From Cellvibrio sp. 79 (GTDB lineage: Bacteria; Pseudomonadota; Gammaproteobacteria; Pseudomonadales; Cellvibrionaceae), in the NCBI GenBank assembly GCA_003056245.1, contig MVDH01000001.1, positions 1,736,716-1,800,715 of the forward strand: a stretch of DNA of 64,000 nt, in the 5' to 3' direction. Below, piece after piece: positions 1 through 64,000 of the stretch. The notes beneath the pieces were generated by a model, which saw nothing but the letters and a program-made list of their open reading frames with translations, was not told the DNA's origin and made no database searches. Made by a program: the position numbers and the translations under genes. Positions within the stretch are counted from its first letter, which is position 1. Every line of letters starts with the position of its first letter.

Positions 1-503
1 TCGTCGCTCATCACATCCAGGCGCGCCTTGGCTTTGGCGAGTACATCGGGGCGGTAGGATTGTTCAGCATTTGGGCGTTGCAGGATGTAAACATCGTACG
101 CAGCAAAGTCACTCATCTCAAAACGCAAAGCACGGGCGTTGTTGGCCAGGGTGTAGTTGAGGTTGGTGCGTGTCCAATCCACTACTGGCATAAAGTTGTA
201 ACAAACATCCCGCACTCCGGCAGCGCCAACATTGCGCAATGACTCTTTGTAATTGTCGATGTATTGCTGAAAATTGCCGGTACGGGTTTTGATATCGTTG
301 TGGAGTGGAATACTTTCGATCACCGCCCACTCAAGCCCCTGATCTTCAATCAGTTTTTTGCGCTCCAGAATATCGGCCATCGGCCATGCCGCACCGGTTG
401 GAATATGGTGGAGGGAGGTCACTATGCCAGTCGCCCCGGCTTGGGCGATGCTCTGCAGGCTAACGGTATCTTTGGGGCCAAACCAGCGCCAGGTTTCTTT
501 CAT
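1..503 (-). CDS. uxuA: Mannonate dehydratase, N-terminal part (cut by window start)
   Basis: UxuA dehydrates D-mannonate to 2-keto-3-deoxygluconate in hexuronate catabolism in the cytoplasm. I read this gene directly on the minus strand: ATG at 503, then an open frame of 167 codons reaching the window edge. The N-terminus reads KETWRWFGPKD, followed by GATGIVTSLHHIP and later RDVCYNFMPVVDWTRT, all typical of the UxuA family, which is about 350-400 residues long. So roughly the first 40 percent is visible and the rest lies outside the window. The gene is divergent from rpsB. A glucuronate/galacturonate pathway fits an organism that degrades plant cell walls. Identity is confident; completeness cannot be judged. 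Confidence 0.93.
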   Translation of the reverse strand, partial: MKETWRWFGPKDTVSLQSIAQAGATGIVTSLHHIPTGAAWPMADILERKKLIEDQGLEWAVIESIPLHNDIKTRTGNFQQYIDNYKESLRNVGAAGVRDVCYNFMPVVDWTRTNLNYTLANNARALRFEMSDFAAYDVYILQRPNAEQSYRPDVLAKAKARLDVMSD

Positions 504-610
504 GATGGAGTCTCTGGAGTTTCTTGTTGGTTAATTTCACTAGTGTACAAGTTGAATCGGGTGCGGCCTAGGGGGATATGCAGTTCCTTACACTTGGTGA
601 AATACAGTGG

Positions 611-865
611 TTGCAAGGGATTTAGGTTTATCTGGCTGTTTTTTTGTGGTATAAAGCGCGCCTCTTTTTTAGGGCAGGTTTTTCGGTTTGGATCGATCCC
701 GCCTGAAGATAAGAGAAAATCCTTTATCTATTTAACAAACGTCACACATACATCGACACGCAAAACCTGGGTGCCTAATGTTTGGCTCTGCATCTGTAGA
801 GTAACGACAAACATGCTGGTTGGTGAGCGGGGTGTATGGAGGCCTAACCCAGTAGGAATACTAAA
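611..865 (+). promoter_or_regulatory. rpsB promoter and probable S2-responsive 5' leader
   Basis: A TATAAA hexamer at 650-655 is preceded by TG and followed directly by a GC-rich GCGCGCC stretch. That arrangement is typical of stringently controlled ribosomal protein promoters. No good -35 box is visible. Transcription from here would give a leader of about 200 nt before the rpsB ATG at 866, which has a TAGGA ribosome site at about 853-857. In gammaproteobacteria the rpsB-tsf leader binds S2 and represses translation (known for E. coli). I infer the same here from position and length and have not folded the leader. Confidence 0.5.
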
Positions 866-1603
866 ATGCCACAAGTAAGCATGCGCGACATGTTGTCCGC
901 CGGTGTCCACTTCGGTCACCAAACCCGTTACTGGAACCCAAAGATGGGCAAGTACATCTTCGGTGCGCGTAACAAGATTCATATCATTAACCTGGAGCAC
1001 ACTGTTCCAGCGTTCAACGAAGCATTGGCTCTGATCACCCAATTGTCTTCGCAAAAGAAAAAAATCCTGTTTGTTGGTACCAAGCGCGCTGCGCAAAAGA
1101 CCATCAAAGAGCAAGCTGAACGCGCTGGCCAACCATATGTTAGCCATCGTTGGTTGGGCGGTATGCTCACCAACTACAAAACCATCCGCGCTTCTATCCG
1201 TCGTCTCTCTGACCTGACTGCTCAAAGCCAGGACGGCACTTTCGCCAAGCTGACCAAAAAAGAAGCTCTGATGCGTTCTCGTGATATGGAGAAGCTGGAG
1301 CGTTCTATCGGCGGTATCAAAAACATCGCTGGTCTGCCTGATGCACTGTTCGTAATCGACGTTGATCACGAGCGCATTGCAATCCAGGAAGCTAACAAGC
1401 TGGGTATCCCTGTTATCGGTATCGTTGATACCAACAGCAACCCTGAAGGTGTTGATTACGTAATTCCTGGCAACGACGACGCCATCCGCGCGATCAAGTT
1501 GTACGTATCTGCAATCGCTGATGCATGCCTGGAAGGTTCCAAGTCTGCTTCATCTGTACCAAACAAAGACGAGTACGTTGCTGCTGAAGGTTCTGCTGAG
1601 TAA
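866..1603 (+). CDS. rpsB: 30S ribosomal protein S2
   Basis: S2 is a component of the small ribosomal subunit and is needed for S1 binding. The 245-residue product has the usual family length and the conserved N-terminus [23 protein letters not shown]. Other family segments include [34 protein letters not shown] and [11 protein letters not shown]. The ATG at 866 is preceded by TAGGA at a suitable distance. It is followed by tsf, as in nearly all proteobacteria, with a hairpin terminator between the two. Confidence 0.98.
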
Positions 1604-1669
1604 TTAGCGGCGTCAGTCATTAAACGACCATGAAACCCTGTTAGTGTTATGCGCAGGGTTGTCAGAAGA

Positions 1670-1690
1670 GGGGGCTATGCCCCCTTTTTT
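1670..1690 (+). terminator. Hairpin terminator/attenuator between rpsB and tsf
   Basis: GGGGGC (1670-1675), loop TAT, GCCCCC (1679-1684), then six T. The stem is six base pairs, all G-C. Its position between rpsB and tsf suggests partial termination that sets the S2 to EF-Ts ratio; the attenuation role is inferred. Confidence 0.75.
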
Positions 1691-1728
1691 CAACTTGAAT
1701 TCGAACACTTTTATTTGAGGAATTAACC

Positions 1729-2598
1729 ATGAGCGCTGTTACTCCTGCACTGGTAAAAGAACTGCGTGACCGCACTGGCCTTGGCATGATGGAATGCAAA
1801 AAAGCGCTGGGCGAAGCCAATGGCGACATCGAACTGGCGATTGAAAACCTGCGTAAAGTTTCTGGCTTGAAAGCAGCTAAAAAAGAAGGTCGTACCGCTG
1901 CTGACGGCGTTGTGGCTGTTAAAGTTGCTGCCGATAACAGTTACGGTGTGGCGATCGAAGTTAACTCTGAAACTGACTTCGTTGCGCGTGATGCCGGCTT
2001 CCTGGCATTCGTAAACAGCGTATTGGATAAAGCTTTCACTACCAAGCAAACCGACGTTGCTGCTGTAATGGCGGGCGAGTTGGAAAATGCACGTGAAGCG
2101 CTGGTACAAAAAATCGGTGAGAAAATCAGTGTGCGTCGCATCAGCCTTGTGGAAGGTGGTGTGGTTGGTGGATATTTGCACTTGAACAGCCGTATCGCGG
2201 TATTGGTGCAATTGGAAGGCGGTAGTGAAGATGTTGCTAAAGACGTTGCTATGCACGTAGCAGCAGTTAACCCGCAAGTGGTTAGCTCTGACCAAATGCC
2301 AGCTGACGTTGTTGAGAAAGAAAAAGAAATCATCCGCGCTCAACCAGATATGGCTGGCAAACCCGCTGAAATCGTTGAGAAGATGATTGTTGGTCGTATC
2401 AGCAAATTCCTGAAAGAAGCTAGCCTGGTTGATCAACCATTCGTTAAGAATCCAGAGCAAACCGTTGCTCAATTCGCCAAAGCTGGTGGCGCCACTGTGA
2501 AAAACTTTGTGCGCCTGGAAGTAGGTGAAGGCATCGAAGTTGCAGTTGTAGACTTCGCTGCTGAAGTTGCTGCGCAAGTTGCTGCTGCTAAAGCGTAA
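1729..2598 (+). CDS. tsf: Elongation factor Ts
   Basis: EF-Ts is the guanine nucleotide exchange factor that recycles EF-Tu in the cytoplasm. The 289-residue product matches the family length. The N-terminal module [25 protein letters not shown] and the following [21 protein letters not shown] are classic EF-Ts signatures. The core has the [10 protein letters not shown] motif that contacts EF-Tu. The ATG at 1729 follows TTTGAGGAATTAACC, a good ribosome site. It is co-directional with rpsB and ends in its own strong terminator. Confidence 0.98.
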
Positions 2599-2623
2599 TT
2601 AGCGTTTGTAAAAAAATTAAAAA

Positions 2624-2653
2624 CCCGCACAGGGTAACTGTGCGGGTTTTTTT
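2624..2653 (+). terminator. Intrinsic terminator after tsf
   Basis: CCCGCACAG (2624-2632), loop GGTAA, CTGTGCGGG (2638-2646), then seven T. It is preceded by an A run, so it could also act on the minus strand for the convergent diguanylate cyclase gene that ends at 2673. Confidence 0.9.
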
Positions 2654-2672
2654 ATGACTAAAGTGCGGCGTT

Positions 2673-3992
2673 TTATAAATTATCTTCTGCATACACGCTG
2701 CAGTTCCGGCCTTGTTCTTTGGCTTTATACAGTGCGTTATCCGCACGCTTGAAGCAACTGGCAAAATCTTCATCGGTGCGTCTTTCGCTAACACCAAAAC
2801 TGGCGCTGATTGCCAAGGGTTTTTCCGGGCAGCATTGCGAGCTGGCTATCGCCTCGCGAATTAATTCGGCAATCATCATTGCGGCTTTCTTGTTGGCTCC
2901 GGGCATGATGACCACAAATTCTTCCCCGCCCCAGCGCCCTACGTAATCCCCGGCGCGCAAATTATGTTGAATGGTTTTTGCGATATGTTGCAGCACCAGA
3001 TCGCCGGTGTCGTGACCGCGTTGATCGTTAATACGTTTGAAGTGATCGATATCAATAACTAATAGCGCATAGTGAGGGCTATTCGGTACTTGCAGGTAAC
3101 TGTTGCCGGAGAGGCTGGCAATTATTTGATCGATACCGAAGCGATTATAAAGTTGGGTGAGTGGATCAACGGTTGAAAGACGGCGGAATTTGTCGGTTTC
3201 CTGTTTTAGTTGCTCATTGGTGTTGCTGAGTTGATTAATAATCTGGATGTCATATTTGGTTTGTGCGTGCAGCTCGAGCAAGCGTTTGATGGCGTAAATA
3301 AAAATGCCAAGCATCCAGGCGCACAGGATGGCCAGATACCAATGTTCGATATGTAACCATTCTCCTTGTAGCTCCAGTTTATCGATTGAAAATGTATGAA
3401 CACCGGGTGGTATTGGCTCGCCGAAATCTATGGTGATGACCAGGGCGTTCTCCATTTCTGGCGCAGAGCGGGAGAGTGGGATGTTGTATTGGCTAAGCCA
3501 CCAGTCAGCGGCTGCAAATGCGGATAAGGCGATGTGATTTTCTTTGTTGAGTTCGCTGGTGTGAATCTGAATGGCATTAAATTTTGTGCTGTTGTTATCA
3601 CTGGTTTTTGAATAAACGGGGCTGAAGTTGCGAATGGCGATTCGTACCTTGTTGGCGCTTCCGCTGTAGTTCAGGTGCAAAATAAATTGTTCGTAATTGG
3701 ATAAATCCATTCCTGTGTCGGCGGTTTTGGATAAATCCAGGGTTACCGCGCAAGGAAAATAATCAATGCGATAGTTCTCCGGGTTGGTGCATTTCCAGGC
3801 GGTGTGCGCATCGTTGGTCCACTCGGATGAGGGTGTGCCATCCGGGAGTGGCTGGGTGAGTAAATAAACTCTGGCGGTTGCGTCTGGCAACAGTATTAAT
3901 TTTTTATCGGGGATGAAGTGTATACCGATGACTAATATGGCGGTGAATACAATTGCTACAAGCAATATGGAGTTAAAGTTTTTGTCGTTCAT
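2673..3992 (-). CDS. Membrane diguanylate cyclase (GGDEF) with periplasmic beta-rich sensor region
   Basis: This protein probably makes cyclic di-GMP from two GTP. From the ATG at 3992 it has 439 residues; an upstream ATG at 4034 would add 14. TM1 lies at about 8-26. A periplasmic region of about 190 residues follows, beta-rich and without recognised motifs except a jelly-roll-like feel (DLSNYEQFILHLNYSG, VRIAIRNFSP). TM2 lies at about 217-237, then a short coiled coil and the cyclase domain. The active-site loop is GGEEF (about 355-359). An RAGD I-site lies five residues upstream, so product inhibition is likely. It is convergent with tsf and interrupts the usual tsf-pyrH neighbourhood. Confidence 0.85.
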   Translation of the reverse strand: MNDKNFNSILLVAIVFTAILVIGIHFIPDKKLILLPDATARVYLLTQPLPDGTPSSEWTNDAHTAWKCTNPENYRIDYFPCAVTLDLSKTADTGMDLSNYEQFILHLNYSGSANKVRIAIRNFSPVYSKTSDNNSTKFNAIQIHTSELNKENHIALSAFAAADWWLSQYNIPLSRSAPEMENALVITIDFGEPIPPGVHTFSIDKLELQGEWLHIEHWYLAILCAWMLGIFIYAIKRLLELHAQTKYDIQIINQLSNTNEQLKQETDKFRRLSTVDPLTQLYNRFGIDQIIASLSGNSYLQVPNSPHYALLVIDIDHFKRINDQRGHDTGDLVLQHIAKTIQHNLRAGDYVGRWGGEEFVVIMPGANKKAAMMIAELIREAIASSQCCPEKPLAISASFGVSERRTDEDFASCFKRADNALYKAKEQGRNCSVYAEDNL

Positions 3993-4142
3993 TGTGCGCC
4001 CGTGACCTTTGGGTTTGACACAAGTATTGATCACTTAAGGCGATTTTCAATGTCAGTCTGACAATTAGTCGCTTCGCCCGTCTGTCACTTGCCAGTCTGT
4101 GGCAAAAGCCCATAACTGGCCCCACCTGTTTTATTGATTTCT

Positions 4143-4151
4143 GGTACACTG
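4143..4151 (+). promoter_or_regulatory. Extended -10 promoter for pyrH-frr
   Basis: TGGTACACT is an extended -10 (TG-N-TACACT, hexamer 4146-4151) 68-76 bases ahead of the pyrH ATG. No clear -35 is seen, which is common for extended -10 promoters. A separate promoter makes sense because tsf ends in a strong terminator and the DGC gene runs the other way. Confidence 0.45.
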
Positions 4152-4218
4152 CACCGATTTTTTTGCGCCTCGGTTTATCCGACTGCTGATTGCTAACCTA
4201 TTGTTTTGGAGAGGAATT

Positions 4219-4953
4219 ATGTCTAGCCCTCGCGATAAGAAGTACAAGCGTATCCTGTTGAAGTTGAGTGGCGAGGAGTTGATGGGGACCGAAGGGTTTG
4301 GTATTGACCCGAAAGTGCTCGACAAAATGGCCCTGGAAATTGGCCAATTGGTGGGAATTGGGGTTCAGGTTGGCCTGGTGATAGGCGGCGGCAACCTTTT
4401 CCGCGGTGCAGCGTTGAGTGCGGCGGGCCTTGATCGCGTCACCGGCGACCATATGGGAATGCTGGCTACTGTGATGAATGCTCTGGCAATGCGCGATGCA
4501 TTGGAGCGTTCCAATATCTCCTGTCGTGTAATGTCCGCCATTCCGATGAGCGGGGTGGTTGAGCATTATGATCGTCGCCGTGCGGTGCGCTTTTTAAATT
4601 CGGGTGAGGTCGTGATTTTTTCCGCAGGTACCGGTAACCCTTTCTTTACTACTGACTCGGCGGCCTGTTTGCGCGGCATTGAGGTTGATGCTGACATAGT
4701 GTTAAAAGCGACCAAAGTAGATGGCGTTTACACTGCCGATCCGAAAAAAGATCCGACAGCCACAAAATACGATCGTCTTTCTTACGATGAAGTATTGGAT
4801 AAAAAGCTCGGTGTAATGGATCTGACTGCAATTTGTTTGTGCCGTGAACACGATATGCCGGTGCGTGTTTTCCGCATGAATAAAGCGGGTGCACTGTTGA
4901 ATATTGTGGTTGGTAGCAACGAAGGTACTTTGATTGAAGAGGATAAATCATGA
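4219..4953 (+). CDS. pyrH: UMP kinase
   Basis: PyrH phosphorylates UMP to UDP in pyrimidine nucleotide synthesis. It belongs to the amino-acid kinase fold and is hexameric and cytoplasmic. I place the start at ATG 4219 ([20 protein letters not shown]) because GGAGAGGAA lies just upstream. A TTG-initiated extension from 4201 would swallow that ribosome site. The protein is 244 residues. Visible motifs are [43 protein letters not shown] and [10 protein letters not shown]. It overlaps frr by four bases (ATGA), indicating translational coupling. Confidence 0.97.
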
Positions 4954-5507
4954 TTAATGACATCAAAAAAGATGCTGAAGCGCGCATGAAAAAAGCGATT
5001 GAGGTATTGGGTAATAATTTCAACAAAATTCGTACTGGCCGCGCTCACCCAAGTTTATTGGATGGCATTAGTGTGGATTATTACGGCACACCAACACCGT
5101 TGAGCCAGGTGGCAAATATTAATATCGAAGATGCGCGCACCCTGTCGGTAAGCCCCTGGGAGCGTAATCTGGTTCCGGTCATTGAAAAAGCGATTATGAA
5201 ATCGGATCTGGGTTTGAATCCATCAACCAATAATGGCTTGATTCGTATTCCGTTGCCGATGCTGACCGAAGAAACACGTAAGAACTTCATCAAGCAAGCG
5301 CGCGCCGAAGCAGAAAACGGCCGTGTTGCGGTGCGTAATGTACGTCGCGATGTATTGGGTGATGTCAAAGCATTGCTTAAAGACAAGGCAATTGGTGAGG
5401 ATGATGATCGTCGTGCACAGGATGATATTCAGAAAATCACTGATAAGTATATCGCTGAAGTAGATAAGGCACTGGCCGCGAAAGAAACAGATTTGATGGC
5501 TATTTAA
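4950..5507 (+). CDS. frr: Ribosome recycling factor
   Basis: RRF, with EF-G, splits post-termination ribosomes. The product is 185 residues, exactly the family length. The N-terminus is [19 protein letters not shown]. The conserved [17 protein letters not shown] segment and the C-terminal [17 protein letters not shown] are both present. The ATG overlaps the pyrH stop codon, so the two are translated as a coupled pair. A GC-rich hairpin follows. Confidence 0.97.
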
Positions 5508-5536
5508 GCTTCAGCTTTTAATCTTTGTCCACTAAT

Positions 5537-5560
5537 CAGGCCCGGTATTTGCCGGGCCTG
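5537..5560 (+). terminator. GC-rich hairpin after frr (no T tract)
   Basis: CAGGCCCGG (5537-5545) pairs with CCGGGCCTG (5552-5560) around a TATTTG loop. There is no run of T after it, so it may be an RNA stability or processing hairpin, or a weak terminator, rather than a standard intrinsic terminator. Confidence 0.5.
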
Positions 5561-5564
5561 ATGG

Positions 5565-5600
5565 TTTGCAAATACCACTACCATTTGCAAATACCACTAC
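5565..5600 (+). repeat. Two tandem copies of a 17-bp sequence, period 19
   Basis: TTTGCAAATACCACTAC occurs at 5565-5581 and again, identically, at 5584-5600. It lies between the frr hairpin and uppS. Either a recent slippage duplication or a paired binding site would explain it; no known operator is recognised. Confidence 0.85.
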
Positions 5601-5664
5601 AAAAAGTACAAGCAGGTAAATTCTTGTTAGCGTCAATATATAAGCCTGTCGTTGGGAGATACGT

Positions 5665-6399
5665 GTGACTGACAATAGTCTTCGCCATGTGGCGATTATT
5701 ATGGATGGCAACAATCGCTGGGCGAAGCAGCGTGGTATGGCAGGTGTATCCGGCCATAAAGTAGGTGTAGAGCGTATTCGCGATGTGATGTCTGCCTGTC
5801 AGGAATTAGGTATTGAGGTATTGACGGTATTTGCATTTAGCAGCGAAAACTGGCGGCGCCCGCCGTTAGAGGTTGAAGCGCTAATGTCTTTGTTTTTGCT
5901 GTATCTCAAAAATGAAGCTAAAGCACTGAAGAAAAAAAATGTGGCATTGCGTGTGATCGGCAATCGCGAACGCTTTAGTCCTTCCATCCAAAGAGCGATT
6001 GCTACTGCCGAAGAGATCACAGCCGGTGGCAAAACGACGCTGGTAATTGCTGCTGATTATGGTGGCCGTTGGGATATTGCCCAGGCAGTACAGAAAGTTA
6101 CCCAGCAAGTACTTGACGGCGCTTTGGCTGTTGCGGATATCACGGAGGATTCATTGCAGCCGCATACATGCCTTGCCGATTTACCGCCACTGGATTTGTT
6201 AATCCGTACCGGTGGGGAAGTGCGCATTAGTAATTTTTTATTATGGCAATGCGCTTACGCCGAACTATTTTTCAGCGACAAGCTTTGGCCTGATTTTGAT
6301 GGCGATGAATTGAAAAAGGCGGCAACCAGTTTTCATGAACGTCAACGCCGTTTTGGAATGACGGGCGATCAAATTGAAGCAGGTGCTCTCAATGCTTAA
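5665..6399 (+). CDS. uppS: Undecaprenyl diphosphate synthase (cis-prenyltransferase)
   Basis: UppS condenses eight isopentenyl diphosphates onto farnesyl diphosphate to give the C55 lipid carrier precursor used for peptidoglycan and O-antigen. The 244-residue product starts with GTG at 5665 after GGGAGA (5654-5659). It carries the family signature HVAIIMDGNNRWA with the catalytic Asp, plus FAFSSENWRRP and the C-terminal RTGGEVRISNFLLWQCAYAE. In most homologues the latter reads GGExRISNFLLWQ. It overlaps the cdsA start by a few bases. Confidence 0.96.
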   Translation: MTDNSLRHVAIIMDGNNRWAKQRGMAGVSGHKVGVERIRDVMSACQELGIEVLTVFAFSSENWRRPPLEVEALMSLFLLYLKNEAKALKKKNVALRVIGNRERFSPSIQRAIATAEEITAGGKTTLVIAADYGGRWDIAQAVQKVTQQVLDGALAVADITEDSLQPHTCLADLPPLDLLIRTGGEVRISNFLLWQCAYAELFFSDKLWPDFDGDELKKAATSFHERQRRFGMTGDQIEAGALNA

Positions 6400-7246
6400 G
6401 CAGCGTGTTATTACCGCACTAATTCTCGCAGCCATTTTTCTGGCTGCACTCTTTGGTTTGCCCGCGGGTTATTTTTCATTTTTTATTGGTGCTGTTGTTC
6501 TTATCGGTGCATGGGAATGGGCTAATTTGTCCGGATTTCCCGCGCTATGGCAGCGTGTCAGTTATACCCTGGTAATTCTGGCGCTGTTAGTAGGTGCATC
6601 TGTTTATCTTGGTTTTGAAGGTGAAGCAAGCCCTGCTTTGAACGACGAAGCTATTCGCGATTTATTGCTTGTCGGTTGTGGCTGGTGGGCGCTGGCTTTG
6701 TTGCTGGTTCAAGGTTACCCATCCAGCGGCATCTTATGGGGGCACAAGTGGTTGCGATTAATGATGGGTCTGGTGGTGTTAATTCCCACCTGGGTTGCAT
6801 TGGTTTATGTTCGTCAGCAATCCAATGGGGCATGGCTGGTATTGTTGTTGATGCTGGTTGTGGCTGTTGCTGACAGTGGCGGTTATTTTGCCGGTCGCCG
6901 CTTTGGTCGCCATAAATTAGCCCCGGCTGTAAGCCCGGGTAAAACCTGGGAAGGGTTTGCTGGCGGATTCATTGCCAACTGTATTTTGGCCCTGATTTTG
7001 AGCCAGATATTGGGTCTTGGTGTACTGGGGATGTTGTTACTGATTGTGCCTACCAGCCTGGTTTCGGTGTTAGGGGATTTGCTGGAAAGTATGGTCAAGC
7101 GCCACGCTGGTGTAAAAGACAGTGGCAGTATATTGCCTGGGCATGGCGGTATCCTGGATCGCGTAGATGGCATTACTGCTGGCGCTCCTGTGTTTGCAAT
7201 GGCGTTGCTGGCAACCGGTATATTTAATTCGGGTGTGAGTGTTTGA
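6392..7246 (+). CDS. cdsA: Phosphatidate cytidylyltransferase (CDP-diglyceride synthase)
   Basis: CdsA makes CDP-diacylglycerol from CTP and phosphatidic acid, the branch point of phospholipid synthesis, in the inner membrane. I choose ATG 6392 ([15 protein letters not shown]), overlapping the uppS stop at 6397-6399; the product is 284 residues with several hydrophobic helices. The PROSITE-type CTP transferase signature is intact near the C-terminus: [20 protein letters not shown] followed by GILDRVDG. An earlier start at 6374 inside uppS is possible but less likely. Confidence 0.95.
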
Positions 7247-7250
7247 TGCT

Positions 7251-8447
7251 ATGAGAACCTCAGCCCAATCAATTACGGTTTTGGGGGCAACAGGCTCCAT
7301 TGGTGTCAGTACTCTTGATGTAATTGCGCGTCACCCGGAGCGCTATAGCGTTTTCGCCTTGACAGCAGATCGCCGCTGGCAAGTTTTGGCAACACAGTGT
7401 CTGGTGCACCAGCCGCGCTATGCGGTATTGAGAGATGCCGCGTCAGCAAAAGAACTGGAATTGGAACTGCGCCGCCAGGGCTGCAAAACCGAGGTTTTGC
7501 AAGGGGATGCAGCGCTGGAGCAGGTGGCTGCGCACAAACAGGTTGATACGGTGATGGCAGCGATTGTTGGCGCAGCAGGATTGTTGCCAACTTTGGCGGC
7601 GGTGCTGGCCGGCAAAAAAGTCCTGCTAGCTAATAAGGAGGCATTGGTAATGGCGGGGGGATTGTTTACCCGTGCTGTTGCCGAGCATGGTGCAGTGCTC
7701 TTGCCTATCGATAGTGAACACAATGCTATTTTTCAATGCTTACCGAATCACCGTGCGGATTATCTGGCTGATGGTTTGAAGTCCAGTGGCGTACGCAAAA
7801 TTTTGTTGACTGCTTCTGGTGGACCCTTTCGCACCACTCCTATTAGTGAGTTAGCGCAGGTTACGCCCGAGCAGGCATGTGCCCATCCCAACTGGAGCAT
7901 GGGACAGAAAATCTCGGTAGACTCCGCCACAATGCTCAATAAAGGTTTGGAATTAATTGAAGCATGCTGGCTTTTTAATACGCGCCCGCAACAAGTCCAG
8001 GTGGTCATTCATCCGCAAAGCGTGATCCATTCAATGGTTGAATACATTGATGGTTCGGTCCTCGCCCAGTTGGGCAATCCCGATATGCGCACACCGATCG
8101 CACACGCATTGGCCTGGCCAGAACGCATTGAATCGGGAGTGGCGAGTCTGGATTTGATCGCCACCGCGCGCCTTGATTTCACCGCTCCAGATTACGCCCG
8201 TTTTCCCTGTTTGCGTCTGGCCCAGCAGGCGGCCGAAGTGTCGGGTACTGCACCAGCCATTTTGAATGCGGCCAATGAAATAGCCGTTGCCGCGTTCTTG
8301 CAGCGGAGAATCCGGTTTGACCAGATAGCGGTTGTCATTGAGCAGGTTTTATCCCGGTTGCCCTCCACTGAACCCCATGATCTGGCGCATGTCCAAGCCG
8401 CCGACGCTGAGGCCAGATCATTGGCCCAACAACTGATTGCACGTTAG
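7251..8447 (+). CDS. dxr: 1-deoxy-D-xylulose 5-phosphate reductoisomerase
   Basis: Dxr (IspC) converts DXP to 2-C-methyl-D-erythritol 4-phosphate with NADPH, the committed step of the MEP isoprenoid pathway and the target of fosmidomycin. The protein is 398 residues from ATG 7251; a GTG at 7239 would add four. The NADPH-binding motif [15 protein letters not shown] is at the N-terminus. [23 protein letters not shown] and the [19 protein letters not shown] active-site region are all present. It starts immediately after cdsA, and no strong ribosome site is visible, so translation is probably coupled. Confidence 0.96.
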
Positions 8448-8493
8448 TGAATGCTCAAATTGATGCTGGCCAGGTCCTCCCGAGGTTAGATAC

Positions 8494-9849
8494 ATGGCAA
8501 TAATCCAGACAATAGTGTCTTTCCTGGTGGCACTTCTGATCCTCGTTTCAATCCACGAGTTCGGACACTTTTATGTTGCTCGCCGTTGCGGGGTAAAGGT
8601 CCATCGTTTTTCCATCGGATTTGGTAAGGTGCTATGGTCCCGGCGGGATCGCCAGGGGACGGAATATGCGATTGCTGTGTTGCCGTTGGGCGGCTACGTA
8701 AAGATGCTCGATGAGCGCGAAGGTCCGGTAGCGCCTGAAGAGCAGCATATGGCGTTCAATAATAAATCTGTATGGCAGCGCATCGCCATTGTTGCCGCTG
8801 GGCCCATTGCCAATTTCATCCTGGCGATTTTTTTATTTTGGGGTTTGTTGTTGCAAGGAGAACGAGGTCTTATACCGGTTATTGAATCGGTTGCACCCGG
8901 TTCCATTGCCGCTCAGGCGGGTTTGGAGAAAGGGCAGCAAATTGCGGCCATCGATGGTTTGCCAACGCCCACATGGCAAGCATTGAATCGGGTTTTGCTC
9001 AATCGTTTGGGGGAGACGGGTACTATCAGTTTTACAGTGTCCTATTCGGATAACTCCCATTTCCAATATGAATCCGAAGCCCAATTAACGGAGTGGTTGC
9101 GCGATGCTGCTGACCCGGATCCAGTGGCGGGTTTGGGGATAAATCTCCTGTTCCCGGTCATTCCGGCGGTAGTTGGGGAGGTTATACAAAATAGCCCATC
9201 CGAACGCGCAGGTTTTAAAACCGGCGATAAGCTCGTTAGTGTCGATAATAAAGTGATTGCCGATTGGAAGGCGTGGGTGGAATACGTACGTGAACGCCCG
9301 GGGGCATCATTGGTTGTCAAATTGGAGCGCGCCGGGCAGGCGATGACGCTCACATTAATTCCCGATACAGTGATCGAAAAAGAAAAAAGCCAGGGCCGGA
9401 TAGGCATGGGCCCGCAGGCCTATGAAATTCCCGATAGCGCTCTTCGTATTTATAACTATTCTTTCGGCGGCGCCTTCATTGCGGGGCTTCACAAAACCTG
9501 GGAAACCACCAGTTTTGTTCTTTTATCAGTCAAAAAATTGATTCTTGGCGAAATTTCCACGAAAAACTTGAGTGGACCGATAACCATTGCTAAGGTGGCG
9601 GGCTCTTCGGCCGAGAGCGGCTTGATGAGCTTTATTGGTTTTGTCGCTTTGCTGAGTGTGTTCCTGGCAGTGTTCAATCTGTTGCCCATTCCTGTGCTGG
9701 ATGGCGGTCACTTATTTTATTACTTCATTGAAGTAATTAAGGGGAAACCGGTGTCCGACAAGGTGCAGTTGCTGGGGTACCAGATTGGTCTCTTTTTGGT
9801 CATTAGCCTGAGCGTACTGGCGATCTATAACGACATAATGCGGCTTTAA
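8494..9849 (+). CDS. rseP: Site-2 intramembrane zinc protease RseP
   Basis: RseP cleaves the anti-sigma factor RseA within the inner membrane and clears remnant signal peptides. The product is 451 residues, as in relatives. The zinc-binding HEFGH is at residues 21-25 in TM1, and the C-terminal LDGGHLFYY motif completes the metal site. Two PDZ domains lie between (PVIESVAPGSIAAQAGLEKG and VGEVIQNSPSERAGFKTGD). It lies directly upstream of bamA, as in other gammaproteobacteria, which fits a joint role in envelope homeostasis. Confidence 0.97.
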   Translation: MAIIQTIVSFLVALLILVSIHEFGHFYVARRCGVKVHRFSIGFGKVLWSRRDRQGTEYAIAVLPLGGYVKMLDEREGPVAPEEQHMAFNNKSVWQRIAIVAAGPIANFILAIFLFWGLLLQGERGLIPVIESVAPGSIAAQAGLEKGQQIAAIDGLPTPTWQALNRVLLNRLGETGTISFTVSYSDNSHFQYESEAQLTEWLRDAADPDPVAGLGINLLFPVIPAVVGEVIQNSPSERAGFKTGDKLVSVDNKVIADWKAWVEYVRERPGASLVVKLERAGQAMTLTLIPDTVIEKEKSQGRIGMGPQAYEIPDSALRIYNYSFGGAFIAGLHKTWETTSFVLLSVKKLILGEISTKNLSGPITIAKVAGSSAESGLMSFIGFVALLSVFLAVFNLLPIPVLDGGHLFYYFIEVIKGKPVSDKVQLLGYQIGLFLVISLSVLAIYNDIMRL

Positions 9850-9895
9850 CAAATCCGGCTGCAACCAACATTCATTAATGATTAGAACAGATTCT

Positions 9896-12544
9896 ATGAA
9901 GCAAGTTTTGATGCGATTTTTTAGCGGTTTGCTGGTGCTTTTCCTCGCCATGGCGGTGCAAGCACAAACGTTTCGGGTAAGTGACATTCGTGTTGAAGGC
10001 TTGCAGCGGGTTTCTGCCGGTACTGTGTTCAGTGCCTTGCCTATTCGTGTCGGTGATGTGTTGACTCAGGCTGATATCCAGAATGCCACCCGTGAACTTT
10101 TCAAAGTTGGTTATTTTTCTGATGTGGCTATCCAGCGCGATGGCGATGTTCTGGTATTGGTTATTAAAGAACGTCCTGCGATTAACAAAATTGAGCTAAA
10201 AGGCAATAAGGCCATCAAAACTGAAAACCTGATGGACAGCCTGAAAGATAATAATTTGTCGGAAGGCCAAATATTCCAGCGTGCAACCCTCGAAGGTATT
10301 ACTCAGGCGTTACAGCGCGAATATGTTAACCAGGGCCGCTATGGCGCCAGCGTTAATATTGAAATTGAAGATATGCCGCGCAACCAGGTGAAAGTTCTGG
10401 TGAAAATTGATGAAGGTAGCCCTTCGCGCATTAAAGTAATCAACATTATTGGCAATACAAAATACACCGAAGAAGAATTGGTCGATTTGTTCGAGTTGAA
10501 AACTACCGGTATGTGGTCATGGATCACTGGTAACGACAAATACAACAAAGAAAAAATGAAGGGCGATCTTGAGCGTCTTGAATCATGGTATATGGACCGC
10601 GGGTACCTGAATTTTAAAATTGATTCATCACAGATTTCCTTAAGTCCGGATAAATCCAAAATCTTCGTAACGGTAAATATTACTGAAGGCGATATTTATA
10701 AAATCAGCGATGTCGAGCTTGCTGGTGACCCTGCGATTGATGAAGAAATTATTCGCCGTATGATCCTGATGGAGAAAGGGCAAATTTTCTCCCAGATTTT
10801 AATGACTACCTCAGAAGAATATGTAACCAAACGTTTGGGTAATGAAGGTTATACCTTTGCGAAAGTAGAAGGCATGCCGGAGCGCAATGAAGCCGATAAA
10901 ACTGTAAAGATCACATTCTTTATTGAGCCGGGTAAGCGAGCTTATGTGAATCGAGTGAACTTCCGTGGCAATACCAAAACAATTGACGAAGTATTGCGCC
11001 GTGAAATGCGTCAAATGGAAGGCGGTTCAGCTAACTCTGCCCAAATAGAAAATTCCAAAGTTCGCCTGGAGCGCCTTGGTTTCTTTAAAGAAGTAAAAGT
11101 AGAGAATAAAGAGGTTCCCGGTACCTCGGACCAAATTGATGTTGAATATACTGTAGAGGAACAACCTTCAGGTAGCATGGGCTTGCAAGTTGGTTACGCG
11201 CGGTACTCAGGTTTATTGTTTTCGGCGAGTATTCAGCAAAACAACTGGTTTGGTACCGGTAAACAAGTAGGCTTCAGCTTTAGTCATAACCGTTATCAAA
11301 CTGCCTACAACTTTAATTACAACGATCCCTATTTCACACCTGATGGTGTAAGCCGTGGTGTTAATTTGTATTACACCAAAAGCGATTACGGTTCATACAA
11401 CGTTACTCCATATAGCACCAACGTATATGGCGGCAAGCTGAATTTTGGTTATCCGATTTCTGATATTGAACGTATTGGATTTGATATAGGTTTACGTAGC
11501 CTGGAAGTTACGCCAACATCGTTCTCATCACAGGAAATTATTCGCTCCCCACTCTGGGATCCTGATGTGGGTTATATCACCCAGGCAGAACACTATGAGT
11601 TAATCTTGCGTCAAGCAAATGGTTATGACTACCCGGCTGGGCTCTATGAACCCAGGAAGATTACTGATGATCTGGATTCCATCCGCGGACCAAAAGGGTT
11701 CCTTGATATTTATGGTGATACGTTCAATGATGTACAGGCCAGCGTGTATTGGTTGAGATCAACCTTGAACCGCGGGATTCTGGCTAATCGCGGTGCCCAG
11801 CAACAGTTCTCATTTGAAATTTCGTTGCCCGGTGGTGATCTGGAATATTACAAACTTAACTACAATGGCCAATTATTTATACCTTTGACCCGCGCCTTGA
11901 CGTTAAGACTGCATACTCGCCTGGGTTATGCGGATGCATACGGTGATCTGGACGAACTGCCATTCTTTGAAAATTTCTACGCAGGGGGATTTGGATCTGT
12001 ACGCGGATTTGAGCGTAATACCCTGGGGCCACGTAGTACTTATATTCGTACGCAAATTTCCAATGACACTATCTGGGATGATTTAAATGGCGATGGCATT
12101 AGCCAGAGCAATGAAGTAGGCAGAGAAGCATATATTTTATGTCAAGACCCTGATGCTCCCGGTGGTGCTGGCTGTACGCCTGGTGAGTTGATGACAAATA
12201 CAAATCCCAATAATTACGTTGGTCGTAATCGCGGAGCGTTTGGTGGTAACGTTTTAATTCAAGGTGGTGCAGAAGTATTATTCCCGCTGCCTTTCATTAA
12301 GGATCAGCGCTCTATTCAAACCACGTTATTCCTTGATGCGGGTAATGTGTTTGATACTGACTGCGGTAAAACCCAGGTGAATTGTTACGATGTGGATATT
12401 GATCACATGAACGCCTCTGTGGGTTTAGGTTTAACCTGGATATCAGGTTTCGGTCCTATGACTTTTAGTATTGCCGAACCTATTAGGGAAAATGAAGCTG
12501 ATCGTACTGAAGTGTTCCAGTTCTCCTTGGGGCAAACTTTCTAA
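9896..12544 (+). CDS. bamA: Outer membrane assembly factor BamA
   Basis: BamA is the Omp85 core of the machine that inserts beta-barrel proteins into the outer membrane. From ATG 9896 it has 882 residues; an alternative ATG at 9878 adds six, and neither has an obvious ribosome site. A signal peptide ends near residue 23 (AVQAQ). Five POTRA repeats span about 24-430 and the barrel takes the rest. It has the conserved loop-6 motif SVRGFERNTLGPRS and a C-terminal Phe (FSLGQTF). It is somewhat longer than the roughly 800 residues of the E. coli protein. One source of extra length is an insert after the VRGF motif holding an EF-hand-like DLNGDGISQSNE loop and two cysteines. Confidence 0.97.
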   Translation: MKQVLMRFFSGLLVLFLAMAVQAQTFRVSDIRVEGLQRVSAGTVFSALPIRVGDVLTQADIQNATRELFKVGYFSDVAIQRDGDVLVLVIKERPAINKIELKGNKAIKTENLMDSLKDNNLSEGQIFQRATLEGITQALQREYVNQGRYGASVNIEIEDMPRNQVKVLVKIDEGSPSRIKVINIIGNTKYTEEELVDLFELKTTGMWSWITGNDKYNKEKMKGDLERLESWYMDRGYLNFKIDSSQISLSPDKSKIFVTVNITEGDIYKISDVELAGDPAIDEEIIRRMILMEKGQIFSQILMTTSEEYVTKRLGNEGYTFAKVEGMPERNEADKTVKITFFIEPGKRAYVNRVNFRGNTKTIDEVLRREMRQMEGGSANSAQIENSKVRLERLGFFKEVKVENKEVPGTSDQIDVEYTVEEQPSGSMGLQVGYARYSGLLFSASIQQNNWFGTGKQVGFSFSHNRYQTAYNFNYNDPYFTPDGVSRGVNLYYTKSDYGSYNVTPYSTNVYGGKLNFGYPISDIERIGFDIGLRSLEVTPTSFSSQEIIRSPLWDPDVGYITQAEHYELILRQANGYDYPAGLYEPRKITDDLDSIRGPKGFLDIYGDTFNDVQASVYWLRSTLNRGILANRGAQQQFSFEISLPGGDLEYYKLNYNGQLFIPLTRALTLRLHTRLGYADAYGDLDELPFFENFYAGGFGSVRGFERNTLGPRSTYIRTQISNDTIWDDLNGDGISQSNEVGREAYILCQDPDAPGGAGCTPGELMTNTNPNNYVGRNRGAFGGNVLIQGGAEVLFPLPFIKDQRSIQTTLFLDAGNVFDTDCGKTQVNCYDVDIDHMNASVGLGLTWISGFGPMTFSIAEPIRENEADRTEVFQFSLGQTF

Positions 12545-12589
12545 CAATAAATGTTTTATCTGATTATTTTTATTTAAGAGGAAAAGATT

Positions 12590-13102
12590 GTGACTGTTAC
12601 ACAAAAACTATTCGCGGTGATGGCGTTATCACTGGTATCCGCTGTGTCTTGGGCACAGGGTAAAGTGGTTGTGCTGGATCCAACGGCTGCTGTAATGGGT
12701 ACTGCTGCTGCCAAAGCAAAATTTGATAAGCTGCAAAAAAGCGCTGAGTTTGCTGCTGCCAAAGCAAAATTGGATGGTCTGACGGCGGATATCAAAGCCC
12801 TGCAAGCTGAATATCAAAAAAATAAATCAGTGTGGAGTGCAGAACAAATCGCTGAAAAAGAAAAGAAACTGCAAAGTCTTGGACAAGATTACCAATTCCA
12901 GGGCAAAAAATTGCAATCTGAACAGCAAGCGTTGATGCAACAAGTTATGCAAGAGCTTGGTCCAAAACTGGAAGCTGCTGTGAAGCAATTGGTTGAATCC
13001 GAAAATATTTCCATGATCGTTGATGCTAAATCGGTGATGATGGCGAAGCCGGAAAACGATTTAACTCCAAAAGTGACCGAACTGCTTAACAAAGCTAAAT
13101 AA
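12590..13102 (+). CDS. skp: Periplasmic chaperone Skp (OmpH family)
   Basis: Skp is a jellyfish-shaped trimeric periplasmic chaperone that holds unfolded outer membrane proteins on the way to BamA. The product is 170 residues with a signal peptide ending near SAVSWAQG. The start is GTG 12590, chosen because AAGAGGAAAAG lies just upstream. The rest is rich in Ala, Lys, Gln and Glu and predicted helical, as for the tentacles. A 21-bp direct repeat (12703-12723 and 12751-12771) creates two AAAKAK segments 16 residues apart. It sits between bamA and lpxD as usual. Confidence 0.93.
   Translation: MTVTQKLFAVMALSLVSAVSWAQGKVVVLDPTAAVMGTAAAKAKFDKLQKSAEFAAAKAKLDGLTADIKALQAEYQKNKSVWSAEQIAEKEKKLQSLGQDYQFQGKKLQSEQQALMQQVMQELGPKLEAAVKQLVESENISMIVDAKSVMMAKPENDLTPKVTELLNKAK
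12703..12771 (+). repeat. 21-bp direct repeat inside skp, period 48 bp
   Basis: TGCTGCTGCCAAAGCAAAATT occurs at 12703-12723 and identically at 12751-12771. The period of 48 bp is exactly 16 codons, so the repeat keeps frame and duplicates an AAAKAK(F/L)D helical segment. Confidence 0.9.
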
Positions 13103-13115
13103 GTTCAGGTTTATT

Positions 13116-14144
13116 GTGACGCGCACTTATTTATTAGCTGAACTTGCAGCCTTGTTGGACGCCGAGTTGATCGGCAATCCACAACAGGAAATAAGTGCGT
13201 TGGCTACATTGCAAGCTGCAACAGCCAACGATTTAACTTTTATTGCAAACCCTGCCTACAAAAAGTATCTGCGTGCTACATCAGCTGGTGCTGTTCTCAT
13301 TCATCCGGATTTAATTGAAGAATTTGCTGGTAATAAATTAGTTGTTAAAAAACCTTACGTTGCATATGCAAGGGCAACGAAGTTTTTTGATTCGTCTCGA
13401 ACTCCATTTTCCGGGATTCATCCTACAGCGGTGATTGGTGCTAACTGTGTATTGGGAAATGATATCTCCATAGGTGCAAATGCAGTTTTGGGGGATGGAG
13501 TAACATTGGGAGACGAGGTTGTTGTTGGGCCTGGTTGTTACATCGGTGATGATAGTGCTATCGGAAACAACACAAAACTTGCGGCTAAGGTAAGTATTTA
13601 TCACGGTGTCAGTATTGGCTCCAATTGCCGGATACATAGTTGTGCTGTCATTGGTGCCGATGGGTTTGGTTTTGCTCCTGATGCGGGTGAGTGGATAAAA
13701 ATTCATCAGCTCGGTGGAGTTGTTATTGGCAACAATGTTGAAATAGGGGCGTGTACTTGTATTGATCGTGGCGCGTTAGATAATACCTATATTGCTGATG
13801 GTGTTATCATCGATAATCAGGTGCAAATTGCCCATAATGTCAGTATCGGAAAAGGTACTGCAATTGCCGCACAAACAGGAATTGCTGGCACTACTTCTAT
13901 TGGCGAATATTGTACGATTGCCGGCGCAGTTGGGATTGTCGGGCATCTGACAATTACCGATAAGGTACATATTACGGCCATGAGTCTGGTAACAGGTTCA
14001 ATTACTGAATCGGGCTCTTATTCTTCTGGAACTGCGCTTGGGCCAACCAAAGAATGGCGTAAGAATGCGGCGCGTTTTCGCCAGCTCGATAAATTGGCAA
14101 CGCGTTTAATCAAACTCGACCGCAATAGCAGCGGTGGAGAATAA
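13116..14144 (+). CDS. lpxD: UDP-3-O-(3-hydroxyacyl)glucosamine N-acyltransferase
   Basis: LpxD adds the second 3-hydroxyacyl chain, from acyl-ACP, to UDP-3-O-acyl-glucosamine in lipid A synthesis. The 342-residue product starts at GTG 13116, 13 bases after the skp stop. The N-terminal uridine-binding domain includes NDLTFIANPAYKKYL. The left-handed beta helix of hexapeptide repeats follows (GIHPTAVIGANCVLG, VSIGSNCRIHSCAVIGADGFGF). The catalytic His is in QIAHNVSIGKGTAIAAQTG. The C-terminal helix (NAARFRQLDKLATRLIKLD) is complete. Confidence 0.97.
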   Translation: MTRTYLLAELAALLDAELIGNPQQEISALATLQAATANDLTFIANPAYKKYLRATSAGAVLIHPDLIEEFAGNKLVVKKPYVAYARATKFFDSSRTPFSGIHPTAVIGANCVLGNDISIGANAVLGDGVTLGDEVVVGPGCYIGDDSAIGNNTKLAAKVSIYHGVSIGSNCRIHSCAVIGADGFGFAPDAGEWIKIHQLGGVVIGNNVEIGACTCIDRGALDNTYIADGVIIDNQVQIAHNVSIGKGTAIAAQTGIAGTTSIGEYCTIAGAVGIVGHLTITDKVHITAMSLVTGSITESGSYSSGTALGPTKEWRKNAARFRQLDKLATRLIKLDRNSSGGE

Positions 14145-14171
14145 TTTTATTTTTGCTTGGGGTCATCGACC

Positions 14172-14609
14172 ATGATGGATGTTAATGAAATTCGCGAATA
14201 CCTTCCTCACCGTTATCCATTTTTGCTGGTGGATCGCGTAGTAGAGTTGGTTGAAGGCGAATCTATTGTCGCTTACAAAAATATCACCATCAATGAGGCG
14301 GTATTCAACGGTCATTTTCCTCAATTCCCCGTATTTCCCGGCGTAATGATTATTGAGGCCATGGCGCAAGCGTCAGGTATTCTCGGTTTTAAAACTATGA
14401 ATAAAAAACCACAAGATGGTTCAATTTATTTGTTTGCCGGTGCTGATGATGTTCGTTTCAAACGCCAGGTTGTCCCTGGTGATCGCTTGCAATTAGAGTC
14501 GCGTGTTGTATCTGAAAAACGCGGCATCTGGAAATTCGAATGTAAAGCCAGTGTTGATGGAGTTCTTGCTGCATCTGCAACCATTCTTTGCGCAGATCGC
14601 AGCATCTGA
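14172..14609 (+). CDS. fabZ: 3-hydroxyacyl-[acyl-carrier-protein] dehydratase FabZ
   Basis: FabZ dehydrates 3-hydroxyacyl-ACP to trans-2-enoyl-ACP in fatty acid elongation and competes with LpxA/LpxD for hydroxyacyl-ACP. I choose ATG 14172 ([16 protein letters not shown] follows), giving 145 residues. A TTG at 14157 is less likely; ATG 14175 is one codon further. The hot-dog fold motifs are clear: [27 protein letters not shown] with the catalytic His, and EAMAQASG with the catalytic Glu. It sits between lpxD and lpxA, as in other gammaproteobacteria. Confidence 0.97.
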
Positions 14610-14636
14610 GGTGAAATTTTCATCCTTACTTTAGCA

Positions 14637-14657
14637 ATGAGTGAGAAATTATTTTGA
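14637..14657 (+). other. Six-codon open frame overlapping the lpxA TTG start
   Basis: ATG at 14637 opens MSEKLF and stops at TGA 14655-14657, which overlaps the lpxA TTG codon at 14654-14656. Terminating ribosomes could re-initiate on the weak TTG. The overlap is seen; the coupling role is inferred. Confidence 0.35.
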
Positions 14658-15424
14658 TTCATCCATCTGCAATTATTCATCCGGATGCAAGGCTTGCTGC
14701 TGATGTAGAAGTAGGGCCGTGGACTGTGATCGGCCCTGATGTGGAAATTGGTGAGGGCAGTGTGATTGCATCACATGTCGTCATTAAAGGGCCGACCTGG
14801 ATTGGTAAGCATAACCGTATTTACCAATTCTCCTCCATTGGGGAAGATACTCCGGATTTGAAATATAAAGGTGAGCCTACACGTCTTGTAATTGGCGATC
14901 ACAATACCATTCGCGAGGGCGTCACTATTCATCGCGGTACAGTGCAAGATCGTAATGAAACGACTATTGGCAGCCACAACCTGTTAATGGCATATGTTCA
15001 TGTCGGGCACGACAGCGTAATCGGAAATCACTGCATTCTGGTAAACAATACCGCATTGGCTGGTCATGTTCATATTGGTGATTGGGCAATTCTTAGCGGT
15101 TTTACGTTAGTCCACCAATTTTGCAAAATCGGTGCACATAGTTTTTCTGGAATGGGCACTGCAATCGGTAAAGATGTTCCTGCTTATGTCATGGTTAACG
15201 GCAGTCCTGCGGAAGCAAAAAATATCAATGTGGAAGGTTTACGTCGTCGCGGATTTTCCAAAGACGATATTGCTGTTTTAACCAGGGCGTATAAAACTAT
15301 TTATCGTCGCGGGCTAACTCTTGATGAGGCACTCGCAGAACTGAATACTCAAGTTGCTGAGTGTGCACCACTGCAATTGTTAATCGATTCCCTAAAATCA
15401 TCTGAGCGCGGCATTGTTCGCTAG
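14654..15424 (+). CDS. lpxA: UDP-N-acetylglucosamine O-acyltransferase
   Basis: LpxA transfers a 3-hydroxyacyl chain from ACP to UDP-GlcNAc, the first step of lipid A synthesis. The product is 256 residues, matching the family. The only start that gives the conserved N-terminus (IHPSAIIHPDARLAADVEVG) is TTG 14654; the upstream ATG at 14637 is in another frame and stops at once. Hexapeptide repeats fill the first two thirds (GPWTVIGPDVEIGEGSVIASH). The active-site His region LMAYVHVGHDSVIGNHCILVN is intact. The C-terminal helical domain includes GLRRRGFSKDDIAVLTRAYK. Confidence 0.96.
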   Translation: MIHPSAIIHPDARLAADVEVGPWTVIGPDVEIGEGSVIASHVVIKGPTWIGKHNRIYQFSSIGEDTPDLKYKGEPTRLVIGDHNTIREGVTIHRGTVQDRNETTIGSHNLLMAYVHVGHDSVIGNHCILVNNTALAGHVHIGDWAILSGFTLVHQFCKIGAHSFSGMGTAIGKDVPAYVMVNGSPAEAKNINVEGLRRRGFSKDDIAVLTRAYKTIYRRGLTLDEALAELNTQVAECAPLQLLIDSLKSSERGIVR

Positions 15425-15476
15425 AACAACAGCCCGCGTGCTGCGTAGATTTATTGTATAAAAATCCGGAGGGCTT

Positions 15477-16625
15477 GTGTCTGATCACATACACATAGGT
15501 ATTGTTGTCGGAGAAGCCTCCGGAGATATTCTCGGCGCAGCATTGATGCATGAATTGCGCAAACATTTCCCCAATGCAGAGTTTTCCGGAATCGGCGGCC
15601 CACGTATGTTGGCCGAAGGTTTTCATTCCTATTTTCCGCAAGACCGTTTAGCGGTTATGGGACTTATAGAGCCGTTAAAACGATTACCGGAATTATTGCG
15701 TATCCGTAAATTTTTACGTGAGCATTTTATTGCCAATCCCCCGGCCGTCTTTATCGGAATTGATTCGCCCGATTTTACCATTCCGCTTGAAGCATCACTG
15801 AAAGAAAACGGTGTTAAAACAGTTCACTATGTCAGCCCTTCTGTGTGGGCATGGCGACAAAAAAGAATTTTTAAAATTGCGCGCTCAGTAGATTTAATGC
15901 TGACTCTTTTGCCGTTTGAAGCAAAGTTTTATCAGGAACATAATGTTCCTGTTGAATTTGTTGGTCACCATCTCGCGGATGAAATTCCGCTGCAGGTCGA
16001 CAAAGTTGCCGCGCGTAGAATGCTGGGTTTGCCAGAAGAGGGCAGGATTGTTGCGCTACTGCCCGGCAGCCGCTCCTCTGAAGTTGAACGTATGGGCGAT
16101 TTATTTATGCGCACAGCAGTTTATTGTCTGGAGCAGGATCCGAGTTTGCATTTCGTTATCCCTGCGGCAAATTCTGATCGCTATCGCCAATTGCATATTG
16201 AACTTAACGATTATGTCGACTTTCCTATTGAGCTGGTACATGGCCACTCACACGAAGCCATGGCAGCAGCTGACGTAGTGTTACTCGCATCAGGTACCGT
16301 TACACTCGAAGCGCTTTTGCTTAAAAAGCCGATGGTAGTCGCTTATAAATTAGCGCCTTTGTCGCATTTGATTTTATCCTGGTTGGTAAAAACACCCTGG
16401 ATATCCCTACCCAATTTGCTCGCGCAAAAAATGCTGGTTCCTGAATTGATACAGGACAAGGCAACTCCAGAAACGCTGAGCAGTGCAGTGATGAATTATT
16501 TTGAAAATCCCGATCACGCACAGCAATTAAGCGAAACATTTGCCGCTATGCATGAGGAGCTGAAACGCGATGCCAGCGCGCGCGCTGCTGATGCCATCGT
16601 AAAGTTGATCGGCAAAAAAACCTGA
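15477..16625 (+). CDS. lpxB: Lipid-A-disaccharide synthase
   Basis: LpxB is a peripheral membrane glycosyltransferase (GT19) that condenses UDP-diacylglucosamine with lipid X to make the lipid A disaccharide. The 382-residue product starts at GTG 15477 after a good CCGGAGGG ribosome site. Visible motifs are VVGEASGDILGAALM, FSGIGGPRM, GIDSPDFTIPLE, YVSPSVWAWRQKR, ALLPGSRSSEVERM and LASGTVTLEALLLKKPMVVAYK. It is eight bases from rnhB and part of the lpxD-fabZ-lpxA-lpxB block. Confidence 0.97.
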   Translation: MSDHIHIGIVVGEASGDILGAALMHELRKHFPNAEFSGIGGPRMLAEGFHSYFPQDRLAVMGLIEPLKRLPELLRIRKFLREHFIANPPAVFIGIDSPDFTIPLEASLKENGVKTVHYVSPSVWAWRQKRIFKIARSVDLMLTLLPFEAKFYQEHNVPVEFVGHHLADEIPLQVDKVAARRMLGLPEEGRIVALLPGSRSSEVERMGDLFMRTAVYCLEQDPSLHFVIPAANSDRYRQLHIELNDYVDFPIELVHGHSHEAMAAADVVLLASGTVTLEALLLKKPMVVAYKLAPLSHLILSWLVKTPWISLPNLLAQKMLVPELIQDKATPETLSSAVMNYFENPDHAQQLSETFAAMHEELKRDASARAADAIVKLIGKKT

Positions 16626-16633
16626 GGTGATTG

Positions 16634-17248
16634 ATGACTATTCTGGAACCATTTGTTACCAGCTATCGCGGCATTTTATTGGCCGGTTGTGATGAAGTGG
16701 GCCGTGGTCCGCTCGCTGGTGATGTTGTTGCTGCTGCCGTGATTCTTGATTTTGATAATCCTATTTCCGGTTTGGATGATTCGAAAAAACTGACAGAAAA
16801 AAAGCGTGAACTATTGTTTGATGAAATTCAACTCAAGGCGAAAAGCTGGTGTATTGCGCGCGCATCCGTAGCGGAAATCGATAAGATTAATATTTTGCAA
16901 GCCAGCTTATTGGCGATGACTCGCGCAGTGCAAGGGTTACATATTCAGCCTGAACATGTCTTGGTGGATGGTAATAAATTACCAAAATGGAAATACCAGG
17001 CGGAAGCTGTGGTGAAAGGTGATAGCCGTGTTGCTGCGATTAGTGCTGCTTCCATTTTGGCGAAAGTGACTCGCGACCGTGAAATGGTTTTACTGGATAA
17101 AGAATATCCCGGTTATGGATTTGCGGATCATAAGGGTTATCCCACCAAAGTACACATGGATGCTTTGGAAAAACTGGGAATTACGCCTATACATCGCACG
17201 TCTTATGCGCCAGTAAGAGCCAAAATAGAACAGATGCAACTCTTCTAA
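16634..17248 (+). CDS. rnhB: Ribonuclease HII
   Basis: RNase HII removes ribonucleotides and RNA from RNA-DNA hybrids by cutting 5' of the ribonucleotide. The product is 204 residues from ATG 16634, preceded by TGAGGTGA. The catalytic motif [18 protein letters not shown] carries the DEVGRG signature. Further conserved parts are [43 protein letters not shown] and [15 protein letters not shown]. It starts eight bases after lpxB and is followed by dnaE after 32 bases. Confidence 0.97.
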
Positions 17249-17280
17249 TTTTTTGTCAATTTTGCTTCAAGAAAATCATT

Positions 17281-20200
17281 ATGCCCGCTGCTAATTTTGT
17301 CCATTTACGTTTGCATACCGAATTCTCACTGAGCGATAGCCTGGTGCGTATTAAATCATTGGTTAAACGTGTGGCTGAATTAAATATGCCCGCTTGCGCC
17401 ATTACCGATCAAACTAACTTTTATGGCCTCATCAAGTTTTATAAGGCGGCGCAGGGGGCCGGTGTTAAACCTATTGCTGGCAGCGATTTTTGGGTGGCTA
17501 GTAGTGATGCTGAAGGAAAGCCAACGTTACTCACGCTGTTGGCGATGAATGACAAAGGCTACAAAAATATTATCGAACTTATTTCGCGCGCGTGGCGTCA
17601 GGGCCAGCAACAAGGTGTTGCTTATATCCTGCGCGAATGGGTGAGTGAATATTCTGAAGGTGTTATTGCACTGTCTGGCGGAAAGATTGGCGATGTTGGT
17701 ATGGCATTGCTCGGTGGAAGGCATGCGCAAGCGCAAGAATTATTAGCCGGCTGGATGCAGGAATTTCCCAATCGTTTCTATTTGGAGTTGCAACGCACGG
17801 GTCGTGAAAACGATGAAAACCATTTGCATGCTGCAGTAGCGCTCGCCAGTGAAATGAATTGTCCGGTAGTTGCAACCAATGATGTTCGTTTTTTAAAGGC
17901 TAGCGAATTCGAAGTGCATGAAGCACGTGTTTGTATCGGTGAAGGGCGAACACTGGATGATCCACGTCGCGAGCGTCGTTTTAGTGATCAACAGTATCTT
18001 CGTTCCGCCGAAGAAATGTCGGAATTGTTTAATGATATTCCGGAAGCTATTGCAAACACTGTCGAAATTGCAAAGCGTTGTACGATCAATATTCAAATGG
18101 GCAAATATTTTTTGCCTGAATATCCCGTACCTGATGGTTTAACCGAAGCAGAATTTTTCCGCAAAATCTCCCATGAAGGCTTGGACGAGCGACTTGAACG
18201 CATTCTGGATAAATCAGCGTCTGATTATGCAGAACGTCGCAAGGTATACGAGGACCGCATCACGTTTGAGTTGGATATTATTATCCAGATGGGATTTCCC
18301 GGTTATTTCCTTATCGTAATGGACTTTATCCAGTGGGCAAAAGATCACGATATTCCGGTAGGGCCGGGGCGCGGTTCGGGCGCAGGATCGCTAGTTGCTT
18401 ATTCATTAAAAATTACTGACCTTGATCCACTCGAATACGATTTGCTGTTCGAACGTTTTCTTAATCCGGAACGTGTTTCCATGCCTGACTTCGATATCGA
18501 TTTCTGCATGGATAATCGCGATAAAGTTATTTCCTATGTAGCAGATAACTACGGACGTGATGCAGTAAGCCAGATTATTACCTTCGGTACCATGGCTGCA
18601 AAAGCGGTGGTGCGCGATGTGGCGCGCGTGCAAGGAAAATCCTACGGCCTCGCCGATAAATTATCAAAAATGATTCCTCCTACACCGGGGATGACGCTCG
18701 CCCAGGCATTGGAAGAAGAGCCACAGTTAAAAGAATTTATTGCGATAGACGGTGACGCCGGTGAAATCTGGGAAATGGCGGTGCAATTGGAAGGCCTCAC
18801 CCGTAACGTTGGCAAGCATGCCGGTGGTGTTGTAATTGCGCCCACAAAGTTAACAGACTTTGCCCCTTTATTTTGTGATGAAACTGGTAGCGGCCTTGTA
18901 ACCCAATTCGATAAAGGTGACGTTGAAGAAGCGGGGTTGGTGAAGTTCGACTTCCTCGGTTTACGTACGCTCACGATTATCGACTGGGCGCGCATCATGA
19001 TCGATAAACAGCGCGCGAAAAAAGGAGAGGCTCCACTCGATATTAGTGCAATCCCGCTCGATGATACAAAAACATTTAGCTTATTAAAGCGCGCAGAAAC
19101 CACAGCGGTATTCCAGTTGGAATCCCGCGGTATGAAAGATCTGATTAAGCGTTTGCAGCCCGATAATATTGAAGATCTGATTGCATTGGTGGCACTCTTT
19201 CGTCCGGGCCCATTGGAATCGGGCATGGTGGATGACTTTATCAACCGCAAGCATGGCCGCGCACAAGTGGCTTATCCCGATGCAAAATTCCAGCATCACA
19301 CATTGAAACCGGTATTGGAGCCAACCTACGGCGTAATTGTTTACCAGGAGCAGGTAATGCAAATTGCGCAGGTACTGGCCGGTTACACGCTCGGTGGTGC
19401 GGACATGTTGCGCCGTGCGATGGGTAAGAAAAAACCGGAAGAAATGGCCAAGCAGCGCTCCGTGTTTGAAGAGGGCGCAAAAAATCAGGGCGTTGATCCT
19501 GAGTTGGCGATTAAAATTTTCGACCTGGTAGAAAAATTTGCGGGTTACGGTTTTAACAAATCGCACTCCGCTGCTTACGCGATTGTTTCCTATCAAACCG
19601 CGTGGTTGAAAGCGCATTATCCTGCGCATTTTATGGCGGCAACCATGTCATCGGACATGGATAAAACCGATAAAGTTGTAACCTTTATCGAAGAATGTCG
19701 CACCATGAAATTGAAATTATTACCGCCGGATGTGAACTCCGGTGAATTTCATTTTACGGTAGATGATGCAGGCCGGATTATTTACGGTTTGGGTGCAATT
19801 AAAGGGCTTGGCGAGGGCCCGGTGGAATCCATTATTGCTGCGCGCAACGAAGGCGGCCCCTTTAAAGATTTATTTGATTTCTGTGCACGTGTTGATCCGC
19901 GCAAAGTAAATAAGCGTGCATTGGAAGCGATTATTCGCTCTGGTGCTGCAGATCGCTTGGGGCCAACTTACGACTCGGATAATCATCTTATTGATCATGA
20001 TCGCGCCGTGATGTTTGCATCGATGGGTGAGGCAGTAAAAACTGCCGAACAAGCCGCTGCAAACTCCAACGCAGGCATGATGGATTTATTCGGTGCGGTG
20101 ATTGCAGAAGAGCAAGCTACGAAAGATGTGTATGCGGATTTTCGTCGCACTCGTACGTGGACGATGAAAGAGCGGTTGAATGCTGAAAAAGAAACGCTCG

Positions 20201-20814
20201 GTCTCTATTTAACCGGACATCCGATAGATGAATATGAAAGCGAGCTGGAGCATTTAGTTAGTTCGCGCATCGCCAATTTAAAACCTGAAAAAAGTAATCA
20301 AACCATTGCAGGATTAATTATTTCCCAGCGCATCGTGAAAACCAAACGTGGCGACAACATGGCTATCGTTACTCTTGATGATCGTACTGGCCGAATGGAC
20401 GTAACTGTATTTGCTGAAACATTAAACAATGCGCGCGATGTTTTATTGAAAGATGGCCTGTTAATTATTAGCGGCCAGGTCCGTTACGATGATTTCAGTG
20501 GCATGTTAAAAATGAGTGCTGAAAATTTGCGTTTGCTCGCCGATGTTCGCCAGGAAAAAGTGAAAGAACTATTTCTTGAATTGGAATCCGGTATTTTATC
20601 CGCAAGCTTCGCGCGCGACTTTGCCGAAATGCTGGAGCCTTATCGCCAATCCCCCCAACAAGAGGCGCGATGCGGTTTGGTGATTGACTATGTTCGCAGT
20701 GATGCGCGTGCGCAAATGCGTTTGGGAGCCCAATGGAATATTCGACCGGAAGATGAATTACTCCAGCGTTTACGTGATGCCTATGGCAGCAGTAAGGTGC
20801 GTCTGATTTATTAA
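17281..20814 (+). CDS. dnaE: DNA polymerase III alpha subunit
   Basis: DnaE is the replicative polymerase of the chromosome. The 1177-residue product has the type-1 alpha layout: an N-terminal PHP domain ([18 protein letters not shown]), the palm with the catalytic acidic triad in [31 protein letters not shown], and the finger and thumb regions ([12 protein letters not shown]-type sequence, here [20 protein letters not shown]). A C-terminal OB fold follows ([20 protein letters not shown]). It ends with [14 protein letters not shown]. Length and domains are normal. It lies upstream of accA, as usual. Confidence 0.98.
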
Positions 20815-21101
20815 TTTGTAACCTTGCAGCCTGTATATTTCATCTCTTTATTTGTGATCGAAAGACAAATAGCCGCTATCGGGATTAATGTAAAAAACAG
20901 CGCCAGTCCTTTGGGTTGGCTTCCTGAATCTCTTTGGAAAAGATCGACTAAATCGCCCTTTTCGCGTAAGGTAGCGGGCCAAATATGGCACCCGTAGTAG
21001 GTGGTTAAAAAGCCACCTACATGCGGAATGCATTTACCCTATTAAGTTAAAACGGTACTTTTTAAGTTAAAACGGTACTTCTACTGGATTAAGAGCTTGC
21101 T
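20815..21101 (+). other. dnaE-accA intergenic region with a hairpin and a tandem repeat
   Basis: A perfect-armed hairpin lies at 20997-21020: GTAGGTGGTT, loop AAAA, AGCCACCTAC (one G-T pair), with no T tract. A 19-bp sequence (TTAAGTTAAAACGGTACTT) is then repeated at 21042-21060 and 21062-21080, just upstream of the accA ribosome site. A 61-codon open frame on the minus strand (20848-21033) has no clear ribosome site or family features and I do not call it a gene. Confidence 0.7.
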
Positions 21102-22049
21102 ATGAATCTGAATTATCTGGATTTTGAACAGCCCATCGCCGAACTTGAAGGCAAGATTGAAGAGCTGCAGCTCGTTGGTAATAGTTCTGATGTCAATATT
21201 GCCGATGAAATTGCCAAGTTGCGCGAAAAAAGTACCAAGCTGACTGAGAGCATCTACGCCAAGCTGACTGCCTGGGATATCGTAAAAGTCGCTCGCCATC
21301 CGCTGCGCCCTTATGCATCTGACTATATTTCCCGTGTGTTCACCGAGTTTGACGAATTGCATGGCGATCGTCACTTTGGCGATGACAAAGCGATTATCGG
21401 TGGAGTGGCTCGTCTGGATGGCAAGCCGGTAATGGTTATCGGCGAAGAAAAAGGCCGCACCGTTCACGAAAAGGTGATGCGCAATTTCGGTATGCCGCGT
21501 CCGGAAGGTTATCGTAAAGCGTTGCGTTTGATGGAAATGGCCGAGCGTTTCAAGTTGCCGGTGTTAACACTAATCGACACCCCCGGTGCTTATCCGGGTA
21601 TTGATTCGGAAGAACGTGGTATTTCCGAATCTATCGCCCAGAACCTTGCAGTGATGTCCCGTTTGCGCACACCTATCGTATGTACCGTAATTGGTGAAGG
21701 TTCGTCGGGCGGCGCATTAGCGATTGGCGTGGGCGATCATTTGAACATGCTGCAATATTCAACTTACTTTGTTATCTCTCCGGAAGGTTGCGCCAACATT
21801 ATTTGGAAAACCGTTGCCAAGGCACCGGAAGCGGCGCAGGCGATGGGAGTGACTTCCAAGGTACTGCAAGATTTGGGAATTGTGGACGAAACTATTCCTG
21901 AGCCTTTGGGCGGCGCTCATCGCAATCTGGATGACATGGCCAGGAAGTTACAGGAACGTCTGGTTTCCCAAGTAGATCGTTTAAGTAAAGAACCGATTGA
22001 TGCGTTGCTGGAGCGTCGTTATCAACGCTTGATGAGCTACGGGAATTAA
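21102..22049 (+). CDS. accA: Acetyl-CoA carboxylase carboxyltransferase subunit alpha
   Basis: AccA with AccD transfers carboxyl from biotinyl-BCCP to acetyl-CoA, giving malonyl-CoA for fatty acid synthesis. The 315-residue product matches the family. It begins with [21 protein letters not shown] and has [33 protein letters not shown] and [16 protein letters not shown]. It also has the oxyanion-hole region [15 protein letters not shown] and [15 protein letters not shown] 21102 is preceded by AAGAG. A strong terminator follows. Confidence 0.98.
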
Positions 22050-22070
22050 AAAAATTTCTGTTTGAAATAA

Positions 22071-22103
22071 AAAAACCGCTGATGAAAATCAGCGGTTTTT
22101 TTT
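22071..22103 (+). terminator. Bidirectional terminator between accA and the convergent secreted protein gene
   Basis: CCGCTGAT (22076-22083), loop GAAA, ATCAGCGG (22088-22095), flanked by A on the left and eight T on the right. The stable GNRA loop and T/A flanks on both sides fit termination in both directions. Confidence 0.92.
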
Positions 22104-22107
22104 ATTG

Positions 22108-22968
22108 CTATGGGGTAACGCCGTAGAGATTATCCAATAACGGCTTTAACGGCTGTTCAGGTGTGTTGAACTCTGAAGTGGAACCTTCTTCTTTATATTT
22201 GATGCTAAAGAAATATTCAGTACCAAACGGTGATGGTCGTTCAGTTAGCGTCAATGCAACTGCTGTGTAGCGGTCAAACTCTTCTACCGGAACGGGTGCC
22301 GGAATAAAAATAGTTTTTTGACCTTTTCCCTGCCAGAGTGCATCAATTACAAAACCCTCTCCTGGTCCCTGGGGGAAATCTCCACCATTGTATGGGCCGG
22401 GCGCGATGTAAGTCAGCAAATCCTTAAGTGAGAGTGTTAACTTTTTACCGCTAACAGTTGTTACCGCTGTGTCTGCTATTTTGGCTGGTGTGACATCGCG
22501 GATCATACCGTGAACATTAAAGAGTGGCTCACCGCGGAAATCTGTATTGGTTTCCGGTTGGATAAACGCAGATTTCTCGGAAATATATACCGCAATTTGC
22601 GGAGAGTTAAACTGGGGACGATTAAAATCTACATCTTTCACGTCAACGATAACCTGACGATAAACCCAGATATCATTGACCACTGCGCGGTACAAATTGG
22701 GTTCAATTTTTTTAAAACCAGTAGCCACTAATTTTGCTGCTTCCGGGAAGCTGACTTCAAGTGAACTAATTTGAAATTCAGGGCTAAGTGGATCTTTATT
22801 AACTGTAAAGATGGCCGACTTTGCCTGATTGAAATTCAAATTGGGGTAGTGGATTGGCCCCTGGAAAGAACTAAGGGCATTCAGGTCATACTTGAATGTT
22901 TTTGCGTAGGTGGTTGCACTGATGAGACTAAAAAGTGTGACACCCAAGTTGCGGACAAACCTATTCAT
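22108..22968 (-). CDS. Secreted protein of unknown function
   Basis: I do not recognise this 286-residue protein. It has a clear Sec signal peptide (NRFVRNLGVTLFSLISATTYA, cut near residue 22). The mature part is beta-rich and has no cysteines that I can see. It contains aromatic and proline-rich stretches such as PGPYNGGDFPQGPGEG and TLTERPSPFGTEYFFSIKY. It is probably periplasmic or secreted. The next gene on the same strand upstream is the membrane kinase/FGE-like gene, which ends 84 bases before this start, so co-expression is possible. It ends at the shared terminator with accA. Confidence 0.8.
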   Translation of the reverse strand: MNRFVRNLGVTLFSLISATTYAKTFKYDLNALSSFQGPIHYPNLNFNQAKSAIFTVNKDPLSPEFQISSLEVSFPEAAKLVATGFKKIEPNLYRAVVNDIWVYRQVIVDVKDVDFNRPQFNSPQIAVYISEKSAFIQPETNTDFRGEPLFNVHGMIRDVTPAKIADTAVTTVSGKKLTLSLKDLLTYIAPGPYNGGDFPQGPGEGFVIDALWQGKGQKTIFIPAPVPVEEFDRYTAVALTLTERPSPFGTEYFFSIKYKEEGSTSEFNTPEQPLKPLLDNLYGVTP

Positions 22969-23052
22969 GCGAAAAACTCCTTGTTTAAATTAAGTTACGT
23001 GCTTTTGTAAAGCGACATAACCCTAACAGAACAATTAAAAATTTAGCAAACT

Positions 23053-25254
23053 TTAATTATCGCGATTAAAAATACTGTCGCGGAGTTCACGAAAAATATT
23101 GCGGCGGCGTGGTTGGTTCTCCGTATTTGGTTGATCCTCCATTATTCGAATCTGCGGGATTTCCTGTAACACACGGAAACCAATATTTTTACGGGATTTA
23201 GTGGCGGTGAAACCGATTTGTGAATAAGTCGCAATATTTTCCACTTTGCTGGTAAATGCTCCACCGCGCACAGCACGTTTTAAACAAGCTGTTTGTGGGT
23301 TGGCTGATGGATTTGGTGTGTCGGCGCAATCGATGGTCCATTCGGCAACATTGCCAGCAGTATCATGCAATCCAAAATCATTGGGGGGGAATGCACCAAC
23401 CACTTGGGTTTTGTTATCAAAAAAACTGTCCCACCAGCTTTTGCAGCCAAAGCGACAGTTGGTACGGTCATGGGCGTCTTCAGCATTATTGCCCCACCAA
23501 TAGCTGCTAGTGGTGTTGCCGCGCGCTGCGTATTCCCACTCAGCTGCGCTGGGCAGGCGGTAAATTTTCCCAGTGGTTTTATTGAGCCAGTTTATGTAGG
23601 CGTTAGCATCATCCCAGCTGATATTAATCACCGGGCGTTCACCGCGTCCCCAGCCACTATCATCGGGTAGGGAGCGGTTGGTTTCGATTGCAAAAAAATC
23701 GTACTCATTAAAAGTAATTTCATAGCGGCTGATATAAAAATCGCGCTCAATGGTAACTTGGGTACCTTGAATATTCGGGTTGCCCATTAAAAATGTCCCC
23801 GCTTTTATCAACACCAATTCCGGTAACGGCAATGTGTTGCCATTCAAGGTTTGATTGCTTTTTTGCAGTGCTATGTCAATGGAGGAATTCTGTGCGCTTA
23901 ATCGAACCCATTTTTTTTTGGTGCCAAAGCCCGGATGACTAATCTCCAAATGATAAACACCGGCGGGTAATTCAATCCCCGGAGCATACTTTTCGCGAAT
24001 GTTAAGAATGCGTACGCGTGCTTCTTTGGGAATAGGATTAACTGTCAGGGGAATAAGTGCTGGATTACCTGTGTCGCTATTTTGTCCGGTAATACTTGCC
24101 CACTGCTCTTTCGCTGAGGGTTTTTCGTTGTTAAAAAATACTTGCCAGCCGAAAAATAAAAAACCAACTATTAAAACAGTGTAAATACTTGCGCGTGCAA
24201 CCAATCCGGTATCTTTTGCTGGTTCTATCCTGGTTTGTTGCGGGGCTGCGGAGGAAATTTGCGTTGCAAATTGGGTGTTTGTGTTGGTGATTAACGTGTT
24301 TGCTGTTTTTATGGGCGGGCGCGAGACAGGGGATTTTCTGTTTAGCCCTAACAATCGTTTTGTTTTGGTGTTAATTAATTTTGCATCCTGGCTAACTATT
24401 CGGCCCAGCATCGCAAATAACGAGAACGGAAATGATTTTTCTTTAACCGGTTTTAATTGCGGATTGTGCAGGGCAATATTTTCCAGCGCTTCAATTAATT
24501 CGCGTGCGGTTTGGAATCTTTGCTCCGGCTCTTTCTCCAACAAAATATCTAATAGTGGTTGCAGAACTGAGAAATTCCCAGGTAATGCTGGCGGCTGTTC
24601 ATTGATATGTTTAACGCTGATAGCCAGCGAGCTATCGGCATGGAAAAGTTTTTCGCCACTGAGCATTTCATAGAGCACAACACCCAGGCTGTATAAATCT
24701 GAACGGCCATCACTGGGTTCGCCTTTGGCTTGCTCCGGGCTCATGTAATAGGGCGTGCCTATTACAGTGCCGACCTGGGTCATATTGGCTTTGGATTTAA
24801 TCGTGCGTGCAATACCGAAATCAGTAAGTACGGGTGAGCCATCTTCGCGGAATAAAATATTTTCCGGCTTGATGTCACGATGCATATAACCTTTGCTGTG
24901 TGCCTGTTCCAGTGCCGCTGCAATGCCGATGGTTATTTTGATTGCTTGTTCTTGCGTAATGCCTAGTTTGATTTTTTCATCCAGCGAGCCGTTGGGTAAA
25001 AACTCCATGGAAATGTAGTTCAAACCTTCATGGCGGCCAATGTCGTAAATCGGAATGATATTGGGGTGGGAAAGTTGGCCAATAATGTTGGCCTCGCGTT
25101 GAAAACGCTGGTGGAACTCCGGATCTTTATCCAGCGAGGGCTTCATGATTTTTAATGCTACTGTCCGGCCAACGCTGTGTTGCGTCGCCAGGAATACGGT
25201 TGCCATACCGCCCGCATTAATTTTCTTGATGATTGTATAGCCAGGAATTTGCAT
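23053..25254 (-). CDS. Membrane Ser/Thr protein kinase with extracytoplasmic PEGA-like and FGE-sulfatase-type domains
   Basis: The N-terminus is a Hanks-type kinase (about 6-262). It has the glycine loop NAGGMATVFLAT, Lys35, the catalytic HRDIKPEN with Asp126, DFG at 145-147 and the YYMSPEQAKG activation segment end. A low-complexity juxtamembrane stretch leads to one TM segment at about 353-374. Outside the membrane there is a PEGA-like beta domain (about 402-452). An FGE-sulfatase/SUMF-type domain follows (about 478-705; AGTFLMGN, RLPSAAEWEYAARG, DTAGNVAEWTIDCAD, RGGAF, GFRVL). The cysteine pair expected of a true formylglycine-generating enzyme is not visible in the C-terminal part, so this domain is probably structural or ligand-binding. 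The length is 733 residues. Confidence 0.92.
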   Translation of the reverse strand: MQIPGYTIIKKINAGGMATVFLATQHSVGRTVALKIMKPSLDKDPEFHQRFQREANIIGQLSHPNIIPIYDIGRHEGLNYISMEFLPNGSLDEKIKLGITQEQAIKITIGIAAALEQAHSKGYMHRDIKPENILFREDGSPVLTDFGIARTIKSKANMTQVGTVIGTPYYMSPEQAKGEPSDGRSDLYSLGVVLYEMLSGEKLFHADSSLAISVKHINEQPPALPGNFSVLQPLLDILLEKEPEQRFQTARELIEALENIALHNPQLKPVKEKSFPFSLFAMLGRIVSQDAKLINTKTKRLLGLNRKSPVSRPPIKTANTLITNTNTQFATQISSAAPQQTRIEPAKDTGLVARASIYTVLIVGFLFFGWQVFFNNEKPSAKEQWASITGQNSDTGNPALIPLTVNPIPKEARVRILNIREKYAPGIELPAGVYHLEISHPGFGTKKKWVRLSAQNSSIDIALQKSNQTLNGNTLPLPELVLIKAGTFLMGNPNIQGTQVTIERDFYISRYEITFNEYDFFAIETNRSLPDDSGWGRGERPVINISWDDANAYINWLNKTTGKIYRLPSAAEWEYAARGNTTSSYWWGNNAEDAHDRTNCRFGCKSWWDSFFDNKTQVVGAFPPNDFGLHDTAGNVAEWTIDCADTPNPSANPQTACLKRAVRGGAFTSKVENIATYSQIGFTATKSRKNIGFRVLQEIPQIRIMEDQPNTENQPRRRNIFRELRDSIFNRDN

Positions 25255-25357
25255 TTTTATAAATGAAGCGAATGTGCATCAACAAATAAGTGAGAATCCG
25301 GTCGCGCTATTTTAGCGGAGATAGCTGAATAAAAACTGGCTAACTTTCAAAAACTAT

Positions 25358-25412
25358 GCAACTTTTAAAAATTACATAACGGTTTAATCATCAGGTAATT
25401 TTTAAAAGTTGC
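25358..25412. repeat. Perfect 18-bp inverted repeat
   Basis: GCAACTTTTAAAAATTAC (25358-25375) and its exact reverse complement GTAATTTTTAAAAGTTGC (25395-25412) flank a 19-nt loop, between ygiQ and the kinase gene. It may act as the ygiQ terminator on the minus strand, or be a small palindromic element. The AT-rich stem and long loop are unusual for a terminator. Confidence 0.85.
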
Positions 25413-25464
25413 CAACTGGCAAACACAGCTAATATGCACAACTCCTTTTGTGCGATGTAATCGA

Positions 25465-27969
25465 TTATTTTTTGGGGGAAGGGCGCTTGCCAATTGGTTT
25501 GCTGCCGGAGGATGTTTTCCCGGTAGGGCGAGTGGTGTGTGCCGGTTTTGCTGTTTGTTGCGCATTAAATTTTTTAGCACTTTCAAACTTATCGCCAAAT
25601 GCTTTTGCCGCCGGTTTTTGAGCATAGGCATTTGGTTTTCCAGCATTCGAGGATTTTCCCGATGTGGCCGGTTTTCCAGTTGATGCAGCTTTGCCCGCAA
25701 ATGATTTTCCTGCTCCGCGCGCATTAGGATTGTGACCGCGTTGAGCGCCACGATTTTTCTCTGTAGCTTCATCCGGGACCAGCGCAGAAATACTGCCGCC
25801 GATCAAATGCGGTTTGCGCATTTTGCGTAAGGCTTCGCGAATGATTGGCCAGTTCGCTGGATCATGATAACGCAGTAATGCTTTCTGCAATCGACGCTGT
25901 TCTATTCCACGCGGAATAGCTATCTTGCTGCTCTTGTACGTCAGCTTTTTCAGCGGGTTGCGCTCGCTCACATACATTGCTGTTGCTAGTGACATCGGTG
26001 ATGGATAAAAGGTTTGCACCTGATCCACTTCAAAATTATTTTTCTTTAACCAGAGCGCGAGATTGAGCATATCTTCATCGCGTGTGCCCGGATGGGCCGC
26101 GATAAAATAGGGAATTAAAAATTGTTCCTTGCCTGCTTCTTTCGAGAATTTATCAAACATGCGTTTGAACTCGTAGTAGCTGCTCATTTTGGGTTTCATC
26201 ATCTGCGCGAGCACATTATCTTCCGTGTGCTCCGGTGCGATTTTTAAATAACCGCCTACGTGGTGGGTAACCAGTTCTTTTACATATTCCGGATCTTGTA
26301 CTGCCAGATCGTAACGCAAACCGGATGCGATGGAGATCGTGTGCACACCGCGAATTTTTCGTGCTTCGCGATATAAATTCGTGGTGTGTTTATGACTGGT
26401 CGTTAAATTTTTACAAATAGTTGGATGCACACACGACAGGCGACGGCATTTACTTAGTGTCGGCATATCTTTGCAGGTAAGGCGATACATGTTTGCCGTT
26501 GGCCCACCCAAATCGGAAATATGGCCGGTAAAACCCGGGACTTTATCGCGGATATCTTCAATTTCTTTCAGGATCGATTCCTGCGAGCGGCTCTGGATAA
26601 TTCGCCCTTCATGTTCGGTAATCGAACAGAACGTACAGCCACCGAAACAGCCGCGCATAATATTCACGGAGGTTTTAATCATGTCGTACGCGGGAATTTT
26701 TTGTTTGCCATAACTCGGATGCGGTATGCGCGCATAAGGCAAATCAAATACACCATCCAGTTCATCCGTTTCCAACGGAATTGGTGGTGGATTAATCCAG
26801 ACTTCACGGTTCTCATGTTTCTGAATCATTGGTCGTGCATTAAATGGATTTGCTTCCTGATGCAAAACGCGCGAAGCATGTGCATAAAGAATTGGATCTT
26901 TGCGCACTTTATCGAACGATGGCAAGCGCACATATACTTTCTCGTCATCGACCAAATCGCTGCGATTTTGCAGCGGCATGGGAATAATACGAATGGGTTG
27001 TGGCTCATTCGGGTCGAGTACTTTTTCGCTTTCGATACCTTGCGCCGGGCAACCCTGCGTTTGCAATTGCGCATTTGCGTTTGACGGATTCAATGCGGCA
27101 ATTTGCTCCGCCATTTTGTCCGGATCAAGCTGGCGCAAACCGACTTGTGAATTATTGATGTCCGCTTGTGCCGCATCGACAACTGATTTTGAATTGTGTT
27201 GGTATTCGTAAGGGTTCGGCAATTTATCGATATTGCCCGGCCAGTCGATGCGCGTGGAATCAATTTCGGTCCAACCGGCGGGCGGTTCTTTTTTGATGAC
27301 CACGGTACCGCGAATATCGTCAAGCTCTTTAATATTTTTTCCGGCGGCGAGTGAGTGGGCGACTTCGGCAATCGCACGCTCTGCGTTTCCATACAACAAA
27401 ATATCAGCGGTTGCGTCGATTAATACTGAACGGCGAACTTCGTTGCTCCAATAATCATATTGGGCGATACGGCGCAAACTGGCTTCGATTCCTCCAAGCA
27501 CAATCGGTACATCTTTGTACGCTTCTTTGCAGCGCTGGCTGTAAACCGTTACTGCACGGTCTGGACGTTTTCCGCCCATGCCACCAGGTGTGTAAGCGTC
27601 ATCAGAGCGCAAGCGCAGGTCGGCGGTGTAGCGGTTGATCATGGAGTCCATGTTACCGGCGCTGACACCAAAGAACAGGTTCGGTTTACCCAATGCTTTA
27701 AACGGCTCAGCACTTTTCCAATCCGGCTGGGCAATGATGCCTACACGAAAACCGAGGGATTCCATAAACCGGCCAATAACCGCCATCCCGAAACTGGGAT
27801 GATCCACATAGGCATCACCGCACACGATGATGATGTCGCAGCTATCCCAGCCCAATTTATCCATTTCCTGCCGGCTCATCGGCAGGAACGGCGCAGGTTT
27901 GTAGCTTTTCGCCTGTGCATGGATATTGGGTTTGGCGTAGGAAAACAGGTGTTTGGCGGTGTTACTCAT
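25465..27969 (-). CDS. ygiQ: YgiQ family radical SAM protein
   Basis: This 834-residue protein belongs to the UPF0313/YgiQ group of radical SAM enzymes, whose reaction is not established. The Fe-S cluster motif CFGGCTFC (CX3CX2C) is intact in the centre, within [21 protein letters not shown]. The N-terminal region has [20 protein letters not shown] and [14 protein letters not shown]. Later come [17 protein letters not shown] and [20 protein letters not shown]. The C-terminal 100 or so residues are a low-complexity tail rich in Lys, Ala, Gly, Ser and Pro, ending in PSPKK. That tail probably does not belong to the catalytic fold. Confidence 0.93.
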
Positions 27970-28040
27970 GATCGGGTACGGCGTTGGGTAAGAATCAGGC
28001 GGCTATTGTCCCAGAAATAGGGCAAGGGCAATAGATTTTT

Positions 28041-28259
28041 TTAGTCTGGTCGCCTGATTGTTGCAATTCCTTGCGTGCGAGGGGTAAACGGTACAGTGAG
28101 TAATAGAAAGGCGGCAAAGCAAATCGCTAGTAAAACGGGAATACAGCGTTCAATAAGCGTTAATTTTTTTTCAGTCGAGTATTGTAAAAACAGGACGACC
28201 AGCAATAGTAGCTGGCCGATGCTAGCGTAGCGAATAAAGAAATCGAAGCTGGCTAACAT
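28041..28259 (-). CDS. Small membrane protein, possibly a truncated regulator N-terminus
   Basis: This is a 72-residue open frame starting 18 bases after the rhodanese stop. It has two hydrophobic segments (about 12-27 and 43-57). The N-terminal FDFFIRYASIGQLLLLVVLF and the LLAICFAAFLLLTVPF segment recall the membrane-bound N-terminus of some AraC-type regulators of marine cellulolytic bacteria. If so, it is a truncated remnant, since no HTH follows. The ribosome site is poor. Both its being a real gene and this resemblance are uncertain. Confidence 0.4.
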   Translation of the reverse strand: MLASFDFFIRYASIGQLLLLVVLFLQYSTEKKLTLIERCIPVLLAICFAAFLLLTVPFTPRTQGIATIRRPD

Positions 28260-28277
28260 CCTGGTTGTTCGTGAAAT

Positions 28278-28541
28278 TTACTGGCCAGCTTGCTTGCGCA
28301 GAAGATCTTCATAACCGCCTTCGTTGATTGCATTGGTAAAGCCAATCGATTGCAACGTTTGCTGGGCGATGCCGGAGCGATTTCCTGAGCGGCAATAAAG
28401 ATGGATCGTGGCGTTTTTGTCGGTAGTGATTTCGCTGATGCGGGGTGCGATTTCTTCGTAGGGAATATGCGCGGCGCCTTCAAGGTGGCCTGCATTAAAT
28501 TCGTCGATGGTGCGAACATCAATCCAAAAGACATTAGACAT
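28278..28541 (-). CDS. Rhodanese-like sulfurtransferase (PspE/GlpE size)
   Basis: This single-domain rhodanese has 87 residues when started at ATG 28541 (SNVFWIDVRTIDEF). A start 23 codons further upstream would add an unrelated N-terminus. It has the family's WIDVRT-x-EF-x-GHLEGAAHIP opening and the active-site loop CRSGNRS with the catalytic cysteine and arginine. No signal peptide is evident with this start. It probably transfers sulfane sulfur from thiosulfate or a protein persulfide; the partner is unknown. Confidence 0.88.
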   Translation of the reverse strand: MSNVFWIDVRTIDEFNAGHLEGAAHIPYEEIAPRISEITTDKNATIHLYCRSGNRSGIAQQTLQSIGFTNAINEGGYEDLLRKQAGQ

Positions 28542-28649
28542 AATGAATGGAAAACCTGCAGATAAACTTTGGTTGAAGAAAAATACGCAAGCGCTGCCGC
28601 TTGGTTTCATAGGGTGGTTATTGTTGCGAATAAAGTGGGGAATGTGAAG

Positions 28650-28677
28650 CCCCGGAAGAGCTGAAGCTCTTCCGGGG
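28650..28677. terminator. Perfect 12-bp hairpin downstream of the secreted CxxCH gene
   Basis: CCCCGGAAGAGC (28650-28661), loop TGAA, GCTCTTCCGGGG (28666-28677). It lies nine bases past the stop of the minus-strand gene at 28686. There is no T tract on either side, so it may stabilise the 3' end or terminate weakly. Confidence 0.55.
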
Positions 28678-28685
28678 AAAAGACG

Positions 28686-30368
28686 TTAACCGGAGCGTTT
28701 TGACGTTACGGTAGTTGTCGGTGCGGTTTGCGCAGGAGCCGCCTGGAATGTAGCGCTATTATTTGCGCCGTTATTATTGAGATAACTTTCCATATCCTGT
28801 TTGCGTGCAGGCAGGAATACATTGTTCAATGCTGGAGACAGCGGGAACACACCGCCAGAGGCAAACTCGCTAACATGTACAAAGCCCAGAGTATCTGGCC
28901 AAGCTAAACCATTGTCGATAGAGTTGGGGTTGATGTTGGCAGTGAGGCCAAAGAAGCTCGGCTGATGGCAGCCACCACACGTCATTGCTGTTGCACGGTT
29001 GACCACTTGCTGAGGGCTCAAGGAGCTACCTAATTGCGATAGTCTTGAACTAATTTGATTGGAGAATACTCCGCCAGGAATAAAGTTTGCCGGCGCTCCA
29101 AAATTATTTTCATTGATTGGCCCGGATGCATGGCTTTGCACATTATTGTGGGCATTATTGGCAACTGTCAGAGAGAAGGTTGCCGGACTTTCAAGCAAGC
29201 TTCCCAGGTTATTAATAAAGTCACTTCTGAATGCAACTGATCTGCTGTCGGTATTGGTATCTGTAAATAAACTGCTTACCGGGTTACTTTTTACTGTAGC
29301 AACTTGCAAGGTATTTTTACCATTTTCAACAACTGCTTTGTATTCCTTGAGATTCCAGGAACTGGAGCCGCCATTTAAAAATTGGTTGGTTCTGATTTGT
29401 CCGGTATTAACAGCAAAGTTGCGATGATCAATGGGTGCACGTACGTTGGATGAAGGTATGCCGTTGAAATAAAAGTTACGCAATGTGGTTGCGCGTGTTG
29501 CCGCATTATTTTCAGCGGTTAAATTTTTCCACAAGTTCTGAATGGACAAACAACCACTTGCTACGCCAGGTGTGGGATTGGGTACTAAGGCTTCAAATAT
29601 AATAAAGTTCCTTCCCCCGGTCGGACGACCAAAAACCATGCGGTATTCTCCGCAATCCTGAAGTGTAGTTTTATTTCTTAAATCGAAGCGGTTTACCAAC
29701 GCAATCGGGCGGTAGGAGGAGATAAATTGCGCAGCCTGAAACGCTTGTATTCCTTCCTCAGGGCTAGGGCGGCATTCAACGGAAAAACCGTTCAACGTAC
29801 CGGTACATCTGGTAATGCCCGTTGGTGATGATGTATTTGTTGGGTTTTGCGCATCCCACATACGCGCAAAAAGTTGGGTGCCATTGATGGTGTCTGCTGG
29901 ATTGCTTGCAGACATTTGCGCAGCCAGCGCATTGAATACGCTCAGCAAACTAAAATCAGCGGCATCAAGTGTTGCTGTGTCATGCACGAAGAGAGAGCGA
30001 TCTATATTTACGATCACAGGGGGTGGTGTATTACCTAGTACGACATCTACAAATAAGGTTTGACTTCCCCCAAGGCCAGTACCTGTGCCGGGAGTTTTTT
30101 GCTCCAGAAGATATTCATAGCGCCCGGTAGTTTTCCCGGTGATTTGAACACTATGGTTAACTCCTCCGCCGGTAATAAAAACTTTTTGCCCATTTACAAT
30201 TTCACTGAGAAGGGGAATTCCCATATTGGCACCTGTCCAGCTAATCGTAAAATTACCAGTGGTGCTGGGGGATGGCGTTGCAGTAAAAACGGCGGCTAAT
30301 GCCAGGGATGAATTAATTAAAAAAATGAAAAAACCAAACACAGCTGAAGATATATATTTTTTTAACAT
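28686..30368 (-). CDS. Secreted protein with Ig-like N-terminus and a CxxCH haem-binding motif
   Basis: I do not recognise a named family. The 560-residue product has a signal peptide (LLKKYISSAV-type start, hydrophobic core FFIFLINSSLALA, cut near residue 26). A short beta-rich region resembling an Ig/FN3 fold follows (NFTISWTGANMG to about residue 110). The long central part contains LVNRFDLRNKTTLQDCGEYR and MVFGRPTGGRNFIIFEALVP. One CGGCH motif lies in the last quarter (AMTCGGCHQPSFFG), which would bind c-type haem if matured. The C-terminus is Asn, Ala and Thr rich. It has its own AAAGGAAAT ribosome site and is likely a stand-alone gene. Confidence 0.82.
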   Translation of the reverse strand: MLKKYISSAVFGFFIFLINSSLALAAVFTATPSPSTTGNFTISWTGANMGIPLLSEIVNGQKVFITGGGVNHSVQITGKTTGRYEYLLEQKTPGTGTGLGGSQTLFVDVVLGNTPPPVIVNIDRSLFVHDTATLDAADFSLLSVFNALAAQMSASNPADTINGTQLFARMWDAQNPTNTSSPTGITRCTGTLNGFSVECRPSPEEGIQAFQAAQFISSYRPIALVNRFDLRNKTTLQDCGEYRMVFGRPTGGRNFIIFEALVPNPTPGVASGCLSIQNLWKNLTAENNAATRATTLRNFYFNGIPSSNVRAPIDHRNFAVNTGQIRTNQFLNGGSSSWNLKEYKAVVENGKNTLQVATVKSNPVSSLFTDTNTDSRSVAFRSDFINNLGSLLESPATFSLTVANNAHNNVQSHASGPINENNFGAPANFIPGGVFSNQISSRLSQLGSSLSPQQVVNRATAMTCGGCHQPSFFGLTANINPNSIDNGLAWPDTLGFVHVSEFASGGVFPLSPALNNVFLPARKQDMESYLNNNGANNSATFQAAPAQTAPTTTVTSKRSG

Positions 30369-30883
30369 ATGATTTCCTTTGAAATAATGATTTTCCTAAC
30401 TGGGTAAATGAGACATGCAGATTAGTGTTGTATAGGCAATTAACCTCCTGAATAAATATTGGTTAGGTGATGCTTATCTGCTTCGCGAACGAGCAGAATT
30501 ACGTTGTCAGGGTTTTGAAAAAGCATGCTGTAGATTCAATCGTGACTATCACACCATTGGTGTTCACGTATTAAATCTATAAGTTCTCTGAAGTGTTTGT
30601 AATGGTGGGATGATTTTGTAATTGTGTTTTAGCATTATTTGGTATGGTCATACCGATAGCTACTGTAGTTGCACATCACTTTTTTTTCAAAGGAAATTAT
30701 AAAAATTTTTTATAGCAGGCGTGCGTGAATTTTTATGCGATTAATGAGATATAGGTTGGTGGTTTGAGTCCAACGGATGTGACTGCGTTGATTCCAATGG
30801 TGAAATGGATAAAGCGGATTAACAGTATTATTTTTTCGCAATTTAAACGAGCAGCGCCTGAAAATTTCAGGCGCTGCTCATGT
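30369..30883. other. Intergenic region of about 515 bp without a supported gene
   Basis: No open frame here has both a start and family features. A 24-codon frame without a start codon (30748-30822) encodes an acidic, Asn/Asp-rich peptide, possibly a remnant. A TTTCAAAGGAAAT stretch around 30690 in the plus direction duplicates the ribosome-site region of the minus-strand gene at 30368. A strong hairpin closes the right side (30849-30879). Confidence 0.6.
30849..30879 (-). terminator. Long hairpin downstream of the coiled-coil membrane protein gene
   Basis: GAGCAGCGCCTG (30849-30860) pairs with CAGGCGCTGCTC (30868-30879), and the AAAATTT loop can extend the stem by three pairs. It lies five bases past the stop of the minus-strand gene at 30884. 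The following minus-strand bases (TCGTTTAAATT) are only moderately T-rich. Confidence 0.65.
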
Positions 30884-31426
30884 TCATACACTGGCAAGCA
30901 AACGGTCATACTTGCGGCTTAACATATCGTAAAACTGCTCCCGTACTTGAACAATGGCGTTCTTGAGTGCGGTGATTTGTTCAAGGGAAATATCTTTACG
31001 ACCCACATAAACCTGTTTGCGGTACACGGCAATTTTGGCACCGTACAAACGCAAACTGCGCTCCAGGTTTTTTTCGCCCAGCATTAATAATTTTGCTTCA
31101 GCTTCCGCCATTTTTTTGAATTCGGCGACCAGCTCGGTATTCACGCTTTCCAATTCAATCCGGCGTGCTTGTGGCCAGCGGTCACCAAACTGAATGGACT
31201 CTACGACCAGTGACGAATATTTGGCGAATATGTGGGAGACAGTTCCCACCTGGCTGGAAACATCTTCCAGAATCTGGATACGGCGATTATCACCCGCAGC
31301 ATTGGCAGACTGTTGCGAGCCGCCGCTGCGACGCAGTACCACCCAGGCAGTAACGGCAGCGATTAGCGCACCCAGGCCGATTTTTAATGAGGTGTCAGTT
31401 ATTTGTAAAAACAGTTCGTTATCCAT
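30884..31426 (-). CDS. Membrane-anchored coiled-coil protein of unknown function
   Basis: From ATG 31426 (DNELFLQITDTSLK), with GAGGGG nine bases upstream, this is a 180-residue protein. The open frame extends further upstream, but that part has no protein-like features. One TM segment lies at about 15-33 (IGLGALIAAVTAWVVLRR). The rest is cytoplasmic, highly charged and predicted helical (ARRIELESVNTELVAEFKKM, AEAEAKLLMLGEKNLERSLR). I recognise no family. It follows the MFS exporter gene on the same strand after about 115 bases. Confidence 0.7.
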   Translation of the reverse strand: MDNELFLQITDTSLKIGLGALIAAVTAWVVLRRSGGSQQSANAAGDNRRIQILEDVSSQVGTVSHIFAKYSSLVVESIQFGDRWPQARRIELESVNTELVAEFKKMAEAEAKLLMLGEKNLERSLRLYGAKIAVYRKQVYVGRKDISLEQITALKNAIVQVREQFYDMLSRKYDRLLASV

Positions 31427-31542
31427 AGTGCATTGCCCCTCTGTCAGAAAAACGACGGTTCTGTAGTGATAGAGGGGGATGAGCAAAATCCAGGCCAGCG
31501 CCACCTGTCGACAATGTGGCGCTGCAAGATGGCTACGCGAAC

Positions 31543-32763
31543 TTATTTGTGGTGCGGACCGAGGTTGGGAAGCAGCGCAGTAAAAATCCCCAGTAAGGGC
31601 AAATAAGCGCAGCAATGGAAGACGAAAATAATATCCGTGGCATCTGCCAGCCCGCCCAGAGCCGCCGCGGAGATACCGCTCAAACCGAAGCTTAAGCCAA
31701 AAAATAACCCGGCAATCAGGCCGACTTTCCCCGGTACTAATTCTTGCGCAAATACGACGATTGCCGAAAAGGCCGATGACAAAATCAGGCCGATTATTAC
31801 GCTAAAGACTCCCGTCCAGAATAAATTGCAGTAGGGCAGCAACAGTGTGAAAGGTGCGGCGCCGAGGATCGATACCCAGATCACCAGTTTGCGTCCGATC
31901 TTGTCGCCCAGCGGACCACCGGCAAATGTACCTATCGCCACTGCTGCTAAAAATATGAACAGGAATAATTGCGCGGATTCCACGGGCTGATGGAAGCGCT
32001 CGATCAGATAAAAGGTGTAGTAGTTGCTGAGGCAGGTCATATAGACGAACTTGGAGAATATCAGCAAACCTAAAATGGCTAATGCGCTTATTACTTTGTT
32101 GCGTGGTAGCTGATTTGCCGGTGCGGCACGTTTCGCACCCAAGGCGGCGTGGGTGCGTACCACCCAGCGGCTGACGTTAAAGAGGACGATAATCCCCAGC
32201 ACTGCAAATACCGTAAACCAGCCCACGCTGGTTTGGCCGCGTGGGATAATAATCGCCGCTGCCAGCAAGGGCCCAAGGGCTGAACCGCTGTTACCACCCA
32301 CCTGGAAAAATGACTGGGCAAAACCGAAGCGACCACCCGATGCCATGCGCGCAACACGCGATGCTTCCGGGTGAAATGTTGATGAGCCAAGGCCGACAAA
32401 TGCAGAGGCGATCAGGAGGCCTGCATAACTGTTGACCAGCGCGAGCATAATTAATCCAACCAGCGTAAACACCATACCGATAGGTAACAAATAAGGCTTG
32501 GGATGCTTGTCGGTATAAAGGCCAATCGCCGGCTGGAGAATGGATGCCGTCAGCTGGAATACCAGGGTGATCAAACCGATTTGGGTGAAACTCAGGTCAT
32601 AACTGGTTTTCAGCATCGGATAGATCGCCGGCAGTATTGCCTGAATCAGGTCGTTCAACAGATGAACGAAGGCAACGGCCCCCACTACTGGCAGTACCAA
32701 TTTGGTGGCGTCAAATTCGGTGGGGGAGGTGGATTGGGCGGGAATGTGCTCCATCTTGCTCAT
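31543..32763 (-). CDS. fsr: MFS exporter of the fosmidomycin-resistance (Fsr) family
   Basis: The protein is a 406-residue, 12-TM major facilitator. The sequence LVLPVVGAVAFVHLLNDLIQ with AILPAIYPMLKTSYDLSFTQ matches the Fsr branch, as do GLYTDKHPKP, GLGSSTFHPEASRVARMASG and QVGGNSGSALGPLLAA. Fsr in E. coli exports fosmidomycin; the natural substrate here is unknown. An internal ATG at 32754 is a possible alternative start. It is divergent from an AraC-type regulator 115 bases away, which probably controls it. Confidence 0.9.
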   Translation of the reverse strand: MSKMEHIPAQSTSPTEFDATKLVLPVVGAVAFVHLLNDLIQAILPAIYPMLKTSYDLSFTQIGLITLVFQLTASILQPAIGLYTDKHPKPYLLPIGMVFTLVGLIMLALVNSYAGLLIASAFVGLGSSTFHPEASRVARMASGGRFGFAQSFFQVGGNSGSALGPLLAAAIIIPRGQTSVGWFTVFAVLGIIVLFNVSRWVVRTHAALGAKRAAPANQLPRNKVISALAILGLLIFSKFVYMTCLSNYYTFYLIERFHQPVESAQLFLFIFLAAVAIGTFAGGPLGDKIGRKLVIWVSILGAAPFTLLLPYCNLFWTGVFSVIIGLILSSAFSAIVVFAQELVPGKVGLIAGLFFGLSFGLSGISAAALGGLADATDIIFVFHCCAYLPLLGIFTALLPNLGPHHK

Positions 32764-32878
32764 AAGGGTAGGTATCTCCGGGGAAGTGACTCCATGGCAG
32801 TATAAAGATCAAAAATAAACAGAAATGACATAAACTGTCGAATAAGTGACAATTTGAATAGCTGATGGTGGGGGCAAC
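32764..32878. promoter_or_regulatory. Divergent promoter region between fsr-like and araC-like genes
   Basis: This 115-bp region must hold both promoters. The stretch TGACATAAACTGTC with a further TGACAATT about 12 bases later (around 32826-32855) contains inverted and repeated TGACA/TGTC elements. It is a plausible binding site for the adjacent regulator. This is inference only. Confidence 0.35.
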
Positions 32879-33667
32879 ATGAGTATCGTTTATCAGCGCA
32901 GCCCGGAAGAGTTGCAGGATGTGCCCAGACCCATTGTGGCCTGGAGTGGGCATTACGCGAATGGCGACGAAATTCCGTCACACACGCATCCCCGTGCGCA
33001 ATTGTTGTATGCAGTTGAAGGCGTAATGCGGGTGATTACGCCGGATAGTGTTTGGACCATTCCATCGCACCGTGCGCTGTGGGTGCCGCCCAATGTGGAG
33101 CATCACTCGTTCATGATGAGCGATCTGGAAATGCGCACACTGTTTGTGAGTGCTGACATCCCGGTATTGCCTGGCAATGAGTGTCGGGCAATTTCGGTGT
33201 CGGGATTGCTGCGCGAATTGATTTTGGGATTGTTGGAAGAGCCGGCGGAATACCCGATTCCTGGACGCGGTGAATACCTGGTTGCATTAATCCTGAGTGA
33301 GATTGATCGCGCCGCGACACAGGCGGTGCAAATTCCGTGGCCGCAGGATCGACGTTTGCAGACCGTTTGCCATTTGCTCATGAGCACGCCGGGTATAACA
33401 CGTACGATTGAAGAGCTGGCGGAATTGGCTGGTGCCAGCGCACGAACCTTGATCCGGTTATTCCCTAAAGAAACCGGCATGAAATATCGTCAATGGGTGC
33501 AGCAAGTGCAACTCGCCGATGCACTCTGTCGGCTTGGGCGCGGTGAGGGCATTGCCCGTATTTCTGATGCGCTGGGTTATGCGAATCCCAGCGCTTTTTC
33601 GGCAATGTTTAAACGTACCTTTGGGGTGGCCCCCAATCAATATTTACACAAAAGCAATGAGCGATAA
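32879..33667 (+). CDS. AraC-family transcriptional regulator with N-terminal cupin
   Basis: This regulator has 262 residues. The N-terminal cupin sensor includes HTHPRAQLLYAVEGVMRV and WVPPNVEHHSF, a common ligand-binding half in this family. The C-terminal pair of helix-turn-helix motifs covers about 170-258 (LAELAGASARTLIRLFPKETG and ISDALGYANPSAFSAMFKRTFG followed by VAPNQY). ATG 32879 is just after GGGGGCAAC. It is divergent from the MFS exporter, a typical regulator-target arrangement; the inducer is unknown. Confidence 0.92.
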   Translation: MSIVYQRSPEELQDVPRPIVAWSGHYANGDEIPSHTHPRAQLLYAVEGVMRVITPDSVWTIPSHRALWVPPNVEHHSFMMSDLEMRTLFVSADIPVLPGNECRAISVSGLLRELILGLLEEPAEYPIPGRGEYLVALILSEIDRAATQAVQIPWPQDRRLQTVCHLLMSTPGITRTIEELAELAGASARTLIRLFPKETGMKYRQWVQQVQLADALCRLGRGEGIARISDALGYANPSAFSAMFKRTFGVAPNQYLHKSNER

Positions 33668-33684
33668 CGGGTTCCAACATTTGC

Positions 33685-33954
33685 CTAGTTGAGGTTTTTA
33701 TCGCCCTGGAAACGGCGCGGATTTTCCTTCAAGGGTTTTAATAACCCTTCCAGTCCATTCAAGCGAATTTCATACATCAATCCCAATAAATTGCCGAGTT
33801 TCCCTTTGGGAAAACCTTCGCGCGCCATCCATACCAAATAATGTTCAGGGATGTCGGCGATAACATGGCCGGCATACTTGCCGTAAGGCATGGGGGTGGT
33901 GACCAGATCTTTTAACAACTGTGGATCAAACGGAAATTCGTCCACTTTAACCAC
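33685..33954 (-). CDS. DUF3820 family protein
   Basis: The 89-residue product has the DUF3820 pattern MPYGKYAGHVIADIPEHYLVWMAREGFPKGKLG. Pfam describes the family as a putative quorum-sensing-regulated virulence factor; the biochemical role is not known. It has no signal peptide or membrane segment. Its start overlaps the end of the SUI1-like gene by eight bases, so the two are probably co-translated. Confidence 0.88.
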   Translation of the reverse strand: MVKVDEFPFDPQLLKDLVTTPMPYGKYAGHVIADIPEHYLVWMAREGFPKGKLGNLLGLMYEIRLNGLEGLLKPLKENPRRFQGDKNLN

Positions 33955-34276
33955 CAGCGAGTTTTACAGTGAAACCGCGCTTTTCCAGTTCCGCTTTTAA
34001 TTTATCGCGCTGGTCGCCCTGTATTTCAATCACGCCATCTTTCAGTGAACCGCCAACGCCGCACAGTACTTTCAACGCTTTGGCGAGGTCTTTTAATGTG
34101 GCTTCATCCAAAGGCACACCGGTTATGGTAGTTACACCTTTGCCATTGCGTCCGGCTGTCTCGCGGCGGATGCGCACAATGCCATCACCTTGTGGAATGG
34201 CTGCCGCAGGTTTGTCTTCTTTAATACGGCCCGTGTCAGTGGAATAAACGAGGCGAGAGTTTTTTTCTTTGCTCAT
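33947..34276 (-). CDS. yciH: SUI1/eIF1-like translation factor YciH
   Basis: This is the bacterial homologue of eIF1, thought to affect the fidelity of translation initiation. From ATG 34276 the protein is 109 residues; the open frame extends upstream without family features. The SUI1 domain covers most of it: VRIRRETAGRNGKGVTTITG, LAKALKVLCGVGGSLKDGVI and EIQGDQRDKLKAELEKRGF. Upstream AAGAGACC can serve as ribosome site. It is divergent from the esterase gene. Confidence 0.92.
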   Translation of the reverse strand: MSKEKNSRLVYSTDTGRIKEDKPAAAIPQGDGIVRIRRETAGRNGKGVTTITGVPLDEATLKDLAKALKVLCGVGGSLKDGVIEIQGDQRDKLKAELEKRGFTVKLAGG

Positions 34277-34358
34277 GATGTGGTCTCTTGCGAATGCATG
34301 GCTAATTCTACCTGTCGAGGCTGTTAGAATGCCACGCACTACATTGCAGGAATCGGCT

Positions 34359-35552
34359 ATGACAATTGAAGTAAAAGGCCAATGGTCCCCAAAATGGCAA
34401 CCGTTGGTGGATGCCTTTGCCGCTAATTTTTCCATGGGGGAAGTCGGGGCGGGTGTGGCATTGCATTATCGTGGCGAGCTGGTGGTGAACATTTGGGCTG
34501 GCCAGCGCAGCAATAAATTGGCGGGCATTGAGCAGTGCGAGTGGGATGAACAAACCCTCGTAAATATTTTTTCGGCCGGCAAAGGTTTGGTTGCAATTTG
34601 TATTTTGCAATTGATTGCTGACGGAAAGTTAGTGCTGGATGAATCTGTCACCAGGCTTTGGCCCGAATTCGCGCAAGCCGATAAGGTGGGGGTTACGTTG
34701 CGCCAGTTGTTATGCCATCGCGCTGGCTTATCGGCGTTTCATCAGCATATCGCCAACGAGCAAATATTTGATTGGCAAGCGATGACCAATGCGGTTGCCG
34801 CTGAATCGCCCTGGTGGGTTCCGGATACCGCGCAAGGTTATTCACCGTTTATGTTTGGGTGGACGCTCGGTGAAATTATCAAGCGTGCAAGCGGCTATGC
34901 CACTGTGAACGATTATTTCCAGGCGAAAGTGGCCGGGCCTTTGGGGGTGAATTGTTATTTCGGTGTACCTGATGCGCTGCTCGATAACATTGCTGATACC
35001 GGTCCATTAAAACGCCCTTCGGGTTTACCCAATTTTTCCAGCGGTGCCGACAGCATCGCGTTGGGGAAAATGATGAAGGCAGATCCGCGCGGTGTAACCA
35101 ATCGCGCATTTTCCAATCCTATTAGCTTGATGACTGCAACTAACTCACGCGAATGGCGGCAAGCACAAATTCCGGCTGCCAACGCCCATGCCGATGCGCG
35201 CGCACTCGCCACAATTTTCGGCAAGCTCTCCAGCAATTTACTGGATGAATCCGTTTTGCCGCTCTGCTGGCAAGAACAAACGTTTGAGCATGATCAAACC
35301 CTGGGTTTGCCATTGCGCTTCAGCCACGGATTTACGTTATCCCAACACCAGCGTGCGGATTGCCGTTATGGTCGCGGAGAGCGTGCTTTTGGTCATCCCG
35401 GTGCAGGTGGCTGTGTGGCATTTGCCGATCCGGATTTTGACGTGGGTTTTGGTTATGTCACCCATCGTATGGGGCAGGGTTTATTAATTGATGAACGCGC
35501 TGTGCGTTTAATCGACGCGGCCTACGCAATTCTGGAGCAACACCATGACTGA
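34359..35552 (+). CDS. Serine hydrolase of the beta-lactamase/EstB esterase type
   Basis: The 397-residue protein starts at ATG 34359 (TIEVKGQWSPKWQPLVDAF), after GCAGGAA; an open frame upstream lacks conservation. It has the class C beta-lactamase/penicillin-binding fold motifs. SAGK (Ser72-x-x-Lys75) is the nucleophile motif and Tyr161 in GYSPFMFGWTLGE is the likely second motif. GHPGAGGCVAFADPDFDVGFGYVTHRM closes the fold. No signal peptide is visible, so it is probably a cytoplasmic esterase rather than an antibiotic resistance enzyme. Its end overlaps slyX by eight bases. Confidence 0.88.
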   Translation: MTIEVKGQWSPKWQPLVDAFAANFSMGEVGAGVALHYRGELVVNIWAGQRSNKLAGIEQCEWDEQTLVNIFSAGKGLVAICILQLIADGKLVLDESVTRLWPEFAQADKVGVTLRQLLCHRAGLSAFHQHIANEQIFDWQAMTNAVAAESPWWVPDTAQGYSPFMFGWTLGEIIKRASGYATVNDYFQAKVAGPLGVNCYFGVPDALLDNIADTGPLKRPSGLPNFSSGADSIALGKMMKADPRGVTNRAFSNPISLMTATNSREWRQAQIPAANAHADARALATIFGKLSSNLLDESVLPLCWQEQTFEHDQTLGLPLRFSHGFTLSQHQRADCRYGRGERAFGHPGAGGCVAFADPDFDVGFGYVTHRMGQGLLIDERAVRLIDAAYAILEQHHD

Positions 35553-35763
35553 TCTTCAGGCACAAGTAATCGATTTACAAACGCGGGTTGCGTATCAGGA
35601 AGATACGCTCGAACAACTCAATAACGTAATTACCCAGCAGGATGCAGACATCACCCAGCTTAAACAGCAGATTCGCATCCTGGCCCAGCGTTTGGAAGAT
35701 TCATTGCGCACACAAGGGCAGGACAATGAGTTGGCACAGGATGAAAGGCCGCCGCATTACTGA
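35545..35763 (+). CDS. slyX: SlyX family protein
   Basis: The 72-residue product is a short coiled coil, with the SlyX pattern DLQTRVAYQEDTLEQLNNVI followed by LKQQIRILAQRLE and an acidic tail ending in ERPPHY. The family has no known biochemical role. It overlaps the preceding esterase gene by eight bases, suggesting coupled translation. Confidence 0.9.
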   Translation: MTDLQAQVIDLQTRVAYQEDTLEQLNNVITQQDADITQLKQQIRILAQRLEDSLRTQGQDNELAQDERPPHY

Positions 35764-35838
35764 CGATTTTTGCTGGCAAAATATCAAAAATTTAATTGCG
35801 CCAAAAAAATGGCCAACATTAAAAATGAAACGGCGCAC

Positions 35839-35870
35839 TAGTTCACATTAATGATAATTAATGTGAACTA
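35839..35870. promoter_or_regulatory. Perfect palindrome with 14-bp arms upstream of the PAS-GGDEF-EAL gene
   Basis: TAGTTCACATTAAT (35839-35852), spacer GATA, ATTAATGTGAACTA (35857-35870). The arms are exact reverse complements. It lies about 105 bases before the start at 35976. It may be an operator for a dimeric regulator, or, on RNA, a hairpin. The half-site TTCACATTAA is not one I can assign. Confidence 0.8.
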
Positions 35871-35975
35871 ATACCCGTTATCGGCTCGCCCTAAAAATTC
35901 TTGGCTACACTTTGGACTGAAAATTATTTTCTTAATCCATAAATTTGTTGTTGGGAAAAGGGCAAGCTTATATCT

Positions 35976-38543
35976 ATGCAGCAATCCAATTCATCGGGTC
36001 ATCCAGATTCAGCGTTGCCGGGTGATGCCAGTCTGGACAATGTTTTGGATTCCTCCAATATCGCTCCCTGGAGTATGGAGTCGATCAGCGGTGACCTTTT
36101 TATTACTCCCCAATTTCTGGCTGCTGTCACACCGAATCCCCCGTTAATAAACTCGCTGACTGATTTGTTGCAGCTTTTACCCGTGGCTGACAAGTATTTG
36201 TTTATGCAATCGTTTAATGCTGATCCGAGTGATCAGGATTACGAGCGTTTGCGCTCCTGCGATTTGCGGTTGGTGGGAGTCGCCGGCGAACCCCATTTAC
36301 GATTTGTTGCGCGCTTGCAACCGGAGGGGAGAGATGGGGCCAGGCATTTTCACGGTATGGTGATCAGCGCGCGCCATATCCTCGCTCAACCTGATGACGA
36401 ATATGCACTGAAATTTTTATCCGGATTATTTTCCGAAAGTCCGATTCCCAGTGTCATTACCGATAAGCACGGCGTAATTCTGAATATGAACCATGCAATG
36501 GAGCGGATGTTTCATCTGAACCATCGCCAGTCCGAGATGGCGTCCGGTTACTATTCAATTTTGCGCGATAAACGTGTCAGCCTCGATCCTGAATTATTGG
36601 AAGCCATCCAACAGGTTTATGAGCACGGTAAAGTCCAAACGGTAGAAACCAATTATTTATTGGGCAACATCCATCGCAGCCGATTTGTTAATAACAAGAA
36701 TTTATTTTTCCGCGCAAATTTTTTACCCATCCGCGATACCCGGGGCGCACTTGAGCGAGTGTTAATTCAACTGCAGGATTTATCGCGCGAGAAAAGTGCG
36801 CGCGATGCATTGCAGGAAAGTGAAGCCAGTTACAAAGCATTTATCACCCACAGCTCTGAAGCAATCTGGTGCTACGAAATGCAACCACCCATTGCAATTG
36901 CCAAAGATGTGGAAACCCAAGCACGGCAAATTGCTAATAACGCGCGTTTGGTTGAAGCCAATAAAGTATTGCTCGGCATGCTTGGCGTTGCATCGCTCGA
37001 CGATATTCTCGGTATGGGTTTGATTGACAGTGGGTCTCGCAATTATGTATTCGATATTGATTTTTTTGTTAAAAATAATTACCAGATGATCGATCACGAT
37101 ATCGTGCGGGAGGATCATCGCGGGAAACAATATTTCTTCCAGATTTGTTGCACAGGTATTGTTGAGGAAGGCTATTTAAAACGTGTGTGGGGAACGACCA
37201 AGGATATTACGGCGCGCAAACGCTACGAGGATAAATTGCGCTACCAATCCCATCATGATTCGCTTACGTCGCTTCCCAATCGCAATAAACTTTATGTGGA
37301 TATGGAAACGTGTTTTGAAAAACGCAGTGCTGAACAAATCAGTGCGTTGTTGTTGATTGATCTGGATCGATTCAAAGAAATTAACGATACGCTCGGGCAT
37401 AACGTGGGCGATTATTTGTTGAAATTGATCGGCCCGCGCCTGGCCAACGAAATGTCTGAAGTTCCCGGTACCGTGGCGCGTTTGGGCGGGGATGAATTTG
37501 CGGTTTTTTTGCCGCGTATTCGCAGTACTCACCAGGCTGTCGTATTTGGCCACCGCTTGCTGGATGCGTTGACCCAGGAATTCGATCTGGATGGTTTTAC
37601 AACACAGGTCAGTGCAAGTATTGGTATTGCGATTAGCCCGCAGCAAGCGCAGGACCATCATGAACTCATGCGTTATGCTGATATTGCAATGTACTACGCA
37701 AAAAGCCAGATGCTTGGTTTATCTATTTACAGTCCCGAATACGACCCTCATTCGACCAAGCGATTGGCAATCGTCAGTGAGTTGGGGCGGGCGATTCGTG
37801 AAAACCAATTGTGTTTGTACTATCAACCGAAAGTGTTGCTAAACGAAAAACGTTGTTACGGTTTTGAAGCACTGATTCGCTGGATTCATCCGGAACTGGG
37901 TTTTGTACCGCCCAATGATTTTATTCCGATCGCCGAGTTAACTAGCGTCATTCATCAATTAACGGCTTGGGTGTTGGAGCGCGCGATTGAACAATGCCGG
38001 CGCTGGCAAGATCAGGGGATGTCGTTAAGCGTGGCGGTAAATTTATCTGCACGCAATTTAATGGATGACAATATTCCCAAGTTGGTAGATCGATTATTAA
38101 AAAAATATCAATTGCCACCCACACGGCTGGAATTGGAAATTACCGAAAGCGCGATAATGACCGATCCGGCGCGTGCGTTGCGCAACCTGGATGCCTTGCA
38201 TGCTTTGGGGGTGCATTTGGCGATCGATGATTTTGGTACCGGTTATTCTTCTCTCGCTTATTTGAAACGTTTGCCAGTCCAGACATTGAAAATCGATAAC
38301 TCATTTGTGCGTAATATGATGGAAGACTTGCAGGATGAATTGATCGTCAATTCCACCATTCACCTTGCACACAACATGGGTTTGACCGTAGTCGCCGAAG
38401 GCGTGGAAAATGAAGCGCTGTTGACGCGTTTGGCGGAGATGGGGTGCGATGAAGCCCAGGGGTATTTTATTGGCCGGCCAATGGCAGTAGTCAATGCAGA
38501 TGAGTGGATTGTTGAATCGGGCTGGATCAAACAGCCGCACTGA
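35976..38543 (+). CDS. PAS-PAS-GGDEF-EAL cyclic di-GMP signalling protein
   Basis: This 855-residue cytoplasmic protein has two PAS-type regions (about 140-270 and 280-410; SPIPSVITDKHGVILNMNHA and ESEASYKAFITHSSEAIWCY). A GGDEF domain follows (about 415-585, LGGDEFAVFL), then an EAL domain (about 595-850, FEALIRW, ITESAIM, DDFGTGYSSLAYLKRLPVQT, VVAEGVENE). Both catalytic signatures are intact. The RxxD inhibitory site is absent before GGDEF (VPGT instead). It may make or degrade c-di-GMP, or the GGDEF may act as a GTP sensor for the phosphodiesterase. No TM segment is seen. Confidence 0.93.
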   Translation: MQQSNSSGHPDSALPGDASLDNVLDSSNIAPWSMESISGDLFITPQFLAAVTPNPPLINSLTDLLQLLPVADKYLFMQSFNADPSDQDYERLRSCDLRLVGVAGEPHLRFVARLQPEGRDGARHFHGMVISARHILAQPDDEYALKFLSGLFSESPIPSVITDKHGVILNMNHAMERMFHLNHRQSEMASGYYSILRDKRVSLDPELLEAIQQVYEHGKVQTVETNYLLGNIHRSRFVNNKNLFFRANFLPIRDTRGALERVLIQLQDLSREKSARDALQESEASYKAFITHSSEAIWCYEMQPPIAIAKDVETQARQIANNARLVEANKVLLGMLGVASLDDILGMGLIDSGSRNYVFDIDFFVKNNYQMIDHDIVREDHRGKQYFFQICCTGIVEEGYLKRVWGTTKDITARKRYEDKLRYQSHHDSLTSLPNRNKLYVDMETCFEKRSAEQISALLLIDLDRFKEINDTLGHNVGDYLLKLIGPRLANEMSEVPGTVARLGGDEFAVFLPRIRSTHQAVVFGHRLLDALTQEFDLDGFTTQVSASIGIAISPQQAQDHHELMRYADIAMYYAKSQMLGLSIYSPEYDPHSTKRLAIVSELGRAIRENQLCLYYQPKVLLNEKRCYGFEALIRWIHPELGFVPPNDFIPIAELTSVIHQLTAWVLERAIEQCRRWQDQGMSLSVAVNLSARNLMDDNIPKLVDRLLKKYQLPPTRLELEITESAIMTDPARALRNLDALHALGVHLAIDDFGTGYSSLAYLKRLPVQTLKIDNSFVRNMMEDLQDELIVNSTIHLAHNMGLTVVAEGVENEALLTRLAEMGCDEAQGYFIGRPMAVVNADEWIVESGWIKQPH

Positions 38544-38585
38544 TTTTTACCGCGCGGCTGTTTTATTGTTGTCTATTGAATCAAA

Positions 38586-40133
38586 TTAAAAGCTATGGTC
38601 TTGCATTTGCGCTTCAACATATTTGAGGCGCTCTTCAATTAATGCAGTGCGATAGGCATTGTCTTTGGTTAATTTCAACGCGTTGCGCAATTGGATTTGG
38701 GCGCGGTCATACACGCCGTTCAGAATAAAATACTCTGCCCGCGCTTCGTGCACACCCAAAATATTCCCAGCCAAACCGTTTACCTCTGCCAGTAAATACC
38801 ACACGTAATCGTCATTGCTGCGCTTGCGTGAGTAACGATCCAATATTTCAGCGCATTGCTTGTACAATCCCGCTTTCATCAGTGCCTCAGCATGACGAAC
38901 AATTAAGGGGTAGCTATTGGGGTATTTTGCTAACTGCACTTCAATAATTTCCAGTCCCGGTTTATAGCGCTCGGCTGCAATTTCAATATCGGCACGCATA
39001 ATCTGGTAGGTCACGCGCTCAGGATCTTTAGTTAATAGTGGAGCCAGCGCTTCACGCGCGGCATCAAATTGGCTGGATTTAGTCAGCGCCAATACCCAAC
39101 CATAACGACTGGCATCCGGCGAAAGGCTTTCTTTATCCAATTCACTTTTAAACATTTTTGCAGCAATTTGCGGTGTTTCTTCCGCCTCTACCCGCACGCG
39201 GCTGCGCATCAATTGATATTCAAGGTCATCAATTGCAGGTTTGCGTGGATACTGCTGGGCACGGTTGCGGGCATCGGCAACACGGGTTTCACTGACCGGA
39301 TGGGTTAACAGGTATTCGGGCGGGCGGCGATTCAAGCGGTTAGCGCGTACCATTTCCTCAAACATATCGGCAGCGGCATGGGCATCAAGCCCGGCCTCAA
39401 CCATGGTTTGCATACCGATACGGTCTGCTTCCTGTTCATTCTGCCGGCTAAACGCAAGGGATGCTTGCTGGGCCGCTGCCTGGGTTCCCATAATCGCAGC
39501 CATACCGGCATCACTGTTGCTGTTTGCTGCCAACACCAGGCCAGCCAGCATTCCTGCCAGCATAGGTACCATCATCTTTTTCTGCTGCTCCAGGCGGCGC
39601 GCATAATGGCGCTGGCTAAGGTGCCCCATTTCATGGGCAAGTACAGCCGCTAACTGGTTTTCGCTTTTGGCATAATTCAATAAACCTGTGTGGACACCAA
39701 TAATATTGCCCGGTACCGCAAAGGCATTGAGCGTATTATTTTCAACAACTACCAAATCGATCCGCTTTTCCGATAGTTGGCTGTATGGAATTAGCCGGGC
39801 AAATAATTGTTCAAGATAATTAATAATCAACGGATCAGACGATGTCGGTACCTGGCTTCGATAGGCTCGCAACCAGCGTTGGCCCAACGCTTTTTCCTGG
39901 ACCGGCGAAATAGTAATCGAGCTGCTATCCCCTAAATCCGGCAACTCCACTTCAGCGCGGCTTGAAGGCGAGAGTGCAAGCCCACAAATAATTAGTAGCG
40001 CCAGTGTGATGGGCTGCAACACCCGTTGATACGTACATTCAAATAGGAAATAGGAAGCAAGCAAGGGGCGATTCACTGACCTGGACACGGAAGGACAGAC
40101 TCCTGAAATAGCTGGCCCATAGGGTGAGGGCAC
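38586..40133 (-). CDS. bepA: Periplasmic M48 metalloprotease BepA (YfgC) with TPR region
   Basis: BepA supports outer membrane assembly by degrading stalled LptD and other substrates. The zinc motif HEMGH sits in LAAVLAHEMGHLSQRHYARR. The third ligand region is NEQEADRIGMQTMVEAGLD. The C-terminal half is TPR-like (AKYPNSYPLIVRHAEALMKA). The signal peptide is the hydrophobic LQPITLALLIICGLALSPSSRA. The start is uncertain: the open frame begins at GTG 40133, but a TTG near 40064 or GTG 40022 would give a more usual signal peptide. It is divergent from a TusA-like gene. Confidence 0.9.
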   Translation of the reverse strand: MPSPYGPAISGVCPSVSRSVNRPLLASYFLFECTYQRVLQPITLALLIICGLALSPSSRAEVELPDLGDSSSITISPVQEKALGQRWLRAYRSQVPTSSDPLIINYLEQLFARLIPYSQLSEKRIDLVVVENNTLNAFAVPGNIIGVHTGLLNYAKSENQLAAVLAHEMGHLSQRHYARRLEQQKKMMVPMLAGMLAGLVLAANSNSDAGMAAIMGTQAAAQQASLAFSRQNEQEADRIGMQTMVEAGLDAHAAADMFEEMVRANRLNRRPPEYLLTHPVSETRVADARNRAQQYPRKPAIDDLEYQLMRSRVRVEAEETPQIAAKMFKSELDKESLSPDASRYGWVLALTKSSQFDAAREALAPLLTKDPERVTYQIMRADIEIAAERYKPGLEIIEVQLAKYPNSYPLIVRHAEALMKAGLYKQCAEILDRYSRKRSNDDYVWYLLAEVNGLAGNILGVHEARAEYFILNGVYDRAQIQLRNALKLTKDNAYRTALIEERLKYVEAQMQDHSF

Positions 40134-40301
40134 GGCGCAAAATCGAATAGGGCATAAAAAATTCGGCGTAACTCTAGCCTTTTTGACGCGTAAAGACTAG
40201 GTTAGCAACCTTTTGAGACCTTTTTCCGGTGTGCGGGTTCGCTGGCTGGCACAAAAAGTCTGGTTATTCCGCGAAAAGCAGCGGCTTGCAGGTGAAAACT
40301 T

Positions 40302-40586
40302 ATGACCAATGGGGTAATTGATTGCTTTACCCATCCGGTAAAAGAAGAGCTGGATGCGTCCGGCTTGCGCTGCCCGCTCCCCTTATTGAAAGCCAAACAG
40401 GCATTAAGAAACCTGATTCCGGGGGAGGTGCTGCGAGTGCTGGCAACAGATGCAGGTTCAGTGAGAGACTTTCAAGCCTTCGCCACCATTAGTGGCCATG
40501 AATTGATCGGTTTTGCCGAGCGGGATTTAGTGTTTTGTTATTTGTTGAAAAAAGCTGATCTGACGGTTTCCCATCCTGGTAAATAA
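40302..40586 (+). CDS. TusA/SirA-family sulfur carrier-like protein
   Basis: The 94-residue protein has the TusA motif ELDASGLRCPLPLLKAKQAL with the sulfur-carrying Cys in CPxP context. LATDAGSVRDFQAFA and a C-terminal hydrophobic strand complete the fold. ATG 40302 follows an AGGTGA site. The divergent pairing with bepA resembles the Pseudomonas aeruginosa PA1005-PA1006 arrangement. There the TusA-like PA1006 affects molybdenum cofactor homeostasis, so I favour a PA1006-like role over tRNA thiolation; this is inference. Confidence 0.88.
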   Translation: MTNGVIDCFTHPVKEELDASGLRCPLPLLKAKQALRNLIPGEVLRVLATDAGSVRDFQAFATISGHELIGFAERDLVFCYLLKKADLTVSHPGK

Positions 40587-40631
40587 TCATCGCTGTGTTG
40601 CAGATTATTTAATGTGTAAGTGAGTACGTTT

Positions 40632-43541
40632 ATGGCAAAAATGTGTAGCAAACAAAGCGGTGCAAGGTCTTCTGCAATTTATGCAGTTTGCATCTGTTTG
40701 TTGGCCTTGCCGTTGGCTTGCGTTGCACTTGAACCAAAGAATGTTGGGCAGCAGGAAACCTTTACGCTGAAAAAAGGTGAGAGCGATAAACGTGAATATC
40801 GCTACCTTGTGTTGGAAAACCAGTTGCGGGTGTTACTGATTTCCGATCCTGCCACTGAAAAGTCTGCTGCTGCTCTTGATGTCAATGTCGGTGCAAACCA
40901 AAACCCTCGCGATCGTGAAGGTTTGGCACATTTTCTGGAACACATGTTATTTCTGGGTACCGAAAAATATCCTCACGCGGGCGAATACCAGGAGTTTATT
41001 TCGCAACATGGCGGCAGTTATAACGCTTACACCGCCGCAGAAAATACCAACTATTTTTTTGATATCGATAACAACCAGCTTGAGCCCGCATTGGATCGTT
41101 TCTCACAATTCTTTGTTGCGCCATTATTTTCCCCGGAATATGTAGAACGTGAACGCAAAGCGGTTCACTCCGAGTTTTTAGCCAAATTAAAAGATGATGG
41201 TCGCCGTGAGTGGGAAATCTATCGCGAGTTGATGAACCCCAATCACCCTGGCGCAAAATTTTCAGTGGGTAATTTAACCACGTTGGCTGATCGGGATGGG
41301 CATAGCGTGCGCGATGATATGCTTGCCTTTTATGAGCAGCATTATTCTTCGCATTTAATGAATTTGGTGGTGCTTGGGCGCGAACCCTTGAATGTTTTGG
41401 AAGAGATGGTTCAGTCGCGTTTCAATAAGGTCCCGCATCGCGAAATTAAAATTTCTACTCAGTACCCGACATTTTTTTCGCCGGGCACCTTACCTGCTAG
41501 CCTGGATATTAAACCTGAAAAAGAGCTGCGCAGCTTAAGCTTTTCATTTCCAATCCCCAATCCCGATAATTTTTACCTGACAAAACCCTATGGATATATT
41601 GCCCATTTATTAGGGCATGAAGGCAGTGGTAGTTTATTGTCATTGTTGAAACGTTTGGGGTGGGCCGATGCTGTTTATGCCAACACTGCCCTGGAAAATC
41701 GCAGCGATGCATTATTTCAATTAAGTATTCAGCTAACCCCGCAAGGCGTCAGAGCGCGGGATCAAATTGTATCTCTGGTTTTTCATTGTATTGAACAGCT
41801 GCGTGAACGTGGTGCAGCCAGCTGGCGCTACAGTGAACTGCAAATCATGTCGGATCTGAATTTCCGTTTTCAGGAAAAGCGCGCACCAATGGAAACGGTG
41901 AGCGAGTTGGCTCAATCCATGAGTATTTTTAAGCCGCAAGATATTCTTAGCGGAAATCTGCTGTATGCAAACTACGATGAAAAACTTATCCAGAAAAGTC
42001 TATCTTATTTGGCGGATGATAATGTACTGATCGCATTGACTGCGCCGGAAGTAGATGTGTATCGCGTTTCCCAGCTTTATTCTGCGCCTTATAGTTTGCG
42101 CGCGGGTATTTCCGAGTTAATGGAATTGAAACCTGCGGTGCGTCAGGAGCTTTCACTTCCGGATAAAAATCTGTTTATTCCCAAACGCCTTACAGTAAAA
42201 ACGGGCTCCATGCTGGAGCAGCAGGGCGACGTTATTAATCGCAAACCGGAATTAATTGTCAATAACAAAAATACACGGGTATGGTATGCGCAAGATCGCG
42301 AATTTATTCAGCCGCGCGCCACTATTAATTTGCGGGTAAAGTCACCTTTAGCATCGACCAGTGCGCTGGGGGCTGCAAGAGAGCAATTATTTGTTGCGTT
42401 GATAAACGACCAGCTTAATGAATTTGTATATCCTGCGCGCCTGGCTGGAATTGATTTGGCAGTTGAAGCGAATGCGCGTGGGTTCGATATTAAAATTTTT
42501 GGCTATTCTGCCCGTCAGGGTTTGCTCATAAATAAAGTAATGGAATCAATAAAAGCAGGCAAATTTAACGAGGATCGTTACTCCTTGCTGAAGGAAAATT
42601 TGCTGCGCAATTTGCGCAACCAAAATAAAGATTTACCATATCAAGTATTGGCAAAACAAATTCCTGTGTTACAAACGTCACCATCCTGGAGCAATGCGCA
42701 ATTGATTGCAGCACTTGAATCCACCACGTTTGAACAGTTCAATCAATTTGTTGGCCGGCATTTAATTGATGCACGTCTGGATGCTTTTTTTTACGGTAAT
42801 TATTTTCGCGCTGAAGCATTGAAATTGGCGGTGCTGGCGGAGCATGAACTGTTAAACAAACAAGCGGTGCGTGAGTTGCCTGAACAGAAATTATTGATGT
42901 TGCCGCAAACTTCAGACAAGCCCTGGCTTTATGTGCACAATCTTGAGCATCCGGACAATATTATTGAATTGCTTATTCAAAGCCCCAGTGCATCTATTGA
43001 TGATAATGCGCACATGCTATTAGTGCGGCAATTGTTGCAGCCCGCGTTTTATCATCAATTACGTACGCAAAAACAATTAGGTTACATCGTTGCTGCTATA
43101 CCCGCACAACTATTGACACTGGAAAATACTTTACTTGTTGTTCAGTCGCCGGTTGCTAGTGAAGCTGAGATTATTAATGAAATTGATCGTTTCCTTGCTG
43201 ATAAAGTTACTGGCATTGCGAATCCAGAAGAATTTTCCATCAATCAACAATCGTTAATTAATGAATTGCGCGAACCGGCGCGCTCATTAAAAGAACAAGG
43301 TGACCGCTATTGGAATGCGATTACCGTTTATGAAGAGCAGTTTTCTCGCAGGTTGGATCTTGCAGATGCTGTTGTACGCATCACCCCTGAATCACTTGCA
43401 AAATATTATCGCGCAGTGTTTACGGATAAAAATCGTCGCTTGTGGTTAAGCTCGCAAAAGTTAACCGAGCGTGAAAACTTTTTTCTTATTGATAATTTGT
43501 TGTCTTACAAACAGCAATTGCAATCGCCCCCGGCCCCCTGA
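40632..43541 (+). CDS. Secreted M16 family metalloprotease (insulinase/pitrilysin type)
   Basis: The protein has 969 residues from ATG 40632; a GTG at 40620 would add four. A signal peptide is present (hydrophobic AVCICLLALPLACVALE), so it is periplasmic or attached. The inverted zinc motif HxxEH is in GLAHFLEHMLFLGTEKYPHA, with the third ligand in ERKAVHSEFLAKLKDDGRRE. The four-domain size of about 950 residues matches pitrilysin and insulin-degrading enzyme. It follows the TusA-like gene on the same strand after 45 bases. Confidence 0.93.
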   Translation: MAKMCSKQSGARSSAIYAVCICLLALPLACVALEPKNVGQQETFTLKKGESDKREYRYLVLENQLRVLLISDPATEKSAAALDVNVGANQNPRDREGLAHFLEHMLFLGTEKYPHAGEYQEFISQHGGSYNAYTAAENTNYFFDIDNNQLEPALDRFSQFFVAPLFSPEYVERERKAVHSEFLAKLKDDGRREWEIYRELMNPNHPGAKFSVGNLTTLADRDGHSVRDDMLAFYEQHYSSHLMNLVVLGREPLNVLEEMVQSRFNKVPHREIKISTQYPTFFSPGTLPASLDIKPEKELRSLSFSFPIPNPDNFYLTKPYGYIAHLLGHEGSGSLLSLLKRLGWADAVYANTALENRSDALFQLSIQLTPQGVRARDQIVSLVFHCIEQLRERGAASWRYSELQIMSDLNFRFQEKRAPMETVSELAQSMSIFKPQDILSGNLLYANYDEKLIQKSLSYLADDNVLIALTAPEVDVYRVSQLYSAPYSLRAGISELMELKPAVRQELSLPDKNLFIPKRLTVKTGSMLEQQGDVINRKPELIVNNKNTRVWYAQDREFIQPRATINLRVKSPLASTSALGAAREQLFVALINDQLNEFVYPARLAGIDLAVEANARGFDIKIFGYSARQGLLINKVMESIKAGKFNEDRYSLLKENLLRNLRNQNKDLPYQVLAKQIPVLQTSPSWSNAQLIAALESTTFEQFNQFVGRHLIDARLDAFFYGNYFRAEALKLAVLAEHELLNKQAVRELPEQKLLMLPQTSDKPWLYVHNLEHPDNIIELLIQSPSASIDDNAHMLLVRQLLQPAFYHQLRTQKQLGYIVAAIPAQLLTLENTLLVVQSPVASEAEIINEIDRFLADKVTGIANPEEFSINQQSLINELREPARSLKEQGDRYWNAITVYEEQFSRRLDLADAVVRITPESLAKYYRAVFTDKNRRLWLSSQKLTERENFFLIDNLLSYKQQLQSPPAP

Positions 43542-43984
43542 TTTTTTGCGAATTGTTTAACGAATAATCGCATGATTCAATATGAAGCAGATATTTGCTT
43601 TTTTGTGGTGCATGTTGCGTAAAAATTATCAAAATTTTTACTGATTTCTGCTTGGTGAATCGGAAAAATTTGGGTAATAATGCCAGCCCTGTTGCAAGCC
43701 TGATTTTTTAATAGCGTTACTGCATTTGAAAGGTAAAGGTTAGTTAACGTTGCACCAAAAATGTGCCCCTCCAGAGTGTTACCGTATTGGCTAGGGCTGG
43801 TAAAAAATTCCCACTTATGCAAGAATTCGGGGATTTTTGACACAAGAAAAAGGGATATTCCTCCTGTAACTCCATGAAAAAACTGCACATTTGTGCAAAT
43901 TTTGTGCGAAGCCCAGATCCAAATTCCTATATAGATACTACTGCTACATGATGTGCGTATTTGCGCATAGCTGAGGAGATTTGA
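43542..43984. other. aceE upstream region, about 440 bp, no supported gene
   Basis: A minus-strand frame of 103 codons (43577-43888) has no recognisable features and overlaps the likely regulatory region; I do not call it. Near aceE there are repeated TTTGTGC/TTTGCGC elements (43890-43965), including ATTTGTGCAAAT, a near palindrome. A TATATAGATA stretch at 43928-43937 is a candidate -10. A PdhR-type operator is not recognised. Confidence 0.5.
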
Positions 43985-46636
43985 ATGCTACAAGATATTG
44001 ATGCCATTGAAACAAAAGAGTGGCTGGACGCCCTGAAATCAGTTGTTCGTCATGCCGGTAAAGACCGCGCGGCGGAGTTGCTGAAATCCCTGTCCGAGTC
44101 CGCCGTTAACCATGGCATTGAACAGCCTTCGTCTATACAAACTCCTTATCGCAACACCATTCCTGTAGAGAAAGAAATCAAGTCTCCGGGCGATACCAAA
44201 CTGGAGCGCAAAATTCGCTCAATTATCCGTTGGAACGCCATGGCAATGGTGATGAAAGCCAACGATAACGATGAAGGCCTGGGGGGACACATTGCGTCCT
44301 TCGCATCATCAGCCACTTTATATGATGTAGGTTTTAACCACTTTTTCCGTGGTAACGATGGCGATACCCCGGGTGACCTGATTTATTTCCAGGGCCACGT
44401 TTCACCAGGGATGTATGCGCGTTCATTTGTTGAAGGCCGCCTCAGTGAATCCCATCTGGATAATTTCCGTCGCGAAGTCAATGGCGGTGGATTGTCTTCT
44501 TACCCACACCCATGGTTGATGCCTGACTACTGGCAGTTCCCGACCGTATCTATGGGGTTGGGCCCAATCAAGTCTATCTATCAAGCGCGTTTTAACCGTT
44601 ATATGGAAGCGCGTGGTTTGATCCCCAAAACTGATCGTAAAGTGTGGGCATTTCTGGGGGACGGTGAGTGTGACGAGCCAGAAAGCCTGGGTGCTATTTC
44701 CCTCGCCACCCGCGAGAAGCTGGATAACCTGATTTTTGTGATCAACTGTAACTTGCAGCGTCTGGATGGTCCGGTACGCGGCAACAGCAAAATCGTGCAA
44801 GAGCTGGAAGGTGTTTTCCGCGGTGCGGGCTGGAATGTAATCAAAGTCCTGTGGGGCCGTGGCTGGGATGACCTGCTTGCCAAAGACAAAACCGGCCTGC
44901 TGCAAAAGCGCATGGACGAAGTCGTCGACGGCGAAATGCAAAATTATAAAGCCAACGGTGGTGCCTACACCCGTGAGCATTTCTTTGGCAAATATCCAGA
45001 GTTGCTGGAATTGGTTAAGGATTTATCTGATGACGACATCATGGGCCTGGCTCGTGGTGGTCACGATTCTCACAAGGTTTATAACGCTTACTATCAAGCG
45101 GTAAACACCAAAGGTAGACCTACAGTAATTCTTGCCCAGACTGTAAAAGGTTATGGCATGGGTTCATCGGGTGAAGCGATTAATAAAACTCACTCCGCTA
45201 AATCTCTGGCGACAGAAGATCTGAAGAAATTCCGCGATCGTTTCGAGCTGCCAATCAGTGACGAAGATTTGCCTAAGCTTCCATACTATCGCCCGGCAGA
45301 AGATAGTCCGGAAATGCAATATATGAAGGCGCGCCGTCAGGTGCTGAAAGGTTTTGTTCCATCACGCGACCCAAGCTTTGATCCATTGTTGGTCCCGGCT
45401 CTTGATGCATTTGCAGCGCAATTGAAGAGCACCGGTGAACGTGAAATCTCTACCACCATGAGTTTCGTGCGTATTCTGTCTTCGTTAGTGAAAGACAAAA
45501 ATATCGGTAAGCAAATCGTACCAATCGTGCCAGACGAAGCGCGTACTTTTGGTATGGAAGGTATGTTCAAGACTGTTGGTATCTATTCGTCGGAAGGTCA
45601 AAAATACGTTCCACATGATGCTGGCCAAATGATGTCTTACCATGAATCTGCCACTGGCCAGATTCTGGAAGAGGGTATCAACGAAGCTGGCTCCATGGCC
45701 TCGTGGATTGCTGCAGCGACTGCCTACAGCAACTACAAAAAACCGATGATTCCGTTCTACATTTACTACTCCATGTTTGGTTTCCAACGTATCGGCGATC
45801 TGGCATGGGCAGCGGGCGACTCGCAAGCGCGTGGCTTCCTGTTGGGCGCAACAGCTGGTCGTACAACCTTGAATGGTGAAGGTTTACAGCATCAAGATGG
45901 CCATAGCCATGTATTTGCCAACACTATCCCGAACTGCCGCTCTTACGATCCAACTTATGCTTACGAGTTGGCGGTGATCATTCAGGACGGTATCAAGCGT
46001 ATGTATCACGACAATGAAAACGTGTTCTATTACGTTTCATTGATGAACGAAAACTATCAGCATCCCGATATGCCTGAAGGTGCGGAAGGCGGCATCATCA
46101 AAGGTATCTATCAATTGGAGAAAGGTACTGGCAAAGCCAAAAACCGTGTTCAGTTGTTAGGTGCTGGTACTATCCTGCGCGAAGTGCGTTTCGCTGCTGA
46201 AATCCTGCGCAAGGATTTCGATGTAGAAGCCGATGTGTGGAGTGTTACCAGTGTTAACGAACTGACTCGCGACGGTCAGCGTGCCACTCGTTGGAACATG
46301 TTGAACCCGACAGCGGCGCCACGCAAGCCATACATTACCCAGGTATTGGAAGGCGCAGAAGGCCCATTCATTATTTCTACTGATAACCTGAAAACCTATT
46401 CCGAGCAACTGCGTGCCTACATCCCGGGCGATTACACGGTGTTGGGAACTGAAGGTTTTGGCCGCAGTGACACCCGTACCCAATTGCGTCATTTCTTCGA
46501 AGTTAACCGTTACTTCGTGGTTATTGCAGCACTCAAATCTTTGGCAGACCAAGGCAAGATCAAAGCCGATGTGGTTGCCAAGGCCATCAAGAAGTTTGGT
46601 ATTGATCCGGAAAAAGCGGATCCATTGAGCGTATAA
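43985..46636 (+). CDS. aceE: Pyruvate dehydrogenase E1 component (homodimeric type)
   Basis: AceE decarboxylates pyruvate with thiamine diphosphate and acetylates the E2 lipoyl group. The 883-residue product matches the homodimeric gammaproteobacterial E1. It opens with [18 protein letters not shown]. The thiamine diphosphate motif starts at [15 protein letters not shown] (about 225) and ends with [42 protein letters not shown]-type sequence is present as [20 protein letters not shown]. ATG 43985 follows GAGGAGATTTGA. A strong hairpin separates it from aceF. Confidence 0.98.
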   Translation: [883 protein letters not shown]

Positions 46637-46639
46637 AAC

Positions 46640-46674
46640 CATCGCCCTCTCACAAAGAGGGCGATGTTGTTTGT
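46640..46674 (+). terminator. Hairpin between aceE and aceF
   Basis: CATCGCCCTCT (46640-46650), loop CACAA, AGAGGGCGATG (46656-46666), then TTGTTTGT. The T tract is broken, so read-through into aceF is plausible and it may set the E1 to E2 ratio. Confidence 0.7.
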
Positions 46675-46730
46675 ATTCTCCAAAACATTTATCAAATGTA
46701 GAAATAATCGATTAATGAGGAACTACTACA

Positions 46731-48329
46731 GTGGCAATTCAAACTATTAAAGTGCCTGATATTGGCGGCGCAGAAGGCGTTGAAGTAATTGAAATTTCCG
46801 TAAAAGTGGGCGATGTGGTCGCCGAAGGCGATTCAATTGTCGTGCTGGAAACTGACAAGGCTTCAATGGAAATCCCTGCTGATACATCAGGTAAGGTTGT
46901 CGCTATCAAAGTCAATATCGGCGATAAAGTATCGCAAGGCAGCTTGTTGCTGGAAGTTGAAGCGGAAGGTGCAGCTGCATCTGCGCCAGCTCCGCAAGCG
47001 GCTGAACCTGCTCCTGCCGCAGCAGCTCCAGCTCCCGCTTCGGCGGCAGCCTCCGCTGAAGTGAACCTGGTGGTTCCTGATATTGGTGGTGCGGAAGGCG
47101 TAGAAGTTATTGAGATTTCTGTAAGCGTTGGCGATGAAGTTGCTGCTGGCGATTCGCTGATCGTGCTCGAAACAGATAAAGCATCTATGGAAATCCCTGC
47201 TGAAGCAGCAGGTAAAATTATCAGCCTCGCTGTAAAAGTAGGCGATAAGCTTTCACAAGGTTCTGTGATTGGTGTGTTGGCTACGACTGGCGGCGCGGCA
47301 GCTCCGGCCCCTGTTGCGGCGGCAGCACCGGCAAAAACCGAAGCAGCGGCGCCTGCACCCGCCGCAAAAGCTGAAGCACCAAAAGCTACACCCGCTCCGG
47401 TTGCTGAAGTTGAACAAACGGGTGATGTTTATGCTGGTCCAGCTGTGCGCAAATTGGCTCGTCAACTCGGTGTTGATTTGGGTAAGGTTGCTGGTACTGG
47501 TCCGCGCGGTCGTTTGCAGAAAGATGACGTTCGTGGTTACGTAAAGCCAATTGTACAAGCCGCTCAATCTGGTGCGCCGGTTGGTGGTGGTTCAGGTATT
47601 CCGCGTGTTCCAGCCGTTGATTTCTCCAAATTTGGTGAAATCGAAACGGTAAAAATGAGCAAGGTGAAGAAAATCACTGCGGACAATATGAGCCGCAACT
47701 GGTTGAACGTTCCTCACGTTACCCAATGGGATGATGCAGATATCACAGATCTCGAAGCATTCCGTAATGGTTTGAAAGCGGAAGCGGAAAAGCGCGGTAG
47801 CAAATTGACTCCATTGCCTTTCATTATGAAAGCCTGCGCAGCAGCTTTGGTTGCTGAGCCAACGTTCAATGTATCTCTGCATCACGATGGCGAAAGCATC
47901 GTACAGAAAAAATATGTTCACATTGGTATTGCGGTTGATACACCGAATGGCCTGATGGTTCCTGTTATTCGCAACGTGGATAAAAAAGGTCTGTGGGAAT
48001 TGACCGACGAAATTAATGCGATAGCCAAAAAAGCACGCGATGGCAAATTGTTACCTGCTGATATGCAAGGTGGTTGCTTCACAATCTCCAGCCTCGGTGC
48101 TGCTGGTGGTAATGGTTTTACTCCTATCGTAAACGCGCCGGAAGTTGCGATCCTCGGTGTAAGCCGTGCGCAAATGAAACCGGTGTGGAATGGAAAAGAG
48201 TTTGTGCCGCGCAATATGTTGCCGTTGTCCCTCTCTTATGACCATCGTGCAATTAACGGTGCGGATGCTGGCCGTTTCTTCACGTACCTTACTGCTGTAA
48301 TTGCTGATGTAAGACGTCTGTTGTTGTAA
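46731..48329 (+). CDS. aceF: Pyruvate dehydrogenase E2, dihydrolipoamide acetyltransferase
   Basis: AceF forms the core of the complex and passes the acetyl group to CoA. The 532-residue product starts at GTG 46731 after ATGAGGAAC. Two lipoyl domains are present, each with the lipoylated Lys in ETDKASMEIPA (about residues 35-50 and 150-165). They are joined by Ala/Pro-rich hinges. A peripheral-subunit-binding domain follows (AGPAVRKLARQLGVDLGKVAG). In the catalytic domain the motif reads DHRAINGADAG (His505, Asn509). Asn replaces the more common Asp, as I recall for Azotobacter E2p. No lpd gene follows. Confidence 0.97.
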   Translation: MAIQTIKVPDIGGAEGVEVIEISVKVGDVVAEGDSIVVLETDKASMEIPADTSGKVVAIKVNIGDKVSQGSLLLEVEAEGAAASAPAPQAAEPAPAAAAPAPASAAASAEVNLVVPDIGGAEGVEVIEISVSVGDEVAAGDSLIVLETDKASMEIPAEAAGKIISLAVKVGDKLSQGSVIGVLATTGGAAAPAPVAAAAPAKTEAAAPAPAAKAEAPKATPAPVAEVEQTGDVYAGPAVRKLARQLGVDLGKVAGTGPRGRLQKDDVRGYVKPIVQAAQSGAPVGGGSGIPRVPAVDFSKFGEIETVKMSKVKKITADNMSRNWLNVPHVTQWDDADITDLEAFRNGLKAEAEKRGSKLTPLPFIMKACAAALVAEPTFNVSLHHDGESIVQKKYVHIGIAVDTPNGLMVPVIRNVDKKGLWELTDEINAIAKKARDGKLLPADMQGGCFTISSLGAAGGNGFTPIVNAPEVAILGVSRAQMKPVWNGKEFVPRNMLPLSLSYDHRAINGADAGRFFTYLTAVIADVRRLLL

Positions 48330-48352
48330 TATTGCTTCGCAAATGAATCAAT

Positions 48353-48381
48353 AAAAAGACCAGCTAATTACTGGTCTTTTT
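48353..48381 (+). terminator. Intrinsic terminator after aceF
   Basis: AAAAAGACCAG (48353-48363), loop CTAATTA, CTGGTCTTTTT (48371-48381), followed by GTTTGT. A good stem with A/T flanks; it closes the aceEF unit, confirming that lpd is not in this operon. Confidence 0.88.
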
Positions 48382-48516
48382 GTTTGTAGAGTGGGCAATT
48401 GATATTGTGGGCGAGTTTTATTTGTTGATGCGCTTATTGTTTTTCGCAGGTACACTTAACTAAAAAATATCGGCATAAAGTTTCGGTTATCTCAATTCGC
48501 CAGCGAGTGAGTGGCC

Positions 48517-49524
48517 ATGAACGTTTTTGTACTCATTATCGGCATTGTGGTACTGGTGCTCCAGATTGTCGGTTGCCAGACAATTACCCACATTGAAAAC
48601 CCTGCTAATACCTATACCGCTGACACTACCTACCAGAAATTAATGGGTGATTATCCATTTATCTCTATTGCCAGTTTGAATGTGCCGGAAACGGTTAAAG
48701 AAATAAAAAATATCACCTATGTGCACTACGAAGAGCGTGCATTGCAGTTGGATTTATATTTGCCAAAAACAAATACCAAACAGTTGCGGCCGGGTATTGT
48801 TTTTGTTCACGGCGGTGGTTGGGCTTCCGGCTACAGAACCAATTTCACTCCTTTTGCCGTTGCGATGGCTGAGCATGGTTATGTTGCTGCAACGATTAGC
48901 TATCGCTTGTCCGGCGAGGCACTTTATCCCGCTGCTATTTATGATGCTAAAGCAGCGATTCGCTGGTTGCGGAACAATGCAAAAAAATACAGTGTAGATT
49001 CGGGTCGTATTGCGATTGCCGGTGGCTCAGCTGGTGGGCAAATCGCCAGCTTAACGGGAGTGACCGCGGGGATAGAAAAGTTTGATCCGCAAGCAAAAAA
49101 ATCAGCTGTTTCCAGCGATGTGCAGGCAATTGTTAATATCGATGGTTTATCCGATTTTACCTCGGAAGCGGCGCGATTCCATGAAGATGATCCCCGTAAA
49201 AATCCTTCCGCAGCTGGTGCATGGTTTGGCGGGCGTTATGCTGAAAAGACGGCGCTATGGCATGAGGCATCGCCAACGTTTTATGTAAATAAAAATACAC
49301 CACCGATTTTATTTCTGATCAGCGCCCAGGAACGATTTAGTGTGGGACATAAAGAGATGATTGAAAAAATGAAGCCTTTAGGTATTTCTTATCAAGTTAC
49401 GAAGCTTCCTGATACTCCGCATTCTTTCTGGTTATTCGATCCCTGGTTGAAACCTTCAGTAGATATTGTGGTTAAATTTCTGGATCAACAATTTAAAATA
49501 AACCGTAGCGATAATGTCCGCTAA
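48517..49524 (+). CDS. Lipoprotein alpha/beta hydrolase (BD-FAE/esterase type)
   Basis: From ATG 48517, after GAGTGAGTGG, this is a 335-residue protein with a lipobox IVGC at residues 17-20, so it is probably a lipoprotein. The alpha/beta hydrolase features are the oxyanion-hole HGGGWASGY and the nucleophile elbow GGSAGG in RIAIAGGSAGGQIASLTG. The likely catalytic His is in LPDTPHSFWLFDPW and the Asp near LFLISAQERF. Similar enzymes deacetylate or de-feruloylate polysaccharides; the substrate here is unknown. Its last 32 bases overlap the convergent DUF1287 gene. Confidence 0.88.
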   Translation: MNVFVLIIGIVVLVLQIVGCQTITHIENPANTYTADTTYQKLMGDYPFISIASLNVPETVKEIKNITYVHYEERALQLDLYLPKTNTKQLRPGIVFVHGGGWASGYRTNFTPFAVAMAEHGYVAATISYRLSGEALYPAAIYDAKAAIRWLRNNAKKYSVDSGRIAIAGGSAGGQIASLTGVTAGIEKFDPQAKKSAVSSDVQAIVNIDGLSDFTSEAARFHEDDPRKNPSAAGAWFGGRYAEKTALWHEASPTFYVNKNTPPILFLISAQERFSVGHKEMIEKMKPLGISYQVTKLPDTPHSFWLFDPWLKPSVDIVVKFLDQQFKINRSDNVR

Positions 49525-50095
49525 TCGGATAATCAAATAGCATATCTTCCAGTTTTGGGCCGGCGCCAATATTGTGAACAATCAACAGGCGCTGGCCATC
49601 TGCAGATAACTTATCTGTCACTATACCAATGTGAGGAAGATTGCCCGGTAAAATCCAGGTGACCAAATCGCCGGTTTGATAATCTTCCGGTTTATTTGTT
49701 ACTGCGAGTTTTTTGCCATGACGGGTAAAAAAAGTTTGCAGGTTAGGGACGCGACGATGATCAATATTGGTATCGGTTTTCGTCTGGCCCCAATTACGCT
49801 TTGCCGGATAGAGCGAAAAATTTCCGCGCATATCTTCGTGTACTAATTGTTGTAGATCTACACCGAGTTTGCGGTACGCGCGAATAACTACATCGGTACA
49901 TACACCATATTCTGCAGGTACATCCCCCATCGGATACGCGATTTTAAAGTAAGCGCCGTTGTAGGTAACGTCATCTTTAGTCTGTTTGATTGCGGCATCA
50001 ATCAATAAATCAGTTTTATTTAAGGTGTCTGCTATAGCGGGAGTCAAAACCATTGCCAATAACAAACCGGCAGACAAAAAAATATTTTTGGTCAT
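49493..50095 (-). CDS. DUF1287 family secreted protein
   Basis: The 200-residue product has a signal peptide (KNIFLSAGLLLAMVLTPAIA) and the DUF1287 pattern. This includes AYFKIAYPMGDVPAEYGVCT, DVVIRAYRKLGVDLQQLVHE, DTNIDHRRVPNLQTFFTRHG and GDLVTWILPGNLPHIGIV. The conserved Cys, His and Asp suggest an NlpC/P60-like fold, but the activity is not established. It overlaps the 3' end of the opposite esterase gene and lies 18 bases downstream of the VanZ-like gene. Confidence 0.9.
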   Translation of the reverse strand: MTKNIFLSAGLLLAMVLTPAIADTLNKTDLLIDAAIKQTKDDVTYNGAYFKIAYPMGDVPAEYGVCTDVVIRAYRKLGVDLQQLVHEDMRGNFSLYPAKRNWGQTKTDTNIDHRRVPNLQTFFTRHGKKLAVTNKPEDYQTGDLVTWILPGNLPHIGIVTDKLSADGQRLLIVHNIGAGPKLEDMLFDYPISGHYRYGLF

Positions 50096-50113
50096 GATAT
50101 TGGTAGGCCCGCT

Positions 50114-50518
50114 TCAGGAGTTAGGGGTAATTATTGTGTTATTTAAATTTGTTTTCCAATAAAGCAACTTAGCAAAAAGAGTTACATATTTTGCCAGTAT
50201 GAAAATTACACATAAACCTAAAATAACGCCGCTGCTATTTGCCAGCATATCGGCAAGGCTAAACGTGCGTGGCGGATTGAAATGTTGGCCTAGTTCGATG
50301 AGAAAAGAATAGGTAACCAGGAAGATTGCACGTTGCAAAAATGCCCATGATGGAAATGCAAAACTAATAGAAACCGCAGCAACAATGTATCCGGAAAAAT
50401 GCATTAACAAATCATTGAACATTGGTACTGATTTTTCGGGATGCGGCGTTAGCCCGAGATAAGTGTAGATCGCCAGCAAACCGCAAAATTGTATTACACA
50501 TAACACTCGCCACCACAT
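50114..50518 (-). CDS. VanZ-like family membrane protein
   Basis: From ATG 50518 (WWRVLCVIQFCGLLAIYTYL), with GAGGGAAG just upstream, this has 134 residues and four hydrophobic segments. The VanZ-like signature is visible: the first helix, then KSVPMFNDLLMHFSGYIVAA and YSFLIELGQHFNPPRTFSLADMLANSSGVILG. The family is named after a teicoplanin resistance protein, but most members have unknown roles; resistance should not be assumed. Confidence 0.86.
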   Translation of the reverse strand: MWWRVLCVIQFCGLLAIYTYLGLTPHPEKSVPMFNDLLMHFSGYIVAAVSISFAFPSWAFLQRAIFLVTYSFLIELGQHFNPPRTFSLADMLANSSGVILGLCVIFILAKYVTLFAKLLYWKTNLNNTIITPNS

Positions 50519-50576
50519 TGATACTTCCCTCAAAAAATTTTGGAAAAGCATAACAGTCTGGCGAGTTTCAGGCGAT

Positions 50577-51200
50577 TTATTTAATCAACGCAGCAATAGG
50601 TTCAGCGGCATATAGATCTTGCGGAGTATTGATATTCAGGAAGGGATCAAAGGCATCGGCTGCGAATTCAACCTGTACCATTTTCTGTTGCTTGACCCAA
50701 TCTTGCAGGCGCGGAATATCCCCGCTTTGCAGTTGCTCTTCAATTTTTTCCAACAATGATGCATGCCAGAGTGAGAATATCGGATGGGTGCGATTTTTAG
50801 ACGCCGCTACCGCCAGCAAGCTATTGCTTGCAGCGGCGGCACCGCGCAAGCGCTCCACCAAATCAGTAGGAAAGAATGGCGTATCAGAGGCAAAACTTGC
50901 CAGCCATTCGGCATCGGGATTGTCGTCATGCATTCTCTTTAACCCGGCATGAATACCGGCTAATGGACCAAGGTTGTTGGGGAATACATCCGGGATAACC
51001 GGCAAACGCGTGCGGGCAAAGCGCAAACTACTGCCATTGGCATTCAATAACAGTAATCCAACCTGGGGTTGGGCGCGTTCAACAGTCCGTTGCAACAGGG
51101 TTTTGCCAGCGAGGGGAAGGAGGCATTTATCGCCGCCGCCCATACGTTTGGCCAGGCCGCCGGCCAAAATAACGCCGACAACGGATTGGGAGATGCTCAT
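50577..51200 (-). CDS. mobA: Molybdenum cofactor guanylyltransferase
   Basis: MobA attaches GMP to molybdopterin to make the bis-MGD cofactor. The 207-residue product has the nucleotidyltransferase motif GVILAGGLAKRMGGGDKCLL at the N-terminus. FVSDTPFFP-type sequence appears as SFASDTPFFPTDLVERL, and the C-terminal FLNINTPQDLYAAE is typical. Any molybdoenzymes of the organism lie outside this window. Confidence 0.94.
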   Translation of the reverse strand: MSISQSVVGVILAGGLAKRMGGGDKCLLPLAGKTLLQRTVERAQPQVGLLLLNANGSSLRFARTRLPVIPDVFPNNLGPLAGIHAGLKRMHDDNPDAEWLASFASDTPFFPTDLVERLRGAAAASNSLLAVAASKNRTHPIFSLWHASLLEKIEEQLQSGDIPRLQDWVKQQKMVQVEFAADAFDPFLNINTPQDLYAAEPIAALIK

Positions 51201-51481
51201 AGGTTTATTAGCTGGGTCAGGATTATCTTCTAGGATTATTTAAGCGCTCATCCCGGCATCATGGCGCGCGAATCCTTATTTGTCGTACTGTGTAGTTTAG
51301 CTGGTGGCAAGGGTTAGGACCACGATTTTTATGTGAAGGTTTTGTCAGTGTAAAAATTTGATATAAAGGTAAAAGCTATTAAGGGAATAATTATAATTGA
51401 TTTTTTGTATTTTGTGCTGCCGCCTACTATAGCCATGTATTTCCAGGCACTTTATTTAAATCACTAATGGATGACGTAATT

Positions 51482-52927
51482 ATGAGCAAAATCGATTTGA
51501 CCATTTCAGCAGGGGCTCCCGTGGCAGATGACAACAATAGTATTAGTGTTGGTCCACGCGGCCCGCTTACCTTCGATAACCATTACCTGTTCGAAAAACT
51601 TGCGCATTTTAACCGCGAACGAATTCCCGAGCGTGTAGTACATGCACGTGGTACCGGTGCATACGGTCATTTCACATTGAGCAAAAGTTTGAGCCAATAT
51701 TCGGTCGCGGATTTTTTACAAAAGGAAGGCGATAAGACCGAAGTATTTTTACGTTTTTCTACCGTAGGTGGCGGTCAGGATTCAAGTGATTACGCACGTG
51801 ACCCGCGTGGTTTTGCGGTAAAGTTTTATACGCGTCAAGGCAATTACGATGTAGTTGGTAATAACACACCAGTTTTCTTTTTGAATGATCCAATTAAATT
51901 TCCCGATTTCATTCACTCGCAAAAGAAAAATCCGCAAACGAATTTGCCAGATCCTGCAGCCGCGTATGAATTTTGGGCCAATCACCCGCAGTCGTTACAC
52001 CAAATGACGATACTGATGTCTGATCGTGGTATTCCATTGTCCTATCGCCACGTCCACGGTTTTGGTTCGCACACGCTAAGTTTGTGGAACGACAAAGGCG
52101 AACGTTACTGGGTGAAATGGCATTTCAAAACCAATCAGGGAATCAAAACCCTGACGGATGAAGAGGCAGCAAAACAACCACCGTTTGGTGCACAAAAAGA
52201 TTTGGTGGATGCGATCCATCGTGGCGAATTTCCGAGCTGGACGGTAAAAATCCAGATCATGCCAGAGAAAGACGCAGAGACTTACCATATCAATCCATTT
52301 GATTTAACGAAAGTCTGGCCACACAAAGATTATCCGTTGATTGAAATTGGCCAACTTGAATTAAATCGCAATGTGCAAAATTATTTTGCTGAAACCGAAC
52401 AGTCTGCATTTGCGCCGAGTAATCTCGTTCCTGGCACTGGTGGATCGCCTGATAAAATGTTGCAAGCGCGCATGCTCGCGTACCAGGACGCACATCGCTA
52501 CCGCGTAGGTGTTAATCATAACCAGTTGCCGGTGAATGCGCCGCGCTGTCCGGTCAACCATTATCAACGCGATGGTGCCGCTGCCGGTTGCCCGTTTAGC
52601 AATGGCAGCCAGCCGCAAAATAGTGGTGCGAATTATTATCCAAACGATCGTACGGCACAGGGTTATCCTGCACCGAATCCTGCCTATCGTGAGCCGCCGA
52701 TGACATTAAGTAGTGCAGTAGTGGATCGTTACGATCAATTGAGTGAAGACTACTATTCGCAAGCAGGTGATTTATTCCGTTTGATGAACGACGATCAAAA
52801 ATTGCAGCTTGTGCGCAATATTGCAGGAGGTTTATCGCAGGCGAATGCATCAATCCAGGAGCGGATGCTGGGTTATCTGCACAAAGCTGATCCAACTTAT
52901 GCTGTGATGGTAAAAGCACTTTTATAA
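51482..52927 (+). CDS. katA: Monofunctional haem catalase
   Basis: Catalase dismutates hydrogen peroxide to water and oxygen. I choose ATG 51482 (SKIDLTISAGAPVADD), preceded by GGATGACG, giving 481 residues; an ATG at 51467 would add five. The active site is FNRERIPERVVHARGTGAYG with the catalytic His, and RFSTVGGGQDSSDYARDPRG. The proximal haem motif is RMLAYQDAHRYRVG with the ligand Tyr. No signal peptide is seen, so it is cytoplasmic. It is followed by a strong terminator and divergent from mobA. The gene symbol is by class only. Confidence 0.95.
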   Translation: MSKIDLTISAGAPVADDNNSISVGPRGPLTFDNHYLFEKLAHFNRERIPERVVHARGTGAYGHFTLSKSLSQYSVADFLQKEGDKTEVFLRFSTVGGGQDSSDYARDPRGFAVKFYTRQGNYDVVGNNTPVFFLNDPIKFPDFIHSQKKNPQTNLPDPAAAYEFWANHPQSLHQMTILMSDRGIPLSYRHVHGFGSHTLSLWNDKGERYWVKWHFKTNQGIKTLTDEEAAKQPPFGAQKDLVDAIHRGEFPSWTVKIQIMPEKDAETYHINPFDLTKVWPHKDYPLIEIGQLELNRNVQNYFAETEQSAFAPSNLVPGTGGSPDKMLQARMLAYQDAHRYRVGVNHNQLPVNAPRCPVNHYQRDGAAAGCPFSNGSQPQNSGANYYPNDRTAQGYPAPNPAYREPPMTLSSAVVDRYDQLSEDYYSQAGDLFRLMNDDQKLQLVRNIAGGLSQANASIQERMLGYLHKADPTYAVMVKALL

Positions 52928-52944
52928 TTGTTGTTCGATAGAAA

Positions 52945-52975
52945 CAAAAACGCCGCTGTATCAGCGGCGTTTTTG
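52945..52975 (+). terminator. Bidirectional terminator between catalase and GMC oxidoreductase genes
   Basis: CAAAAACGCCGCTG (52945-52958), loop TAT, CAGCGGCGTTTTTG (52962-52975). It is a perfect 14-bp stem with A and T runs on both sides, and the genes converge on it. Confidence 0.93.
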
Positions 52976-52988
52976 TCTAGGCATATTT

Positions 52989-54689
52989 TTAAAGCGCTCC
53001 CGCCAGGATTTGCTTGTGCGCATAATCTACCGCGCGTGCGGTTAAAGCCATGTAGGTGATGCTAGGGTTTTGCGTTCCAGAACTTGTCATGCAAGCACCA
53101 TCAGTTACAAATACATTGGGTACATCGTGCATTTGATTCCATTTGTTGAGCACGCTGGTTTTTGGATCTCGCCCCATGCGCGCCGTTCCCATTTCGTGAA
53201 TGCAGGCTCCAGGTGCAGTAGCGTTATTGTATGAAGTGATATTGGTGCAACCAGCAGCCTCCAGCATTTCTACCGCACACTTGACGCCGTCCTCTCGCAG
53301 CTTGTGCTCATTCTCACGCAACTTTGCATCAAAGGTGATGAGCGGCATTCCGTGTTTGTCGGTCTTACTAAAGTCGAGGAACATGCGGTTCTCGTGATAC
53401 GGCAGCATTTCGCCAAAGCATGTCATCCTTACACCATAAGCACCCGGTGTGAAAATAACGTCTTTGAGTGCACTTCCAATAACGCCTTCCGGTGCATTAT
53501 TAATTCGCTGTGCTTGACCCTGATAACCAAAACCGCGCAAGTAATCTGCTTTTTTAGTTTTCTCATCAAGGTTAGTGAAGCGCGGGATATAAAAACCCGT
53601 TGGTTTACGGCCGGAATAATAAGTATCTTCAAGTCCCGGCAGAATACCGGAAGCACCCATTCCGTAATGGTGATCCATAAGGTTATGGCCAAGTTCACCG
53701 CTACTGTTGCCGAGCCCATTTGGAAAAGTCTCCGAACGGCTGTTAAGCAAAATCGCGGTAGTACCCACAGTACTGGCATTACAAAAAATAATGCGTGCGG
53801 AAATCTCGGATTGTTCGCCCGTTGTTGCATCTTTAATACGCACACCAGTTGCCCGGCCACTGGCTGCATCATAAATAATTTCCTGCACTATGCTGTTGAA
53901 GCGCAGGGTTAAGTTTCCTGTTTCTTCGGCAACGGGCAGTGTGGCTGATTGACTGCTGAAGTAGGCACCAAATGGACAGCCGCGCCAGCAGCGATCACGG
54001 GATAAACATTGGCTGCGTTTACCTTTATGTTTGTCCGGTTTGTACTCGCTGAGGTTGGCAACACGGCCGGGCGTAACGACGCGTCCGGGAAATTTTTTTG
54101 CAACACTTTCACGTAAATGTTGTTCAGCGCAATTGAGTGGAAATGGTTTTAAAAATACACCATCAGGAACTTGCTTCAGATTTTCTTCTTGTCCGCTTAC
54201 GCCAACAAATGTCTCGACATAGGTGTACCAGGATTCAATATCAGCGTAACGAATTGGCCAATCAACAGCGATGCCTTCTTTTTTGTTGGCTTCGAAATCA
54301 ATATCGCTCCAGCGATAACATTGACGTCCCCACATCAGTGAACGCCCGCCTGTATGATGGCCGCGAATCCAGTCGAAGCGTTCAACTTCCTCGTAAGGAT
54401 ATTCGTCGTCTTTATTAACCCAATGTTTATTTGCTTGCCTAACCCACCAAGGCAAACGATCCTGTTTGTGATAGTGAGTGGCGATTTCTGCCTTGGGAAC
54501 CCGGTCATTATGGGGCAGATCCCAAGGGTCCATCATTGCCGTGGGATAATCTCCATGTACTACGTCGCGGCCGCGCTCAAGCACAAGCGTTTTGTAGCCT
54601 TTAGTGCAAAGTTCCATAGCCGCGAAGCCGCCGCTAATGCCGGAGCCAATTACAATCGCGTCGAAATCGGTTGCTGTTGTTCTGATCAT
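52989..54689 (-). CDS. GMC-family FAD oxidoreductase
   Basis: The 566-residue protein starts at ATG 54689, three bases past the stop of the upstream gene. It begins with an FAD-binding motif FDAIVIGSGISGGFAAMELC and has the GMC features RSLMWGRQCYRWSD, CLSRDRCWRGCPFGAYFSSQ and HEMGTARMGRDPKTSV. The C-terminal VTDGACMTSSGTQNPSITYMA carries the NP motif. It resembles the large subunit of gluconate or 2-keto-gluconate dehydrogenases. It follows a subunit-3-like gene on the same strand, so the pair probably forms one dehydrogenase. The sugar or alcohol substrate is unknown. Confidence 0.92.
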   Translation of the reverse strand: MIRTTATDFDAIVIGSGISGGFAAMELCTKGYKTLVLERGRDVVHGDYPTAMMDPWDLPHNDRVPKAEIATHYHKQDRLPWWVRQANKHWVNKDDEYPYEEVERFDWIRGHHTGGRSLMWGRQCYRWSDIDFEANKKEGIAVDWPIRYADIESWYTYVETFVGVSGQEENLKQVPDGVFLKPFPLNCAEQHLRESVAKKFPGRVVTPGRVANLSEYKPDKHKGKRSQCLSRDRCWRGCPFGAYFSSQSATLPVAEETGNLTLRFNSIVQEIIYDAASGRATGVRIKDATTGEQSEISARIIFCNASTVGTTAILLNSRSETFPNGLGNSSGELGHNLMDHHYGMGASGILPGLEDTYYSGRKPTGFYIPRFTNLDEKTKKADYLRGFGYQGQAQRINNAPEGVIGSALKDVIFTPGAYGVRMTCFGEMLPYHENRMFLDFSKTDKHGMPLITFDAKLRENEHKLREDGVKCAVEMLEAAGCTNITSYNNATAPGACIHEMGTARMGRDPKTSVLNKWNQMHDVPNVFVTDGACMTSSGTQNPSITYMALTARAVDYAHKQILAGAL

Positions 54690-54691
54690 TT

Positions 54692-55285
54692 TTATAGTGC
54701 CCACGCTTTATTGTTAACTTCATCGACTGAAATGCAGGGTTTGTAGAATCCGGGAATCGGCAAATAATTTAAAAACTTTTCGCCAATTTCTTCAGTCGTT
54801 AAGTAATACGCGATAACTTGTTGCTTGAACTCGACCAAGGCTTTTTTTGCGCCCACTACATTTTCATCCTGGCTCAGCTCAAGTGACTTTAATGTTTCTA
54901 CTTGATCTGTCGGTGAGAGCTGTAAAAATTTCTGCTGGCCCAAATAATTTTCCAGAATCAACCATTGGGTTTTGAATGTGGTTTGATATGCAGAATCAAA
55001 AACCTGTCCCAACATGGAATCGAGTGTGATGTGAACTTTTACATCAGTTGCAGATGGGCTGTCGGTGCGCGGCAAAATCGTATCTGCCAGTAATCCAACC
55101 AGCGTAAATTGTTCGGGTGTAAAAAAGTGCAAAAGGTTAGAGGGGGCGGAAATGCCTGTTCCTTTTGCCTTATTTGGGGCAGTGGTTTGTTCTGAACATC
55201 CCGATAAAATCGCACTCGCTAGCGATGCGGATATAGCACTACCGGTAATCCAGGCGGTGTACCTGAGAGCTTCTCTTCTGTTCAT
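54692..55285 (-). CDS. Gluconate 2-dehydrogenase subunit 3-like protein
   Basis: I start this at the ATG near 55285 (NRREALRYTAWITGSAISAS), giving 197 residues; the open frame runs 31 codons further. An Arg-Arg motif precedes a hydrophobic stretch, which ends in ILSGCSEQ, a lipobox. The protein may therefore be a Tat-exported lipoprotein. The mature part fits the subunit 3 family: FFTPEQFTLVGLLADTILPRTDSPSATDVKV. It is adjacent to and co-directional with the GMC oxidoreductase, which lacks a signal of its own and could be exported with it. The start coordinate is good to about one base. Confidence 0.85.
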   Translation of the reverse strand: MNRREALRYTAWITGSAISASLASAILSGCSEQTTAPNKAKGTGISAPSNLLHFFTPEQFTLVGLLADTILPRTDSPSATDVKVHITLDSMLGQVFDSAYQTTFKTQWLILENYLGQQKFLQLSPTDQVETLKSLELSQDENVVGAKKALVEFKQQVIAYYLTTEEIGEKFLNYLPIPGFYKPCISVDEVNNKAWAL

Positions 55286-55764
55286 GGGGGGCCTTATGTT
55301 GGTGGCGTTTTTATTGTGTGGTGTAACTAGTAATTGAGCTTTTCTGCAAACAAGTCTCCATATAGTCAATGTTGTCATAAGGTGTTGATGGTGTAAATTA
55401 GCTGGAAATCCAACGGTGGTCGCCCACGCCTGATTTATAGGGAACTCGATTTATCTGCCTAACAAAAGTTGTATGGGCATGACATTTCTTAACGAAATTT
55501 AGCCATCGATGAGTCACTTAAATTGATGCATCACAAGTAGCCAGTTGTGTGTTTGATGCTGTTTCATGTTTGGCAGGATGGATTGTTTGTAGAGTTTCGC
55601 CTGCGTCGATTGTGAATGGGGTGGCCGGTAGATGGCAGCTAATAAGGACGCTTTGGTGCTGCGGTGAGTTAGAATAGAACTCCATCGCATGCACTAATTA
55701 AAAGGTACTGCTTGCAGTGCCTTTTTGCATTCCGGGTAATGACTAATTTGGGCGGAGTTACTGT
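55286..55764. other. pdxH upstream region, about 480 bp
   Basis: No gene is supported. The left part holds the promoter of the minus-strand dehydrogenase pair. An intrinsic-type terminator at 55700-55726 in the plus direction has no open reading frame ahead of it. Confidence 0.6.
55700..55726 (+). terminator. Orphan intrinsic terminator (sRNA end or pdxH leader attenuator)
   Basis: AAAAGG (55700-55705) and ACTG (55707-55710), loop CTTG, CAGT (55715-55718) and CCTTTT (55720-55725) form a stem with one T-G mismatch pair, followed by T. It points to a short transcript from this intergenic region or to attenuation before pdxH. Confidence 0.6.
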
Positions 55765-56409
55765 ATGGAATTAAAACTGGACGATTTTCGTCGCGAGTAC
55801 ACGCAAGGGGGGTTGGAGTTGGCGGATTTGGCCGCTAGTCCGTTTGAGCAATTTAATCGCTGGATGGAGCAAACCATCCAGTCGGGTATCCCTGATCCAA
55901 ACGCTATGACCATCGCCACGGTTGATGCGTCTGGCCAGCCTTCGCAACGAATTGTATTGCTCAAACACCTCGACGAAAAAGGTTTTGTGTTTTACACCAA
56001 TTTGAATAGCCGTAAGGCGCAGGATTTGAAAAGTAATCCTAAAATCAGTTTGCATTTCCCTTGGTATTTTTTGGAACGACAAGTAAAAGTTTGCGGCGTT
56101 GTTGAACAATTATCGACAGCGGAAGTGTTGAAGTATTTCGTTACTCGCCCGCGCGATAGCCAATTGGGGGCCTGGGCATCACAGCAAAGCAAACCTATTT
56201 CATCGCGTGCATTGTTGATGCAGCAATTTGAATCGATGAAAAATAAATTTGCCAAAGGTGAAGTACCTCTGCCGGATTTTTGGGGAGGTTTCCGTGTAAA
56301 GCCGCATCAAATAGAATTCTGGCAAGGCGGTGCTGCGCGTTTGCATGATCGCTTTGAGTACAACTTGCAACAAAATGGTTCCTGGCTAATTCAACGCCTT
56401 GAACCGTGA
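55765..56409 (+). CDS. pdxH: Pyridoxamine 5'-phosphate oxidase
   Basis: PdxH oxidises pyridoxine/pyridoxamine 5'-phosphate to pyridoxal 5'-phosphate with FMN. The 214-residue product matches the family: [71 protein letters not shown] and the C-terminal [18 protein letters not shown] 55765 is preceded by GGGCGGAG. A short inverted repeat element follows the gene. Confidence 0.97.
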
Positions 56410-56424
56410 TGCCGCACTAACGTA

Positions 56425-56470
56425 GGTTGGGTTAGGTGCGAGTACAACGAGCATCGTAACCTAACTGCGT
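56425..56470. repeat. Short intergenic inverted repeat downstream of pdxH
   Basis: GTTAGGT (56431-56437) and ACCTAAC (56459-56465) bracket a 21-nt loop, within a stretch beginning GTAGGTTGGG. Similar GTAGGTTGGGTTA elements are common dispersed repeats in many bacterial genomes; only one copy is seen in this window. Confidence 0.5.
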
Positions 56471-56513
56471 AACGCGGAACTCTATTCAATAAGTCATCGC
56501 TAATTCGTAAACA

Positions 56514-57500
56514 ATGAAATATATAACCACCAAAAATCCCGGCGATGCTTCACAGTTATTTATTGATGAGGCCGAAACTCCAACCGTTAAATCGAGCGAG
56601 GTTTTAATTCGTGTTTACGCCGCCGGTATTAATCGTCCTGATATTTTGCAACGCCAGGGATTGTATCCTCCGCCGGCAAATGCATCCCCAATTCTGGGTC
56701 TGGAAATAGCAGGTGAAATTATTGCTTGTGGCGAACAGGTAAAACGCTGGCGCATTGGCGATAAGGTGTGCGCCCTGGTCAATGGTGGCGGTTATGCTGA
56801 ATATGCTGTTGCACCAGCGAGCCAGTGCTTACCGATTCCGGAGAGTTTTTCTTATGTTGAAGCTGCCGCATTACCGGAAACTTTTTTTACTGTATGGCAC
56901 AACTTGTTTCAGCGCGCACAATTAAAAGCGGGTGAAATATTATTGGTTCACGGCGGAGCCAGCGGCATAGGCACCAGCGCAATTCAATTAACAAAGGCGT
57001 TTAACGTCAATGTAATTGCAACGGCGGGCTCAGCGGAAAAATGCGAGGCAATTACCAAACTCGGTGCCACTGCGATTAATTATCGCGAACAGGATTTTGT
57101 CGCAGAGGTAAAAGCATTAACCGCAGGGCAGGGTGCTAATGTGATTCTGGATATGGTGGGTGGTGATTATATCCAGCGCAACTTTTCTGCTGCTGCAAAA
57201 GAGGGGCGGATCGTAAATATCGCTTTTTTAAATGGCAGTAAAGTTGACATTGATTTAATGCCGCTGATGTTGAAACGTTTAACCCTGACTGGATCTACTT
57301 TGCGCGCGCAATCCGTTGATACCAAAGCAGGCATCGCAAAAGAATTGGAAGAACAGGTCTGGCCATTATTAAATTCGAAAAAAATCAAACCGATAATTGA
57401 TTCAATCTTTCCATTTACTGACGTGGTAAAAGCGCATGAATTGATGGAGTCGAATCAGCATATTGGAAAAATAATCCTGGATTTTAATACCACGCTTTGA
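56514..57500 (+). CDS. NAD(P)H quinone oxidoreductase (zinc-free MDR family)
   Basis: The 328-residue protein belongs to the medium-chain reductase family without catalytic zinc (PIG3/QOR type). The N-terminal half contains VLIRVYAAGINRPDILQRQG and PPPANASPILGLEIAGEI. The NADPH-binding site is LVHGGASGIGTSAIQLTKAF. It is followed at 13 bases by the CoA transferase gene and probably transcribed with it, DUF1653 and tadA. Confidence 0.92.
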   Translation: MKYITTKNPGDASQLFIDEAETPTVKSSEVLIRVYAAGINRPDILQRQGLYPPPANASPILGLEIAGEIIACGEQVKRWRIGDKVCALVNGGGYAEYAVAPASQCLPIPESFSYVEAAALPETFFTVWHNLFQRAQLKAGEILLVHGGASGIGTSAIQLTKAFNVNVIATAGSAEKCEAITKLGATAINYREQDFVAEVKALTAGQGANVILDMVGGDYIQRNFSAAAKEGRIVNIAFLNGSKVDIDLMPLMLKRLTLTGSTLRAQSVDTKAGIAKELEEQVWPLLNSKKIKPIIDSIFPFTDVVKAHELMESNQHIGKIILDFNTTL

Positions 57501-57513
57501 AAAGAGAATTGTT

Positions 57514-58713
57514 ATGAGTAATACACGTCGCCCACTTGATGGTATTCGCGTTATTGAAATTGGCCAATTGCTTGCAGGGCCTTTTGCTGGTTGTATGCTC
57601 GGTTATTTCGGTGCTGAAGTCATAAAAATTGAACCACCGGAAGGTGATCCTATTCGCGGCTGGCGTGTACTGGAAAACGGCACATCGCATTGGTGGCGGA
57701 GTATCGGACGCAATAAAAAAAGCATTACACTGGATTTAAAAAACGCGGAATCCCAACAAATTGCGCGGCAATTAATTGATAAAGCGGATATTGTTATTGA
57801 AAATTTTCGCCCCGGTGTTATGGAAAGCTGGGGGCTTGGTCCGGAAGAAATTAAAAAAACCAATCCTGGAATTATTTATGCGCGCATCTCTGGTTATGGG
57901 CAATCCGGCCCTTATGCCAGTAAACCCGGTTTCGCTTCTGTGTGCGAAGGGATGAGTGGCTTTCGTTATGTGAATGGGTTTCCTGACCAGGCACCGGTGC
58001 GCCCCAATTTAAGCATTGGCGATACTATTTCCGGTATCCATGCCGCATTGGGTATTGTATTGGCATTGCTGGAGCGCGAACGTAATACTGGCGGCGCAGG
58101 GCAGGTTGTTGACGTTGCGCTTTATGAATCCATGTTTAACTTGATGGAAGCGGTTGTGCCGGAGTTTTCCGGTGCTGGAGTTATTCGTGAGCCATCGGGA
58201 ACAACAGTCACTGGTATTGTTCCTACCAATACCTATCGATGCAAAAATGGAAAGTATGTAGTCGTTGGAGGTAATGGCGATTCAATTTTCCAGCGGTTGA
58301 TGGAAGTGGCTGGTCATCCCGAAATGGCGCGCGATCCACGTATGGCCAATAATGCGGGGCGCGTGCAGCACGAGTTGGAAATTGATAATGCACTCGCCGC
58401 CTGGTGTATGAGCAAACACTCTGATGAAATTTTGCAACTGCTCGAAACAGCACGCGTGCCTGCTGGCCCTATTTATAATGTGCAGGATATGTTTGCAGAC
58501 GAACACTTTAACGCACGCGGTATGTTTGAAGAGGTAGAGATTAATGGCAAGCCATTGAAGATTCCTGCAATCCTGCCAAAGCTTTCTGATACACCGGGCC
58601 GTACAGATTGGCCGGGTGGGAATATCGGTAGCCATACACAGGAAATTTTGGAATCTGTATTGAATTTGTCGCCGGAAAAAATCCAGGAATTAAAAATTGC
58701 AGGTGTAATTTAA
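57514..58713 (+). CDS. CaiB/BaiF family CoA-transferase
   Basis: Class III CoA-transferases move CoA between organic acids. The 399-residue product has the family opening PLDGIRVIEIGQLLAGPFAG followed by GAEVIKIEPPEGDPIR. It also has KKSITLDLKN, VIENFRPGVMESWGLG and the active-site Asp region VVDVALYESMFNLMEAV. The substrate pair cannot be read from sequence. ATG 57514 is preceded by AAAGAGAA. The stop codon directly abuts the DUF1653 start. Confidence 0.94.
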   Translation: MSNTRRPLDGIRVIEIGQLLAGPFAGCMLGYFGAEVIKIEPPEGDPIRGWRVLENGTSHWWRSIGRNKKSITLDLKNAESQQIARQLIDKADIVIENFRPGVMESWGLGPEEIKKTNPGIIYARISGYGQSGPYASKPGFASVCEGMSGFRYVNGFPDQAPVRPNLSIGDTISGIHAALGIVLALLERERNTGGAGQVVDVALYESMFNLMEAVVPEFSGAGVIREPSGTTVTGIVPTNTYRCKNGKYVVVGGNGDSIFQRLMEVAGHPEMARDPRMANNAGRVQHELEIDNALAAWCMSKHSDEILQLLETARVPAGPIYNVQDMFADEHFNARGMFEEVEINGKPLKIPAILPKLSDTPGRTDWPGGNIGSHTQEILESVLNLSPEKIQELKIAGVI

Positions 58714-58983
58714 ATGAGTCTTAAAGCGGGTTTGTACCGTCACTATAAAGGTAAAGATTATTTTGTATTCCAGGTGGCGCTACACAGTGAAACTGATGAG
58801 CCTTATGTTATCTATCGTTACTTATACGATGATTATGGATGGTCTGTACGACCTTTGGATTTATTTACCAACACTGTGGAGATTGCCGGTGAAACTATTC
58901 CGCGTTTTCGTTTGGTGCGTGAACTAACGGCAATAGAACAGGTAAATTATTTGGCCCCGGTTGTGCGTGAGATAAATTCGTGA
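58714..58983 (+). CDS. DUF1653 family protein
   Basis: This 89-residue protein has the DUF1653 signature: GLYRHYKGKDYFVFQVALHS, ETDEPYVIYRYLYDDYGWSV and RPLDLF, with a final PRFRLV. The domain's function is unknown. Its ATG directly follows the CoA-transferase stop, and its TGA overlaps the tadA GTG by four bases. So it is translated within a tight operon. Confidence 0.92.
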   Translation: MSLKAGLYRHYKGKDYFVFQVALHSETDEPYVIYRYLYDDYGWSVRPLDLFTNTVEIAGETIPRFRLVRELTAIEQVNYLAPVVREINS

Positions 58984-59507
58984 GTAATGAGGAACAGCAA
59001 AATATCTCCGTTTCATCAGTAACATTTTCTACTGATGATATTCGCTGGATGGAATATGCAATTAATCTGGCAGAAAAAGGCAAGGCGCTTGGTGAGGTTC
59101 CAGTAGGAGCTGTGATTGTTAAAGAGGGAACAATACTCGGTGAAGGTTTTAACCAACCGATTACCGCGTGTGACCCTACTGCGCACGCGGAAATTGTTGC
59201 ATTACGACAAGCCGCCAATCATGTACAAAATTATCGTCTGGTTGATTCTACGATTTATGTAACGCTGGAACCGTGCACTATGTGTGTCGGAGCTTTGGTT
59301 CATGCGCGCATTGCGCGTTTGGTTTTTGGCACGACTGAACCCAAAGCGGGGGCGGTAGTAAGTAAATCGCAGCTATTGGTTAGCGATTACTTCAATCATC
59401 GTGTTGAATATTCCAGTGGTTTACTCGCAACACAATGTCAGCATCAGCTCAGTAATTTTTTTGCAATGCGACGCGAGCAAAAGCGCAATGAAAAGAAAAA
59501 TAATTAA
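58980..59507 (+). CDS. tadA: tRNA-specific adenosine deaminase TadA
   Basis: TadA deaminates A34 of tRNA-Arg(ACG) to inosine. The 175-residue product starts at GTG 58980, overlapping the previous stop. The zinc site is HAE at residues 69-71 (with catalytic Glu71) and PCTMC at 98-102. GEVPVGAVIVKEGTILGEGFN and HARIARLVFGTTEPKAGAV are typical. The N-terminal extension of about 20 residues and the Lys-rich C-terminus are not conserved parts. Confidence 0.96.
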   Translation: MSNEEQQNISVSSVTFSTDDIRWMEYAINLAEKGKALGEVPVGAVIVKEGTILGEGFNQPITACDPTAHAEIVALRQAANHVQNYRLVDSTIYVTLEPCTMCVGALVHARIARLVFGTTEPKAGAVVSKSQLLVSDYFNHRVEYSSGLLATQCQHQLSNFFAMRREQKRNEKKNN

Positions 59508-59538
59508 TTGCGATTAATAGAAATTTTCATTTGGAGTA

Positions 59539-59571
59539 TTTTCCCTTTTCCCTTTTCCCTTTTCCCTTTTC
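59539..59571 (+). repeat. Heptanucleotide tandem repeat (TTTTCCC), about 4.7 copies
   Basis: TTTTCCC repeats at 59539-59566 in four exact copies, followed by TTTTC. It lies between tadA and a possible small gene at 59658. The unit is seven bases, so copy number would shift any frame crossing it, but no gene does. Confidence 0.9.
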
Positions 59572-59657
59572 TTGCATTCCTAATGCGCAACAGATTTATC
59601 TTATTGATCTGAGTGTTTTCCTGATTTGATGGTTTTGGCGCCTGAATTATTAAAATT

Positions 59658-59912
59658 GTGAACCTTTTCCAAAAGCTTTTTGATGATTATGCGCCAAAGG
59701 GGCTGGAAAATTATTTTCAGTATGAGATACTATCAACCAATAAGAAGAAAATAATTTACAATCCGAAAAAGCCAGTTTTTAGTTATAAGAAAAAAGCGCA
59801 CAACAAAATACAACAACAGCGCACCGCCACTACAAAAAAGCCAAAAACAAGAACTACTAAATTCAAATTATTGATTTTATTAATATTTTTCTGTTTTACC
59901 ACCCAGTTGTAA
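59658..59912 (+). CDS. Possible small Lys-rich membrane-tail protein
   Basis: An 84-codon frame with GTG start and no good ribosome site. The N-terminus (NLFQKLFDDYAPKGLENYFQ) looks protein-like, the middle is very rich in Lys, Thr and Gln, and the C-terminus is a hydrophobic helix (FKLLILLIFFCFTTQL). It could be a tail-anchored protein or a chance frame in AT-rich DNA. I recognise no family. Confidence 0.35.
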   Translation: MNLFQKLFDDYAPKGLENYFQYEILSTNKKKIIYNPKKPVFSYKKKAHNKIQQQRTATTKKPKTRTTKFKLLILLIFFCFTTQL

Positions 59913-60031
59913 TTGATTTGCTGTGTTTTTGCGCTGCCAGAATGCGATTTTGCACTGGTCAGTTACGCTTGCCTGCAAATCGTCGATTACACCTTTAAAA
60001 ACACAATCACAACAATAAAGGCGCGGACGAC

Positions 60032-60640
60032 ATGCTTAAAACCCTGATTGTTTATGCTCACTTATTGGCAGCTTGCGTTGCCGTGGGAGTTTTGTTGATT
60101 CAAGACTTGGCCTTGGCCAAATCAAAAGGATCGCGGCTTTCTGAAACGGCAATCAAGGAGCTGACTAAATCGGCAGACATTATGTTTATTGCCCTGGTGG
60201 TGTTGTGGATTTCGGGGTTGTCGCTGGTGCTGGTGGGATACATCGACAATCCGCAGCAGTATTTATTGAATGAAAAGCTATGGGCCAAATTCACCGTGGT
60301 TTCGGTGTTGACGTTAAACGGCATCGCCCTGCATTACTTCAGTTTCCCGCGCATGATTTCCAGTCGCGGCTTGCTGGGGCAACCGGCAATTGAACAAATT
60401 CTTATGGCGCTGACAGGTGCTGTTTCAACGGTTTCCTGGCTTTTCGCCTGTTATTTGGGCATCGCCCGCAACTGGAACTACACCGTCGATTACAGCTTTG
60501 TAATGTTTATTTATTCCGGTCTTCTGATTTGCGCATTCATTGTTGCGGGAGAAGTGTTGCGTGGTATGCGTAAAGGTTATGCAGATCCGCGTGCCCTGAG
60601 TGACCGCATGCCGATGAATGCCTCACGCAAATTTGATTAA
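60032..60640 (+). CDS. Integral membrane protein of unknown function
   Basis: The 202-residue protein has five predicted TM segments (TLIVYAHLLAACVAVGVLLI; FIALVVLWISGLSLVLVGYI; LWAKFTVVSVLTLNGIALHY; ALTGAVSTVSWLFACYLGIA; SFVMFIYSGLLICAFIVAGE). I do not assign a family. A His in TM1 and one in TM3 (HYFSFP) might bind haem or metal, but this is speculation. It lies upstream of, and co-directional with, the CBM2-YceI genes after a weak terminator. Confidence 0.78.
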   Translation: MLKTLIVYAHLLAACVAVGVLLIQDLALAKSKGSRLSETAIKELTKSADIMFIALVVLWISGLSLVLVGYIDNPQQYLLNEKLWAKFTVVSVLTLNGIALHYFSFPRMISSRGLLGQPAIEQILMALTGAVSTVSWLFACYLGIARNWNYTVDYSFVMFIYSGLLICAFIVAGEVLRGMRKGYADPRALSDRMPMNASRKFD

Positions 60641-60669
60641 GGATTTCCCTGTCACCTGTTTGGATATAC

Positions 60670-60692
60670 CCCGGACTATTGCCGGGTTTGTT
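60670..60692 (+). terminator. Weak terminator after the membrane protein gene
   Basis: CCCGG (60670-60674), loop ACTATTG, CCGGG (60682-60686), then TTTGTT. A five-pair GC stem with a short broken T tract. Confidence 0.4.
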
Positions 60693-60872
60693 GGACCCCC
60701 GCAGCAGGCGAGTTCCCGGTGCGGGATTGTTAGCTCTAGTCATTATTAAGAACGTCACTAAAACGAAAGTACTACCACGAAAGCCACTAGAAAAAAGTAA
60801 ATAACAATACTTTGGTAACAACCCTGTTAATCCCCGCCGATGCCAATCGGCTTCACCTTCGAGGAATGCACT

Positions 60873-61976
60873 ATGAGTAGCCTTAAAGCCTTTGCGAAGG
60901 ACCCTCGTCCGGCGGGTGCGCTAACGCGCTCCCTCTGTGCACTGGGGTTCTCTCTGGCTGTATCCGCGCTTTCCATTCAAGCCCAGGCCGCGTGTCTTTA
61001 CACGGTTACCGGTCAATGGACTAATGGATTCAGCGCCACCATTAAAGTCACCAATGACGGCACTACTGCCACTAACGGTTGGAATCTCGGTTGGCAGTAC
61101 GCTGGCGATAACCGTGTTACTGGTGGATGGGATGTAGCTCTGACTGGTACCAACCCTTACACCGCAAAAAACGCGGGATGGAACGGGACGATCCAGCCTA
61201 ATCAATCCGTTACTTTTGGCTTCCAGGGAACTAAAGGTGCAGCGGCAGCTGAGATTCCTGCGTTGACTGGCCCTTTATGTGGAGCTACTAACAGCTCGAG
61301 TGCACCGGCTAGCAGTTCATCACTGTCTAGCAGTTCTCGCTCATCAAGCAGTTCATCAGTGCTCCCAAGCAGCTCATCCATTCCGAGCAGCTCGGTCCGC
61401 TCCAGTAGCAGCAGTTCAGTACTCAGCTCATCATCTTCATCAGTACCTGTTACTGGTGGATGGACATTGAATACCACCGACTCTTACCTGAACTTTGCCA
61501 CTACCAAAAACACCAGCAACCTGGAAGTTCATAACTTCACCACTATCAGTGGCGATATCAATGCTTCTGGCGTTGCCACCCTGGCGATTGATCTGAATAG
61601 CGTGAATACCGGTGTGGCCCTGCGTGACCAGCGTATGCGCGATTTGTTGTTTGAAACAGCAACCAATCCAACTGCTACGGTGACAGTCACTGTACCGGCT
61701 AACTTGATTGCCAATTTAGCGGTTGGCCAAACAAGCCAGACGGACATTACCGCCAGCCTCAACCTGCATGGTGTGACTGCCAATATCACTACCAAAGTGT
61801 CTGTGCAGAAGCTGACTGCCTCGCGTGTAGTAGTGCAAAGCCTGCCACCGGTATTGGTGAAAGCCGAAACCTACGGCCTGACTGCCGGCGTTGAAGCGCT
61901 GCGTGTAGCGGTGAATATTGCTTCGATCAACGCCTCTGTCCCTGTGGACTTTGCGCTCGTCTATGACGCCCGTTAA
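60873..61976 (+). CDS. Secreted CBM2 - poly-Ser linker - YceI-like protein
   Basis: From ATG 60873, with GAGGAA upstream, this is a 367-residue secreted protein. A signal peptide ends near AQAA (residue 39-40). The CBM2 cellulose-binding domain spans Cys41-Cys136, a typical terminal disulfide. It has the three expected surface aromatics (Trp49, Trp86, Trp103). A Ser-rich linker covers about 139-191. A YceI-like domain follows (about 194-367: DSYLNFATTKNTSNLEVHNF, LRDQRMRDLLFE, LHGVTANIT). YceI domains bind polyisoprenoids such as ubiquinone. It resembles the Cbp2E-type proteins I recall from Cellvibrio japonicus. The next gene starts 24 bases later. Confidence 0.93.
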   Translation: MSSLKAFAKDPRPAGALTRSLCALGFSLAVSALSIQAQAACLYTVTGQWTNGFSATIKVTNDGTTATNGWNLGWQYAGDNRVTGGWDVALTGTNPYTAKNAGWNGTIQPNQSVTFGFQGTKGAAAAEIPALTGPLCGATNSSSAPASSSSLSSSSRSSSSSSVLPSSSSIPSSSVRSSSSSSVLSSSSSSVPVTGGWTLNTTDSYLNFATTKNTSNLEVHNFTTISGDINASGVATLAIDLNSVNTGVALRDQRMRDLLFETATNPTATVTVTVPANLIANLAVGQTSQTDITASLNLHGVTANITTKVSVQKLTASRVVVQSLPPVLVKAETYGLTAGVEALRVAVNIASINASVPVDFALVYDAR

Positions 61977-62000
61977 TTGGAAGCAGAGAGAGAACCTATC

Positions 62001-64000
62001 ATGAAAAAATTACTGAAAGTGTCGATGCTTTCCACCAGTATGGTGCTGGGCATCATGGCTGCCAGCGGCGTTAATGCCCAGGGCGCTTGTAGTGTCGCAT
62101 TACAAACTGAAAATAACTGGGGCGCGGGTGCCCAGTACAAAGCTACGTTGACTAATAAAGGTGCAGCAAAAACCGGTTGGGAGCTGTGCTGGAATTTTGC
62201 GGGTAACGAAACTGTTTCCAGTCTTTGGGAAGGCACTTACGCCCAGACTGGTAAAAAAGTATGTGTGAAGAATGTAGGCTATAACGGCAACCTGGCTACT
62301 GATGGCTCGGTGGTGTTTGGCTATATTGCTTCCAATCCCGGTGCTGCGCCTGTTGATTACACATTGAATGGCGCTTCTTGTGGTTACAGCACCAGCAGTG
62401 CGGCCAGTGTTCCCAGTAGTGCGTCGAGTTCCAGTTTTTCCAGCGTATCTCCAGCTAATGCTGCACGTTGGTTGCTGGATGCTCCTGCTTCCAGCTTCTA
62501 TTTTGTATCCGTTAAGAAAAGTACGGCGGGCGTAGAAACTCCGGAAAACTTCACCTTTAGTCAGCTGCAAGGTACGGTTTCTACAACTGGCCAGGCAACT
62601 TTGACTATTCCGTTGACCAGCATCAGCACCAACAATACTGTGCGTGATCCACGTATGCAGAGTTTGTTGTTTGAAGCGGCTTACCTGCCTAACTTGCATT
62701 TCACTACCCAACTGGATCTGGCTGCATTGGATTCCCAGGCTGTAGGTAGTATTAAAGTGCAAAGCGTTACCGGTAACCTGGTATTGCACGGTGTGGTTAA
62801 ATCCATCGTGTTCGACGCCGTAATCATGAAACACGCTAACAACAGCATCAGCGTATCTACCCGCAAGCCAATCGTGATTAACGCATTGGATTTTGATCTG
62901 GTAGGGGGTCTTGACGCTCTGCGTGCTGCGGTAGGTACGGTGGCAAATATTGGTGAGAAAGTACCTGTTTACTTCAAGGTTTTCCTCAACCGTGATAATC
63001 CAACGAATGTTCCGGCAATTAGCCTGGCTACTGCACCAGTAACACCATCAGGTCTGACCGGAACTGTAGTAAGCACCGGTGCAAGCTTGAACTGGGCGGA
63101 TGTCAGCAGTAACGAGACCGGCTTCCTGGTTCGTCGTAAAGGTGCTGATGGCCGTTGGGTAACTGCAAAAAACCTGGGCGCCAACAGTGTTAGCCATCTG
63201 GATCTGCTGTCTCTATCCGGTAGCTATGACTATAAAGTGCTGAGCTATACCGACAGCATTCCGTCTGCCGCGACGGCGCCAATCACTTTGGTGTATGAGA
63301 CTGGTTCTGCTTCGAGCTCTTCAGTGATTATTTCAAGCTCCAGTTCATCAATCACATCAACCAGCTCGATAGTTAGCACCAGCTCAAGCTCCAGTAGCTC
63401 AAGCAGCAGCGCGGGTCCAGTTGTTGGTAATGCAGCCCGCGGAGCAACCCTCTGGGGTACAGCTTCAGCTGCTGGTAAATGCTACGGTTGTCACGGTGAC
63501 ACCGAGAAGTTTGCTGATGGCTCTTTCTCGATTCCGGTGAATCCTAACCGCGCTTACTACCATCAAACCAAAGATGAGAAACTGGCACTGCGCGATTACA
63601 TCGCCAAGTACATGCCGCAAGGTGAGGGTGGAACACTGACTGCCCAGCAAGCTGCTGACCTGGAAGCCTTCCTGTTCACCAAACGCGCACCGTCTGATGG
63701 TATCCCGGATAACAGCATCACATCGTTCTCTTGCCCAAGCACTGCTACTGCGCCTGGCCAACGTACCTTGCGCTTGCTGACCCGTTCCGAGTACCAACGT
63801 TCTGTGCGTGACCTCGTGAATTACCAGCAAGATGTGATTTCCCGTTTGCCTGATGATGCGATCTCTGGTGCGTTCCAGAACAACAACCAATTGTTGGTAG
63901 ATAGCGCGCGTTACTCATCTTACGTATCGACTGCCGAGCGTATTGCCGATGACGTTGCAACCCGTTGGAACGCTGTACTGGCATGTACTCCTGGCGCAGC
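62001..64000 (+). CDS. Secreted CBM2 - YceI - FN3 - cytochrome c - PSD-type multidomain protein (cut by window end)
   Basis: I read this frame directly: ATG 62001 after AGAGAGAACC, open to the window end, with 666 residues visible. A signal peptide ends near VNAQ (residue 26). CBM2 spans about 29-127, with Tyr in place of the third binding Trp (VGYNG). A YceI-like domain lies at about 153-333, an FN3-like region at 345-430, and a Ser-rich linker at 435-472. A cytochrome c region carries CYGCH at 494-498. At about 589 LRLLTRSEYQRSVRDLV opens a PSD/DUF1587-type segment as found in planctomycete-type cytochromes. It resembles Cbp2D of C. japonicus, proposed to take part in redox steps of cellulose degradation. 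The C-terminus is outside the window. Confidence 0.93.
   Translation, partial: MKKLLKVSMLSTSMVLGIMAASGVNAQGACSVALQTENNWGAGAQYKATLTNKGAAKTGWELCWNFAGNETVSSLWEGTYAQTGKKVCVKNVGYNGNLATDGSVVFGYIASNPGAAPVDYTLNGASCGYSTSSAASVPSSASSSSFSSVSPANAARWLLDAPASSFYFVSVKKSTAGVETPENFTFSQLQGTVSTTGQATLTIPLTSISTNNTVRDPRMQSLLFEAAYLPNLHFTTQLDLAALDSQAVGSIKVQSVTGNLVLHGVVKSIVFDAVIMKHANNSISVSTRKPIVINALDFDLVGGLDALRAAVGTVANIGEKVPVYFKVFLNRDNPTNVPAISLATAPVTPSGLTGTVVSTGASLNWADVSSNETGFLVRRKGADGRWVTAKNLGANSVSHLDLLSLSGSYDYKVLSYTDSIPSAATAPITLVYETGSASSSSVIISSSSSSITSTSSIVSTSSSSSSSSSSAGPVVGNAARGATLWGTASAAGKCYGCHGDTEKFADGSFSIPVNPNRAYYHQTKDEKLALRDYIAKYMPQGEGGTLTAQQAADLEAFLFTKRAPSDGIPDNSITSFSCPSTATAPGQRTLRLLTRSEYQRSVRDLVNYQQDVISRLPDDAISGAFQNNNQLLVDSARYSSYVSTAERIADDVATRWNAVLACTPGA

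What the first reader, a model, noticed from the sequence alone, without database searches (positions are those of the whole stretch)
62001..64000. Cellulose-binding, YceI, FN3, haem c and PSD-type domains in one secreted protein
The visible 666 residues join a CBM2, a quinone/isoprenoid-binding-type YceI domain, an FN3-like module, a CYGCH haem site and the start of a DUF1587/PSD-type segment. This domain chain suggests electron transfer at the cellulose surface, for example to feed lytic polysaccharide monooxygenases. Similar proteins (Cbp2D of Cellvibrio japonicus, and S. degradans YceI-CBM proteins) are known to me, so the idea has precedent. The role of the PSD part, mostly known from planctomycetes, is unclear.
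Basis: partly seen in the sequence, partly recalled or inferred. Interest (0 to 1): 0.75.

Follow-up and report, generated by a model that had tools for sequence, protein, structure and literature searches.

The report
Cellulose redox protein with overlooked partner
The gene is a relative of a known haem- and quinone-type protein (Cbp2D) that a soil bacterium needs for good growth on solid cellulose, and its neighbours point to a consistently linked partner protein that could explain what this puzzling system does.

Summary
In detail: from ATG 62001 run CBM2, YceI, an FN3-like segment (no Pfam hit), a haem-c domain (CYGCH) and DUF1587. The full gene (1126 aa) adds DUF1595, DUF1592 and DUF1588 with a second haem site. 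It is a Cbp2D homologue: 61% identical to C. japonicus Cbp2D, same architecture, Cbp2E-like gene upstream. The DUF1587-onward part is the published X132 region.

What I add: in all 28 examined Cbp2D-type genes with room downstream, a DUF1552 gene with a twin-arginine motif follows; in 100 family genomes all 58 with DUF1552 are among the 61 with the X132 marker DUF1588. One Cellvibrio lineage (four genomes) lacks both the X132 haem motif and the DUF1552 His/Asp site. DUF1552 models as an alkaline-phosphatase fold; X132 models confidently (pLDDT 94) without a PDB match. Published genetics, and two one-contig genomes with the module but no LPMO10 hit, weaken the LPMO-donor idea.

Best reading: a cellulose-targeted redox enzyme in which X132 haems serve a DUF1552 metal site, with YceI as quinone carrier. 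Metal, complex, substrate and electron direction are inferred.

The parts
60032..60640 (+). DUF2214-like multi-helix membrane protein (helices inferred from sequence); frequent neighbour
   Evidence: Pfam DUF2214 E 2.1e-6, below cut-off; a homologue lies on the same strand within 6 kb of 11 of 15 distinct Cbp2D-type genes with over 5.5 kb on both sides, C. japonicus among them
60873..61976 (+). Cbp2E-like CBM2-YceI protein (ORF open from 60840; likely start ATG 60873; secretion inferred)
   Evidence: CBM_2 E 4e-27, YceI E 4.4e-16; YceI part matches PDB 2x34, E 3.1e-46; start chosen by the MSSLKA/MSSLQA start shared with paralogues
62001..64000 (+). Cbp2D-type gene, 5' part (full gene is 1126 aa and would end at window coordinate 65381)
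62088..62381 (+). CBM2 domain, res. 30-127
   Evidence: Pfam E 1e-18
62469..62981 (+). YceI / X158 domain, res. 157-327
   Evidence: Pfam E 1e-15; PDB 2x34, E 2.9e-19
63018..63305 (+). FN3-like segment, res. about 340-435
   Evidence: no Pfam hit here; homologous segments in relatives hit fn3 below cut-off
63426..63695 (+). X183 haem-c domain, res. about 476-565, CYGCH at 63480-63494
   Evidence: PDB 7b21, E 7.5e-17
63771..63959 (+). DUF1587 (PSD3), start of the X132 region; DUF1595, DUF1592 and DUF1588 (second haem motif, CSNCH) follow beyond 64000, then a DUF1552 gene 43 nt after the stop
   Evidence: Pfam; downstream sequence in locus L016

Best explanation
The gene encodes a Cbp2D homologue and is the middle member of a conserved unit: Cbp2E-like (CBM2 + YceI), Cbp2D (CBM2 + YceI + FN3-like + X183 haem + X132 haem), DUF1552. 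Proposed mechanism: CBM2 domains hold Cbp2D and Cbp2E on cellulose. Their YceI lipocalin-type domains carry a quinone. Two c-haems (X183, then X132) form a short wire. DUF1552, with a twin-arginine export motif, an alkaline-phosphatase-type fold and a conserved His/Asp site, is the catalytic or terminal redox partner of X132. I judge the likeliest direction to be reductive: quinol -> haems -> DUF1552 metal -> O2 or H2O2, cutting or loosening crystalline cellulose without an LPMO. In some Cellvibrio clusters a linked cytochrome b561 could recharge the quinone. Shown here: architecture, homology, gene order, co-occurrence, joint absence of haem and His/Asp motifs in one lineage, fold class of the DUF1552 model. 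Inferred: haem and metal binding, quinone binding in this copy, Tat export, physical complex, direction of electrons, substrate.
For: Homology: 61% to C. japonicus Cbp2D over full length. Gene order: Cbp2E-like gene upstream in 24 of 24, and DUF1552 downstream in 28 of 28, of the distinct Cbp2D-type genes examined that have over 1.5 kb on that side, C. japonicus included; two more loci fetched later agree. Wider: in loci found through X132 alone, 78 of 84 X132 ORFs have DUF1552 within 500 nt on the same strand. Own genome: 8 DUF1552 genes, each beside one of 8 X132 genes. 100 family genomes: DUF1588 in 61, DUF1552 in 58, all 58 shared. Site conservation: haem motif in 72 of 72 X132 rows (70 CxxCH, 2 CxxxCH); two His columns invariant in 67 of 67 DUF1552 rows. 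Joint absence: one orthologous pair in four Cellvibrio genomes lacks the X132 haem motif and the HxxxH plus Asp/His motif of DUF1552. DUF1552 model (pLDDT 83) matches LtaS and sulfatases, best Foldseek E 1e-6. YceI-quinone and b561 precedent: PMC9113575; b561 PF01292 in some clusters. Phenotype beyond LPMO: PMC12542752.
Against: I found no biochemistry on DUF1552 or X132. The joint absence is one lineage, hence one event. Neighbouring genes co-evolve anyway, so the identity correlation between the 8 own pairs (r 0.97) does not prove contact. The published mutants show a need, not catalysis. Alkaline-phosphatase-fold proteins are usually hydrolases or transferases (general knowledge), so DUF1552 could be a non-redox enzyme. 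TM-scores by query length to the 50 listed structures are modest (0.34-0.43). b561 is near only 2 of 15 Cbp2D-type loci with room. The pair that lacks both sites is still maintained, so the unit can have another role. L046 and L081 have X132 with room and no DUF1552.
Confidence: 0.5

Rival explanations
1. Cbp2D/E are electron donors to secreted LPMO10 enzymes.
For: Isolated CjX183 reduces and activates two LPMOs, slowly (PMC8981238, passages). Across 100 family genomes LPMO10 goes with DUF1588: 50 of 61 versus 13 of 39, Fisher p 1.6e-6. Cbp2D-type genes (YceI+FN3-like query covered over at least 260 of 284 residues): 20 of 23 genomes also have LPMO10, versus 43 of 77 others, p 0.007. Genome relatedness is not corrected for.
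Against: lpmo10B deletion grows like wild type while cbp2D/E deletions do not, and either stops growth in a multi-mutant already lacking lpmo10B. T. turnerae X183 domains did not support LPMO activity. G069 and G029, one-contig genomes at 99-100% completeness, hold the YceI / Cbp2D-type / DUF1552 trio with no LPMO10 hit (G029's two YceI proteins have no CBM2 hit); a third, G068, is only 72% complete. The LPMO link is looser than the DUF1552 link.
Confidence: 0.2
2. Cbp2D and Cbp2E form a heterodimer that itself cuts cellulose, with no further partner (hypothesis of PMC12542752).
For: Similar phenotypes of the two deletions and loss of growth in the multi-mutants.
Against: It leaves DUF1552 unexplained although it follows 28 of 28 examined Cbp2D-type genes with room. 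Cbp2E of the usual size has only CBM2 and YceI by Pfam. In several Cellvibrio the Cbp2E position carries GH5 and/or a Cip1-like domain fused to YceI, which makes its YceI look like a carrier rather than the active half.
Confidence: 0.1
3. An electron outlet: electrons from sugar oxidation or the quinone pool are passed outward to oxygen, humics or metals near the cellulose.
For: Secreted multi-haem proteins; PMC10916295 suggests such a role for the T. turnerae proteins. One own-genome relative fuses a sugar dehydrogenase domain (GSDH) to cytochrome motifs and X132.
Against: Two haems make only a short wire, and the C. japonicus mutants grow like wild type on glucose but not on insoluble cellulose. 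A porin-cytochrome conduit was not searched for.
Confidence: 0.12
4. YceI-b561 type protection against peroxide or radical damage near oxidative cellulolysis.
For: Mutants in BcnA (YceI) and LcoA (b561) show more lipid peroxidation (PMC9113575, abstract); b561 genes occur in some clusters.
Against: CBM2 targeting, and the strong insoluble-cellulose phenotype in strains without lpmo10B; b561 near only 2 of 15 loci with room.
Confidence: 0.05

Closest known systems
Cbp2D of Cellvibrio japonicus (CBM2-X158-FN3-X183-X132)
   Same: Same domain order and length class (1126 vs 1122 aa), 61% identity, Cbp2E-like gene upstream, DUF1552 downstream
   Different: The tree places the window copy in a separate, well-supported clade from the C. 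japonicus copy; this genome holds six Cbp2D-type genes
S. degradans X158 (YceI) domain, PDB 2x34/2x32
   Same: YceI parts of both window proteins match it (E 2.9e-19 and 3.1e-46)
   Different: Quinone binding not tested for the window proteins
[quoted passage not shown]
   Same: X183 and X132 domains in proteins with signal peptides; TERTU_3803 also has CBMs (PMC10916295, passages)
   Different: X122 and other domains instead of YceI; architecture differs
PSCyt3/PSD genes of Planctomycetes and Verrucomicrobia
   Same: Same Pfam domains; PSCyt2 and PSCyt3 genes noted there as usually next to two families of unknown genes, some with CBMs (PMC5615132, passages)
   Different: No link to Cbp2D made in the passages read
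BcnA-LcoA (YceI lipocalin + cytochrome b561)
   Same: YceI with linked b561, seen in some Cellvibrio Cbp2D clusters
   Different: Reported role is limiting lipid peroxidation; no haem c, CBM or X132 was named in the passages read

Membership tests
Cbp2D (CBM2-X158-FN3-X183-X132) | CBM2 and YceI/X158 domains in this order | tested here: met
   Pfam above cut-off; PDB 2x34 match
Cbp2D (CBM2-X158-FN3-X183-X132) | FN3 domain between YceI and X183 | tested here: inconclusive
   No Pfam hit here or in C. japonicus; relatives hit fn3 below cut-off
Cbp2D (CBM2-X158-FN3-X183-X132) | X183 haem-c domain | tested here: met
   PDB 7b21 (C. japonicus Cbp2D X183), E 7.5e-17, CYGCH
Cbp2D (CBM2-X158-FN3-X183-X132) | C-terminal X132 with CxxCH (begins with DUF1587) | tested here: met
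   DUF1587/1595/1592/1588 and CSNCH at 964
Cbp2D (CBM2-X158-FN3-X183-X132) | Overall homology and cbp2E neighbour | tested here: met
   61% identity to the C. japonicus copy, taken as such from a 100% match to the X183 of PDB 7b21 and an ORF of 1122 aa as published; Cbp2E-like gene upstream
Cbp2D (CBM2-X158-FN3-X183-X132) | Needed for growth on insoluble cellulose; haem and quinone bound | not testable with these tools
   Needs mutants and purified protein
LPMO electron donor | Occurs only where an LPMO10 is available | tested here: not met
   G069 and G029 have the module and no PF03067 hit; overall association is positive but loose. LPMOs outside PF03067 were not searched
DUF1552 as alkaline-phosphatase superfamily | Fold match to solved members | tested here: met
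   Best Foldseek E 1e-6, probability 1.00, to LtaS and sulfatases; TM-scores modest. Modelled protein is the L023 homologue
DUF1552 as alkaline-phosphatase superfamily | Catalytic nucleophile and metal ligands in place | tested here: inconclusive
   Conserved His pair plus Asp/Glu and His motif; the nucleophile was not examined and no coordinates were available to superpose

The most novel reading that the evidence does not exclude
X132 plus DUF1552 is an undescribed class of redox enzyme: a c-haem protein whose fold has no Foldseek match among solved structures, wired to an exported alkaline-phosphatase-fold metalloprotein. Cbp2D is its cellulose-aimed form, acting on crystalline cellulose without an LPMO; other versions are aimed by other modules (for example a CBM26 protein with a GSDH domain).
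Probability: 0.3. Interest if true: 0.9.

Novelty: new member of a known kind. Interest (0 to 1): 0.55.

Why it matters
What Cbp2D and Cbp2E do is an open question: they matter for growth on solid cellulose, apparently beyond feeding the LPMO (PMC12542752). A third gene that follows Cbp2D in 28 of 28 examined cases with room, and whose conserved site is missing together with the haem in one lineage, gives that question a concrete next experiment. [quoted passage not shown]

Tried and rejected
Rejected: that the domain chain is a chance or mis-assembled fusion (34 Cbp2D-type ORFs, some cut by contig ends, 31 distinct). Rejected: that the PSD part is peculiar to this gene or confined to planctomycetes (DUF1588 in 61 of 100 family genomes). 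Profile search of X132 (A4) against PDB sequences gave nothing convincing: a cytochrome c555 construct at E 3.1e-4 over a 34-position stretch that did not pass on its own, and one entry at 0.12. The DUF1552 profile gave only weak matches, best a sulfatase at 0.063; DUF1552 alone by phmmer nothing below 0.47. Foldseek for X132 gave no match at E 0.001 or better, best 0.82. Promoter and terminator scan found chance numbers: 6 versus 6.4 and 8 versus 7.0 in shuffles. No tRNA in 50000-64000. NCBIfam gave only partial matches far below cut-off. Papers: 'DUF1552' with 'DUF1592' 0 papers; 'DUF1552' 2 papers, neither among the 9 'Cbp2D' papers; five DUF numbers 3 papers; 'HXXSHH' or the guessed locus tags CJA_2614 to CJA_2618 0 papers; X132/X183 terms 6 papers. 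Supplements were not searched, and a paper may mention the gene under another name.

Results against my reading: L046 and L081 have X132 with room but no DUF1552; L032, L099, L076 and L086 lack it at or within about 0.5 kb of a contig end. Three family genomes have weak DUF1588 hits (5.4e-5 to 1.5e-7) without DUF1552. At most 20 DUF1552 candidates per genome were scored in several large cases, so copy numbers there are lower bounds. Of 67 DUF1552 rows, 65 have HxxxH and 2 (L092 and one of two L062 copies) one extra residue between the two His. For the haem-less pair only the last 485 residues of the X132 frame were seen in three of the four genomes; the full protein was seen only in the window's genome.

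Rows dropped: 84 X132 ORFs gave 78 long enough, 72 after near-duplicate removal; DUF1552 72 to 67. The largest of 46 other X132 proteins over 700 aa (L030) was left out of the Pfam tally to fit the size limit, so 45 of 46 were scanned. The 100 family genomes were drawn by the tool from a larger group. Cbp2D-type loci outside the named set were chosen by me from the X183 and DUF1588 hit lists, not all hits.

Full report
What is there. The gene starts at ATG 62001 and is open to the end of the window. Pfam confirms CBM2, YceI and DUF1587 in the visible part. The genome holding the window (5.7 Mb, 13 contigs) allowed the gene to be read to its end: 1126 aa, adding DUF1595, DUF1592 and DUF1588 with a second haem motif, CSNCH at residue 964. 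The first haem motif, CYGCH at 494, lies in a domain that matches the solved X183 domain of C. japonicus Cbp2D (PDB 7b21, E 7.5e-17); the YceI part matches the S. degradans X158 structures 2x34 and 2x32. The FN3 segment has no Pfam match of its own, but homologous segments in relatives match fn3 weakly.

What it is. The best match is Cbp2D. I found the likely C. japonicus genome (G064, 4,576,573 bases) by a 100% match to the 7b21 sequence; its gene is 1122 aa, as the literature says for Cbp2D. The window protein is 61% identical to it. The published name for the region that begins with DUF1587 is X132 (PMC8981238 and PMC10916295, passages). So the protein is a known kind. The nearest relative named to species is in Cellvibrio mixtus J3-8 (90% over full length). 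The window's genome holds six Cbp2D-type genes; the tree puts the window copy in a well-supported clade separate from the C. japonicus copy.

The overlooked neighbour. Directly downstream (43 nt) is a 414-aa protein of family DUF1552 with a twin-arginine motif. Among the distinct Cbp2D-type genes I examined, DUF1552 follows within 400 nt on the same strand in 28 of 28 with over 1.5 kb downstream, and a YceI protein of Cbp2E type precedes in 24 of 24 with over 1.5 kb upstream. C. japonicus has the same order: DUF2214-like protein, Cbp2E, Cbp2D, DUF1552. Only two held papers contain the word DUF1552, neither of them among the nine that contain Cbp2D, and the passages and sections I read of four Cbp2D papers (PMC12542752, PMC8981238, PMC10916295, PMC10154616) do not mention such a gene. 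One of the two, on freshwater Verrucomicrobia, says that PSCyt2 and PSCyt3 genes are usually next to two families of unknown genes (PMC5615132, passages), so a pairing of this sort has been noticed before, although its main text does not print the DUF1552 name.

The pairing is general. A scan of named genomes with the X132 alignment, which cannot favour DUF1552, gave 79 loci. Of 84 X132 ORFs in them, 78 have DUF1552 within 500 nt on the same strand, 69 downstream and 9 upstream. Of the other six, two (L046, L081) have room and lack it; four lie at or near a contig end. In 100 genomes of the bacterial family, DUF1588 is found in 61 and DUF1552 in 58, all 58 shared. In the window's own genome there are eight DUF1552 genes and each lies beside one of eight X132 genes.

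The sites go together. All 72 X132 rows of the named set keep a haem motif (70 CxxCH, 2 CxxxCH), and two His columns are invariant in all 67 DUF1552 rows. One relative in the window's genome (L021, 729 aa) has no CxxCH at all, and its orthologues in three more Cellvibrio-genus genomes have none in the 485 residues visible, which cover the DUF1588 end. Their DUF1552 partners, 72-89% identical to the one in the window's genome, lack the His pair and have Asn in place of the Asp and His of the second conserved motif. The visible frames are open, so this pair is kept. It is one lineage, hence one event, but it is the joint loss expected if the haem and the His/Asp site serve one reaction.

Structure. 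DUF1552 of L023 was modelled at mean pLDDT 83; Foldseek finds LtaS and sulfatases, best E 1e-6, probability 1.00, TM-scores by query length 0.34-0.43 among the 50 listed: an alkaline-phosphatase-type fold. X132 of L023 was modelled at mean pLDDT 93.6, pTM 0.92, and has no PDB match at E 0.001 or better. By Foldseek it has no solved counterpart; a second aligner was not available, so this is not proof of a new fold.

Quinone side. In most solved YceI proteins an isoprenoid, in some cases ubiquinone-8, sits in the barrel, and in Burkholderia a YceI lipocalin gene is linked to a cytochrome b561 gene whose product may reduce the bound quinone (PMC9113575, abstract and passages). Some Cellvibrio Cbp2D clusters carry a b561 gene (PF01292), but only 2 of 15 loci with room. 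In several Cellvibrio the Cbp2E position holds a longer protein, with GH5 cellulase and/or a Cip1-like domain fused to YceI (own genome; others), which ties YceI physically to cellulose-active modules.

The LPMO question. Support: CjX183 can activate LPMOs, slowly (PMC8981238); LPMO10 and DUF1588 co-occur (50 of 61 versus 13 of 39, p 1.6e-6), and Cbp2D-type genes likewise (20 of 23 versus 43 of 77, p 0.007). Relatedness of genomes is not corrected for. Against: an lpmo10B deletion grows like wild type, cbp2D or cbp2E deletions do not, and adding either to a multi-cellulase mutant already lacking lpmo10B stops growth on insoluble cellulose (PMC12542752, sections 14 and 19), although the authors count lpmo10B among six required genes; T. 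turnerae X183 domains failed as donors (PMC10916295, conclusions); and two one-contig genomes, G069 and G029, have the YceI / Cbp2D-type / DUF1552 trio with no LPMO10 hit (the two G029 YceI proteins have no CBM2 hit). A third genome without LPMO10, G068, is 72% complete and says little.

Mechanism. I propose that DUF1552 is the missing working part: CBM2 domains aim, YceI carries quinone, X183 and X132 pass electrons, and the DUF1552 metal site acts, most likely by activating O2 or H2O2 on crystalline cellulose. The domains, the haem motifs, the gene unit and the shared fate of the two sites rest on data; the metal, the complex, the electron direction and the substrate are inference. The authors of PMC12542752 already suspect direct cutting by a Cbp2D/E pair; the present evidence says that a third protein should be considered for that model.

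Verdict. The interest lies in the linked DUF1552 protein, which can be tested by one gene deletion in a laboratory strain.

Noticed in passing
window 52989-55378 (- strand): GMC oxidoreductase next to a gluconate 2-dehydrogenase subunit 3 type protein; possible periplasmic FAD sugar dehydrogenase about 6.6 kb before the Cbp2D gene. A cytochrome subunit was not looked for.
   Followed up: no
L022:1550-9474 (G000 contig C8): A 2192-aa protein joins CBM26 (three stretches), a glucose/sorbosone dehydrogenase domain, four CxxCH motifs and X132, followed by DUF1552; perhaps a starch-aimed version of the same system.
   Followed up: partly
L020:6773-9637 and L025, L026, L044, L120: The Cbp2E position holds a CBM2-GH5-YceI fusion, in L025, L044 and L120 also with a Cip1-like domain; in L118, L120 (second copy) and L125 a CBM2-Cip1-like-YceI protein.
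   Followed up: partly
L021:3554-7028 and L127-L130: A CBM2-X132 protein without haem motif, paired with a DUF1552 without its His/Asp motif, kept in four Cellvibrio-genus genomes; perhaps a non-redox version with a new role.
   Followed up: partly
L018, L019, L020 (G000 contigs C7, C4, C11): Three contigs of the window's assembly end 20-25 bases before the start of a Cbp2D-type gene, so near-identical gene starts may have broken the assembly there; upstream neighbours are unseen.
   Followed up: no
alignment A6 (45 other X132 proteins): CBM2 in 20 of 45; one member matches GH18 and one matches a di-haem peroxidase (CCP_MauG) domain.
   Followed up: no
window 60032-60640: DUF2214-like protein with one conserved His near the start and another mid-protein in the eight homologues aligned; might bind haem b, untested.
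   Followed up: partly
G051 (same genus): A genome of the same genus with no LPMO10, DUF1588, DUF1552 or Cbp2D-type YceI hit; a natural negative for comparison.
   Followed up: no
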